Below the pieces are notes generated by a model. It saw only the letters and a list, made by a program, of their open reading frames with translations, was not told where the DNA came from and did no database searches. A DNA stretch of 44,765 nucleotides from a virus, in the IMG/VR virus record IMGVR_UViG_3300043444_000435, positions 1 through 44,765 of that record. One strand, written 5' to 3'. A program made the position numbers and the translations under genes. This document shows positions 1-44,765 of the stretch, one piece after another. Position 1 is the stretch's first letter. Every line of letters begins with the position of its first letter.

Positions 1-140
1 TCTCAATAATATTAGATTCTATTTTGCTTACACCTAAATACTATTTATATAAGTAAACCTTACTTGCCCTATCTACCCATATCTTATATACTCTAGGGGT
101 ACAAACACAAGTACAATATACGCAAGTAGATATACTTTAT

Positions 141-737
141 ATGTCATTGATCAATGCCTTTAACAACGTTACAGAACAATCTCTAGTATTAACGAAAGAA
201 TATCTAGAAGTTACACCTTCATTGTCATCTGTTGGAATATATGGATGGAATAAAGAGCAGGATAAGGGAAATACAGATGAAGGTAATACAGTAAAAGTTC
301 AATTTGTTAATGATAGAGGTGTAAAATACGATTTTTCTTACCACGTATGTAAGATAGAATCTGTCACTAAATGCTACGGGTATGTAACTTCATGGAGTAC
401 GGATATAACAAAAGCACTAGATAATAAATACTATGAAAGTTGGGCTTATCATATAGAACAAACCATAAGTAATCTAAAGGAATTTACTTTCGTCAGTAAC
501 AATTATGAGAAATTATGTTTTACTTCATACAATGATGGGTACTTACCTGAATACGACAGTAGTAACTATCCAATAGGATATGCATCTGGGTTTGATGATA
601 GAAAGATTCCTCAATTTACTGCATATAACAGAACCCAACATACAAATACCAATAATGTAACCCATCATAACTATACTTATGTGCAAAGTCTAACTAATGA
701 AGATATAAAGAATGGGTTTGTTGTAATTAAACTTTAA
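141..737 (+). CDS. hypothetical protein, 198 aa
   Basis: I do not recognise this protein. It is rich in Asn, Tyr, Ser and Thr, has no obvious signal peptide or membrane segment, and contains three scattered Cys. The ATG has no clear Shine-Dalgarno sequence; the leader is AT-rich. It is read toward the antisense gene at 916-1299, and the gap between them holds terminator-like hairpins. It lies upstream of terL, so it could be an accessory gene or the end of an upstream module. The open frame and codon use (AGA for Arg, TTA/CTA for Leu) match the neighbouring phage genes, which supports it being real. No function can be assigned. Confidence 0.6.
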   Translation: MSLINAFNNVTEQSLVLTKEYLEVTPSLSSVGIYGWNKEQDKGNTDEGNTVKVQFVNDRGVKYDFSYHVCKIESVTKCYGYVTSWSTDITKALDNKYYESWAYHIEQTISNLKEFTFVSNNYEKLCFTSYNDGYLPEYDSSNYPIGYASGFDDRKIPQFTAYNRTQHTNTNNVTHHNYTYVQSLTNEDIKNGFVVIKL

Positions 738-833
738 CCCTACATTATTTTTATTGACCTTACCCTCATGTACCTATAATATATTAGGTTTTACACTGTA
801 AGTATGTACCTCTCACGCCTCTTAACAATGCGC

Positions 834-855
834 ACCCTGAGGGGTCTCTTTTTAT
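834..855 (+). terminator. weak intrinsic terminator candidate
   Basis: A short ACCC/GGGGT hairpin with a three-base loop is followed by CTCTTTTTAT. It lies about 100 bp after the 141-737 gene. The stem is very short, so this is tentative. Confidence 0.3.
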
Positions 856-861
856 AAGAAT

Positions 862-888
862 AAAAAAGGAGTTATCTAGTAACTCCTT
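862..888 (-). terminator. intrinsic terminator of the antisense gene
   Basis: A perfect 9-bp stem (AAGGAGTTA/TAACTCCTT, loop TCTAG) is preceded on the plus strand by six A residues. Read on the minus strand this is a hairpin followed by a T run, 28 bp after the stop of the 916-1299 gene. It is a textbook Rho-independent terminator. Confidence 0.75.
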
Positions 889-915
889 AATCGGTATTTT
901 ATATATTTTATATAG

Positions 916-1299
916 TTATAGACTTCCTAATCGTTCAAGTACATCTTTACCTGTATGTCCATCCCATGCATAAGGAGGAATTTCTACTTCAGGTACTCTA
1001 AAATCATCCCAGTACTTAGCCTCATAGTGATTACTAACCTGACCTGTAGGAAGAATAGCTACGACAATAAACCATTCATTAGGCTTATCAAAACACCATT
1101 TACCATCTTCATGTTTCCAGCTTTTATGAACCTCACAGACGTTGTTTGCTGCCAATAGGTTAAATAACGCGGCATTATAGACTCGACGAAAATCATATAA
1201 CTCCTTAAAACTATGATAACCATCATGAAGTAATTCTTTTTGGTCTTCAGGTAATTCGTCAATTAATGCTTGAATATCAGTTAGCGATTGTACACTCAT
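916..1299 (-). CDS. WDGH-motif phage protein of unknown function
   Basis: This 127-aa acidic protein has the pattern I associate with a widespread small phage family: D-G-Y-H-x-F-x-E-L-Y near residue 26, a Trp/His/Asp-Gly stretch near residues 61-68, W-F-I-V-V near 76, a central N-H-Y, and a C-terminal W-D-G-H-T-G-x-D-V-x-x-R-L. That family is of unknown function and is usually found with early or accessory genes. Here it is antisense to the late operon. It has its own terminator at 862-888 and starts divergently from terL. The heptamer ACGAAAG abuts its ATG and may overlap the ribosome-binding region. The family recognition is from memory of the motif, not from a search. Confidence 0.7.
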   Translation of the reverse strand: MSVQSLTDIQALIDELPEDQKELLHDGYHSFKELYDFRRVYNAALFNLLAANNVCEVHKSWKHEDGKWCFDKPNEWFIVVAILPTGQVSNHYEAKYWDDFRVPEVEIPPYAWDGHTGKDVLERLGSL

Positions 1300-1333
1300 C
1301 TTTCGTTGTTGTTAAGAACTAGAATATACTAAC

Positions 1334-1359
1334 ATAAACTATAAATATAAACTATAAAT
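1334..1359. repeat. 13-bp tandem direct repeat in the divergent region before terL
   Basis: ATAAACTATAAAT occurs twice head to tail without mismatch, with a decayed third start (ATAG) at 1360. It lies between the divergent starts of the 916-1299 gene and terL, 17 bp before the terL ATG. Direct repeats here could be an operator or part of the late promoter; no clear -35/-10 pair is visible. Confidence 0.5.
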
Positions 1360-1376
1360 ATAGCAATATATAATGT

Positions 1377-3086
1377 ATGGCTTCTCATAAGAAACAGAAA
1401 GAATTATTACAGAAACAACTTGAACTACAACAGCTTAGAGATTATAAGAAACAGGTACAAGCTGATAAAGAACGTTTAGCTAAAATAACTAATTATGCTA
1501 AAGCAGAGAAGTCTTTATATGAATACCATAAATTGACTTGGAATTTTCATGTACCTCAGCCTTTTATTGATAACTGGCATATTGGTGCTATATGTGAACA
1601 TCTTCAAGCTCTTCACAACAGAGAGTTCCGCAATCTTATCATTAACATTCCTCCACGATTTGCTAAATCCACTATTTGTTCCATCTCATTTCCTACATGG
1701 GCTTGGATTAATAAACCTGAAGAACAGTTCATGACTACCTCATATAGTGATGATATTGTTCTAAGAGACTCCACACGTAGTCGTAGTCTTATTCAACATG
1801 AGTGGTATCAAGAAGGTTGGGGACATAGATTTGAACTACGAAAGAATGTAAATCAAAAGAGTCGATATGAGAATAACTTAGGAGGATATAGGATTGCATC
1901 TACTATTGGTGCTGGTAAACAACTTGGAGAAGGCTATACGTGTTTGATTGTAGATGACCCTCTAAAATCTATCGAAGCATTTAATAAAGCTGCATGTAGT
2001 AAGGTCATAGATTGGTGGAAATACACTATCTCTACCCGTGCTAACACTGATAATGCGGTACGTCTGATTATTATGCAAAGACTCTCTGAGATGGACCTTG
2101 TAGAACATATATTAAAAGAAGATGCACAAGAGGAAGATTGGTATCATTTATGTCTTCCTATGCGATATGAGAAGAGACCTAAGTATGTAACAAGAAGTCC
2201 CCTTAAGTTTGTAGACCCTAGAACTGAGGAGGGAGAACTACTTTGTCCTAAGTATCAGAATGAAGCTAAGGTTCGTATCCTAGAGTCTCAACTTGGTAAA
2301 TATGGTACAGCAGCACAGTTACAACAACGTCCAGCTCCCATTGGCGGAGGATTAATTAAAGAGGATGATATCAAGTTCTATGCTCAATCCATCTCTCCCT
2401 ATCAATACCCAATTCTCTTTCACTACCTTATTAGTTCTTGGGACTTTAACTTTGGTGATGAGAATCAAACCTCTAACAATTCATTCTGTGTAGGTCAAGT
2501 ATGGGGATTTGGTAAAGACCAACGATACTATCTGTTACATCAGACTAAAGGACATTGGAGCTTTACGGAACAAATTGATGCTATCAAGCGTATGAATAAA
2601 ATGTTTCCTCAAATCCGATATAACATAATTGAACAAATGGCTACAGGTTCTGCCGCTATTGATACTATACGTAAAGAGCTTCCTCGTCTTAATGTACAAG
2701 GGATTAAACCTAAGGACTTTAACTGGGGTGGAAATAAACAAAATACTAAGCTACTTCGAGTTAACGCTTATCTTCCCGTATTTGAAAACAATAAAGTATG
2801 GATTCCCTCTAAATCTATTGCACCTTGGGTTCTTGAATACGTACAAGAGTTAGTTACATTTCCAGCAAGTCAATATGATGATCAAATTGATGCAACAGTA
2901 TTAGCATTAATGTGGTTTGAAAGTAAGAATCTAATGAAGGGAACTGGAATTGACATAAGTGAAGAGCTTAGAAGAACAGAACAGGAAAGACGATTCTACA
3001 ATACCCAGGACGTTAATAAAGGTAGAATTAATACAGCAACATCAATAGCCTTAAGTGCCTTTGATAAACCAAGAAATATATTTTAA
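1377..3086 (+). CDS. terL: terminase large subunit
   Basis: This is the ATPase-nuclease motor that packages phage DNA into the prohead. An N-terminal charged helix (residues 1-45) precedes the ATPase. The deviant Walker A is I-P-P-R-F-A-K-S-T (91-99), Walker B is C-L-I-V-D-D-P (189-195), and a coupling motif with M-Q-R-L-S-E-M-D lies at 233-240. The RNase H-like nuclease shows S-W-D (354-356), I-I-E-Q (417-420) and Y-D-D-Q-I-D-A (500-506), giving the expected acidic triad near D356, E419 and D501/D502. The length of 569 aa is normal for the family. There is no Shine-Dalgarno sequence before the ATG; the leader is A/T only with direct repeats. No small terminase or portal is visible next to it in this window. 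Confidence 0.95.
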   Translation: MASHKKQKELLQKQLELQQLRDYKKQVQADKERLAKITNYAKAEKSLYEYHKLTWNFHVPQPFIDNWHIGAICEHLQALHNREFRNLIINIPPRFAKSTICSISFPTWAWINKPEEQFMTTSYSDDIVLRDSTRSRSLIQHEWYQEGWGHRFELRKNVNQKSRYENNLGGYRIASTIGAGKQLGEGYTCLIVDDPLKSIEAFNKAACSKVIDWWKYTISTRANTDNAVRLIIMQRLSEMDLVEHILKEDAQEEDWYHLCLPMRYEKRPKYVTRSPLKFVDPRTEEGELLCPKYQNEAKVRILESQLGKYGTAAQLQQRPAPIGGGLIKEDDIKFYAQSISPYQYPILFHYLISSWDFNFGDENQTSNNSFCVGQVWGFGKDQRYYLLHQTKGHWSFTEQIDAIKRMNKMFPQIRYNIIEQMATGSAAIDTIRKELPRLNVQGIKPKDFNWGGNKQNTKLLRVNAYLPVFENNKVWIPSKSIAPWVLEYVQELVTFPASQYDDQIDATVLALMWFESKNLMKGTGIDISEELRRTEQERRFYNTQDVNKGRINTATSIALSAFDKPRNIF

Positions 3087-3115
3087 TACCTAGATATTCT
3101 AGAAATCTATTTTAA
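3072..3115 (+). repeat. echo of the terL 3' end
   Basis: The last 15 bases of terL, including the stop codon (3072-3086, AGAAATATATTTTAA), recur at 3101-3115 with one change (AGAAATCTATTTTAA). The period is 29 bp and the copy again ends in TAA. This is one of several gene-end echoes in the window. Confidence 0.6.
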
Positions 3116-3134
3116 CAACTAATTCATACCCATT

Positions 3135-3848
3135 ATGGTCAAAAAGAATAACGAAAGAAGAAATCAGATACTTAAAGGTGCGGGTATTGCCGCCGGGGGT
3201 ATTGGGGTATTAGGAGCGGGAGCTTATGCATTAAGAAAAGGGAAGTTTGGTAAACCTAAAACCCCTCAGACACAAACATCTAACCCTAATCCTCTTACAG
3301 CACCTCCGTCTGCTCCTAAAGCACCTAGTTCAGCCCCTCCACCTACTCCACCTAAACCACCTAAAGTTTCTAGAAAAAAGAAGAAAGCGGCAAAGAAAGC
3401 TGCCGCAAAAGCCCAAGGACTTAAATATTCTAATAACCACACAAACACTATAGACTTCAATATGTATAAACCTAAATCACGATATGTCTCTGACTATGAT
3501 AATTATGAATTTGGATTTAACCCATTTCGTAAGAAGAGTCTAATCAAAATTGCACCTATTACAGGAAAGAAAAAACTACCGGGTGCATCTAAAACTCCAA
3601 TTACAGATAATCCCATGGCAAGAATGGGGAATAGAAATAAGAGACCTAATCCCCTTGCTGCAAGTAGAGATGATGATTTGAGTAAATCTATTATTGGGCA
3701 AAGACGTACAGCAGGAGCTAATTATTCTAAGATGAATAAAGCCCCTCAGTATAGTTCTCCTGGTGGTAGAGGTATTAATGCAGGATATGCAAAACCCCGT
3801 AAACCTACAAATATGAATCTTAATTCTCGTATGGGACGTAAAAGATAA
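3135..3848 (+). CDS. basic Gly-rich putative internal virion protein, paralogue of the next gene
   Basis: This 237-aa protein begins with Lys/Arg/Asn, then a Gly/Ala hydrophobic segment (about residues 14-33), a Pro-rich linker (residues 40-75), a Lys/Ala-rich stretch (residues 78-93) and the motif D-F-N-M-Y-K-P-K (about 107-114). The rest is basic and low-complexity. It has no recognised domain. The hydrophobic segment, basic tail and F-N-M-Y motif are shared with the 3867-4391 product, so the two are diverged tandem paralogues. Its place between terL and the MuF gene is where a portal would be expected, but nothing here looks like one. It may be an internal capsid or DNA-binding protein. 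A G-rich tract (near 3196-3221) encodes the Gly segment. Confidence 0.75.
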   Translation: MVKKNNERRNQILKGAGIAAGGIGVLGAGAYALRKGKFGKPKTPQTQTSNPNPLTAPPSAPKAPSSAPPPTPPKPPKVSRKKKKAAKKAAAKAQGLKYSNNHTNTIDFNMYKPKSRYVSDYDNYEFGFNPFRKKSLIKIAPITGKKKLPGASKTPITDNPMARMGNRNKRPNPLAASRDDDLSKSIIGQRRTAGANYSKMNKAPQYSSPGGRGINAGYAKPRKPTNMNLNSRMGRKR

Positions 3849-3866
3849 TACTAAAAGTTAAATAAC

Positions 3867-4391
3867 ATGGCAAATAACAAAAAAGATAACAGAAAAAGAA
3901 ATATTGCTATAGGAGCATCTATAGCAGGAGGTCTAGGAGCTTTAGGTACAGGGGCTTATTTTCTTAGGAGAAAAAAACTTGGTAAAACTAAACCCACTAT
4001 GCCACCTAATAAACCCGTAAAAGCTCCCTTTGACCCTTCAGGCCCATCTATTCAACAAATAGAGTGGGCATTAGACGATGTTCTAGGCCCTGTTAGACCG
4101 GTGTACAAACCAAAGTCTATAACAATTGATGATGATATTCCTGTAGCTAGTAAAAGCCCCTCTGGTCCTAGGGTGATATCTATTGATGATGATACACCGG
4201 AGGTTACCTCATATATGAGGAAATCAAAAAAAGGTAAAGTACATAGAGTTAGTAAGAGTAAACTAAAGCGCCGACGTGAACAACAATTAGCTGTAAATAA
4301 ACCCAGAGCAAAGCGGGATACACAATTCATGGGAAAAAACCAAAGCACTCTTAATTTTAATATGTATAGGCCAAATAAATTTAGATTTTAA
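3867..4391 (+). CDS. basic Gly-rich putative internal virion protein
   Basis: This 174-aa protein has the same architecture as its upstream neighbour: a basic N-terminus, a Gly/Ala hydrophobic segment (about residues 13-34), a Pro-rich stretch and a C-terminal L-N-F-N-M-Y-R-P. In the middle is an internal repeat, I-D-D-D-[IT]-P, seen twice. Near residues 116-137 is an Arg/Lys-rich module starting V-T-S-Y-M-R, a version of the V-[KR]-S-[HY]-x-R module found in proteins between 20 and 27 kb. It is 18 bp downstream of the previous gene and in the same transcription unit, ended by the hairpin at 4409-4432. I infer a virion-internal or DNA-associated role; no enzymatic motif is visible. Confidence 0.75.
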   Translation: MANNKKDNRKRNIAIGASIAGGLGALGTGAYFLRRKKLGKTKPTMPPNKPVKAPFDPSGPSIQQIEWALDDVLGPVRPVYKPKSITIDDDIPVASKSPSGPRVISIDDDTPEVTSYMRKSKKGKVHRVSKSKLKRRREQQLAVNKPRAKRDTQFMGKNQSTLNFNMYRPNKFRF

Positions 4392-4408
4392 GTCTATATA
4401 ACAACAAA

Positions 4409-4432
4409 AACCCCACTTATTACGGTGGGGTT
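4409..4432. terminator. bidirectional terminator between convergent genes
   Basis: A perfect AACCCCAC/GTGGGGTT stem with an 8-base loop lies between the stop codons of the plus-strand gene ending at 4391 and the minus-strand HU-like gene. On the minus strand it is followed by TTTTTGTTGTT, so it is strongest for HU. On the plus strand it is followed only by TTAATTATATTT. Confidence 0.75.
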
Positions 4433-4485
4433 AATTATATTTATAACTTAAGTTTTGTTATTCAGCTACAGGGAATTTATGTAGA

Positions 4486-4878
4486 TTATTCAGCGATAGG
4501 ACATTCACCCGTAGGGCATAGTTCACTTTCTTTAGCACCATAAGGAGCTTCACCGTCATAGGTAGCAACCAAAGACTTGAAGCTGCTGTATGCACTAAAG
4601 TTAGGAACATACTTTTCAGGAACTTCAACTTTTACATTGGGATTCTGAGGGTTGTTACGCAAAGAAGCTGCACGATAACGAGCCTCAAATACACCAAACT
4701 CATGCAGTGCTACATCATAACCATTAGCAACAGAAACTTTAATAAAATCCAGTAGTTCACCCACAATCAGAGTGGACTTTTCTTTATTAAGCTTAATACC
4801 TTGGTCAGCAAGCAATCCTTGCATATGAGTACCGAGGTCAGCTTTGGTATAGCGATAGCGTTGAGTACGTGTAGCCAT
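4486..4878 (-). CDS. HU/IHF-family DNA-binding protein
   Basis: This histone-like protein probably bends and compacts DNA as a dimer. The family signature is visible at residues about 60-85: E-F-G-V-F-E-A-R-Y-R-A, then R-N-N-P-Q-N-P, which is the DNA-intercalating arm with its conserved Asn-Pro. An N-terminal T-K-A-D-L helix precedes it. At 130 aa it is longer than bacterial HU (about 90 aa), with a short basic N-terminal extension and an acidic, Cys-containing tail. It is on the minus strand inside the plus-strand late region, with GGAG before its ATG and its own terminator. Codon use is richer in C/G than its neighbours and similar to the capsid genes, suggesting high expression. Confidence 0.9.
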   Translation of the reverse strand: MATRTQRYRYTKADLGTHMQGLLADQGIKLNKEKSTLIVGELLDFIKVSVANGYDVALHEFGVFEARYRAASLRNNPQNPNVKVEVPEKYVPNFSAYSSFKSLVATYDGEAPYGAKESELCPTGECPIAE

Positions 4879-4919
4879 GTTTTGTTCTCCGTGTTTACGT
4901 TGTTTATGTGTGTTATTAT

Positions 4920-7900
4920 ATGGCTACCAAACATAAAAGTCAACATATAAATAGGATTATGTCAGATATTCTTTCTGATACACATAAGCTACAAGAGATA
5001 AAGAATAAAGACAAGAATAAAGTCCTTAGTTTATCTCGGAATGTAAAGAATGAGAACAGACAAGCTAGAGAAGCTAAGGAAGTAGGTAAATTCTTTGATG
5101 ATACTCTCTTTCGTTATAGCAACACAATTAGAGCTAAGATTCGTCAGCTCGTAGTTAATAGTGAGGGTAAAGACTTAGGTATTGGTAAGATACTAAGTCC
5201 TTATCTTAAAGTTCTTTGGTATGAATGTTTACATGAAGGATTATTCTCTGTATATAAGACTAATAATACTAACAGCTATAAATCTGATAAGAACAAGAAT
5301 GACTTTAACCATTATAACAACCCTAGAGTAATTGAATTTGCAACTATAGACTTATCTGGTAGAGGTAAATCAGATGAGAATAAGCCTAAATATAGTGAGA
5401 GACAACAGAGAATTCTAAGTAGAGCACAAAGAGATTCTGTTCCTAGAGGGGTGCAGATGTTAGCTGAGAATATTAAGGATGTTGACTCTTTATCTCCTGA
5501 AATTCAAACTCGTATTCTTGATCATGTACAGCGTAATCCAGGTCAATATAGAGAAGGTGATTTAGATTTAATTTATGAGTCTTTTAATAGGAAGAACAAA
5601 ATACGTTTAAGAGATGCTACAAAGTCTATAGGGGAGGTTCGTACTACTAGTCCGGGGAAAAGTCAGCGTATGGGTTTTGTTCCTTCTAGTACTAAGGAAG
5701 GACAACGTAGAATTCAGAACTTACAGGCTGAACGTGCAGACCTTAAAACTAGAATTAAAAGTACTAAATTAACGAAAGAAGAAGCAAAAGCTTTACGTGA
5801 TTTAGAATCTTTATCACCGGATGCTCAAAATGCAATACGATTAAGGTATTTAGGAAGAGAAATTGATCCTAATGACCCATTATCTGTTGCATTAAATAAG
5901 TCAGAAGCTAAAGAAAATACTAAAAGACTTAAAGAAACTACACGAGAGTTACGGGATAGAGGTGTTCGTGTAGGTAATCCATTAGCAGAATCCAAGTCAC
6001 CTAAGACTCCTAAGGAACCTAAAGGGGCAAAGGTAAGAACCAATACTCGTAAAGGGGATGTTGTATCAAAAGGTTTTGCTAATCAAGAATACGATGAGAT
6101 TATTGATTCTTGGGATACTTTAAGTAACTATGATAGAAGTCGAGTAATTAAGAAACTTGAAGAACAAGAAGCTATTAAAGATATTTTAGAGTCTTCTATG
6201 TCTAAGGAAGATAAAAACTTAAGCTTAAAGTTACTTCTAAATAAAGAAGCTAAGGTAGAAGATTTTCAAAACTTCCGTCCTATGGAAATTCCTGATTCCA
6301 TAAGTAATTGGATTGAAGAAAATGCTACTCGTAGAAAAGCTTACATGGAAGGGTATAGGCAGAATTTACAACTAAAGGTATCTCCTAGTGGTAAAATTCC
6401 TGAAGATTATTTCACTGCTAGGTCTAATACTTTACTTCCTAAGTCTGAAAAAGCTACGAAAGAAGAAATTAAAACAATATTAGCAAATAAGAAACTAACA
6501 GATAAAGAAAAAGTCATTGCTATTGATAGACTTACTGGTCCAGGTAAGAATAGAACTGTAAGACGACAAGTTATTGGATATATTAAAGAGAGAGAAGGTT
6601 TTACTTTAGATAGTTTAGTTAATACAGTTCATACAGCTAGACTTGGTGAAGATAGAGCTTATCAAGGAGTTAATCTTAGAGATAGATTAAAATCTTTACT
6701 TTCGTTGTCCCCTAAAAATATCCCATCTGGTAGTAGACCAGGTACATTAGCTAGAGGTACTGAAGTTGATATAAGAGAACGTATACGAGATATCGAAACA
6801 TATTATCCTTATTTGACAGGTAAGTATGATGCTGCTCAGTATATGGAAGCTCGTACTCTAGAACTTAGTAACTATTATGAGGAAGAGTTTAAGAACGGAA
6901 TTAAAACTCGGATAGCTGAACTATATAAGAATAAAGATATTACTCCATCACAGAGAAAGAAACTAATCTCTGAAATGATTTCTCAAGTAGAAACAGGTAC
7001 ACAACCTTTAAGTAAAGCTGATTCATCTCTTATTACTAGGTTAAGAGAATCATTTAATAAAGAAAGAGTAAAACCCTCTAAAGACCAAAGTACAAAGCTT
7101 GATCGAATTGAAGATGAAGCTCGTAAGATATGGGTACGTAAACAAAGAATTGAATCTTTAATTGCCATACTTCAACAACCCCGTAATCCTTCAGCTACAC
7201 CTGAAGAAGCTAAAGCCTATAATAATAAGAAATTAAAAGCTGTTAAAGAACTATCGGCTGAATTTGGAATTGAAGTTCCAAGAAATGACAAAGGCAATAT
7301 CTCTATTAGTGGATTAAATCCAAGTATAGATAAATTTTATAAAGAAATGGAAGCCTTAGGAATTACTTCGGGAATTAAAGGTACAGATTTTATTGGTAAA
7401 TATACTAAGACTAAAGGTAAAGTTAAGCCTAAGGATGTAGTTCCCGTAGATTCTCTTCCACCTGATTTAGTGGAAGAACTTAAGGTTAGAGGTTTACTTA
7501 GAAGAGGTAAAGGTTCAACAGGTTATCAAGAAACTATATCTCAACAAACTGTAAACACTATAGCTAAGAAGATTAGGACTGAACATGAACGTACTCAGAA
7601 TAGATATACTGGGGTTAACCCTATTGTTGTAGAAGAGCATAAGTCTTTACAGGAAGCACGTAGACAATATAAGACTTTACAAGAAACCTATAGAACTAGA
7701 ACAGCTAGAGGGATAAGTGCTAAGAAACCTCCTTCCTTACAGGAACTCTATATACAAACCCATAGAGCTAGATTAGGAAGAGAACTTAGACCTGATGAGG
7801 TATTAAGTGAAGCTGAGATGAATAACTTAGATAATTTAGTTGTTAATCCTTATCAACGTCTCGATAGAATTCTTAACAATGAAATTACTACAGCTTATAA

Positions 7901-10088
7901 CTTAGGTCGTGTAGAGTCTTTTGTAGAGAATGGTGTAGAACAAGTTAGATGGGTAAGTAGATTAGATTCTAAGACATCAACATTCTGTACAAGTCTACAT
8001 AATCGAATATTCAACTTAGCTGAGATTAGAGCATTCTCTACAGCTAGAGGACTAGTTTATCCTTATTTCCCTAATACCAAACGAACATTTGATCAAGTAC
8101 GAGATGCTTCCCCTATAGGAGTGTTTTATATACCCTCAGTTCATCCATTTTGTCGTAGCTATCTAGAACCTGTACCCCCACAAGAAGAATTAACACAAGA
8201 GAAGAAGAATCTATTTAGTGCTTACCAACAAGCATTAAGTACACAATTAGCTAATAGTCAAATTAATCCTGAAACAGTTATTAATGATAAGCGATTACTT
8301 CAATCACTAGTTGTTATGGGTGCTGTAGCAATTAATATGGGACAGAGAAGGGAACAACGAAAGAAAAAAGAACGTAAAAAGAGAATTATAGCTACAACTG
8401 GAGGAGTATTAGCTGCTGGTGTAGGTGCATATGCTTTTGCTCGTTCTAGTGTTGGTAAGAAACTTGCTGATGCTGCTAAAGAACGTTTACAAAGAGGAAG
8501 AGCAGTAATACCCGACCCACAAGAGGCTATGCAGATTGGTGATGATGTTGTAGAACAAGTTACGGGTTCAGCCCCTAACATATCATGGGGACAAAAACTT
8601 GATGATTTAACACCCCCTAAACCCCTTGATGACCTAACACCTACGAGACCTCTAGATGATTTAACTCTACCAAAACCTGTAGATGATTTAGGTCCAGAAC
8701 TTAATTTACCTACAAAACAAGCTGATGATTTAGCTGATAGACCCGTTTTACAAATCCCTGGGCAACAAAGTCTTATTATCCTTCCTAATACAGAAGTAGG
8801 TAGAGATGTTGTAAGAAATTCTAGGGCTGTACTAAATGATACTCCCATAGAAGAAGCTATTCCTGAACTAGCTTTACCAACTAAAGATTTTAATGTTAGT
8901 CCTAAGTTAGGTCAGAATATTGAGAAGGCTGCACTTGAGCTACAAAAACAGATAGAACAAGGTCAAACTAATCTTTCTGATTCAGACCTTATTGATTTAT
9001 TTGGTGTTGATTATGTTTCTACTAGATTAGGAAGAAAAGTATCAAGTACAGCCAGAGCGGGTAAGGTTAATGTTAAAGGCTTAGACTTAGCTGATTTACC
9101 AACTTTAGCTAAATACCCATCTAGAACTTCTAGACAACTTATTAATGAACTTGTTAATAAAGCTGAATTAGAAATAGAAGAGTTAGACCATACTATTAAT
9201 GCAATTCTTGATAAAGCTTTTGCTGGTAAATTAGCAAATAATAAGAGGATTACTAGAGTTGTAGCTTTACCCCCAACTAAGAATAGTATTGGTAATAGAT
9301 ATGCTGTTTATCAAGCTGGTTCTGGAGTTCGTCCCACAGTAGTTAGTACTACATTAGACCAAGCTGCTCTAGACTCTTATATATCTCTTATTAGAGCTAA
9401 GAGAGAAGAATTAATTAAAGTATTATTAGATGATATTTATGATGAACAATTAACTAAACAATTTGTACCTAGAGTTAATAAACTTAAAGTTACCGCAGAT
9501 AAGTTTCAACGTCTTAACGATATATCAAGTAACAAGATACGTGAGGAAGTTAATGCTTATAGTCAAGCTGGATTAGAAACTATAGCTCAACTTGACAGAT
9601 TACCCTCGTATAGAATTAAGTCACAGGATGGTCAAGGTGTATTAGACTTAACTCCTTCTACAGTTGTCGGTAGTGGTGGACAATATGGTAAGGATTATCT
9701 AGCTGTACAGAAATTACTTCCTAATAATAATCAGGTACAAGGTACGTATTTAAGATTTTTCTTTCGTGATAACCAATTAAAGGGTTTAGCTTTAAGATAT
9801 AGACTTAATATTAGAGAGGATGTTAAAGCTTTTCTAGCACAACCTAATTTAACTAGAGAACAAATTGAAAATAAGATATACGAGTTACAACTTCTTAGAG
9901 CTAATGCTAAGGAAACTATTGAGGGTATACGAAATAGACAAAGGATTGAGTTTGATGTGTTTATGAATATTAATGTTAAAGGTAAGGATAAACTTATTGC
10001 TAGACAACAAGCTAAATTTGATGCTAATGCCCAGTACTATCTATCAAGTATTGAGTCTGAAATCGACTATCTTATTTCTTTAATATAA
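4920..10088 (+). CDS. giant MuF-type minor head protein with long N- and C-terminal extensions
   Basis: This protein is about 1722 aa when started at the ATG at 4920; a GTG at 4908 would add four residues. MuF/SPP1 gp7 proteins sit at the portal vertex in the head and are normally 250-500 aa. The MuF core lies around residues 980-1095. It has R-L-D-R-I-L-x-N-E-I-T-T-A-Y, then S-T-F-C-T-S-L-H-N-R and H-P-F-C-R-S-Y. The first 110 residues also resemble a MuF N-terminus, so some 850 charged, low-complexity residues appear inserted. After the core come a Lys/Arg patch, a Gly/Ala hydrophobic segment ending Y-A-F-A-R-S-S (about 1150-1180), four P-[LV]-D-D-L repeats (about 1225-1265) and 450 residues I do not recognise. 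MuF tails in other phages often carry effector domains. The start is 41 bp from the divergent HU start. Confidence 0.85.
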   Translation: MATKHKSQHINRIMSDILSDTHKLQEIKNKDKNKVLSLSRNVKNENRQAREAKEVGKFFDDTLFRYSNTIRAKIRQLVVNSEGKDLGIGKILSPYLKVLWYECLHEGLFSVYKTNNTNSYKSDKNKNDFNHYNNPRVIEFATIDLSGRGKSDENKPKYSERQQRILSRAQRDSVPRGVQMLAENIKDVDSLSPEIQTRILDHVQRNPGQYREGDLDLIYESFNRKNKIRLRDATKSIGEVRTTSPGKSQRMGFVPSSTKEGQRRIQNLQAERADLKTRIKSTKLTKEEAKALRDLESLSPDAQNAIRLRYLGREIDPNDPLSVALNKSEAKENTKRLKETTRELRDRGVRVGNPLAESKSPKTPKEPKGAKVRTNTRKGDVVSKGFANQEYDEIIDSWDTLSNYDRSRVIKKLEEQEAIKDILESSMSKEDKNLSLKLLLNKEAKVEDFQNFRPMEIPDSISNWIEENATRRKAYMEGYRQNLQLKVSPSGKIPEDYFTARSNTLLPKSEKATKEEIKTILANKKLTDKEKVIAIDRLTGPGKNRTVRRQVIGYIKEREGFTLDSLVNTVHTARLGEDRAYQGVNLRDRLKSLLSLSPKNIPSGSRPGTLARGTEVDIRERIRDIETYYPYLTGKYDAAQYMEARTLELSNYYEEEFKNGIKTRIAELYKNKDITPSQRKKLISEMISQVETGTQPLSKADSSLITRLRESFNKERVKPSKDQSTKLDRIEDEARKIWVRKQRIESLIAILQQPRNPSATPEEAKAYNNKKLKAVKELSAEFGIEVPRNDKGNISISGLNPSIDKFYKEMEALGITSGIKGTDFIGKYTKTKGKVKPKDVVPVDSLPPDLVEELKVRGLLRRGKGSTGYQETISQQTVNTIAKKIRTEHERTQNRYTGVNPIVVEEHKSLQEARRQYKTLQETYRTRTARGISAKKPPSLQELYIQTHRARLGRELRPDEVLSEAEMNNLDNLVVNPYQRLDRILNNEITTAYNLGRVESFVENGVEQVRWVSRLDSKTSTFCTSLHNRIFNLAEIRAFSTARGLVYPYFPNTKRTFDQVRDASPIGVFYIPSVHPFCRSYLEPVPPQEELTQEKKNLFSAYQQALSTQLANSQINPETVINDKRLLQSLVVMGAVAINMGQRREQRKKKERKKRIIATTGGVLAAGVGAYAFARSSVGKKLADAAKERLQRGRAVIPDPQEAMQIGDDVVEQVTGSAPNISWGQKLDDLTPPKPLDDLTPTRPLDDLTLPKPVDDLGPELNLPTKQADDLADRPVLQIPGQQSLIILPNTEVGRDVVRNSRAVLNDTPIEEAIPELALPTKDFNVSPKLGQNIEKAALELQKQIEQGQTNLSDSDLIDLFGVDYVSTRLGRKVSSTARAGKVNVKGLDLADLPTLAKYPSRTSRQLINELVNKAELEIEELDHTINAILDKAFAGKLANNKRITRVVALPPTKNSIGNRYAVYQAGSGVRPTVVSTTLDQAALDSYISLIRAKREELIKVLLDDIYDEQLTKQFVPRVNKLKVTADKFQRLNDISSNKIREEVNAYSQAGLETIAQLDRLPSYRIKSQDGQGVLDLTPSTVVGSGGQYGKDYLAVQKLLPNNNQVQGTYLRFFFRDNQLKGLALRYRLNIREDVKAFLAQPNLTREQIENKIYELQLLRANAKETIEGIRNRQRIEFDVFMNINVKGKDKLIARQQAKFDANAQYYLSSIESEIDYLISLI

Positions 10089-10141
10089 AATAATTGTATG
10101 CGTTAGGTTTATGGTAATTTAGTAAAAGAGTTAAATATAAT

Positions 10142-11116
10142 ATGCTAATTAAATTTAAGAAAAGCTCAGAAGGCTTACAGCTAGCTGGTCCAGCATTAAT
10201 CTTTGTAGAAGGAAATCACGTTGATAGTAAGAAACGTGCTCATTCCTTTGGTCCTGATCGTATTCGTAAGATTGTAGAAAATACGAATATGTTTATGCGA
10301 AAAGGAGGTCGTGTTCCTTTTCAATCAGACCATCAGAAAACACAACAATTTAATTTAGGTGATGTTGAAGGTGAATTTTACTGTTGTCCAATTGACGAAA
10401 GTAATCTCCCTGACCCTAAGTACAAGCATTTAATTGGTAAGTTGGGCGTATTTGTAGATCGTCTAGTAGCTAAAGGTACAGATGCTGTCAAAGCAATTAA
10501 GGAGGGAAAGATTCGTACTTTATCTCCCGGTATTGACCCTGTGACAGAAGCTTTTGTAGAAGTATCCGCTACTCCAATTCCCGCTATTATTGGCCCTAGT
10601 ATTATGTTCAGTAGAGATGGAACTGATTACGAAGCTGATAATATTTTGTTGTTCGAGTCATCTTCTCTAAATCCTCGTCCTAGCGCGAGTTATGAAGGTG
10701 ATGATGAGGATGATTATCAAGGTAATATCTCTCCCGCTATGAGTCGTAAAACTAAAGTGTTCTCTATGGAGGAAGCTTTAGGACGTAGTGAGAATATTAA
10801 GCAGATTAAGACCAAGTATGATGAGTTATCTGAAGCTCTTTATCGTGTTCTTTGTTCTTATTATTCTGCTGAGGAGGAAGAGTTACAAGGTAGAGACCCT
10901 GTAAAAGAAAGTTATAACAATATTGAATATTTTGTTAAAGAAATTGAAGGTTTGTTTGAGCTTACTTTTAAGGAAGAAGAACAACAAGAAGATGCAGAAA
11001 TGCCTGAATCTCCTGGGGCCAAAGCATCACAACAACCTCAAGCTAATTATTCTCGTTATGATGGTTTGAGCTATAATCCAAATAGATTGTTTAGACGACG
11101 CAAATATGACTATTGA
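10142..11116 (+). CDS. prohead protease (Mu gpI-like) with scaffold-like C-terminus
   Basis: This protease would mature the prohead by cleaving scaffold and other head proteins. The N-terminal 155 residues fit the Mu gpI/herpes-assemblin-like pattern: V-P-F-Q-S-D-H (58-64), R-T-L-S-P-G-I (125-131) and V-S-A-T-P-I-P-A (141-148). His64 and Ser128 are the likely catalytic pair. Downstream are two possible self-processing sites of the Phe-Ser/Phe-Glu type (I-M-F-S-R-D and L-L-F-E-S-S, residues 154-170), followed by an acidic Glu-rich region like a scaffold. The gene overlaps the next by 11 bp, implying translational coupling. Position between MuF and scaffold/capsid is exactly Mu-like. Assignment rests on motifs and context. 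Confidence 0.75.
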   Translation: MLIKFKKSSEGLQLAGPALIFVEGNHVDSKKRAHSFGPDRIRKIVENTNMFMRKGGRVPFQSDHQKTQQFNLGDVEGEFYCCPIDESNLPDPKYKHLIGKLGVFVDRLVAKGTDAVKAIKEGKIRTLSPGIDPVTEAFVEVSATPIPAIIGPSIMFSRDGTDYEADNILLFESSSLNPRPSASYEGDDEDDYQGNISPAMSRKTKVFSMEEALGRSENIKQIKTKYDELSEALYRVLCSYYSAEEEELQGRDPVKESYNNIEYFVKEIEGLFELTFKEEEQQEDAEMPESPGAKASQQPQANYSRYDGLSYNPNRLFRRRKYDY

Positions 11117-11993
11117 TTTTTATACCGGCCCTTACCAAGAGCTAGTTACGTTTAGTACCGCTGTAGCTGAAGCGCCTTTCGCTTCCGAACTACTGTCCAA
11201 ACTCGAAGAAGAGTATGAGACTATTGATGAAGCCATTGAGGACTTGGTTGAAGGTTTTAATGCTGCTGGTTTCGATGCTACGGAAGAAGATGTTCTGGAA
11301 ATGTTGACCGAGCAAATTCCGATTTCGGCTGAAGCTCTTGAAGTTCTTGCAGAATACTACATTGATGAAGATGGTGAAGCTGACGAAGTTGGCTACGAAC
11401 GTCTTGTTAATGCCGCTGTAGCTTCTCATCAAGCCTTCATTGAAGATGATGAAGATGAAGACGACGAAGAAGATGAAGACCCTTATACTACTTATGATGA
11501 AGATGAACTCTACGATGACCTTGATGAAGAATTCGAGGTTGAGGATGAGTATGATGAGTACGATGAGGATGACCTGATTGATGAAGAAGAAGCTGAAGAA
11601 TTTAACGCTGCGTATGAGCGTGTTCTTGAGTTTAGTCATCAACAAGAGATTAGTTCTCATCTGAATGACCTCATGGAATATGCGGCTCATCTTGTAGAAG
11701 AACAGCGTCTTGCTCCTATTGCCTTCCAATGGATGTTTGGTCAAGATGATGGTCAACGGGCTATTAACTTTAGTGCAGCTTCTGAAAGCCTTGGTATTGA
11801 TGATGTAACTCATCTTCAAGCTATCGAATATGCTCTGAATCTGTTTGACTCCATTGGTGAACTTACTAATCGTGCAGGATATCGTAGTCCTTTGAATTTC
11901 TCGTCTATCGCGATGGAAGACATTGCCCCTGATACGGCGGATGAGCAAGTTGACTCTTTGGCTGCGGGTATCTTTCGTGGGCTAAATTCATAA
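11106..11993 (+). CDS. very acidic scaffolding-like protein
   Basis: This 295-aa protein has a central run of almost continuous Asp/Glu (about residues 115-175). Flanking helical segments contain repeated Phe-Ser sites: V-T-F-S-T near residue 13, L-E-F-S-H near 173, I-N-F-S-A near 220 and L-N-F-S-S near 263. Acidic proteins between protease and capsid genes usually act as scaffolds that template the prohead and are then degraded. The spaced Phe-Ser sites would suit removal by the upstream protease. Its start lies inside the protease gene. Codon use shifts here to C-ending and CGT/CTG codons, as in the capsid gene, indicating high expression. Confidence 0.7.
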   Translation: MTIDFYTGPYQELVTFSTAVAEAPFASELLSKLEEEYETIDEAIEDLVEGFNAAGFDATEEDVLEMLTEQIPISAEALEVLAEYYIDEDGEADEVGYERLVNAAVASHQAFIEDDEDEDDEEDEDPYTTYDEDELYDDLDEEFEVEDEYDEYDEDDLIDEEEAEEFNAAYERVLEFSHQQEISSHLNDLMEYAAHLVEEQRLAPIAFQWMFGQDDGQRAINFSAASESLGIDDVTHLQAIEYALNLFDSIGELTNRAGYRSPLNFSSIAMEDIAPDTADEQVDSLAAGIFRGLNS

Positions 11994-12002
11994 CCTAAAC
12001 CC

Positions 12003-12068
12003 ATACCCTATAAACTCTCTACCATACCAGGGTCTGTATATTCTATAGAATTTGATATGGTAGGGTAT
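12003..12068 (+). promoter_or_regulatory. mutually exclusive hairpins before the decoration gene
   Basis: ATACCCTA (12003-12010) can pair with TAGGGTAT (12061-12068), and CTACCATA (12019-12026) can pair with TATGGTAG (12056-12063). The right arms overlap by three bases, so the two folds compete. A small TTCTATAGAA palindrome lies between. This could be an attenuator or processing site ahead of 12089; function is inferred only from the pairing. Confidence 0.4.
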
Positions 12069-12088
12069 CCACTCATTTAATCATTCCT

Positions 12089-12949
12089 ATGTCATACGTA
12101 TATTACAAAAATCCGTACAATGTTGACAAAGCTGTATTCAAGAATAGCTCTCAACTTCATGCTTCTGTCTCTGTTCTTATCACCCGTTCTGCTATTAGCC
12201 GCAGTCCTCTAGGTCGTTATGTTATTCCCGCTGGAGTAGTCCTTGCAAGTGTTAATGGTGAAGACCGTCCTCTGCCTCGTGATTATGTAACCGCTGCTGC
12301 AACCACCAGTGACACCGAACTGTTTGTCACCTACCCTCAGTTGTTCAAAGCTGGGGATACTCTTTATCATCAAGAATCCACCAACACTATTACTATTGGG
12401 GGAACTTGGGTTGCTGGAGATGTTATCACCGTTCAAATTGGTAGCTATTTCCTAAGCTTTACTGTTACTCAAACTACGGCTGCCGCTGTTGCTACTGAAC
12501 TCAACACCTACATTAACTCCCATTGGATTACTCAGAATCTGAATCTGCGTTCTGGTGTTTCTGGTGCTGTAGTTACCCTTTATACCACGGGTGATGTTGG
12601 TACTCTTACTGTTAGTGAGAATAGCACTGCTGGTACGGTTGCTGCTGGAGCTTCTACCTTCAACCTGACCTATCCTCTGATTGGAACCATTTCTTATGTG
12701 GATTCCGACAATAGCAAGTTGGTCCTAACTGCTGCTTCTGCAATTAACGTTCCTGATGGAGCTGCTATTGGCCCTCGTGTTCAACACATGTACGGTCTGA
12801 TTGCTTCCAGCATTGACCTTGATGATGTTCGTCAAAGTGAAATTCTTGGGGCTTACGAAAAAGGAGACGTTTATCGCGTAGGTTTGGTCTATTGGGATAA
12901 TCTTCTGGCCGCTCGTTTCCCTGAACTTAACGTCTACAGTGGAACCTAA
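12089..12949 (+). CDS. head decoration-like protein with inserted beta domain
   Basis: This 286-aa protein, rich in Thr, Ser, Val and Ala, sits directly before the major capsid gene, where Mu- and lambda-like phages encode decoration proteins. The first 80 residues and the last 60 (from about residue 225, containing S-S-I-D-L-D-D-V and ending in Y-W-D) look like a small decoration protein. Between them, residues 95-210 form a Thr/Val-rich beta-type insertion that could be exposed on the capsid surface. Codon use is of the highly expressed type seen in the capsid gene. No Shine-Dalgarno sequence is visible before the ATG. The role is inferred from position, composition and expression-type codons. 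Confidence 0.65.
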   Translation: MSYVYYKNPYNVDKAVFKNSSQLHASVSVLITRSAISRSPLGRYVIPAGVVLASVNGEDRPLPRDYVTAAATTSDTELFVTYPQLFKAGDTLYHQESTNTITIGGTWVAGDVITVQIGSYFLSFTVTQTTAAAVATELNTYINSHWITQNLNLRSGVSGAVVTLYTTGDVGTLTVSENSTAGTVAAGASTFNLTYPLIGTISYVDSDNSKLVLTAASAINVPDGAAIGPRVQHMYGLIASSIDLDDVRQSEILGAYEKGDVYRVGLVYWDNLLAARFPELNVYSGT

Positions 12950-12960
12950 ATAACACTCAT

Positions 12961-13008
12961 AAAATACGAGATATGATGTAGATAAAGATATATCATATCT
13001 CGTATTTT
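12961..13008 (+). terminator. 17-bp perfect hairpin before the capsid gene
   Basis: AAAATACGAGATATGAT (12961-12977) and ATCATATCTCGTATTTT (12992-13008) are exact inverse complements with a 14-base loop. The right arm ends TTTT then CCCTC. It begins 11 bp after the decoration gene and ends 24 bp before the capsid ATG. It could be a partial terminator, an RNase III site or a stabilising 5' hairpin on the capsid message. Confidence 0.6.
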
Positions 13009-13032
13009 CCCTCATCTATAGAATCTAAAATT

Positions 13033-14142
13033 ATGTCTTATATTTCTTCTTTCCTTTCACAAGCACAGAACAATAAAGTAGCAGATATGGTTATTGAAAC
13101 CACTCTGGCTAACCTTACTCACCGTTCCAATTTGTTGGATTCGTTCTGTCCGTTCAAGACTTATACCTCTACCAAATTTCTTTCGTACATCTTCGATAGA
13201 ATTAATCCCGTAGCTTCCGTTATCGCATACGGTACTGAAGCTCCTGCAACTCGTCAAGGTACGTTTACTCCGGTTGCGATGGAACTCATCAAAACTGGTA
13301 TTCAGTACGTCTATGATGAGAAAACCATGTGGGATATGAAACATGCCATGGAAGAAGCTAATCTGAAGAATATTCAGGTGTCTGATGTTGTTGGTCCTCG
13401 TGGTCAATATATTCAGGGTAGCAATAATGACTTGGCTAAATTCCTCTTTGGTACGATTGAACAAGTTGCACGAGCGCAAGTCGAACTGTTGGATGTTCTG
13501 ACTTGGCAAGTTCTGCAAACAGGGCAGATTAATCGTACTGACCCTCGTACCGGCGTAACTCTGAGTATGGATTATCGTAATCCCCACGATACTACATATA
13601 ACCATTTTCCGGCTGCTCTTACTGGTGGTGCGCGTTGGGACCAATTGGCTACGGCTAATGGTATTCAGGATTTGTTCAATGCAGTAGATACGTTCTCCGA
13701 TACCAATGGTTTTGCTCCTGAGAAGATTGTTATGTCTCGCAAAACTTATAACAACCTGCTTCAACAACAATCCACTAAGGATGCAGTTAGTTCTGCTACT
13801 GTAACTCAAGTGGGTACGGCATCTCCTGAACAACTTGACTTGGTGCTTGATCGTCGCGGTATTCCCCCGATCATCCGCTTTGACGAGATGTTCCAAAATC
13901 CTCTGATTGATGCAACTGTAACCAAGACTCGTTTCCTTAATGACGACCGCTTTGTATTCCTGTGTGAAAACATGGGTCAACGTGCAATGGGTCCGACTCT
14001 GGAAAATGATGGTCAAACGGGTATCTATGTGGTGACGAAAGAAATTAAGAGTCATCCTCCCGTAGATGCAACTATCGGTATTGCATCTATCATCCCTGTG
14101 TTTGCTGATCCTAAACTTCTGTTCAGCCAGCAAGTCAAATAA
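13033..14142 (+). CDS. major capsid protein (lambda gpE/HK97-fold type)
   Basis: This 369-aa shell protein has the usual length for E-type capsid proteins. Visible features are an N-terminal segment with L-T-H-R-S-N-L-L-D-S-F, a central region with D-V-L-T-W-Q-V-L-Q-T-G, the K-I-V-M-S-R-K-T-Y loop, and a C-terminal P-P-V-D-A-T-I region near residue 345. The C-terminus ends L-L-F-S-Q-Q-V-K, which carries the Phe-Ser motif also seen in the scaffold and protease and could be a trimming site. Codon use is strongly biased to CGT, CTG and C-ending codons, the clearest high-expression signature in the window. It sits after scaffold and decoration genes and before a terminator. Confidence 0.88.
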   Translation: MSYISSFLSQAQNNKVADMVIETTLANLTHRSNLLDSFCPFKTYTSTKFLSYIFDRINPVASVIAYGTEAPATRQGTFTPVAMELIKTGIQYVYDEKTMWDMKHAMEEANLKNIQVSDVVGPRGQYIQGSNNDLAKFLFGTIEQVARAQVELLDVLTWQVLQTGQINRTDPRTGVTLSMDYRNPHDTTYNHFPAALTGGARWDQLATANGIQDLFNAVDTFSDTNGFAPEKIVMSRKTYNNLLQQQSTKDAVSSATVTQVGTASPEQLDLVLDRRGIPPIIRFDEMFQNPLIDATVTKTRFLNDDRFVFLCENMGQRAMGPTLENDGQTGIYVVTKEIKSHPPVDATIGIASIIPVFADPKLLFSQQVK

Positions 14143-14187
14143 TATACATATACGTATATCTCTATTTGATAGTGTGTACAGTTATAT

Positions 14188-14216
14188 AAGCCAAGGTCTA
14201 TAAGGTCTTGGCTTTT
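14188..14216 (+). terminator. intrinsic terminator after the capsid gene
   Basis: AAGCCAAG (14188-14195) pairs with CTTGGCTT (14207-14214), followed by TTCTCTTGAT. It lies 46 bp after the capsid stop. A weaker TCAAATA/TATTTGA inverted repeat overlaps the stop codon itself (14135-14169). Confidence 0.7.
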
Positions 14217-14219
14217 CTC

Positions 14220-14250
14220 TTGATGTAAGTCAAATCTGTTATGCTATAAA
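14220..14250 (+). promoter_or_regulatory. possible extended -10 promoter
   Basis: TGTTATGCT (14237-14245) matches an extended -10 (TGn plus TATGCT). A TTGATG lies upstream at 14220-14225, but the spacing of 14 is short. The site follows the capsid terminator and precedes the gene at 14277, where a new transcript would be expected. This is a weak call. Confidence 0.3.
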
Positions 14251-14276
14251 ATAAACACATTAGTATACAGTTTTGA

Positions 14277-14732
14277 ATGATTATGGCTAAAGTATTTTTG
14301 AAGAAAGATTATATCTCTAAAGGAGGTAATTTCTATGGTGCAGGATATTATGAACAAGAGTCTTTACCTGAAGTAATTAGAGATAATTCTGATTACATTA
14401 AGATTACTGAAGTAGTTGTATCTAAGGAGCCTCTAGTAGAAAACGGTATTCGTACTATTACTTCTGATGATGGTCCTCGTACTCGTGAGATTAAGCCTAT
14501 TATTGGTGAACCAGTAAAGAGTGATATTGTTAAGGAAGAACCATTTATTAATATTAATGTTGCTTCCGAAGTAGAACTAAGTAGTCTTAAAGGTATTGGA
14601 CGTTCTACAGCTAAGAAAGTAATTGAACTTCGTGAAGTTTCTCCCTTCGTTAGCTTTAGTGATTTAGAAGAGAGAGTAGGATTATGGGGTGGAAGAACTT
14701 GGGATAGTTATAACATTAAGTTTGAATCCTAA
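14277..14732 (+). CDS. Mu gp35-like protein with helix-hairpin-helix domain
   Basis: This protein has 151 aa, or 149 if the second ATG at 14283 is used. The N-terminal 45 residues (K-V-F-L-K-K-D-Y, G-A-G-Y-Y, then a short acidic helix) resemble the small N-terminal domain of FluMu-type proteins encoded after the capsid gene in Mu-like phages. The C-terminal 60 residues hold a ComEA-like helix-hairpin-helix: I-N-V-A-S-E-V-E-L-S-S-L then K-G-I-G-R-S-T-A-K-K-V-I. That motif binds DNA backbone non-specifically. Directly behind the capsid gene, it fits a neck or head-completion role. Its 3' end is echoed twice in the following spacer. Confidence 0.65.
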   Translation: MIMAKVFLKKDYISKGGNFYGAGYYEQESLPEVIRDNSDYIKITEVVVSKEPLVENGIRTITSDDGPRTREIKPIIGEPVKSDIVKEEPFININVASEVELSSLKGIGRSTAKKVIELREVSPFVSFSDLEERVGLWGGRTWDSYNIKFES

Positions 14733-14786
14733 CCATCTAATATCAAATTTGAATCCTAACTATAAGGTATTAAATTTGAGTTCTAA
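14706..14786 (+). repeat. three-copy echo of the 14277 gene's 3' end, 27-bp period
   Basis: The units are 14706-14732 (end of the gene), 14733-14759 and 14760-14786. Each ends in a TTTGA[AG]T[CT]CTAA-type sequence with the stop codon. By hand, copies 1 and 2 match at 20 of 27 positions and copies 2 and 3 at 19 of 27. Confidence 0.75.
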
Positions 14787-14805
14787 TAATTAAGGAATTT
14801 ATAAT

Positions 14806-15129
14806 ATGACCTATTCTTGGCTAAAGTTTTCTTTCGTTAATCAAACGCAAGGTGATTCTTTCCCTCTTAACTCCCCTCTTATCTATTGTATTGTTGAAAA
14901 TCCAAATAATACAGTAACAACTCTTGATATACAAGTTCAGCCTGATAAAGATACCCCTAATTACTGGGTAACACTTAAGACTATTGATATTGATGGTACA
15001 GCTAATCAGGTTATTAATTCTGATACCTTAGCTGATATTTCAGGTGCTGTAGGTCCAGCTAGTGTTTTTAGGTTTGTATTTGCTAATAGCATTACCGCAA
15101 CCCTCTATTTCAACGCCTATAGATATTAA
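14806..15129 (+). CDS. small beta-rich putative virion protein
   Basis: This 107-aa protein has alternating hydrophobic and Thr/Asn residues consistent with a beta-sandwich, including L-D-I-Q-V-Q-P-D-K-D, Y-W-V-T-L-K and a C-terminal A-T-L-Y-F-N-A-Y-R-Y. I do not recognise a family. The shape suits a small decoration, neck or fibre-associated protein. It is in the late operon between the gp35-like gene and a fibre cassette. Its last codons are echoed in a 24-bp tandem array downstream. The heptamer CTTTCGT falls in codons 9-11. Confidence 0.65.
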   Translation: MTYSWLKFSFVNQTQGDSFPLNSPLIYCIVENPNNTVTTLDIQVQPDKDTPNYWVTLKTIDIDGTANQVINSDTLADISGAVGPASVFRFVFANSITATLYFNAYRY

Positions 15130-15201
15130 TATTTTAATGCTTATAGATATTAGTATTTTAATGCTTATCAATATTAGTATAATAACGCTTATTGTTATTA
15201 G
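15115..15201 (+). repeat. echo array of the 14806 gene's 3' end, 24-bp period
   Basis: The units are 15115-15138 (spanning the stop), 15139-15162 and 15163-15186, with a partial fourth (15187-15201). By hand, copies 1 and 2 agree at 22 of 24 positions, with both differences being transitions, and copies 2 and 3 at 19 of 24. Confidence 0.8.
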
Positions 15202-15237
15202 ATTGGTCTAGGTAAGTTTATATTTTAATTTTGTAAG

Positions 15238-15354
15238 ATGAGAGCACTTAATTTAGCCTTAAAGGTCTTAGGCTTAAGAAAACAAATACAGACCGACACT
15301 ATTAACGGTAGTGGCATATTTATTAATATGGACCCTGTTATTTTAGGACCATGA
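15238..15354 (+). CDS. 38-aa small protein coupled to the fibre gene
   Basis: This is an ATG-initiated frame encoding a basic amphipathic N-terminus (residues 1-16, Leu/Lys/Arg-rich) and a C-terminus ending D-P-V-I-L-G-P. Its TGA overlaps the ATG of the next gene in the classic ATGA arrangement, which supports translation and coupling. The C-terminal half (N-G-S-G-I-F-I-N) resembles short glycine-containing beta segments in fibre proteins, so it may be an adaptor or anchor for the fibre. It is too short for a family call. Confidence 0.5.
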   Translation: MRALNLALKVLGLRKQIQTDTINGSGIFINMDPVILGP

Positions 15355-16307
15355 CAAATTACACAACTTCAACACCACGAACAACTAATTCGGCTGATGT
15401 ATATGGCTTACTTGGAGTAGGAACATCAAATACAGGAGTACTGTTGGATGTTAACTCTCTTCCTCTATTTAGTATTACCAGTACTGATATAAATAATTGG
15501 GATGCAGCACTTCAGTCATCTGCAATCGGAACTACCGTACAGGCTTATGACTCAAACCTAACTACTTTCTTAGCAGCCCATAACCTACCTACGACTCCGA
15601 TTAACAACCAGTACCTTAGGACAAACGCTTCAGGGGTTATCACTTGGGCTTCGGCAATTAACAGCCTCACTTTCACGGCCCCTACTGGGTTCGCCGTGAC
15701 TGGTTCTCCAGTCACAACCGGGACTGGTACTATTGGGCTGGGTTTTGCGTCAGGATACTCCCTGCCTACCACAACAAAACAGACGGAATGGGATACCGCA
15801 TTTACGAATCGGATTAATTTTGTCCAGTCCGCAATCCCCACGGCAACAGCCGTAAACCAACTTTGGTACAGACCAGGGGAAGGTTTATACTTTTGGAACA
15901 ACCTGTTTTGGGTTAGCCTAGAGTTACTGGAAAAAGAGTTTCTGCCGATCGAGGCAACAAATAACTATACCGCCACTACTGGCTATATACAAGATGGGTT
16001 TATTCCGGCTAATTCCTACCTTGTCGATGCTGTACTGAATTTCTACTACACAGCAGGAGATTCGTCAAACTACTTTACTTTCAGTGGTAATTTGGCTAGC
16101 GCTGGCGCTGGAGGGTACGTTTCTTTCTCAGGCATTGAAACTCGAAACTACCCTATAACAGACAGCGTGGAAGTTATCATTCCAATTAACACACGTATAA
16201 CGGTCAACAGAGCCACTGCTTGCAGACTGACGTTAAATATGACAGAGACGGGAACTAGCAGCATCTATGTTGGTTTTGTCGTCAGATATCGGAGAATTGC
16301 CGCATGA
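15351..16307 (+). CDS. fibre/receptor-binding-like protein
   Basis: This 318-aa protein is rich in Thr, Ser, Asn and Gly. The N-terminal half contains repetitive S-x-T-x-x-N-N-W-D-A-A and G-T-G-T-I-G-L-G stretches typical of trimeric fibre shafts. A W-Y-R-P-G-E-G-L-Y-F-W-N-N segment (about residues 182-194) links to a C-terminal beta-rich domain of about 110 residues, plausibly the receptor-binding tip. Third codon positions are richer in C and G than in the neighbours, suggesting acquisition from another genome. Its location next to capsid genes means it could be a head fibre rather than a tail fibre. The following gene overlaps by ATGA and looks like its helper. Confidence 0.65.
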   Translation: MTNYTTSTPRTTNSADVYGLLGVGTSNTGVLLDVNSLPLFSITSTDINNWDAALQSSAIGTTVQAYDSNLTTFLAAHNLPTTPINNQYLRTNASGVITWASAINSLTFTAPTGFAVTGSPVTTGTGTIGLGFASGYSLPTTTKQTEWDTAFTNRINFVQSAIPTATAVNQLWYRPGEGLYFWNNLFWVSLELLEKEFLPIEATNNYTATTGYIQDGFIPANSYLVDAVLNFYYTAGDSSNYFTFSGNLASAGAGGYVSFSGIETRNYPITDSVEVIIPINTRITVNRATACRLTLNMTETGTSSIYVGFVVRYRRIAA

Positions 16308-16753
16308 TTTATATTCTTTACGCTGGCTCTAGAGTTTTGGCCGAAGACAATGGCACTGTGGTCAACCCTGAGATTTATTGGGGGTCAGATATTATGGCTG
16401 GGATTCAGGCTGCTTTTGAAGCAGGAGAATGGGAGTCTATACCCGATCCTGTTATCCTTCCTCCTGAACCACTATGGGACCAATTCCTAGCTAATTTCTT
16501 TTTACCCGGAAATATCTTATACAACGCGACTGCTACAAAAGTACAAGCATCTTCTCCTTTCGTAATTGAGCATTGGACCAATATGAAATTGGGTTTACAA
16601 AACTCAACTATTCGGTCAGAACCTTGGCTCCAGCTATCATATGCGTATTTGAAACAAATATTGGCAAATGAAGGAAATGCAATCACACCTGAGATTGAAC
16701 AAGCTTGGGTTGATATGGCTTCGTTGTACAATATTAATTTAATCCCCACTTAA
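16304..16753 (+). CDS. putative fibre assembly helper
   Basis: This 149-aa protein is translationally coupled to the fibre gene through an ATGA overlap. The N-terminal third is beta-like (I-L-Y-A-G-S-R-V-L-A). A Pro-rich hinge (D-P-V-I-L-P-P-E-P) near residues 48-56 leads to an acidic, Trp-containing helical C-terminus. Fibre genes are commonly followed by small chaperones of this kind. Base composition matches the fibre gene rather than the surrounding late genes, so the two probably moved together. Assignment is by context, with no diagnostic motif. Confidence 0.5.
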   Translation: MIYILYAGSRVLAEDNGTVVNPEIYWGSDIMAGIQAAFEAGEWESIPDPVILPPEPLWDQFLANFFLPGNILYNATATKVQASSPFVIEHWTNMKLGLQNSTIRSEPWLQLSYAYLKQILANEGNAITPEIEQAWVDMASLYNINLIPT

Positions 16754-16826
16754 TATATAAGTATATTCACATATATTAATTCTTAGGGATTATATTTTAT
16801 CGATCATCATAGAGAACTTACACAAA

Positions 16827-17327
16827 ATGAGTGAAGAATTTGAACTTTTAAGAAAAACCTTACTACAGCAAGTAGAGGAGACTATTGTTGCTAGAGGAGA
16901 TGATGCTCCTAATCTAGACCGTCTTTTTGCTTATCGTGCTGCACTATTAAATACCACAGGTAACACAGAGCAAACAGATGCTCAGACCGCTCAGTTTGCC
17001 TCTCTAGCGAACGAAATTCTGCTTCAGGTAGAATCCCTCCAACCAAACAATAGAGGCACCTTTACGAACCTCTCAGGACGTGTTGGTAAAGCTCGTGAGT
17101 CACAACTACTGGCACCTGCAAACCCAAATCGTGTAATGCTAATTATTCAGAATCGGTCTCTGAATCCTCTGTTTATCGAATTTGGTGCTCCAGCTACCAC
17201 AACTATGTCGTTAGGAATCGATATGGGAGAGAGTTTTAAGCTTGATACGGTAATTGATACTCGTGAGATTAACATTACATCCTCTGTTAGCAATACACCC
17301 TATGTAGCGATTGAAATAAGTGCATAA
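16827..17327 (+). CDS. putative virion surface or neck protein
   Basis: This 166-aa protein has an N-terminal helical part (residues 1-75, Glu/Gln/Leu-rich) and a beta-rich C-terminal domain with N-R-V-M-L-I-I-Q-N-R-S-L-N-P-L-F-I-E-F-G. That pattern resembles the small beta-sandwich found in phage collar or head-spike proteins. Codon use is mixed, with a C/G-richer middle. The gene is isolated by spacers on both sides, and its 3' end is echoed downstream in about four decayed copies. The function is unproven; a structural role is inferred from the neighbourhood. Confidence 0.6.
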   Translation: MSEEFELLRKTLLQQVEETIVARGDDAPNLDRLFAYRAALLNTTGNTEQTDAQTAQFASLANEILLQVESLQPNNRGTFTNLSGRVGKARESQLLAPANPNRVMLIIQNRSLNPLFIEFGAPATTTMSLGIDMGESFKLDTVIDTREINITSSVSNTPYVAIEISA

Positions 17328-17410
17328 TGTAGCTATCGAAATAATGGCATAAGTATATAGAGTTATTGTGATAAGTGCCTAATCCGTACATAGCTGTATA
17401 AGGTGCATAA
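17303..17410 (+). repeat. echo array of the 16827 gene's 3' end
   Basis: The units are 17303-17327 (ending in the stop codon), 17328-17352 (21 of 25 identical by hand), 17358-17382 (18 of 25 to the first) and a more decayed copy ending at 17410. All end in TGC[AC]TAA or GGCATAA. Confidence 0.75.
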
Positions 17411-17449
17411 TATAAACTATGGGATATAAATATTAATAAGGAGACCTAT

Positions 17450-17941
17450 ATGTATTCTCGATATAAAATGTATGACCGTAAAACTATTGACCCGCGTGGT
17501 GGGGGTGATTGGAAGGAACTAGCTAAGATTGGTTCTGATACTTCTGCGGTTACGAAGACCTCTAATTCCATGATGGATTTGAAAAAGTGGGATGAAACTC
17601 GTACTAAAGGAGATGACCCTACTAGAGACCATGTATCTCGTAATGCCCCTCGTAGCAATAAGATGATGACTACGCAAACTGCGGCTTCTAAAGACCACCG
17701 TAGTGCCTTATATGACATCACCTATCGTGGACCTAACTCTATGCGCTCTACTTTAGGAATCAAACCCTTGGATAATAAAGAGCCTGTAACTCCAAGACAT
17801 ACAAGTACGTTCGTTCCTGTACCTGCAAATAGAGTTAATATTGTTAATCTACCGGGTAAAGGTAAGACTGGTAATATGGATTCTAAGCGTGGTATGCGTA
17901 CATCCTGGATGAATCTAGGACAAGGGCATATTAACCGGTAA
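17450..17941 (+). CDS. disordered putative virion protein
   Basis: This 163-aa basic protein is rich in Ser, Thr, Lys, Asp and Met, with no hydrophobic core, so it is probably extended or disordered. It has a good Shine-Dalgarno sequence (AAGGAG) before the ATG at the right spacing. Codons include many CGT, suggesting reasonable expression. No family is recognised. In this position it could be a head-tail joining or internal protein. The segment after its stop codon resembles the gene end again. Confidence 0.6.
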   Translation: MYSRYKMYDRKTIDPRGGGDWKELAKIGSDTSAVTKTSNSMMDLKKWDETRTKGDDPTRDHVSRNAPRSNKMMTTQTAASKDHRSALYDITYRGPNSMRSTLGIKPLDNKEPVTPRHTSTFVPVPANRVNIVNLPGKGKTGNMDSKRGMRTSWMNLGQGHINR

Positions 17942-17967
17942 GAGTTAAAGGTGTATTAATCAATAAG
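17926..17967 (+). repeat. weak echo of the 17450 gene's 3' end
   Basis: Positions 17926-17942, covering the stop codon, match 17951-17967 at 12 of 17 positions, and all five differences are transitions. The period is 25 bp. On its own this is marginal; it is listed because it fits the pattern. Confidence 0.4.
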
Positions 17968-18014
17968 GTTAACAAAAAGATACCGACAGATAAGATTGAT
18001 ACTGGTTGTAGTGT

Positions 18015-18060
18015 ATGTACATAATCTATATAATTATTAACTTATATAGGTTATGTACAT
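18015..18060 (+). promoter_or_regulatory. 19-bp hairpin upstream of the 18079 gene
   Basis: ATGTACATAATCTATATAA (18015-18033) and TTATATAGGTTATGTACAT (18042-18060) form a 19-bp stem with a single T-G wobble and an 8-base loop. The stem ends 18 bp before the next ATG. There is no T run after it, so a processing or mRNA-stabilising hairpin is more likely than a terminator. Confidence 0.6.
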
Positions 18061-18078
18061 TTATAAATAAAGGTAGTT

Positions 18079-18705
18079 ATGGTTAACGAAAGAAAAACTA
18101 CAGGGGAAGATAGCACATTTATAGATAAGCTTAGAGAAGACCGTAGGCTTAGAGAAAAATCTACATCTGAAGAATACAGTAGGTTTTGGCGTGACTTTAA
18201 TTCCCGTAAGCAAGAAGCTTTAGAGTTTTCTAAAAAACGTAAGCCTATGAGTGAGGCTACCAAACAGAAGATTAGTCGTAGTGTAGCTAAGTCCAAAGGC
18301 AGTACTACAGGGTATGATGATTCTAATAAAGAAGACATTATTGATAAGACTGAGCGGTTTACAAATGCTATAGGGCCAATCTTAAGATATATTAGTGAAA
18401 GAGAAAAACTAAACGAGCGTAGAAAACGTAGACAATTAGCTTCTGTAAATAGTGCATTTTATGGAGTGCGTACAGGAAATAAAGTTGCAAACTACTTCAC
18501 CTTAAGTCCTGCTGAAAAAGCTAAACAAAAAGTTAGAATTGAAAGATATAGAGAACTTGGGTCTAGAGCGGATAAAAAGTTGGCTCTGGATACTAAAAAA
18601 CTAGGTTCTTTTGAAAGACAGACTAAATCTCAACGTATGGAAGTATTACGTAAAATGGAAGTAGATAGAAAGAGTCAAGAGTGGCAAGACCTGTTTAGTC
18701 TATAA
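18079..18705 (+). CDS. basic protein with a NUMOD3-like segment
   Basis: This 208-aa protein has an excess of Lys, Arg and Glu. Near residue 51 it has L-E-F-S-K-K-R, followed by M-S-E-A-T-K-Q-K-I-S-R-S, a match to the NUMOD3 DNA-binding module usually attached to homing endonucleases. No GIY-YIG or HNH nuclease residues are present. The rest is charged helix. The Phe-Ser-Lys-Lys site precedes the DNA-binding segment, as in the other cluster proteins, and might be a prohead protease site. I infer a DNA-binding protein of the virion interior. The ATG is preceded by AAAGG. Confidence 0.65.
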   Translation: MVNERKTTGEDSTFIDKLREDRRLREKSTSEEYSRFWRDFNSRKQEALEFSKKRKPMSEATKQKISRSVAKSKGSTTGYDDSNKEDIIDKTERFTNAIGPILRYISEREKLNERRKRRQLASVNSAFYGVRTGNKVANYFTLSPAEKAKQKVRIERYRELGSRADKKLALDTKKLGSFERQTKSQRMEVLRKMEVDRKSQEWQDLFSL

Positions 18706-18722
18706 AATATAGAATAAAGGTT

Positions 18723-19343
18723 ATGAAATATACAACAGAAGAAAGACTAGCAAGACGTTTAAGAGGAAGACTCAATATAGCAAATCAACCTGAAGTAGAT
18801 ACAGCACTTCAGACTATTCTTGGATATGGGCAAGCTGTAAGTGGTCAGACTGTAGATAATGCATTGATTGAACAGTTGGCAGAAGAACGTGATGCTTACA
18901 TAGACCTTATCTTAGGACAGGTCTACAATATGCCTTTAGCATTAACAGACCCAACTACGGTAGCAATAATGGCTGACCTTAGTGAAAGTCTTATTATAAG
19001 TTCTCTCTTACAAGTTCATTTCGTAGGAACCTCTCCTATCATCCCATCTGCGGATGTTAGTGGTGCAACACAAGAAACACGGAAACATGCAGAATATCTC
19101 CTTACGGCTCTTACCGTAGGACATAACATCTACATTCCCATATCCCCTATGGGTCAGAACAATAATCCAGGACTGACTCAAATGCAACCTCTCGTATTAC
19201 CAGGAGAAACTCTACGTATGAGGCCCCCGGATACAATTACAAGAAATCTAACTATCAGACAAGTTAAGGATACTTCAGCAATTAGAGCTAAATACTTTAA
19301 TGATGATGAAACTAAGACTTATTGGATGAGAGATAGATTGTAG
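18723..19343 (+). CDS. head completion protein (Mu gp36-like, DUF1320 type)
   Basis: This 206-aa protein begins with K-Y-T-T-E-E-R-L-A-R-R. It then has the core of the gp36/DUF1320 family: L-A-E-E-R-D-A-Y-I-D-L-I-L (about residues 51-62), Q-V-Y-N-M-P-L (about 64-70), and an A-D-L-S-E-S-L-I helix. These proteins form part of the neck between portal and tail. The C-terminal 80 residues are a Pro-rich extension (L-V-L-P-G-E-T-L-R-M-R-P-P) beyond the usual family length of about 140 aa. It is closely spaced after the NUMOD3-like gene. Confidence 0.7.
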   Translation: MKYTTEERLARRLRGRLNIANQPEVDTALQTILGYGQAVSGQTVDNALIEQLAEERDAYIDLILGQVYNMPLALTDPTTVAIMADLSESLIISSLLQVHFVGTSPIIPSADVSGATQETRKHAEYLLTALTVGHNIYIPISPMGQNNNPGLTQMQPLVLPGETLRMRPPDTITRNLTIRQVKDTSAIRAKYFNDDETKTYWMRDRL

Positions 19344-19376
19344 AATTAACTAAGAGTGTAATTCAAGTTTTAATAT

Positions 19377-19631
19377 ATGATTGGTTTAATAGAATTTGCT
19401 AGAACTAAAGGAGCAAAAGATAGGCGCAAGAGATTAACTAAAGGGTTAAATAGATTTGGGTCTAAACTACAAACAACCGGGTCTAGACTACAAAGAACAA
19501 GCTTTACTACACTTAGTGATAGTAATTTAGCAAGACGGACTGTTAATGCATTAACTAGAGGTACACAAGCTACAGGAAGGGGTATGCAGAAAGCAGGACG
19601 ATTTTTCAAACGTATTCGTACAAACGATTAA
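19377..19631 (+). CDS. small basic protein with F-A-R motif, putative internal head protein
   Basis: This 84-aa, very basic protein begins with G-L-I-E-F-A-R-T-K-G-A-K-D followed by a Lys/Arg run. The same block (F-A-R-x-x-G-x-x-D-[KR]) occurs in the products at 19659, 27838 and 28804. Here it is at the extreme N-terminus, so cleavage after the Phe-Ala would leave an 8-residue leader. The remainder has Leu/Thr/Arg helices likely to bind DNA. No enzymatic motif. I infer a T4-like internal protein with a capsid-targeting leader; this is a hypothesis. Confidence 0.65.
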   Translation: MIGLIEFARTKGAKDRRKRLTKGLNRFGSKLQTTGSRLQRTSFTTLSDSNLARRTVNALTRGTQATGRGMQKAGRFFKRIRTND

Positions 19632-19658
19632 ATTATAAACAACAAGGAGAAAACATAA

Positions 19659-20054
19659 ATGGCTACTAAAGCTGATTATATTTTGAATAGACTGGCTCGT
19701 ATTGAAGCAAGTCTTGAAGCACTGGAATTTGCGGCTGGTGTGGATTCTTATGAATTTGCACGTAAGCGTGGTTCTAGAGATAAGCAGAAGCGGAAGCGTA
19801 AAGGCTGGTCTACCGCACAGAAAGTTGGTGCTGGTTTGGCTGGCGTTGCTGCTCTTGGTGCTGCGGCTCGTTATGGTGGAGCGGCAATCAAGAAACGTCG
19901 TTTCAAATTAAATTCGGACCAAACTTTTGCTGATAGGATGGCGGCTACTAGAGGTGCCCGTGGCCAATTCAAACAAGACGTTGAGACCGTTAAGACAGGT
20001 TTTGGTAAAGCATACACTGGATTGAAGAGTCGTTTCGCTAAGAAAGCAGACTAA
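19659..20054 (+). CDS. abundant basic internal protein candidate
   Basis: This 131-aa protein has a helical N-terminus (residues 1-28), the motif Y-E-F-A-R-K-R-G-S-R-D-K (31-42), a Lys/Arg cluster, a Gly/Ala hydrophobic segment (about 56-77) and a basic tail. It has a strong Shine-Dalgarno sequence (AAGGAG). Its codons (CTG, CGT, GCG) are like those of the capsid and tail-tube genes and unlike its immediate neighbours, so it is probably made in large amounts. That fits an internal head protein present in many copies. Function is inferred. Confidence 0.7.
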   Translation: MATKADYILNRLARIEASLEALEFAAGVDSYEFARKRGSRDKQKRKRKGWSTAQKVGAGLAGVAALGAAARYGGAAIKKRRFKLNSDQTFADRMAATRGARGQFKQDVETVKTGFGKAYTGLKSRFAKKAD

Positions 20055-20077
20055 TTCCAAGTAAATGGGTATGAGAA

Positions 20078-21445
20078 ATGAGTAAAAAGAATAAAAATAG
20101 AAGACTGGCAAAGGCTAGTGTTATAAGTTCAGACGGTCTAAATACTAGACCCCTCATTTCTCATACTAATACCTCAATGGTTAGCGTTCGCCGTATGCAG
20201 AAGCCTGGTACGAAAGGAATATTGGATTATTGCCGACATAACCTTATTACTTTTGCTAAGAAGGAAGCACGAGGAAAAAGAAAATATGATGTTCGTTCCT
20301 ATATTCGTAAGGGCAAACGTGTTAGAGCATATTCTGCTTTTAGGTTATTTGGAAAGAAAAAGAAAGAGAATAAAAATAATACAGCCAGTAATCTTCTAAA
20401 AATTGCTGGGGCAGGGGTGGCTACAACTATTCTTTTTAAGAAAGGTATTAAAAGGCGATGGGATAAGTCAATTATAAAATCCTCTCTAGCTGTAGAAGAA
20501 AAAGCTGATAATCTAGTTAGAGATATTACTAAGTACTTAGATGACCCAATAGAATTTAGAAAACTAAAGAGAGCAGCTCAAGAAGAATTAATTAAAAAAG
20601 GTAGAAAGACTGACCCTCTTGCCCCTTTAGATAACCCTGATATTGTTAAAAGATATAATTTTGTTTCTAAAATACAGGATGCACAAAAGAAAAGCCAATC
20701 GAGTTTTTCTTTTGTTTTAGGAGGTATGGATGGGGGACAAGGTTTAACCGGACCTCTAATGGCTGGGAATATGAATCTCAGACTACCAGCGGGAAGATAT
20801 AGAAGAAAAAACCTAGAAGGGAAATCTTTCTTTAGCGTAGAAGACCCTACAACAACAGCTTACGGACATATCTGGACACAAACACAAAATAGAATTATTG
20901 TCCCTAGAAGCAGTTATAGTATGCGAATTCCTTTCTTTAATAAGGGGCTTAAAATCCCAGGAACTCCGGTTGGTGTGCCTATTAATAGAGTAGAACAACA
21001 GCTAGATGCTCTAAAAGCGGTGTTTGTTAAAAGTCGATTTTTCGGAGTTGATCCTGATGGGGAAGAGTTAGCTTACTATGCGTTAGCTGCTAGGAAATTG
21101 CTTCCTAAAAATACAGAAATTAGATTTATTGGCCAGTGTGCTGGAGGTTTTCATACTACGTATGCGGCTTCAGTATTAAATAAATTAAATATGCGGGTTA
21201 AGACTTTCAATATTGCAACACCTAATTTTGTACCTCACAATCTAGATACATCACAATTAAAAACTATAATATCTAAACATGATTCTTTTTACAGGTTAAA
21301 AAGTAAAAAAGATACGCCTATAGATGATGTATGGGGACATGCCTATTTTGGAAAAATTCCTAAAAAGGATAAGAAGAAAGCTAGTACAGGGTATGAGAAT
21401 TCATTAGCTATGGTAAGAGAATATAGAAGGTTTTTTGGGGAATAA
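20078..21445 (+). CDS. alpha/beta-hydrolase-like protein with Cys elbow and basic leader
   Basis: This protein has 455 aa. The leader has L-I-T-F-A-K-K-E (about residues 62-69) and V-R-S-Y-I-R-K-G-K-R-V-R (about 77-88), motifs shared across the cluster, then a short Gly/Ala/Ile segment (about 108-122). The C-terminal half looks like an alpha/beta-hydrolase. It has I-R-F-I-G-Q-C-A-G-G (348-357), a strand-elbow-helix with Cys354 where Ser is usual. T-F-N-I-A-T-P-N-F follows, as after the elbow in lipase-like folds, and an H-A-Y-F near residue 421 may supply the catalytic His. Dienelactone hydrolases also use Cys. The substrate is unknown. Linkage to leader motifs suggests it is packaged in the capsid. 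Confident gene, tentative fold. Confidence 0.6.
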   Translation: MSKKNKNRRLAKASVISSDGLNTRPLISHTNTSMVSVRRMQKPGTKGILDYCRHNLITFAKKEARGKRKYDVRSYIRKGKRVRAYSAFRLFGKKKKENKNNTASNLLKIAGAGVATTILFKKGIKRRWDKSIIKSSLAVEEKADNLVRDITKYLDDPIEFRKLKRAAQEELIKKGRKTDPLAPLDNPDIVKRYNFVSKIQDAQKKSQSSFSFVLGGMDGGQGLTGPLMAGNMNLRLPAGRYRRKNLEGKSFFSVEDPTTTAYGHIWTQTQNRIIVPRSSYSMRIPFFNKGLKIPGTPVGVPINRVEQQLDALKAVFVKSRFFGVDPDGEELAYYALAARKLLPKNTEIRFIGQCAGGFHTTYAASVLNKLNMRVKTFNIATPNFVPHNLDTSQLKTIISKHDSFYRLKSKKDTPIDDVWGHAYFGKIPKKDKKKASTGYENSLAMVREYRRFFGE

Positions 21446-21450
21446 CAATA

Positions 21451-22293
21451 ATGAATATTTATCTAAAATCATACCCTCTTATTCAGTTTAATAAGAAACA
21501 AGAGGAGAAAGTAAAAGGAGCACTGCAAATAGGAGCTGGCGGCTATATTGCAAAACAATCTATTAGTTCTGGGGTTCCAAGAGCACTAGGGGTTAGAATA
21601 GAGTCCCATACGACATCTAGATCTAAAGCAAAAAAGATATTGTCCGAAAATGGTTTTCTAGACCCTAAGTACGGGGGGACGGGGGCGGCAGTAGGAGCGG
21701 GGCCGGACTTTGTAAAAAGAAGTACTGGGTATGTTCATATTACGGGGGTACATGAAGGACATTATGGGAAACGTATACCTGAACAATTAGCCCCATTTGC
21801 CCCCTTATATAGAGCTATCCAAAGACGCATATATAAAACCTCTGCGGATAACCCTTCATTAAAAGGAATAGAGATTGCTGCTAATATAATTGGGCCTAAA
21901 AGAAATGCTAGAACCTTATATGTTGGGGGAAGTGATAAATATTTTTATGAAAATTTTGAACCCGACCCAGACGACTTAGCTATTAAGTCAAAGAAACCCA
22001 TAAAAGTTCACCCTAGTAAGCTAGCTGCTACACTAGATACTTTGAACAGAGAAGGTGGAGGAAATAAATGGAAAGGGGCACGTAAATTAATGAAGGCAAA
22101 TCCTAAAAGAGTAGGAGTTGGTTTAGCAATACTTGCTGGAGGAGGATTAGCCGCAAAAAGAGCTATTAGCTTAGGGGTCTCTAATATAAAAGGGGAATCG
22201 GGGTATAGGCCAAAAGGAAGGGTTAAATCTCACTTCAGAAAGTTAAGAAACAAAATGATTAGAGTTAAAAGTTTTATTAGAGGTGAAGGTTAG
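21451..22293 (+). CDS. putative ADP-ribosyltransferase-like virion protein, shorter paralogue
   Basis: This 280-aa protein is a paralogue of the next. Leader L-I-Q-F-N-K-K-Q (about residues 10-17). Then V-R-I-E-S-H-T-T-S-R-S-K-A-K-K-I-L-S-E-N-G (about 48-68), which resembles the His-containing strand and helix of PARP/KptA-type ADP-ribosyltransferases. A T-L-Y-V-G-G-S-D-K-Y-F with D-P-D-D follows near residue 155. The C-terminal 75 residues carry a Gly/Ala hydrophobic segment and the basic module K-S-H-F-R-K-L. The first half uses unusual GGG codons and contains G runs (21673-21702). T4 Alt is a precedent for an encapsidated, injected ADP-ribosyltransferase. Catalytic competence is uncertain. 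Confidence 0.5.
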   Translation: MNIYLKSYPLIQFNKKQEEKVKGALQIGAGGYIAKQSISSGVPRALGVRIESHTTSRSKAKKILSENGFLDPKYGGTGAAVGAGPDFVKRSTGYVHITGVHEGHYGKRIPEQLAPFAPLYRAIQRRIYKTSADNPSLKGIEIAANIIGPKRNARTLYVGGSDKYFYENFEPDPDDLAIKSKKPIKVHPSKLAATLDTLNREGGGNKWKGARKLMKANPKRVGVGLAILAGGGLAAKRAISLGVSNIKGESGYRPKGRVKSHFRKLRNKMIRVKSFIRGEG

Positions 22294-22331
22294 AATTGTA
22301 CAATGGATTTATATAATTATTTATCATCGTT

Positions 22332-24212
22332 ATGGCTAAACGTGGGATGGCAATGGGTGCCGTAAATAAACTTAATATTGGTGCCGGTAGAAAAGCTGGA
22401 TTGAGCCTTAATGGTAAAGGTCTTGGTACTTCCCCGTTTAGTCAATCTTCTTCTGGAGCGTCTAAATCAGTTCGTAAAGTTAACAGTGAAATTAAAAGTA
22501 AGTTAGCAAAACGAAAGAAAAAGGGAATGCTTAATATGGGAATGCAGACCGGTAAGCGTAAACCTGGAATGCAGACCAATAAAGAACAGACTATCCCCAC
22601 AATTAGTAAGGAACAACGTAGAGTAATGGAAACACAAAGAGCTAAAAAGAGACTGGGTAGAAGATTATCTAATTATTCTTTCGTTCCAACTATTAGTGTT
22701 GGACTAATTGAATTTAAGAAGGAAGAAGAGAAGAAGAAAAAAAGAGACCTTAGTAAGATTACTGGAATGGCTCAGATTGGTGCAGGAGCAACTATAGGTC
22801 AACAAGCTATTCGTTCAGGTTTACCTAGAGCCGTAGGTGTACGTTTAGAACAACATGGTACATCGCGTGCTGCGGCTAAGAATATTATTAAAGAAGGCTA
22901 TTTAGACCCTAGTTATGGGGGTTCTACTGGTGGTGTTACTGCATCAATGAAACTGCCTAAAGAATTTCTTGAAAGGGCTAAAGGACATACTTTTCTAAGT
23001 GGTAAAAACCCAAGTCACCCATTTTGGCAAGAAAGAAATAGGCTAAGTCCCGTATGGGATGTGGTAAATAGAAAGATTCAAGTTTTGGGTTATAGAGGGT
23101 CTAAGGCGGGAAAAATTACGGATGCGGATATAGAAAGAGGGTCACGCCATATTTCTGGGATTGTTAGTCAGATGTTACGGCCTATAGAAAAAAACTTAAA
23201 AGATCTAACCCCTGAATCCTACCTAGCTAAGGTCAGAGCAGGTACTAATTTTTCTGACCCTAATGATGTAAGATACCTTGAATCTCTAGAAAACGACCCT
23301 AAACGCTTAAGAGAAGCGGTTGACTATTATAGAGATGATTTTCTTAACTTATCTAAGCAAATAAAGAAGATGGGTAAACGAGGCTACAATGATGCCGCTC
23401 GTGTTGAAAGAATTCGTAGAATTCAAAAACGGGCCAATATGTTGTTTAAGCCCTATCAAGACGAATTTAAGACCAGAATTGAACCTATAAAAAGCAAAGG
23501 TAATTGGATTCATAATTCAGAGGGTAAACCTTTAGTTAGCTTAACTTATAAAGAAGAACTTCGTGATTTCCTAAGAGAGAAAGCTAACGCAGGGGATAAA
23601 CGGGCGGCACAAATACTTGGGTTACAGAGTGGCCTCGACGACCAACTTCGTTCTCAAAGAGCAGCTAAAATGATTGGTCTAACCGCAGGATGGACTGAAA
23701 AGTTAGTTAAGTCACCCGCATTAGGTGCCGCCGGAGTTGGTAGAACCTTATATATCCCTGGAACAGATGCCTTCTTTAATGATACAAGTAGGTTTGTATA
23801 CGACCCAGATGACCCATTTGGAAACCCTCTAAAAATGGGTAAAGCCATGGAGTCTGAACTGGGTGGTTTTGGTGGAAATGCTCTTAAGACTAAACAGAAA
23901 GTAAGAGCTTTTGGTAATAGGGCCGCAGCATCTAAATGGTTGCTTGAACAAGAAGGGGATGGAAATATCTTTAAGGGGGCCGGTAAGTTAATGAAAGCAA
24001 ATCCGGGTAGAGTTGGTGCTGGGTTAGCTTTATTAGCTGGGGGTGGATTAGCTTCTGGTGCCCTTATTGGTAAAGGAGTTTCTAATATACGAAAGAAACC
24101 TGAAGTTACAGTTGAATCCGATGGTAAAGTTAAATCTCACTTTAGAAAACTAAAGAACAAGATGATTAGAGTTAAGAGCTTCATCAGAGGGGAACGTAAT
24201 GAAAAAAGGTAG
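22332..24212 (+). CDS. putative ADP-ribosyltransferase-like virion protein, longer paralogue
   Basis: This 626-aa protein has a 110-aa basic, Gly/Ser/Lys-rich N-terminus, then S-V-G-L-I-E-F-K-K-E-E (about 121-131) and a Gly-rich stretch. The transferase-like segment V-R-L-E-Q-H-G-T-S-R-A-A-A-K-N-I-I-K-E-G (about 169-188) has the H-G-T-S found in PARP-type enzymes. L-Y-I-P-G-T-D-A-F-F with D-P-D-D lies near residue 475, after a helical insert of about 250 residues absent from the shorter paralogue. The last 75 residues (G-K-L-M-K-A-N-P, Gly/Ala segment, K-S-H-F-R-K-L) are nearly identical to the upstream gene, showing a fairly recent duplication or exchange. It overlaps the next gene by 14 bp. 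Confidence 0.5.
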   Translation: MAKRGMAMGAVNKLNIGAGRKAGLSLNGKGLGTSPFSQSSSGASKSVRKVNSEIKSKLAKRKKKGMLNMGMQTGKRKPGMQTNKEQTIPTISKEQRRVMETQRAKKRLGRRLSNYSFVPTISVGLIEFKKEEEKKKKRDLSKITGMAQIGAGATIGQQAIRSGLPRAVGVRLEQHGTSRAAAKNIIKEGYLDPSYGGSTGGVTASMKLPKEFLERAKGHTFLSGKNPSHPFWQERNRLSPVWDVVNRKIQVLGYRGSKAGKITDADIERGSRHISGIVSQMLRPIEKNLKDLTPESYLAKVRAGTNFSDPNDVRYLESLENDPKRLREAVDYYRDDFLNLSKQIKKMGKRGYNDAARVERIRRIQKRANMLFKPYQDEFKTRIEPIKSKGNWIHNSEGKPLVSLTYKEELRDFLREKANAGDKRAAQILGLQSGLDDQLRSQRAAKMIGLTAGWTEKLVKSPALGAAGVGRTLYIPGTDAFFNDTSRFVYDPDDPFGNPLKMGKAMESELGGFGGNALKTKQKVRAFGNRAAASKWLLEQEGDGNIFKGAGKLMKANPGRVGAGLALLAGGGLASGALIGKGVSNIRKKPEVTVESDGKVKSHFRKLKNKMIRVKSFIRGERNEKR

Positions 24213-25152
24213 ACGACATACTAAAGAAACTAAAAGAAAGATTTCTGAATCAATGAAAAAAAGGGTTAGTCTTCATCATCATATGGCTAAGGGTTCTTTA
24301 ATTGGTGCTGGGACTGGAGCTACTTTACAAGGTATCCCGGCTGCTTTAATTGGTACGCATATTGGTGGTCCTATGCTTGGTATCCCCTTAACTATTAGTG
24401 CTATGGGAAGAGGGGCTATTGAAGGTGGAACATTAGGGGGTATTGCCGGAGCGGGTACATACTATGCTAAGAGAAAATTCGATACTAAGAATAGAGCTAG
24501 GTATGAATACAAGAAAGATTTGTCTGTATATGATTTCACTAAGAAAGAGCTAATACCTTATAATTTTGCTAAGAAAGAACAAAAAGTAAAATCACATACT
24601 AGAAGGACTAAGAGGGGAACCACGATTGTTAATCCTTTCGTTAGAGTTAAACGCTATTTTAACCCTGAACCGGCTAAAGGAAGTATCTATACTGCACCAT
24701 TTAGATATGCGGCTTTATCTGCTCAAGCATCTAAAGGTAAATTTCAGAATTTAATTAAAGACACTCCTAATCCTAAAGAAGCAACTGAACGTTTAGGTGC
24801 AACAATCGGGGTGGGTCTAGGAAGACTCGATACATTACGAAAGAAAATTAGAGATAGAGGGAAAGACTTTACAAGAGGTATTAAGCTCGGTCGTAGAAGT
24901 GAGGGTGTACGAGATACTTTTGAACGGCACCGTTTAGGTGAGAATATTGGAGTAGTTGGGGGTCTTTATGCTGCTTCTAGAGGTCTTAAAGGTACAGGGA
25001 TTAAGACAGCTTTAGTACAACCTAGTTCAGGCTTAGTTTGGGATGACCAATTTAGAAAAGCATCTAAAGGTAAGAAAGCTTTGATTGTTGGTGGAGGACT
25101 AGTTGCTGCTAGTCAGATAGCAAGAATTACAAATAGATATCTACAAGACTAA
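24199..25152 (+). CDS. NUMOD3-like, Gly-rich multi-segment putative internal protein
   Basis: This 317-aa protein starts inside the previous gene. It opens with R-R-H-T-K-E-T-K-R-K-I-S-E-S-M-K-K, a NUMOD3-like DNA-binding segment. Two Gly/Ala hydrophobic stretches follow (about residues 33-92), then two tandem leader-type motifs, Y-D-F-T-K-K-E-L and Y-N-F-A-K-K-E-Q (about 112-128), and K-S-H-T-R-R-T-K-R-G (131-140). A further Gly-rich hydrophobic stretch lies near the C-terminus (G-G-G-L-V-A-A-S). No catalytic motif. The combination of DNA-binding, basic and membrane-like segments suggests a role during capsid assembly or DNA delivery, but that is inference. Confidence 0.6.
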   Translation: MKKGRRHTKETKRKISESMKKRVSLHHHMAKGSLIGAGTGATLQGIPAALIGTHIGGPMLGIPLTISAMGRGAIEGGTLGGIAGAGTYYAKRKFDTKNRARYEYKKDLSVYDFTKKELIPYNFAKKEQKVKSHTRRTKRGTTIVNPFVRVKRYFNPEPAKGSIYTAPFRYAALSAQASKGKFQNLIKDTPNPKEATERLGATIGVGLGRLDTLRKKIRDRGKDFTRGIKLGRRSEGVRDTFERHRLGENIGVVGGLYAASRGLKGTGIKTALVQPSSGLVWDDQFRKASKGKKALIVGGGLVAASQIARITNRYLQD

Positions 25153-25161
25153 TAAAAAATC

Positions 25162-25911
25162 ATGACAAATAAAAATTATAGACACTCAGAAGAAACTAAG
25201 CGTAAGATCAGTAGAGCCTTAAAAGGTAAAAAGCGTAAACGTAATAATAGTTTAGCTATTGGGGGTGGTGCTACAGCCATTGCCGGTACAGGACTAGCTG
25301 TTGGCTCAAATCTCCAAGCTAAAAACTTAGAAAAATCAATTGGTCAATACAATAATGATTTAGCTAAAGTTGCTCGTGAACTAAAGCATAGACAAAAAGG
25401 ACTAGCTAGAGGTCAGGATAAAGCTTATAGTTTAATGCAAGAAACTTTTAGTACTGAATTAGACCCTAAGTATGATTCTTTGTCTAAAGCTATGCAGAAG
25501 AATAGAGAAAGAGCTATTGAACTAGAACAGGAACTTAATGCTAAGGGAAAAGTTAAACTCCCTAAAGTGTTAGGGGGTAAGAAAAGAAAAGAACTTGATT
25601 CTCTGACAACTCAATTAGACCAACAACAACAAGAGTTAAAAGTATATAAAAGACAACTAAAAGCAAAAGCGGATAAAGCGGAAAAGTTTTTAACTCGTCT
25701 TTATCCTCAAGGAACAGATAAGATTAAGGCCCGTATTAGCGCTTTAGAAAATAGTCAAAGTAACTTACAATCTTCTATTGGTAAAGCACAAAAAGGAATT
25801 AAACGTCTTGGAAAATTAGCGGTTGTAGGTAAAGGGTTAGCTGCTACAGGGGCATTAACTGCGGCTACTGCAATGGCATTAAAAGCTCGTAATAGAAAGA
25901 AACGTAGATAA
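25162..25911 (+). CDS. NUMOD3-like protein with coiled coil between two Gly/Ala segments
   Basis: This 249-aa protein begins Y-R-H-S-E-E-T-K-R-K-I-S-R-A-L-K-G-K-K, the clearest NUMOD3 match in the window. A Gly/Ala hydrophobic segment (about 32-51) is followed by about 160 residues of Lys/Gln/Leu-rich heptads (likely coiled coil). A second Gly/Ala segment (about 219-242) ends in basic residues. The symmetrical plan (basic, hydrophobic, coiled coil, hydrophobic, basic) is consistent with a hairpin protein that spans or lies on a membrane, or an oligomeric internal core protein. The stop is 17 bp before the next gene. Function unknown. Confidence 0.6.
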   Translation: MTNKNYRHSEETKRKISRALKGKKRKRNNSLAIGGGATAIAGTGLAVGSNLQAKNLEKSIGQYNNDLAKVARELKHRQKGLARGQDKAYSLMQETFSTELDPKYDSLSKAMQKNRERAIELEQELNAKGKVKLPKVLGGKKRKELDSLTTQLDQQQQELKVYKRQLKAKADKAEKFLTRLYPQGTDKIKARISALENSQSNLQSSIGKAQKGIKRLGKLAVVGKGLAATGALTAATAMALKARNRKKRR

Positions 25912-25916
25912 TCAAT

Positions 25917-25920
25917 GAGG
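25917..25920 (+). promoter_or_regulatory. Shine-Dalgarno sequence that selects a GTG start
   Basis: GAGG lies 8 bases before the GTG at 25929. No in-frame ATG is near the beginning of this gene, so the site supports GTG initiation. Confidence 0.6.
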
Positions 25921-25928
25921 CAAAGATA

Positions 25929-26690
25929 GTGATTAATTTTGAGAAAGAGTCAAATGTAAAATCTTATTTTCGTAATGGCAAACGTGTAAAGGGGCATAAA
26001 CGAAAAAGAGTTAGAGATTTAGGGGCTGATGCAGCTTATCGTAATGCCGCTGTAACAGGTGCAAGTTTAGGTCTTGTCAGTAGCTCCTTACAGTTAAGTG
26101 CTAAAAACATTATGCGTAAAGCTAATGAAAAAAGCAAAGTTACTTTTGAAGATATTATTGAGAATCCTGAAAAATTAAAACGATTTAAGGTGGAATTAGC
26201 TAATTACCCCGCTAGAACAGAACAAGAGGTTAGAGGTAAAAACTTCTTATTACCCAGATTAGAAAAATTAATTAAAGAACAAGATGAGTTAGCTCAATTA
26301 GAGAAAGCCTTTAATCCTGAAGAAACCTTAGGTAAAGAGATTAAAGATAAAATTACTTCTATTGAAAATAGGTCTGATTGGACTCCCGAACAAAAGAATA
26401 AAGCTATTAGCACACTTAGGGCTAAGAATGAACGCCCAGGTAAGTTAGCACTATACGACAAAGAGGTTGCTAGAAAAGCACCTAATGTTTGGCAATACAG
26501 ATGGAGAAAGTTCCGCTATCCTCAAAAATTAGAAGCTTTATTCCCTAAGAAGTTAACAGGAAGAAGAATTACTGGTGTTTTAGCGGGAGGAGCTGCTATT
26601 AATGCTGCAACTAACATACTAGCACTTAAAGGGGTTAGAGAACTAAGAAAGGCTGCTTTTAGAAGAAAGATGAGGAAATTAAAAAGATGA
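25929..26690 (+). CDS. basic Gly/Ala-segment putative internal protein
   Basis: This 253-aa protein starts with GTG behind a GAGG site. The N-terminus reads M-I-N-F-E-K-E-S, then V-K-S-Y-F-R-N-G-K-R-V-K-G-H (10-23), closely matching the module in the 20078 product. A hydrophobic Ala/Gly/Leu segment (about 38-58) and a second one near the C-terminus (G-V-L-A-G-G-A-A-I-N-A-A, about 216-230) flank a charged helical middle. It ends with an Arg/Lys tail. Its stop overlaps the ATG of the tail-completion gene (ATGA). It has the layout of the neighbouring cluster proteins; no domain is recognised. Confidence 0.6.
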   Translation: MINFEKESNVKSYFRNGKRVKGHKRKRVRDLGADAAYRNAAVTGASLGLVSSSLQLSAKNIMRKANEKSKVTFEDIIENPEKLKRFKVELANYPARTEQEVRGKNFLLPRLEKLIKEQDELAQLEKAFNPEETLGKEIKDKITSIENRSDWTPEQKNKAISTLRAKNERPGKLALYDKEVARKAPNVWQYRWRKFRYPQKLEALFPKKLTGRRITGVLAGGAAINAATNILALKGVRELRKAAFRRKMRKLKR

Positions 26691-27274
26691 GTCTAGAAGT
26701 AGAGATAAAGATTGATGAAGTAGCTGAAAAGATACAAGAATCTTTTGAGAAACAAGTTGAGAGGCTAGATAAGATAGATGAAATCGAACCTCTCTTTCGT
26801 TCTGTCATGAATTATGACCTTAAGAAGCGTTTTGAATCATCTCCTCCTACAGCTAGTGGGGGTATTGTTTATGGTCAACAGTATTGGCGACAATTATCAG
26901 ATGCTTATTTATTAGCTAAACCAGAAAGAGCTAACGGAACTATACATAAGGACTCTATGGCTCTAATGCAAAGTCTAACTGAACCACAACATCCAGAACA
27001 AGTTAGTACTATAACTCCAGAAGGATATTATCAATACGGTACAGATATACCTTATGCGGATAAATTACAGAAACAACTTAAGCGTCCCCTAGTCTTTACG
27101 CATGAAACTCTAAATACACAGCTATCCAATATCGTTAGTCTTTACCTTCTTAGCTCTAAGGATGTAGATGAAATAGAGTTAGAGTTAACTGATATTAGAA
27201 TAGAAGGTATGGGATTTGCTACAGCTAAGAATAATGAAATGCTAGAGCAAATACTTAAGGATGAGAAAAAATAA
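26687..27274 (+). CDS. tail completion / virion morphogenesis protein (Mu gpG, P2 gpS type)
   Basis: This 195-aa protein has the family pattern: an N-terminal helix, R-F-E-S-S-P near residue 45, then Y-G-Q-Q-Y-W-R-Q-L-S-D-A-Y-L-L-A-K (62-78). An M-A-L-M-Q-S-L helix and a Y-Q-Y-G-T-D-I-P-Y-A-D-K-L-Q segment (115-128) follow, corresponding to the Y-A-x-x-H-Q-x-G region of tail completion proteins. These act at the head-tail joint. It is coupled by ATGA to the basic cluster gene upstream and followed at 13 bp by another tail-joining gene. Confident as a family resemblance, though diverged. Confidence 0.65.
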   Translation: MSLEVEIKIDEVAEKIQESFEKQVERLDKIDEIEPLFRSVMNYDLKKRFESSPPTASGGIVYGQQYWRQLSDAYLLAKPERANGTIHKDSMALMQSLTEPQHPEQVSTITPEGYYQYGTDIPYADKLQKQLKRPLVFTHETLNTQLSNIVSLYLLSSKDVDEIELELTDIRIEGMGFATAKNNEMLEQILKDEKK

Positions 27275-27286
27275 CGGATTTTAATT

Positions 27287-27796
27287 ATGTCTACAATACT
27301 TGGAAACCACGAATATTGTTATAGATTAGGGTTATATCTAAAGGATTTTCTTAATAAAGAATACGTTAAGGAGAGAACTAAGAATACCGAACTAAGCGAA
27401 GGCACTATTGTTAAGACAGTTAAGAACTATGACTCTATTGTTAATAACTTAGCTGAGTTTCCTTTGCTTAAGCTTTATAGAACTCAAGACCAATTTAAGA
27501 AGGGTACTAACTTTAGAATTAGCACCATAACATTAACTTATTCGCTATCTCATCCTGATTTAAGTAATGACCAACAAGCAGTCCTACCAGACCTTATCTA
27601 TTGGGTTGGATATAAAATTAATGAAGGACTAAGACATTGGGACTTAGAGGTTAAAGGTGATTTTTATAAAATGAATGACGATACCTTTTCTATGAGTTAT
27701 ATGCTTAATGCTTCTGAAATACTAAATACTGTATATCCGTTTATTCGGTGTAGCTTTAGAGTTAGAGACCACTATATGATATGTCAACAAAAGTAA
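27287..27796 (+). CDS. putative tail terminator protein
   Basis: This 169-aa protein has mixed alpha/beta composition with a strand pattern in the middle (R-I-S-T-I-T-L-T-Y-S-L) and near the end (I-R-C-S-F-R-V-R-D). No signature motif is visible. Its place between the tail completion gene and the tail-tube gene, and its length, fit tail terminators (lambda gpU, Mu gp37-type), which cap the tube. It has an unusual 3' side: the last 26 bp, including the stop codon, are duplicated immediately downstream. Call is contextual. Confidence 0.45.
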   Translation: MSTILGNHEYCYRLGLYLKDFLNKEYVKERTKNTELSEGTIVKTVKNYDSIVNNLAEFPLLKLYRTQDQFKKGTNFRISTITLTYSLSHPDLSNDQQAVLPDLIYWVGYKINEGLRHWDLEVKGDFYKMNDDTFSMSYMLNASEILNTVYPFIRCSFRVRDHYMICQQK

Positions 27797-27822
27797 TATA
27801 TGTGATATGTCAGCAAAAATAA
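27771..27822 (+). repeat. echo of the 27287 gene's 3' end, 26-bp period
   Basis: Positions 27771-27796 (gene end with TAA) and 27797-27822 (also ending TAA) match at 21 of 26 by hand. The core GATATGTCA[AG]CAAAA is nearly perfect. Confidence 0.75.
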
Positions 27823-27837
27823 TAAATAATATGGGTT

Positions 27838-28326
27838 ATGAATAAGAAGAAAATTGGTTTAGTGCTTAAGGAATTTAGAGAAGGTAAGCTTAAGAGTTCT
27901 GCTGGTAGAAAGGTTACTAAAAAGAAACAAGCTTTAGCTATTGCATTGTCTGAAGCTAGACAAGATAAGTTTAGTCAAGCCGCATATAATCTCTTGGAAT
28001 TTGCTCGTACTAGAGGTTCTAGAGATAAGAAACCTCGTAGAAGACGTAAGGTTAGAGAAAGTCATCAAGAGTTACATAATGTAGCCGCAAGTAATGCTAA
28101 GACATTTGGTGCTACTGGAGCAGGATTAAGCTTAGTGGATAAACAAGTTAGAGAGACCGCATTAAAAGCCCCTAGTCAACTTGGAGGAGCTATTAAAGGA
28201 GCATTATCAAGAGCACCTCGTTATGCTGTTAAAGATGCTGTAACTGCTGCGGGTATTGGTGTAGGACTTGAAGGATTAAGAAGAGTAAGAAATAAGATTA
28301 GAGACCTAAAGAATAATAAGAGATAA
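27838..28326 (+). CDS. basic putative internal protein with F-A-R motif
   Basis: This 162-aa protein has a Lys-rich N-terminus with K-K-K-Q-A-L-A-I-A-L-S-E-A-R (about 24-41), a pattern seen in short plasmid or phage basic proteins. Then L-L-E-F-A-R-T-R-G-S-R-D-K-K-P-R-R-R-R-K (51-70), the strongest copy of the cluster motif. The C-terminal half holds an Ala/Gly segment (A-V-T-A-A-G-I-G-V-G) ending in basic residues. Its leader is about 53 residues if cleaved at the Phe-Ala. No catalytic motif. I infer a packaged DNA-binding protein. Confidence 0.65.
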   Translation: MNKKKIGLVLKEFREGKLKSSAGRKVTKKKQALAIALSEARQDKFSQAAYNLLEFARTRGSRDKKPRRRRKVRESHQELHNVAASNAKTFGATGAGLSLVDKQVRETALKAPSQLGGAIKGALSRAPRYAVKDAVTAAGIGVGLEGLRRVRNKIRDLKNNKR

Positions 28327-28339
28327 GGTAAATAGTAAG

Positions 28340-28807
28340 ATGGATTTCTGGCCAATAGTAAGAACAATTAAAGATTATAAAGGACTTAAGAATAAGATAC
28401 CCGTTAGGTCTAAAGTTCCCGTTCGTATTTATACACAACGAAAGGGAAAGACTGATTTTATTGGATTAATTGAGTTACATAAAAGACTAAGCAATATTGA
28501 ATTAAGTAAAAAACTAGATAGTATTGAATTTTCTCAACCTGATAAGAAAAGAACTCACAGTATAGCTGGTGTAGGGGCTATAGCTGCTGGAGGAGCAAAT
28601 GTCTGGAGTGGGGCAATGCTAGCGGGTGGTAAAAGAGCACCTTATACTAAGAATCCTACAATTTCACCTACTAAACTTGGTAGACATCAACTACGTGCTG
28701 GTATGGGAATTGCTGCTACTGGTATGTACCTACAACACCGTAGAAATAGAAAGTTGAGAAAACAAGGTTATAAACCTACAAGTACATTAATGAGTACAAG
28801 AAAATGA
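28340..28807 (+). CDS. basic Gly/Ala-segment putative internal protein
   Basis: This 155-aa protein contains F-I-G-L-I-E-L-H-K-R (about 39-48), the same G-L-I-E block found at the N-termini of the 19377 and 28804 products, and I-E-F-S-Q-P-D-K-K (about 64-72), a Phe-Ser version of the cluster motif. A Gly/Ala hydrophobic segment follows (about 78-98), then a basic tail with a second short hydrophobic stretch. The stop overlaps the next ATG (ATGA), so the two are coupled. No domain is recognised. Confidence 0.6.
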   Translation: MDFWPIVRTIKDYKGLKNKIPVRSKVPVRIYTQRKGKTDFIGLIELHKRLSNIELSKKLDSIEFSQPDKKRTHSIAGVGAIAAGGANVWSGAMLAGGKRAPYTKNPTISPTKLGRHQLRAGMGIAATGMYLQHRRNRKLRKQGYKPTSTLMSTRK

Positions 28808-29172
28808 TTGGATTGATTGAACTTCATAAACAGTCTTCTTTAACACCTCATACCTCATCTTTCGTTAACTTTGCAAGAACTCTTGGCGCTAAGGATAAGA
28901 AACCTCGTAAACGTAAACATTATGGTGTTTGGTTTGAAGGTAGACGTACGGCTATTCTTCCTGGACCTACAGAATCTAAAGCAGGAGCTATAGAAAAGGC
29001 TCGTGCTAAGATGAAAAGAGGTGGCGATAAAGCTAGAGTTAGAGAACTAACTAAGCAAGAAATAAGAACAGCAAATACTGGTAGATGGGTTCGTACGGGG
29101 TATAACCATGAAAAACCTGGCTATGAAGGTATGAGAGGATATGGGCCTAAACCTAAATCTTATGAGAAATAA
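28804..29172 (+). CDS. small basic protein with F-A-R motif
   Basis: This 122-aa protein opens with M-I-G-L-I-E-L-H-K, as in the 19377 product, then V-N-F-A-R-T-L-G-A-K-D-K-K-P-R-K-R-K (about 21-38). The remainder is basic with Gly/Tyr-rich ends and a V-W-F-E-G-R-R-T segment. It lacks the Gly/Ala hydrophobic segment of its neighbours. A leader of about 24 residues would be lost if the Phe-Ala were cleaved. It closes the basic cluster; the 55-bp spacer after it holds no obvious terminator. Confidence 0.6.
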   Translation: MIGLIELHKQSSLTPHTSSFVNFARTLGAKDKKPRKRKHYGVWFEGRRTAILPGPTESKAGAIEKARAKMKRGGDKARVRELTKQEIRTANTGRWVRTGYNHEKPGYEGMRGYGPKPKSYEK

Positions 29173-29227
29173 GACAAATCAATCATCCAATCTATAATAA
29201 AAATGTAACTTCATATATTAAATCAAT

Positions 29228-29440
29228 ATGACTACAACTCAAAAACCTGTAGAGGTTAAAATACTATGTCTTATGATTGGTCCTTCTGGCCGATTGTATA
29301 ATAAAGGAGAGTATAAAATTGAAGACCTTAACGAAGAGGATGTTGATTTTATTCTGTCTAAACAATCTAGAGTCACCAAATGGAGTGATACCACGGTAAA
29401 GAGTGTGGTATCTACTACTAAAATTTCAACTGAGGTTTAA
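29228..29440 (+). CDS. small gp35-like N-terminal-domain protein
   Basis: This 70-aa protein resembles the first 45 residues of the 14277 product: a beta strand (V-K-I-L-C-L-M-I), a G-R-L-Y-N-K-G-E-Y turn, then an acidic helix and strand. It thus looks like a stand-alone version of the small FluMu-type N-terminal domain. It ends 5 bp before the tail-tube gene. It may be a neck or tail-tube accessory protein; the relation to 14277 is by eye and weak. Confidence 0.55.
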   Translation: MTTTQKPVEVKILCLMIGPSGRLYNKGEYKIEDLNEEDVDFILSKQSRVTKWSDTTVKSVVSTTKISTEV

Positions 29441-29445
29441 TTCTA

Positions 29446-30252
29446 ATGTCGATTTCTATTCTTAACCGTACTTATGTAGGGTGTTCTTATCTTTCTATTA
29501 CTCGTGTAAGTGACGGTGTAGTTTACTCTTTTCCTGCTCCTACAGGATTTAACATTGCAACTAACTTGACGTTGCGTGAACAAATGGGTACTAATACTCT
29601 GGGTCGTAAAGTTCGTACTGGTTCCTATAGTACGGGTGAAACTCCTGAGCTTACCGTTAGCTTTGAGTACATGTCTCCTGAACTGATTGCATTCAGTATT
29701 GGTAACGAGTTGGTTAGTGGTACGTTCAGTACTCATTATCCTAAAGTTGTTACTGTTACAGGTGCGGCTATTGCGGGTGATACCGCTGTTGGTGGTATTC
29801 TCAATGGTCTTACCGCTGATGTATCCGCTGTTGCTTCCTATGTCAAAGATGGTATTTCCATTAACTTGACTCGTCAACCCTACGCTACCTTCACGGGTAC
29901 TTCTCCTGCTAATGATGATTCCTTTGCTATTGGGGCTAATGGTGCATTGAAGTTCAGCGATAACTTGGTTTCTGCTGAAGCTGTGGTTGTACTGAAGATT
30001 CCCGTCAGTGTCACTGGTGTTAAGATTTCTGAAGTGTTGGTTGGCCAGCTTAAGATTCAAGCTGCTTTGATTAATACTTTGAACGAAGTTACTATCTTTG
30101 AAGCTAATAACGTTCAAGTTAATACTCAAGGTAAGACCTTTGATATGAGCGGTGAAGGTTCTGTTGAAGTATCATTCTTCCTTAACAACCCGCCTGGTGA
30201 ATGTAAATCTTGGAACATCTACGGTACAGATAGCCTAGTAAGTTGTATTTAA
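29446..30252 (+). CDS. major tail tube protein
   Basis: This 268-aa protein is rich in Val, Thr, Ser and Gly, with alternating beta pattern throughout. It includes a T-P-E-L-T-V-S-F-E-Y segment and a C-terminal G-E-G-S-V-E-V-S-F-F-L typical of tube subunits. Codon use (CGT, TTG/CTG, GGT) is of the capsid type, marking very high expression. It is placed after the tail terminator and before the frameshifted chaperones, the standard tube position. No sheath gene accompanies it, so the tail is probably non-contractile. Its stop region is repeated twice more in the spacer, before a strong terminator. Confidence 0.8.
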   Translation: MSISILNRTYVGCSYLSITRVSDGVVYSFPAPTGFNIATNLTLREQMGTNTLGRKVRTGSYSTGETPELTVSFEYMSPELIAFSIGNELVSGTFSTHYPKVVTVTGAAIAGDTAVGGILNGLTADVSAVASYVKDGISINLTRQPYATFTGTSPANDDSFAIGANGALKFSDNLVSAEAVVVLKIPVSVTGVKISEVLVGQLKIQAALINTLNEVTIFEANNVQVNTQGKTFDMSGEGSVEVSFFLNNPPGECKSWNIYGTDSLVSCI

Positions 30253-30304
30253 GATATAACTTGGTAAGCTGTATTTAAGGTATAGCTTAGTGAACTGTAT
30301 CTAA
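30227..30304 (+). repeat. three-copy echo of the tail-tube gene's 3' end, 26-bp period
   Basis: The units are 30227-30252 (gene end with stop), 30253-30278 and 30279-30304. Each adjacent pair matches at 20 of 26 positions by hand; the six differences between copies 2 and 3 are all transitions. Each copy ends in TGTAT[TC]TAA. Confidence 0.85.
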
Positions 30305-30351
30305 GTTATAAAATCATAGAGTATTGTTCGCCATAAGGCGTTCTCTGTGTT

Positions 30352-30388
30352 AATCTCTTTCGTTGTTTAGCGGAAGAGATTTTTTTTA
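30352..30388 (+). terminator. strong intrinsic terminator after the tail-tube gene
   Basis: AATCTCTTTCG (30352-30362) pairs with CGGAAGAGATT (30371-30381), 11 bp with one T-G pair and an 8-base loop, followed by a T run to 30387. The left arm contains the CTTTCGT heptamer. It separates the highly expressed tube gene from the chaperone and tape measure genes. Confidence 0.85.
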
Positions 30389-30395
30389 TATCTTA

Positions 30396-30420
30396 TTTAC
30401 ATAATTAAGGTATGATGATA
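30396..30420 (+). promoter_or_regulatory. possible promoter for the tail chaperone/tape measure unit
   Basis: TATGAT (30411-30416) lies just after the terminator and 31 bp before the chaperone ATG. No good -35 is present at the normal distance (TTTACA at 30396 is too close). The site resembles TATGCT at 14240. Confidence 0.3.
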
Positions 30421-30447
30421 TGGATTTTAATTTAATCCACGAAAGAT

Positions 30448-30903
30448 ATGAGCAAAAGAAATTTTAAGGTTACCTATAGTGATGGAGAAGAAGTTCTAGT
30501 AAAACAAACTAGCTGGAAGAATCTCGATGACTTATCTGTATTGTGTTTTGAAATTACACAAATCCTAGTTGAGAAAGAAGGTGAGATTAGTGATGTTATT
30601 TCTCCTAGCAATACTACTTTTTGGGCACATGCAGAGAAAATCTGTAAATTGTTACCTCTTGTAGGTACTGATGAGACTCTGGACTTAAATCGAATTGATG
30701 ACATGGACCAAATCATTGATATTTTCGTCTGTGGTATTGGAAGTATCAATGTAAATACAGGGATGCTTAATGACATGTCCCCTAGTCAGATTTGTCGTAT
30801 CCACAGTATAAATTTTTTCAAACTGGTTCGGAAAGCGCAAGACAATCTGGATCAGAAGGAAAAAGTCAAAACAAAACCTACGAAGAACTCGTCAACGAAA
30901 TAA
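30448..30903 (+). CDS. tail assembly chaperone, unshifted (lambda gpG-like)
   Basis: This 151-aa acidic protein lies between tail tube and tape measure, the position of lambda G. It ends in a Lys/Ser/Thr-rich tail that is produced only when no frameshift occurs. The gene carries the slippery heptamer at 30813-30819 near its 3' end. Chaperones of this kind bind the tape measure and recruit tube subunits. The ATG is preceded by ACGAAAGAT, so the dispersed heptamer occupies the ribosome-binding position here. Confidence 0.8.
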   Translation: MSKRNFKVTYSDGEEVLVKQTSWKNLDDLSVLCFEITQILVEKEGEISDVISPSNTTFWAHAEKICKLLPLVGTDETLDLNRIDDMDQIIDIFVCGIGSINVNTGMLNDMSPSQICRIHSINFFKLVRKAQDNLDQKEKVKTKPTKNSSTK

Positions 30904-31205
30904 AATCTTCAGGTGATGAAGAGGCTGATTTTCTTGCAACATTAATGGCTAAGTCAGATGGAAACATACAGGGTGTACTACATCTTATTGAGACTTACCC
31001 ATTAGAAAAGATTAAAAATATTATGGTGTATTGGAATGAATTAACTATCCCTTATGAAGAACGTCAGAAGAAAGCAAAACGAAAGATAGATGATGCTTTT
31101 GCTGAAACTATGGCTCAGAATAAAGGAGTATTCACTACACCAGACGGTAAAACTATTAAATTAAGAGGAATTATTAACAATGGCAATGGCAAATCTGTAT
31201 CGTGA
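30448..31205 (+). CDS. tail assembly chaperone, -1 frameshift fusion (lambda gpGT-like)
   Basis: The -1 frame stays open from before the slippery site to 31205. A -1 shift at 30813-30819 would give a fusion of about 252 aa: residues 1-123 of the unshifted product joined to about 129 residues beginning F-Q-T-G-S-E-S. The downstream part is helical and charged, with a Y-E-E-R-Q-K-K-A-K-R-K segment. The only in-phase start near the overlap is a TTG at 30792 with no ribosome site, so independent initiation is unlikely. The fusion ends 26 bp inside the next gene. This arrangement is standard for long-tailed phages. Confidence 0.75.
30813..30819 (+). promoter_or_regulatory. programmed -1 ribosomal frameshift site
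   Basis: The heptamer T-TTT-TTC fits X-XXY-YYZ exactly in the frame of the upstream gene (codons AAT TTT TTC). It lies inside the overlap of the two chaperone frames. Both codons re-pair well after a -1 slip (TTT/TTT). No strong downstream pseudoknot is obvious by eye. Confidence 0.75.
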
Positions 31206-31626
31206 ACCTAGAGAATTAGACTTAACTTCATTTCTAGGAACCAAACTTACATATTATCCGGTAACACTAGCTCAGAGTCCTTATCTGTTTAAATTCTTTG
31301 GTGAAGGAGTAGTCGCTAGTAAGTATGGAAAAGAAGAAGTTAACAAGATGTCTTTTGGTGAAATCTTTCTTAAGGCTAAGGAGATTCTTGTTGACAATAA
31401 CACTTTAAGTCCTGAGCAGCTAAGTAATATGGTCTTCTCTGAAGCTTTAATGACTGGTTCAATGAAAGAATATATCTACCCTTGTATTAAAGAATGCTTC
31501 CCTGATGTTAATGTCGAATTATTAACTTTAGAAGCTTTATTTCTATTGGTAGACCAGATTATGAATGATTGGGCTATTCTTATTGAAGAAGTTTTTAGCA
31601 ATGCTAAAATTACGAATGAAGCATAA
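31180..31626 (+). CDS. small tail assembly protein before the tape measure
   Basis: This 148-aa protein is translated from an ATG inside the end of the frameshift product (26-bp overlap). It has R-E-L-D-L-T-S-F-L-G-T at the N-terminus and a helical, acidic remainder with L-L-T-L-E-A-L-F-L-L-V-D-Q-I. No family is recognised. Being coupled to the chaperones and only 12 bp from the tape measure gene, it is likely a third tape-measure or tail-assembly chaperone. Confidence 0.6.
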   Translation: MAMANLYREPRELDLTSFLGTKLTYYPVTLAQSPYLFKFFGEGVVASKYGKEEVNKMSFGEIFLKAKEILVDNNTLSPEQLSNMVFSEALMTGSMKEYIYPCIKECFPDVNVELLTLEALFLLVDQIMNDWAILIEEVFSNAKITNEA

Positions 31627-31638
31627 CAAGAGTTAGAC

Positions 31639-34600
31639 ATGGCAGAAACAGTATCAGTCATAACCCTACAAGGTAAAGACGAATTAAGTAAGATTCTAGA
31701 GACTAACACTAAGCAATTTAAGACTTTTACAACTGAAACAGAAAAGAGTAAGACTAACGTTGATGCTCTTAATAAAGTTCTTAAAACCACTGGTGATAGC
31801 TTTAAGGTTATTACAACTAATTCTAAGGAAGCTGTAGAAGGTATTCACGGTATGAATCGTGGATTTAAGTCTTCTTACAGTGATTCTGTACGCTTTGGTG
31901 GAAATCTAATCAAAACCTCTGATACTGTTTCTGAATTAACTTCAGGATTTAAGGGATTAGCATTAAGTGTTGCTGGAGCTAAGAAACCATTTGAATTATT
32001 TGGTTCATCTATTGAAGGTCCAGTAGGTCACTTAAGGGCGATTGCTGATTCTAGAGACCCTACAGAACGATTCTTCAACGTTGTTACACGTGTATCAAAG
32101 CCCGCAGGTAGAGGTTTTGCTTACTTAGGACAGCAAGCTGAAAATGTACGTCGCAATATGAGTAATCTAGAGAAGGGTGTAAACAGTTTCTCTAGTGTTA
32201 TTGCTACTACAGGTGCTAACAGTATGAAGATGTTCAGTAGTACGTTTGATACTTTAGCAACTGCAATTAAGGAAAGAGGGGGATTATTCTCTGGCGCTAT
32301 ATCCAATACGATGTTGGGTATTGGTGATGCTGCTGAACAAGCCAGTAAGAATATGGATAAGTTCAGTAAGACTATCAAACCAGAAGACCTTAATAAAGTA
32401 GATAAAGCGGGGATTTCACTTGCTAAGACTTTTGTAGGTTTAGAGAGTGGATTAAAAGGTTTAGCTTCAGGTGCTGATGCTGCTGACTTCGTAAGTAATG
32501 TATACCTAGGATTAAGAGCTACACAGGATTTTATTAATGAGGGGTTAATTCCAAGTACATTAGCGGCTAAAGATGCAACAGTTGCTACGGCTCAATTTGG
32601 TTCCACTGTAGTTACAGCTATGGGACCATTTGCCACTTTAGGTATGATAGCAGGTACTATCAAAGAGGGATTCTTATTTGGTCTTATTCCCGCATTCAGA
32701 GGTGTTAAACGAGGAATACTTGAAGTTGTATCTCAATTTGATGACATAGCAGTTGCTGTAAGTGTAACTACTATGTTGGTTTCTGCTGTTGATAAAGCTC
32801 AAATGGCTTGGGTTGACCTCAACAGTACCGTAGAAACGATGACGAATCTTGGTATAAATACATTTGCAATTGAAGCTGCTACAAGTATTGGTAAGGTCGG
32901 AGAAAATCTATTATTTAGTTCTCAAGCTGCTAGAGAATTTGGTCAAGCAGCTATGGCAGCATTTGCTCAATTTGAAGATGCAGCTTCTTTCGTCACAACC
33001 CTAACATCAGGTGCAGCTTTTAGATTTGAAGGAGCTGAAGCTGGTATTGAAAGTATTGGTCTTGCCATGAATGAACTGGTAAGTGGACCATTAAATAACA
33101 TGGTGACCTCAGTAGAAGCATCTAATTCTCTTTACAATGCACTATCTGCCGGTATTGGTTTATCCGCTGGTAAACTAGATGAATTTGGCCGTGCTGTAGC
33201 TAATACTAGTGAAGTAATGAGTTTCATGGAGGCAGGTCTAAAACTGTCTTCAGCAACTGGAACTGACGCAGCTTCAACTATGGAAGTACTATCTAAGGTT
33301 ACAGAGGTATATAACTTAAGTAACTTACAGGCTTCTGAGACAGCGGCTAAACTTAATGCTGTGGTTGAAAATGGTGTTACCACGTTCCCTCAGTTAGTTG
33401 GTGGATTATCTAGAACTGCCTCTGTAGCAGCAAGTGCGGGTGTTGGTATTGATGAACTATTTGGTTCTATTGCCGCTCTAACACGAGTTATGAATACTCA
33501 GGATGTACAAACTGGTTATGCATCTCTTATCAGTGCTATTGCGGGTCAAGGGGCACAAGCACAGAAAGCTGTTAAGGAACTCGGTATTCAATTTGATATT
33601 CAGACAGTTAAGAGTGATGGTCTTATTGCTTCACTAGAGAGATTAAATGAAGCTACTAACGGTAACATCTCTAAGCTTAAGGAAATTATTCCTGACCAAT
33701 TAGCCTTCCAAACAGCACAAACTCTAATGAATACCTCATTAGAAGATGCTAAGAATATTATGGGTTTAGTTGGTGAAGCTTCATCTGAAAGCTTAGACCA
33801 AATCTTCTCTAATCGTTCTCAGTCCATGATTAAGCGTATGACCGCTTTAGCCAATGGATTTAATGAGACTTTAATTGATATGGGACAAAGAGTTCTTCCA
33901 TCAATTGAACCAGGTATTGCATTCATGGAGAGACTCCTTACCTTTATGCAAGAAATGCCTGACCCACTAAAGAATATCATTGGGGGAATCATCTTATTTC
34001 ATACAACTTTAGGAAGGATTACAGATACTGTATTTTCGTTGTTAGGTTCATTCATTCAGATTTCAGCAACTCTGATGGTCTTCAGAATGATGGGTCTTGC
34101 TATGAAGTCCTTTCAAAATGCCATTAAAGGAGCTACTAATGCCAAAGATGGGTTAGGTGGTTTTGTTAAGATGCTTCAGTGGCTGGTATTTGAAGAGAAA
34201 AATATCATCGGAGCCTGGATGCACCTTACGGGTATAAATAGAAGATTCCAGCACGGGTTATTGGAAACAATTAAGGCGCAAAGACAATTTAATATTACCC
34301 AAGAACAATTCGCTGAGTATGGTGGTGCGGATGATACTTGGAGAATAAGAGAAAGAGATTTAGATAACTATAGAGAATTATTAAAAAGAACTGAGGTAGA
34401 ACTTAAAGAAGCTAAGAAACAGCATGAAGAAATGCCTGATGCTGGGCTTAAGGATAGAGTTAAGAATCTTCAATCCATGAAGAGAAACATGGAAAAGCTA
34501 ATTGCACAAGAGAAATTAGCTAGAGCCGAGTTACTAAGAGAAGTACAAGCTGAAGTTACAGAAGCTCTGGATGATACGGCTGTTTCAGTAAGTCAGAAGA

Positions 34601-37600
34601 AAGCTGTAATTACTAAGACTTTTGTAGAGGCTTTTGATAGATTTGATGACCAGACAATTCATCAGATGAGAAATTTTGCGTCTGAGATTGAAGCTGTAAT
34701 GAATCATGCTAACAGCACTACGGCAGAGAAATTAGCGGCTATTAAACGAAGATTTGAAGTTTACATGGATGGTTTACCTGAAAGTGTAAAAAAGGACACA
34801 CGTAAAATCTTTGACCAGTATGTCATATTTATTAAAGATGTAGAAAATCTACCTAAATACTACGAAAGTAAAGTTAATAACTCATATAGAAGACTTTTAG
34901 CATCAATTCCTGAAGAAGCTAGAAAAGCACTAGAGGGGGATGAAACCCAACAAGCTCTTATTAAGCATATAAGTGATATCAATACAACTATAGAAGATAG
35001 AAAAGGTAGTGTACGTCAAGCTGTAAGACGTTTATTGGATGGTTTTCCTGAAGAAATTGCTGCTAACAAAGATGAAATTGAAAAAGCTTTTGAAGACTTA
35101 ATTACAGCAGACCCTAAGAACTTGGACCATAGAGAACAGGTATTTAAGAATGCTTTACAGAAGACTGTAAAGAACATGGGTACAGCAGCTACAGCAGAAG
35201 TTAGAGAACAAGCAAGAGTTATTCAATCCGCTCTATTAGACTTTAGTAGAGTCTTTAATGAACCCGCTAGAAAGGGTGCTAACTTACAATGGGCTAGAGT
35301 AATTGCCAAAGGTGGAAAGGAAGCATTAGAGGCACTTGACGTATTACAGACACAAATCCGAGCTTCTTTCGTTGGTATCAAAGATGAAATTGATGAGCAA
35401 GCTAAGAAAGGTGGGGGTAGTATACAGGCTTACTATGATGCTGTTAAGAATGTAACTATAGCTGCAACTAATGACACTAAGGAAGTTGTACAAAAGAAAC
35501 TTGATGAACTAGCTAAAGCTTATGAAGCTCTAGATATTCAAGATGAATCCGTAGCCGCTAGTGTTAAGGCATCTTATGAAAAGTTATCTAATGCTATTAA
35601 GACTTCAGCGTTAGCTAAAACTATTGATGAGCAAAGAAAACAAATTCAGCCAAGAATTGAACAAACTAGACAACAGCTTATTAGTATTGGTGATGCGGAA
35701 ACTAGAGATAAGTTAATAGCTAACCTTATTGTTTTAGAAAATCGTCTTCATGATAGTTTTAGTGACATAGCTAATCTTACACAAGCGGATTTAGATAAGA
35801 TTATCGCTGAAGCTCAACGTGGTATGGAAGAGTTAAGTAGTAATCTTTCACCTGATGAAAAAGCTTCTGTTAAAGAGAATCTGGCTAAACTTAAAACTGA
35901 ATTATCTAATGGTTTTAATGCCGCTAAGCAAGAAATTAATAGAGCTGCGCAGGATTTTAAGACTGAAACTCAGACAGTTGAACAAGCTATTAAGGAGGCT
36001 ACTGATAGTCTAGAATCAGCTACTTCTTTTGACCAAGTTGTATTATTTGATGAAAGTATCAGTAATACGGCGGCTCTAAAGCTAAGAGGTGTAATTGAAC
36101 AGATTGAAGAGAAAGCTAATTTACAAGATGCTGCTAAATCAGGTATTGATGCTATTAATGAATCCTTAACTGAGATTGCTGATGATAATGTTAAGCAGGA
36201 AGTATCTCAGAATCTTTTAGAAATTAAAGATGAATTTGAAGAAGGTTTAGATAAAATTGATGCTGAAGTTGGTAGTCCTGAACATACAGAACAAGTTAAA
36301 ACACTGGTAGAAAGAGTTAATGATAAGTTAAAACAGATAGCTCAACATCCTGATATTGTTGCTTCAGTTAAGCAGAATATGGATAAAGTTATTGCTACTG
36401 TAGAAGCTAAGAGTAAGGAAATGGCAACTAAGGTTGTTGATGGAACTACTGAAGCTGTACAGAACAGTAATATGTCCGATAACATGAGGAATAACGCTAC
36501 AGGGTTAATCTCTACGTTAGGAAGTCTTACCGGAGTAAATACTTCTGTTATTACTGACCTCGTAGACCTTATGGAGCATACTGAGGGCATGATGGATGAC
36601 TTTGGTAATAGTACGGCTCAGGTAGCTAAGAAGACTGATACAGCCACTAAGACATGGAGAAGTTATTGGGATAGTGTTAGAGAATCTAAAGCTGATTTCA
36701 AAGACGTGTATGCTAGTCAGAATGCTTTAGTCGCTACATTAAACATCCTTGGAGGAGCTTATCACGGAGTTATTGTTGGTGTCGTAGACTATACAAAAGC
36801 TATAGGTGCGTCCATTAGTGCCACTCTTACAGGTATTCCAGCAAAGATTGCTTCTGCTAAAGCATCCGCTGTAGAACTTGCTACAGACCAAGCGAGAAGA
36901 GCAAGTCTATGGGGTGTTGTAGCCGCTAAAACAGCAGAGACTATGGCTAATTTGAAGAATGCCCCTGTTCAGATTATGACTACAGGTTTAACAACTGCTG
37001 AAACCATAGCTAAAACAATAGGCGCAGGAGCATCTTTCCTCTATGCAAAAGCAACTTGGGTAGCTACTACAGCCGCTCAAGCTTTTGGTGCAACGCTAAC
37101 TGCACTATATGGAAGTGTATTAATGCCAATCACAATAACCTTAGGTATTGTTGCGGCTGGTGTATGGGGTGTTGCTAAGGCTTTAGGGCTTCTACCTTCT
37201 TATGCTGAAAAGACCCGAAGAGCTATTGAAGGGACACGAAAGGAATTAGAAAGATTAAGAGTTGAACAAGATAAAGTAGTTGAAGGGACAGTTGACCATA
37301 CTGAGAGAGTTGTTGAACAAGTTGAAGGTATGCGTTCCCTTAAAAAAGCTAGAGATGCTGAAAAGAAAGCTTTAGCTGAAGGAAAGACTCGACTAGAATC
37401 CTATAATGCGGCTTATCTTTCGTTTTCTCAAAATGCTACTGAGCTTCCTACTTTAGTAACCGGCCCAATAACAGGGTTAGTTAGAATTCTTGATTTCCTA
37501 GGGGTAACAGCTTTACGAGTAGTGGGTCTTGTAACAGACTTAATTGGCCGAATTATTCAAGGAACAGGCTGGCTTATAAAGAAGATTGGAGAACTTCTTA

Positions 37601-40600
37601 ATTTTGTCCCTGTTGTAGGCCCACTAATTGAGAATTTTGGTAAGTTAGTTGAGACTCTTGGTATATTTGCACATACCTTAGACAACATCTTTATTAAGAA
37701 CGTCAGAGAAGGTTTTAATAACATATCGGATGCTCTTACTCGTATTGACGAAAAAACGAAAGCAAATATTAAGGCTATGCAAGACCTTACAGATGAAGCC
37801 TTAAAAGCTTCTCGTATTGCTTTAGGTGAAATGCAAGGTAAAGGTGCGGCATCTCAAGAAGGTAAAGATATTCTTCTTAAGGTTAAGGCTGAACAAAGAG
37901 CCATGAATGCTGAGGAGATGAAGAAGTTTCAACAAGCAGAGACTGATTTTCTAGAAGAAGAGAAAGCAGTTGTTGATGCTAGAGTTAAAGCTTTAGATAC
38001 TCAGATTACTGATTTAGAAAAAGAGTTAGAGAAGAATGGTCGCTTAAGTAAGAATAAGCAGGCTATGTTAGATGCTGCTAAGGAAGAGAAACAGCAAGCT
38101 TTAGATACTATTACTGAATTAGAAGAATGGACTAAGAAGAGAATTGAGTATCAACAAAACATTAACTCAATGATTAGCTTAGTCGAAGAGAATAACGCTA
38201 GTAAAGATACTCTTCTTACTAATGAGAAAGTAGCTCAAACTTATGCTGAGTTACCGGAAGAAGCTAAGAAAGCTTATGCTGAAATTCTAGGGATACAAAT
38301 TGAGTCTGTTGAAGATGGAGGGGAAGTAGTAAATAGAGCTATTCAGACTAACTATGACTTATTTAATAGAGGACAAAGACAAAAGTATTTAGCGTTTGCT
38401 ACGTCCTTAGCTAGAGTGGCGGATAACGTGGCTAAAGCTACTGATATCAATAGCCAGGATACTTTGGATAAACTTCAGAGTGACATATTCGGTTTTGCTG
38501 AATCCGCTCAAGGAATGTTAGAAGCTGGATTTGACCCTGAGACTGTATTGACTCAATTTGAACAGGGGTTATCAGAATTTAGGATTCAGTTTGAACAGGC
38601 GGGTATGAGTGCTGAACAAATGGACTTACTTGATGTAGCTGGTCAAGAAGCATTAATGGACTTAATGTTTGAGATGCATAAAGCATTATCTGATAAGATT
38701 ATTGCTCAGAACGAACATCAGATTGGTGTTATTAACTTACAAAATAAGAAAGGTGTAGGGGATAGGATAGAGAACTTAGAGCAAGTCTTTAAGTTAGAAG
38801 AAGCTAATGCACAAGAACAGATAAATCTTAATAAGAAGAAACTTAGCGATTTAGAAAAACAAGGGTTAACTAACTCTACAACTTACTTAAATTTAGTTAA
38901 CACTGTAGCTTTACAAGAAATGGAGTTAGACCAACAAGTATTTGATAACAAACTTAAGCTTATTGATGAAGAACTTAAGATTGTTACTGAGAAGAAAGAA
39001 TTTGAGTTAGAGCAACTTAAAATTCTAGATTCTATGAATGTTGGAAATAAACTACAGAATCTGCAAGCTATTAATGATTTAGAAGAAAGTCTTGCACAAA
39101 GTCGTATTGATGCTAATAAAGAAAAGTTAGCTGAAATGGCACAGGATGAAAGACTTAATTCTGTTGACTATATTAATCTACAAAGAGAGGTTGCCTTAGA
39201 AGAACTAGCACTCGATAAGCTTGTAATGGATAACAAGGTAGAGATGCTAGACCAGGAGTTCAAACTTATTGAACTTCAACAAAAGAATGTTATTGATGCT
39301 CTTAAGAATACGGCTCAAGCTGAGTCTATGGTTCTTGAGTTACAACAGAAGAGACTTGATTTACAGAAACAAGTTCTAGAATCACGAAATAAAGTAACTG
39401 CTGCAATTGAAGAATATGAGATTTCTGCTCTACAAAATATCAATAAGCTTGAAACGGATAGATTAAAGCAAGCTGAAAACAATCTTGAGATATTTGTTAA
39501 ACGAGGTGAAGCACAAGAGCGTCTGCGGGAATTCGAGTTACTTTCGTTGGAACATCAAGAGAAAGCTAATGAGCTATCTTTTCTAAAAGAAAAATCTCAA
39601 CTTCGTATTAATAAACTTGAAGCAGAGTTGGGCATTTTACAGGCCAAGAACGCTCTTGAAAAAGCTAAACAAACGAATGCTACTGAAGATGAAATTCGTT
39701 CGTTACAGCTTGCCCTGGAGGCCGCTCAGCTAACATCTGATGCCTACGCACAGCAGTCAATTATTCTGGAAGAACAATCCGCTCTACAACAAGAGTTGGT
39801 ACAAAACGAAAGAAAAGCACTAGAGGCTCAACAAAGAGCACAAGAAGAGGCTTATGCTACTGATTTAATTCTTGAACAAAATAAAGTAACCTTAGCAGCT
39901 TATGACCAACAGATTGCTAAGTTACAGAATATGGCTCAGATTCAAAAGATTACAGCCGATGTAATTATTTCTAAACGTGAAGCTGAAACTACAATTCTAA
40001 CTAATCAACTTGAACTGTTAAGAAAGCAAGAAGAATTTGTTAAGAGTGCTCAAGACCGTCAACAAAATGCTTATTCCATTGCTATGGATATGGCTAAGAG
40101 TGAGTATAAGAGACAGAAGCTAGAAAGAGAAGCCGCTGAAACTAGACTTAAGAATCTTAAAGCCGCACAGGAATCAGAAGAAAGAATCTTTGAGCTTAAT
40201 CAAAGACAACAAAGATTAGCACTAGAGATTGCTGTTATTAAATCAGATGCAGCTAGTTCTCAAGCACAAGCTGACCTTCTCGTAGCAAGGGCTGAAGCTC
40301 AAAAAGTAATGGCGGATATAACTGCAAGTCAGGAAATGAAAGCTGCTGCATTAGCTACTGTACAAGCCGCTGAAGCTACTTATCAATCAGCACAGATTCA
40401 ACAAACCTTAACTCGTGAACAACAAAATGTGTTTGAAGAAACTGCGGCAATAGAAAGGGAACAACTTGAAGCAGACCAACAACTTGCTGTATTACAAGCT
40501 CAAGCTGATGTGGCTAAGACTACGAGAGGCTGGGGTGATGATATGCGAGTTGGTAGACAAGCCGAAGCTTTTGCTAGAGGTAGAACCCGTGAAGAACAAC

Positions 40601-41070
40601 AGCAATACGAAAGAGAACAGGCTGAAATTAGAAGACGTAATCAACCTACACCTGAACAACAACAGCGTATAGATGATAGAGAAGAACAACGTTTTGCTAA
40701 TTTAGCTGAACAAGAAAGAGTTAGAGTACAGGAACTAATTACCGCACAAAGAGAATTAGTTACTCCTCAAATTGATTTAGGAAGTAGTCAGTTAAGACAA
40801 CTTGAAGAAATTAATACTCAACTTCGTGATGCTATTAATAGGGAACTAAATTTATTCTCTATGCCTAGTCCTTTATCAGCAGCGGTAAGTCCAACTACAA
40901 ACACTTTTGGAGCAACCCCTAATGTCTTAAGTGGTTCGTTATCTGTAGATCTTAATATTAACGTTGAAGGTTCTGATAAGATTGATACCGAGAATCTTAA
41001 TAAGCAAGTTACAGATGTTGTTTATACAGGTCTGTATGATTTGTTTAATGAAATGAGAATCCAAGGATAA
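31639..41070 (+). CDS. tape measure protein, 3143 aa
   Basis: This protein sets tail length and is ejected ahead of the DNA. Order: a Thr/Ser-rich N-terminus, a TP901-type tape-measure domain (about residues 390-770, with G-V-T-T-F-P-Q-L-V-G-G-L-S and G-I-D-E-L-F-G-S-I-A-A-L-T), and a hydrophobic stretch at about 780-830. Then come 850 residues of charged helical repeats (about 890-1690), hydrophobic segments at about 1720-1860 and 1935-2010, and a long Lys/Glu/Gln coiled coil to residue 3050. Within it about 100 residues are duplicated (about 2371-2470 and 2471-2570). At the usual 0.15 nm per residue the tail would be near 470 nm. No peptidase or lysozyme motif was seen. A patch near 39,510-39,790 uses C/G-richer codons. 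Confidence 0.92.
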   Translation: MAETVSVITLQGKDELSKILETNTKQFKTFTTETEKSKTNVDALNKVLKTTGDSFKVITTNSKEAVEGIHGMNRGFKSSYSDSVRFGGNLIKTSDTVSELTSGFKGLALSVAGAKKPFELFGSSIEGPVGHLRAIADSRDPTERFFNVVTRVSKPAGRGFAYLGQQAENVRRNMSNLEKGVNSFSSVIATTGANSMKMFSSTFDTLATAIKERGGLFSGAISNTMLGIGDAAEQASKNMDKFSKTIKPEDLNKVDKAGISLAKTFVGLESGLKGLASGADAADFVSNVYLGLRATQDFINEGLIPSTLAAKDATVATAQFGSTVVTAMGPFATLGMIAGTIKEGFLFGLIPAFRGVKRGILEVVSQFDDIAVAVSVTTMLVSAVDKAQMAWVDLNSTVETMTNLGINTFAIEAATSIGKVGENLLFSSQAAREFGQAAMAAFAQFEDAASFVTTLTSGAAFRFEGAEAGIESIGLAMNELVSGPLNNMVTSVEASNSLYNALSAGIGLSAGKLDEFGRAVANTSEVMSFMEAGLKLSSATGTDAASTMEVLSKVTEVYNLSNLQASETAAKLNAVVENGVTTFPQLVGGLSRTASVAASAGVGIDELFGSIAALTRVMNTQDVQTGYASLISAIAGQGAQAQKAVKELGIQFDIQTVKSDGLIASLERLNEATNGNISKLKEIIPDQLAFQTAQTLMNTSLEDAKNIMGLVGEASSESLDQIFSNRSQSMIKRMTALANGFNETLIDMGQRVLPSIEPGIAFMERLLTFMQEMPDPLKNIIGGIILFHTTLGRITDTVFSLLGSFIQISATLMVFRMMGLAMKSFQNAIKGATNAKDGLGGFVKMLQWLVFEEKNIIGAWMHLTGINRRFQHGLLETIKAQRQFNITQEQFAEYGGADDTWRIRERDLDNYRELLKRTEVELKEAKKQHEEMPDAGLKDRVKNLQSMKRNMEKLIAQEKLARAELLREVQAEVTEALDDTAVSVSQKKAVITKTFVEAFDRFDDQTIHQMRNFASEIEAVMNHANSTTAEKLAAIKRRFEVYMDGLPESVKKDTRKIFDQYVIFIKDVENLPKYYESKVNNSYRRLLASIPEEARKALEGDETQQALIKHISDINTTIEDRKGSVRQAVRRLLDGFPEEIAANKDEIEKAFEDLITADPKNLDHREQVFKNALQKTVKNMGTAATAEVREQARVIQSALLDFSRVFNEPARKGANLQWARVIAKGGKEALEALDVLQTQIRASFVGIKDEIDEQAKKGGGSIQAYYDAVKNVTIAATNDTKEVVQKKLDELAKAYEALDIQDESVAASVKASYEKLSNAIKTSALAKTIDEQRKQIQPRIEQTRQQLISIGDAETRDKLIANLIVLENRLHDSFSDIANLTQADLDKIIAEAQRGMEELSSNLSPDEKASVKENLAKLKTELSNGFNAAKQEINRAAQDFKTETQTVEQAIKEATDSLESATSFDQVVLFDESISNTAALKLRGVIEQIEEKANLQDAAKSGIDAINESLTEIADDNVKQEVSQNLLEIKDEFEEGLDKIDAEVGSPEHTEQVKTLVERVNDKLKQIAQHPDIVASVKQNMDKVIATVEAKSKEMATKVVDGTTEAVQNSNMSDNMRNNATGLISTLGSLTGVNTSVITDLVDLMEHTEGMMDDFGNSTAQVAKKTDTATKTWRSYWDSVRESKADFKDVYASQNALVATLNILGGAYHGVIVGVVDYTKAIGASISATLTGIPAKIASAKASAVELATDQARRASLWGVVAAKTAETMANLKNAPVQIMTTGLTTAETIAKTIGAGASFLYAKATWVATTAAQAFGATLTALYGSVLMPITITLGIVAAGVWGVAKALGLLPSYAEKTRRAIEGTRKELERLRVEQDKVVEGTVDHTERVVEQVEGMRSLKKARDAEKKALAEGKTRLESYNAAYLSFSQNATELPTLVTGPITGLVRILDFLGVTALRVVGLVTDLIGRIIQGTGWLIKKIGELLNFVPVVGPLIENFGKLVETLGIFAHTLDNIFIKNVREGFNNISDALTRIDEKTKANIKAMQDLTDEALKASRIALGEMQGKGAASQEGKDILLKVKAEQRAMNAEEMKKFQQAETDFLEEEKAVVDARVKALDTQITDLEKELEKNGRLSKNKQAMLDAAKEEKQQALDTITELEEWTKKRIEYQQNINSMISLVEENNASKDTLLTNEKVAQTYAELPEEAKKAYAEILGIQIESVEDGGEVVNRAIQTNYDLFNRGQRQKYLAFATSLARVADNVAKATDINSQDTLDKLQSDIFGFAESAQGMLEAGFDPETVLTQFEQGLSEFRIQFEQAGMSAEQMDLLDVAGQEALMDLMFEMHKALSDKIIAQNEHQIGVINLQNKKGVGDRIENLEQVFKLEEANAQEQINLNKKKLSDLEKQGLTNSTTYLNLVNTVALQEMELDQQVFDNKLKLIDEELKIVTEKKEFELEQLKILDSMNVGNKLQNLQAINDLEESLAQSRIDANKEKLAEMAQDERLNSVDYINLQREVALEELALDKLVMDNKVEMLDQEFKLIELQQKNVIDALKNTAQAESMVLELQQKRLDLQKQVLESRNKVTAAIEEYEISALQNINKLETDRLKQAENNLEIFVKRGEAQERLREFELLSLEHQEKANELSFLKEKSQLRINKLEAELGILQAKNALEKAKQTNATEDEIRSLQLALEAAQLTSDAYAQQSIILEEQSALQQELVQNERKALEAQQRAQEEAYATDLILEQNKVTLAAYDQQIAKLQNMAQIQKITADVIISKREAETTILTNQLELLRKQEEFVKSAQDRQQNAYSIAMDMAKSEYKRQKLEREAAETRLKNLKAAQESEERIFELNQRQQRLALEIAVIKSDAASSQAQADLLVARAEAQKVMADITASQEMKAAALATVQAAEATYQSAQIQQTLTREQQNVFEETAAIEREQLEADQQLAVLQAQADVAKTTRGWGDDMRVGRQAEAFARGRTREEQQQYEREQAEIRRRNQPTPEQQQRIDDREEQRFANLAEQERVRVQELITAQRELVTPQIDLGSSQLRQLEEINTQLRDAINRELNLFSMPSPLSAAVSPTTNTFGATPNVLSGSLSVDLNINVEGSDKIDTENLNKQVTDVVYTGLYDLFNEMRIQG

Positions 41071-41072
41071 CG

Positions 41073-41104
41073 ATAAAGGTATAAAGGTATAAAGGTATAA
41101 AGGT
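41073..41104 (+). repeat. 8-bp tandem repeat, four copies
   Basis: ATAAAGGT is repeated four times without mismatch (41073-41104), followed by ATAAGG. It begins three bases after the tape measure stop and ends just before the Shine-Dalgarno-like AAGGA of the next gene. The unit resembles the end of the tape measure gene (AAGGATAA), so it may be another gene-end echo with a shorter period. Such arrays often vary in copy number. Confidence 0.85.
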
Positions 41105-41118
41105 ATAAGGATTTATAG

Positions 41119-41544
41119 ATGGCACCGATAACAGGAACTTGTGGAATTATTAATCATGAACTAATTACTCTTAGTGGGTTTGGTTCTTTTCGTGTTGGAT
41201 GGGGGGATTACACTGTAAAACAAAACTCATCTAATGTAGGTATTAAGGTTAAGAATGGTAGTTTCATCAACCAAGTTAACCCTATAGTTTGGTCTGTAGA
41301 TATAACAATGCATGATGTTAACGCATCCCTAGTTACAGCATTTAGAACTACACAGGGTTCTACCATTAGGTCTTATATCAATAGTGGTAGTGGAGGATTA
41401 ACTGTAACCTTAGCGGGTATTCAGATTGCTGATTGTATTGTTAAAAGTCTTAATGTTGAACAAGGTTATTATACGGATGATGGAGAATATAGAATTAGTC
41501 AGATGTCCGTAACCTTAGAGTCTCCCGTATTAAATTGGATTTAA
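41119..41544 (+). CDS. small tail protein downstream of the tape measure
   Basis: This 141-aa protein is beta-rich, with F-R-V-G-W-G-D-Y-T-V, I-V-W-S-V-D-I-T-M-H-D-V and a Gly/Ser turn (S-G-S-G-G-L). It ends in E-S-P-V-L-N-W-I. It resembles small tube-like or distal tail proteins by composition, and its position fits a tail-tip component. A ribosome site AAGGA lies about 8 bases before the ATG, directly after the 8-bp tandem repeat. No signature motif. Confidence 0.6.
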   Translation: MAPITGTCGIINHELITLSGFGSFRVGWGDYTVKQNSSNVGIKVKNGSFINQVNPIVWSVDITMHDVNASLVTAFRTTQGSTIRSYINSGSGGLTVTLAGIQIADCIVKSLNVEQGYYTDDGEYRISQMSVTLESPVLNWI

Positions 41545-41557
41545 GAATATAAATGTC

Positions 41558-42358
41558 ATGTGGATTCTTAACAATAATGAATTAGAAAGTACTACGTATG
41601 AACGAAAGTATAGTTTAGGTCTATTTACTTTAGATTCTTATAAATTTCCTTTAGTTAATATTTCTAAATCACTAACTACTAACCCTATAGAGTCTCCCAT
41701 CTTATATAACCCTAACGATGTTGTTTCTGTAGATACAACTCCTTTAGTTCCATCTAATATAGGGTATTTCTATTTGATAAGAAATCTTGTTGTTGATTTA
41801 GATTATTTAGGTTTAACATCTGTAACTGAACCCGACCTTATTATTAACAGAAATACTTATTATGTTAATCAAGGTAATTTAGAACCTTATGCTTTAGTTC
41901 ATACAGATAACCCTAACTTACTAGATAGTGGTTTTAAGTACCAATTTAACTTTGTAGTTCCACAAAGAAATGACTTATACGAATATGAGATTGGTCTAAG
42001 CAACTTTCCTTATGTACCTGAGAGCCTTGATAAGATTGAAGCTTCCGGTATCAATTTCTATGATATGGCAGCAAGTACAGGTTGCCCTAATTATTTTACT
42101 TTCGTTGATAACAAGATTATTCTTAAGGGTTGTGAAACCTGTAGACCTATCACAGGAGATACAGGAACTATATACGGGACCAGAGATATAGGTTCTTATA
42201 CCCGATATACCGCATATAAGTTTGATTTCGATACTTCTATATCTATCGTTACTAGTCTTACTTATAAAGGTGACATTTATGATTTAAGTAATAGAATTGA
42301 ATCATTAACTTTATTATTTAGTTCAGAACTCTCAAGTGCTTTAGCTCTTAAATCTTAA
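41558..42358 (+). CDS. putative distal tail / tail tip protein
   Basis: This 266-aa protein is rich in Asn, Tyr, Leu and Ser. The centre is beta-like (Y-Q-F-N-F-V-V-P). Two Cys-containing turns near residues 180-195 (S-T-G-C-P-N-Y, L-K-G-C-E-T-C) could form a metal or disulfide site. It sits between the small tail protein and the hub-like gene, the position of distal tail proteins in siphoviruses. No family is recognised, so the role is inferred from order. Confidence 0.5.
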   Translation: MWILNNNELESTTYERKYSLGLFTLDSYKFPLVNISKSLTTNPIESPILYNPNDVVSVDTTPLVPSNIGYFYLIRNLVVDLDYLGLTSVTEPDLIINRNTYYVNQGNLEPYALVHTDNPNLLDSGFKYQFNFVVPQRNDLYEYEIGLSNFPYVPESLDKIEASGINFYDMAASTGCPNYFTFVDNKIILKGCETCRPITGDTGTIYGTRDIGSYTRYTAYKFDFDTSISIVTSLTYKGDIYDLSNRIESLTLLFSSELSSALALKS

Positions 42359-42375
42359 TTTATATATGTATTCTT

Positions 42376-44765
42376 ATGTCTTTTACTTTCTCTAGTCGTA
42401 CAGCTTTAACTAATTTAGTCACTACTAACAGACCAAATGTTCCCTTAGGAGGAGTTGGTACTTCTATTTCGTTAAACCTTAACTTTGAAAGTTCACCTTC
42501 AGGAACTATTAGTTTTGAAGCTGTTAGACGAAACGATGTATATGAGTACAGGCGAGTATATAAGGAAGTCGGTACTAAGATAAAGATATATGATTGGTTA
42601 GAGATGGAAGTAGCTGGTTATGCTGAGTCTGTTAACCGTATACATGGAAATAATTTAGGGGGAGAATTTGTAACTTACGATATTTCGGTATCGTTAAGAG
42701 GTTATCATGATGAATTACTTGCTAAGAACCCTAAGATTAACGAATGTAATAAAGGTATTAGTAAAGGTGGAAAGACTACCCTTAAGCAGATAGCTGACCT
42801 TAGCAAGATTAACTATAGTGGATTTGATGTTCAGGTTGATTTAGGTGAAGTTAATTCAGATAGTACCGTTAACTTTAAGAGTATATTAGATACATATAAG
42901 ACTCTAGAGGGATATTATATTGATTATTCAGATAATATTGTTAGAGCACATAAGTTAAGCTCAGGAAGAACTTTAGGCTTAACTAAAAATCAAATTATCT
43001 ACACTATCGAATCTACTGCTAATAAACCTGTAGTTTATGATGTGTATGAGCTTAAGGGTAAGGATGATTTTAAGAATCCTAAACAGAAGGTAGAAGAGTT
43101 TAAGGATTCTCTTAAAAGTAATTTAGTTAAGAAACCCCCTTTAGAGATAACTCTGATTGAGGGTGATACTAACCCATCACAAGCCCCTAGAGGTCTAGAT
43201 ATTGTGGAAGGTCAAGCTGAAGTTAATTCAGTTACCTATAAATACAATGTGCAGGATTTAAGTCTTAATTTTGATAAGAGTGGACCTAGAAAAACTAAAA
43301 AAACCACTACTACACTTAATGGACAACCTTATAAAGAAAGAATTGAAAGTTGGGGGTTTGCCTACCATGCAATTGATATTGAAAACCCTGAAAGTTTTAA
43401 TGAAAATAAAGCAGGATTAGTTCCACCTCTATTAGGAAAGTCCCCTACATTTGAAGGTTTTTGGACTAAGATAGAAGACCGAACTACTCAGTATGTATAT
43501 AAGCCATTGGAAGCTGAAGTAGGAGTTGAAGCTACTGAGACTACAACGAAAGGAAAAGATAAGAAACAAAAGAGTCTTGGTATTTATTACCAAAATAGTA
43601 AAGACCAATTTACTCAATCCCCCACTTCATTCAATACTCATAAATATCTGGTAGAAGTAGTTGAGACTGGTTGGAAATTAGGTAGATTTCTAACAGAAGA
43701 CCTTAACAGTGAAGCTGGATTAGATACAACTACGGATACGAGAACCATATACCACTACGTGTTAAGTAAGCCGGATGACCCTGATATCACAGCAGAGGAA
43801 AGAGAACGTTGTGAATTAGTATGGTCAGCTTTACAGTTTAGAAAATTCAAAGTCTACAGTACTAAGATTTTTAGTTTAGGAGAAGCTTCTAAATACTATA
43901 CGAATATAGAAGATATACCTTATAGAACTGAAAAGGTTAAGCTTAAGGATATTGTTTCTGAAGATAAGACTGGAAAACTAGATTTAGAGCAAGATGTTCT
44001 TATAGCTATACCAGACCCTAATTATGTATTTCCTTTACTTTCGTTGCAAGAAGAAGAAATAGTTCAAGGTATTCATACACATCCAAATCCTGATAATGTT
44101 TTTATCAAAGCTATACGAAAGGAAATTCAAGACAGTAATGATACACCGGAGGAGAAGCAAGCCGCACTTAAAGAGAACCCTCTACTTCCTGAATTAGTAG
44201 TTGGCGAAGATAGTTATGCTAGAACTTATAGGAAAATACAACCTTCTAAAAACACAAAGAAAGATACGGTAGGAGTGAATGCTGATATCGAATATGAATG
44301 GTATACAGAGTTTAGTTCGTCCGCTAGTAGTCAGGATGATGATTTTCGTTCTAGCTTTGCTCAAGTAAATTTCTCTCAGAGATTAGGTAAACCTCCTGGT
44401 CCTTCAGTATTAAGTGAAAGATTTGAAGAACCTGATGATGAAGAGGATAAAGAGAAAAATACTAAGAAAGAAAAACGGTATTTTATACAAAGTAATAATG
44501 CCAATAAGGATAATGAGTTAGATGAAGGTAAACAGAATAGTGGTACAGACCTTAAATGTCTTAACGTTACAGGTACATTAGACTTTCCTACGTATGATGT
44601 TAATAAGGCTAAGCAAGGAGCAGAAAATCAACTTAAACTTGAGAATTGGCTTAACAGTAGTGAAGTAAGATTAAACTTAGCTTATTATTATCCTCAGATT
44701 AAACCTGGTGATTTTATAACTGTAATGGATGTACCTGATATAAGTGGGGGGAAACTTAGAGTTAA
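42376..44765 (+). CDS. tail hub / tail-associated protein, partial (runs off the window)
   Basis: The frame is open from the ATG at 42376 to the window edge (at least 796 codons). The N-terminus (M-S-F-T-F-S-S-R) leads into beta-rich sequence with E-Y-R-R-V-Y-K-E-V-G-T-K-I-K-I-Y-D-W, then S-L-R-G-Y-H-D-E-L-L. Later segments have K-Y-N-V-Q-D-L and, near the edge, Y-Y-P-Q-I-K-P-G-D-F-I-T-V-M-D-V, the pattern seen in hub proteins of the Mu gp44/P2 gpD/lambda gpJ-like group where a barrel follows a P-G-D turn. The middle is Lys/Glu/Asp-rich and diverged. It should form the tail tip to which the tape measure docks. Its 3' end is not in the window. Confidence 0.65.
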   Translation, partial: MSFTFSSRTALTNLVTTNRPNVPLGGVGTSISLNLNFESSPSGTISFEAVRRNDVYEYRRVYKEVGTKIKIYDWLEMEVAGYAESVNRIHGNNLGGEFVTYDISVSLRGYHDELLAKNPKINECNKGISKGGKTTLKQIADLSKINYSGFDVQVDLGEVNSDSTVNFKSILDTYKTLEGYYIDYSDNIVRAHKLSSGRTLGLTKNQIIYTIESTANKPVVYDVYELKGKDDFKNPKQKVEEFKDSLKSNLVKKPPLEITLIEGDTNPSQAPRGLDIVEGQAEVNSVTYKYNVQDLSLNFDKSGPRKTKKTTTTLNGQPYKERIESWGFAYHAIDIENPESFNENKAGLVPPLLGKSPTFEGFWTKIEDRTTQYVYKPLEAEVGVEATETTTKGKDKKQKSLGIYYQNSKDQFTQSPTSFNTHKYLVEVVETGWKLGRFLTEDLNSEAGLDTTTDTRTIYHYVLSKPDDPDITAEERERCELVWSALQFRKFKVYSTKIFSLGEASKYYTNIEDIPYRTEKVKLKDIVSEDKTGKLDLEQDVLIAIPDPNYVFPLLSLQEEEIVQGIHTHPNPDNVFIKAIRKEIQDSNDTPEEKQAALKENPLLPELVVGEDSYARTYRKIQPSKNTKKDTVGVNADIEYEWYTEFSSSASSQDDDFRSSFAQVNFSQRLGKPPGPSVLSERFEEPDDEEDKEKNTKKEKRYFIQSNNANKDNELDEGKQNSGTDLKCLNVTGTLDFPTYDVNKAKQGAENQLKLENWLNSSEVRLNLAYYYPQIKPGDFITVMDVPDISGGKLRV

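Follow-up and report, generated by a model that had tools for sequence, protein, structure and literature searches.

The window analyzed here, the whole 44,765 bases of an uncultured long-tailed phage record that is probably incomplete, raises the question of what a run of strongly basic proteins is doing between the capsid and tail-tube genes. With some gene names inferred from position, the plus-strand order runs from the terminase large subunit (TerL), two basic proteins, a 1726-amino-acid (aa) MuF-type minor head protein and the head protease, through an acidic protein resembling a scaffold, a 286-aa protein that the relatives retain, the major capsid protein (MCP) and small head proteins, to the basic cluster and then a tail-tube-like protein, the tape measure of 3143 aa and the genes of the tail tip; a search for the portal with Pfam SPP1_portal gave no match. 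The initial annotation had described a cluster of basic proteins with a shared motif between head and tail genes, and this was confirmed: positions 18079-29172 hold 15 open reading frames, all on the same strand, 12 of which encode basic proteins (net charge +17 to +65) with a motif frequency far above chance. The other three, an adaptor-like gene (18723-19343) and two completion-like genes (26687-27274 and 27287-27796), all non-basic and on the plus strand, match conserved genes of relatives and do not belong to the set. Two similar proteins adjoin TerL, outside this region: a 237-aa protein (3135..3848, plus strand, net +42) with a Gly/Ala helix near its N terminus and homologues in the clusters of relatives, and a 174-aa protein (3867..4391, plus strand, net +24). 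They are paralogues (49% over 63 aa) and probably represent outlying members of the set.

A phi-x-F site was found near a basic stretch in 11 of the 12 proteins, all encoded on the plus strand (below, a slash marks the predicted cut and numbers give the Phe position). The 208-aa protein (18079..18705), with relatives in the related phage G4, carries LEF50/SK and then a weak NUMOD3-like motif (14.5 bits, under the cut-off). It is followed by an 84-aa protein (19377..19631) that begins with MIGLIEF7/ARTKGAKDRRKR, a 131-aa protein (19659..20054) with LEF24/AA, YEF33/ARKRGSRDK and a Gly/Ala helix, and a 455-aa protein (20078..21445) in which LITF59/AK precedes KRKYDVRSYIRKGKRVRAY. The C-terminal GxCxG motif of the latter had suggested an alpha/beta hydrolase, which found no support in Pfam or PDB. 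The 280-aa protein (21451..22293), which resembles the ADP-ribosyltransferase (ART) superfamily, has the leader ...PLIQF13/NKK and ends with KVKSHFRK..VKSFIRGE; its paralogue of 626 aa (22332..24212; 48% over 158 aa and 39% over 132 aa) has a long N-terminal region and carries GLIEF128/KK. NUMOD3 recurs in the 317-aa protein (24199..25152), together with YDF113/TKKELIPYNF123/AKK, and in the 249-aa protein (25162..25911; Pfam 28.4 bits, cut-off 20.4), which has a Gly/Ala segment and is the one member that lacks an F site. These two were considered as homing endonucleases, and no nuclease domain was matched in Pfam; their phrog_314/655 matches begin at the NUMOD3 stretch. The remaining members are a 253-aa protein (25929..26690) with INF4/EK and then VKSYFRNGKRVKGHKRKR, a 162-aa protein (27838..28326) with a DUF6496 domain (Pfam 30.8 bits, cut-off 24) and then LLEF55/ARTRGSRDKKPRRRRK, a 155-aa protein (28340..28807) with a GLIEL leader, SIEF64/SQPDKKR and a Gly/Ala segment, and a 122-aa protein (28804..29172) with the leader MIGLIEL and VNF23/ARTLGAKDKKPRKRK, whose homologues in phages G1 and G4 are about 50% alike.

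The motif content was then compared with that of shuffled sequences. The pattern [ILV]xF[AS][RK] occurs 5 times in the 12 basic proteins versus 0.66 expected (0 of 500 shuffles reached 5) and once in the 22 other window proteins versus 1.1 expected. GLIE[FL] and FARxxG[AS][KR]D[KR] are each present 4 times in the basic set, where 0.02 and 0.00 are expected, respectively. A shorter expression, [ILVYM][ENTQD]F[AS], which was refined after inspection, as some other patterns were also sharpened post hoc, gave 9 versus 0.84 in the basic proteins, 5 versus 0.80 in the MuF protein, protease and scaffold taken together, and 3 versus 3.9 elsewhere. Thus, the [ILV]xF[AS][RK] and GLIE[FL] motifs that the initial annotation had assigned to the set are enriched in it but are not a property of every member, the 249-aa protein being without a phi-x-F site. 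Gly/Ala-rich hydrophobic segments, the other feature noted there, are present in most members; since they are only mildly more hydrophobic in the window than shuffled sequence, this part of the observation is weaker.

Sites of the same kind are found in the head proteins. The MuF-type protein (4908..10088, plus strand; phrog_115, E 1.7e-14; Pfam Phage_Mu_F, E 1.8e-6 and 29.1 bits, just below the 29.6 cut-off) carries VIEF/AT with the Phe at residue 144, and a KR cluster and Gly/Ala helix behind the MuF domain (about residues 1150-1190). The scaffold-like protein (11106..11993, plus strand, net -80) has phi-x-F[S] sites at F16, F176, F222 and F265, and the major capsid protein (13033..14142, plus strand; phrog_29, E 1.2e-29) contains a C-terminal KLLFS that resembles the site. 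Among 11 relatives, Phe is present in all 11 at one column of the MuF N terminus and at one column of the scaffold, and in 8 to 10 at other columns. A matrix trained on scaffold sites only, whose training sites are not independent because the scaffold sequences are homologous, detected 12 sites under strict scoring in the first 70 aa of the basic proteins versus 3.0 expected (sd 1.7), compared with 2 versus 3.5 in their remainder, and gave no clear excess in other module or genome proteins. In phage G2, all 4 core sites and all 10 basic sites have Ala at P3, versus 0/13 core sites and 1/17 basic sites in the window, G1 and G4; over all nine phages, the correlation between core and basic P3 residues was not significant (rho 0.52, p 0.15). 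Packing of the basic proteins inside the head is probable because they share short front-end tags and a likely cutting site, the latter recurring in the scaffold and the minor head protein. The common sorting signal proposed at the outset is shared with these two proteins; its motif, however, resembles a putative processing site joined to a DNA-binding anchor more than a plain sorting tag.

Which enzyme could use such a site? The candidate is the head maturation (prohead) protease (10142..11116, plus strand), itself with a phi-x-F site at F156. Its AF2 model has a mean pLDDT of 63, and of 68-94 in the ten-residue blocks that make up residues 1-140. The top Foldseek match is the human cytomegalovirus (HCMV) protease (probability 0.60, E 0.17), and in a second alignment, residues 9-151 matched the VZV, PRV, HCMV, HSV, EBV and KSHV proteases at Z of about 6-8.4 over some 100 residues (best match, Z 8.4, with 104 aa superposed at rmsd 2.7). 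The model thus matches the assemblin fold, and prohead proteases are described as relatives of herpesvirus proteases (PMC9026906). H64 and S128 are invariant in 9 relatives and are the candidate catalytic residues. The N- or C-terminal tails of the phage proteases carry phi-x-F[AS] sites whose spacing is not conserved; none of 9 records matched Pfam Mu-like_Pro at E 1. Structure prediction, which the initial annotation had recommended, gave herpesvirus-type matches for the protease; for the 280-aa protein, Foldseek returned nothing, and a coherent set of ART matches came from the second alignment only.

The front end could alternatively be an intact DNA- or core-binding motif that targets proteins and is never cut. 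Conservation does continue past the Phe (FARxxGSKDKKxRK) for at least 10 residues in the basic proteins, beyond what a protease needs, and the G1 leaders MYEF and MINF, at 3-5 residues, are short for a targeting peptide. Nevertheless, the Phe site is kept without a basic tail in the scaffold and MuF proteins, at places of low conservation, and the window encodes a protease with the appropriate fold; we regard targeting without cleavage as rather improbable. Cleavage of the basic proteins at the F site is, to judge from their sequences, reasonably likely.

Relatives were then sought. Scans with the MCP, the 626-aa protein, the 162-aa protein and the 280/626 pair found no close relatives; the group was opened by a motif-alignment scan, which yielded three records; two of these overlap and come from the same phage. 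A capsid alignment led to about twenty IMG/VR loci at 35-56% identity, besides a Pseudanabaena-like group, and a search with the 280-aa family led to 37 loci. Among isolated phages, MCP matches were distant only, the best being Pseudanabaena phages of cyanobacterium hosts (capsid 34%; annotated genomes viewed as gene tables only), with PA-SR01/Pam2 as the closest isolates, and the 626-aa, 122-aa and MuF proteins had no match. Species genomes yielded no relatives, and the nine records contained no photosystem genes that could hint at the host. In the majority of lineages, the head-tail module contains clusters of basic genes; G6, G8 and G12 lack a strongly basic expansion, and G8 and G12 have less basic genes with ANF-type motifs at the cluster place.

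In these relatives, the layout of the front end is a hydrophobic leader, a phi-x-F/[AS] site, a Lys/Arg segment and a Gly/Ala helix, and proteins with unrelated bodies share a phage-specific version of it within one phage. Examples are MRSLNSMMAEF/ARGKDKKKRR and MKLISSRYDLAEF/RRGKDKRQRK in G2, MYLLTTF/KRKKGDKNK and MYLLNAEF/KKKKGDKNK in G11, and MYYLSDFNTANF/ARKKGSKDKKKR in L135, where MYFISNIQNNKIANF/KTKEKKK stands on an ART-like protein. For non-homologous bodies, leader similarity is higher within than between phages (permutation, 0/1000), and other module proteins show no such within-phage excess. Paralogy within a phage could yield part of the leader similarity. Several basic proteins of G5 and G9 have no clear F site. 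The signature F..R..G..D[KR] occurs in 38/127 basic proteins versus 2/582 controls and, in whole contigs, lies mostly within the head-tail module.

Behind the site, interchangeable basic modules are found: GSKDKKKRK, NUMOD3 (Pfam) or KVKSYxRKGKxVRSY; NUMOD3-like tandem genes are present in G4 as well. The Lys/Arg segment appears DNA-binding-like. Such features would also suit proteins that are packaged and processed merely to condense DNA, neutralizing charge as counter-ions or filling the core while DNA is packaged, with neither delivery to the host nor an effector role, given that most members are short, very basic and enzyme-free and that the NUMOD3 and DUF6496 segments resemble nucleic-acid binding modules. 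This account is unlikely in view of the ART-like, kinase and ADP-ribosyltransferase domains that, in several phages, stand behind like leaders or belong to the same clusters.

The evidence for these domains varies. The model of the 280-aa protein (pLDDT 74) was aligned over residues 49-190 with KptA/Tpt1, CC0527, TreTu and other ARTs at Z 3.4-4.7, below 8 (KptA/Tpt1: Z 4.7, rmsd 2.7, 81 aa), and most other rows of that alignment cover its long helices. We describe the 280-aa protein as ART-like with moderate confidence; the 280-aa and 626-aa proteins carry an HxTS motif and a conserved Tyr. In a relative, a 286-aa protein with the leader MFLISDVTTF/SKKKGKRN matched the Pfam ADP-ribosyltransferase exoenzyme (E 2.7e-4, 20.8 bits, cut-off 23.4), and in G2 a basic protein of 246 aa matched protein kinases above the cut-off (E 7e-9); the cluster enzymes of relatives thus include a further, putative type of ART besides the kinase.

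It might also be argued that the cluster is a late non-structural set, membrane-active or serving host takeover, which is co-expressed with the head genes, remains unpackaged and has spread by duplication and homing endonucleases. The Gly/Ala hydrophobic segments and the GIY-YIG-like and HNH-like genes amid the clusters of relatives would be in line with this, but it leaves unexplained why the motif is shared with the scaffold, MuF protein and protease. Moreover, G2 and L143 have the basic module joined to the C terminus of their protease with F sites between, and in G2 it is fused also to the scaffold. We consider a non-structural set very unlikely. The common signal, its sharing with scaffold and MuF, the head protease, the operon placement in relatives and the enzymes behind the leader fit packaged proteins.

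We therefore propose, as a likely explanation overall, that the 12 basic proteins reside inside the head. A short phage-specific leader would allow entry into the prohead core, where the assemblin-fold head protease would cut after Phe at phi-[ENT]-F/[AS] and, at the same kind of site, would also dismantle the acidic scaffold and shorten the MuF protein. The remaining basic segment would anchor each protein on packaged DNA and, by binding it, keep the protein in the head; the enzyme-bearing members at least would exit with the DNA and act in the host. Judged from their sequences, the proteins are quite probably packaged, while injection of some is slightly favored. More tentatively, and with somewhat less than even confidence, the parts could constitute an open head-loading code of a large uncultured phage group, consisting of a phage-specific leader, a Phe-type protease site, an exchangeable DNA-binding anchor and any enzyme, in which effectors are swapped via gene acquisition and the code drifts with scaffold and protease. 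Few phages have had their head-delivered proteins described in detail. If the signal can be read, it would allow packaged effectors to be predicted from sequence across a phage group and would supply candidate proteins for the first minute of host takeover, and the system offers a direct test of the joint evolution of head protease and cargo.

Finally, we compared the locus with known systems. The internal proteins (IPs) of T4 have leaders of 10-19 residues, which attach to the core and are taken off by gp21 (PMC9026906). Several features are common to T4 IPI-III/Alt and, by prediction, the window: basic internal proteins along with an ART (ART-like in the window), a short shared N-terminal leader, a processing site found also in the scaffold, and a prohead protease of the same general kind. 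The differences are that T4 is cleaved at Glu, whereas Phe is at P1 here, that about a dozen members with a DNA-binding-like anchor behind the site are encoded here, and that the phages are long-tailed and related to Pseudanabaena phages. No PHROG or Pfam match to the T4 IP/Alt families was found among the cluster proteins. Because Phe occupies P1 and the sites depart from the T4 cleavage consensus, we did not file the system under T4; it is a variant of the same kind as the T4 internal proteins, distinct by its Phe-type site. For P1 DarB, the N-terminal 30 residues are enough to send a reporter into the capsid (PMC9024508). The P1 Dar system likewise has several head-packaged proteins (packaging being a prediction here), but no common leader was found for it (PMC9024508), whereas leaders are shared within a phage here. 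SPN3US has many internal proteins and the Glu-specific protease gp245 (PMC7411985, PMC10052503); it is alike in having many internal proteins (predicted as such here), a protease with a C-terminal propeptide and several motif copies in propeptides, and unlike in cleaving after Glu and in the long propeptides that its capsid and ejection proteins bear. On the basis of gene context, head-packaged ARTs have been widely proposed (PMC9503650). These ARTs and MuF fusions (PMC9503650) and the MuF polymorphic toxins as described in PMC5576092 are similar in that effector enzymes adjoin or are fused to head genes; in contrast to the fusions described there for MuF systems (PMC9503650, PMC5576092), the predicted effectors here are not only fusions but separate proteins sharing a leader. 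The system is best read as one of T4/P1/SPN3US-like internal proteins with a different processing grammar, based on Phe, and a larger cargo built from modules.

The 1,726-aa MuF minor head protein bears a Lys/Arg cluster and a Gly/Ala helix (window 8355-8475, about residues 1150-1190) located C-terminal to its MuF domain, and some 500 aa beyond these elements make up its C-terminal region. The C-terminus of the major capsid protein reads KL[LF]FS (14110-14142), a motif that resembles the proposed head-protease cleavage site (phi-x-F|[AS]) and is retained in the nearest relatives; the capsids of more distant relatives end with NLA[DE]F. C-terminal trimming of the capsid protein is possible. The gene 3′ of that for the capsid (14277-14732) encodes a 151-aa protein conserved in relatives, the C-terminus of which, LSSLKGIGRSTAKKVIELR, has a helix-hairpin-helix-like look. 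Further downstream, a strong terminator-like hairpin of 13 pairs plus a T tract (30352-30381) directly follows the tail-tube gene, and the late head-tail operon may end there.

No portal protein was recognized in the window (1-44765) by PHROGs, and Pfam SPP1_portal gave no match in nine records, comprising the window and eight relatives. Past its Walker A region, the 907-aa TerL of IMGVR_UViG_3300040801_004793 seems to carry an insertion that resembles an intein, and the 777-aa TerL of the relative G4 may be similar.

Among the relatives, genes judged by eye to be GIY-YIG-like and HNH-like are interspersed with the basic-protein genes at three loci (L116, 4618-5919; L117, 7828-8163; L135, 3809-4882) and are perhaps tied to gene gain. 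Two copies of the F..R..G..D[KR] signature of basic-protein front ends lie beyond the head-tail module as delimited, one in G003 (46825-47172, minus strand) and the other on the G007 contig (about 63048-63419).
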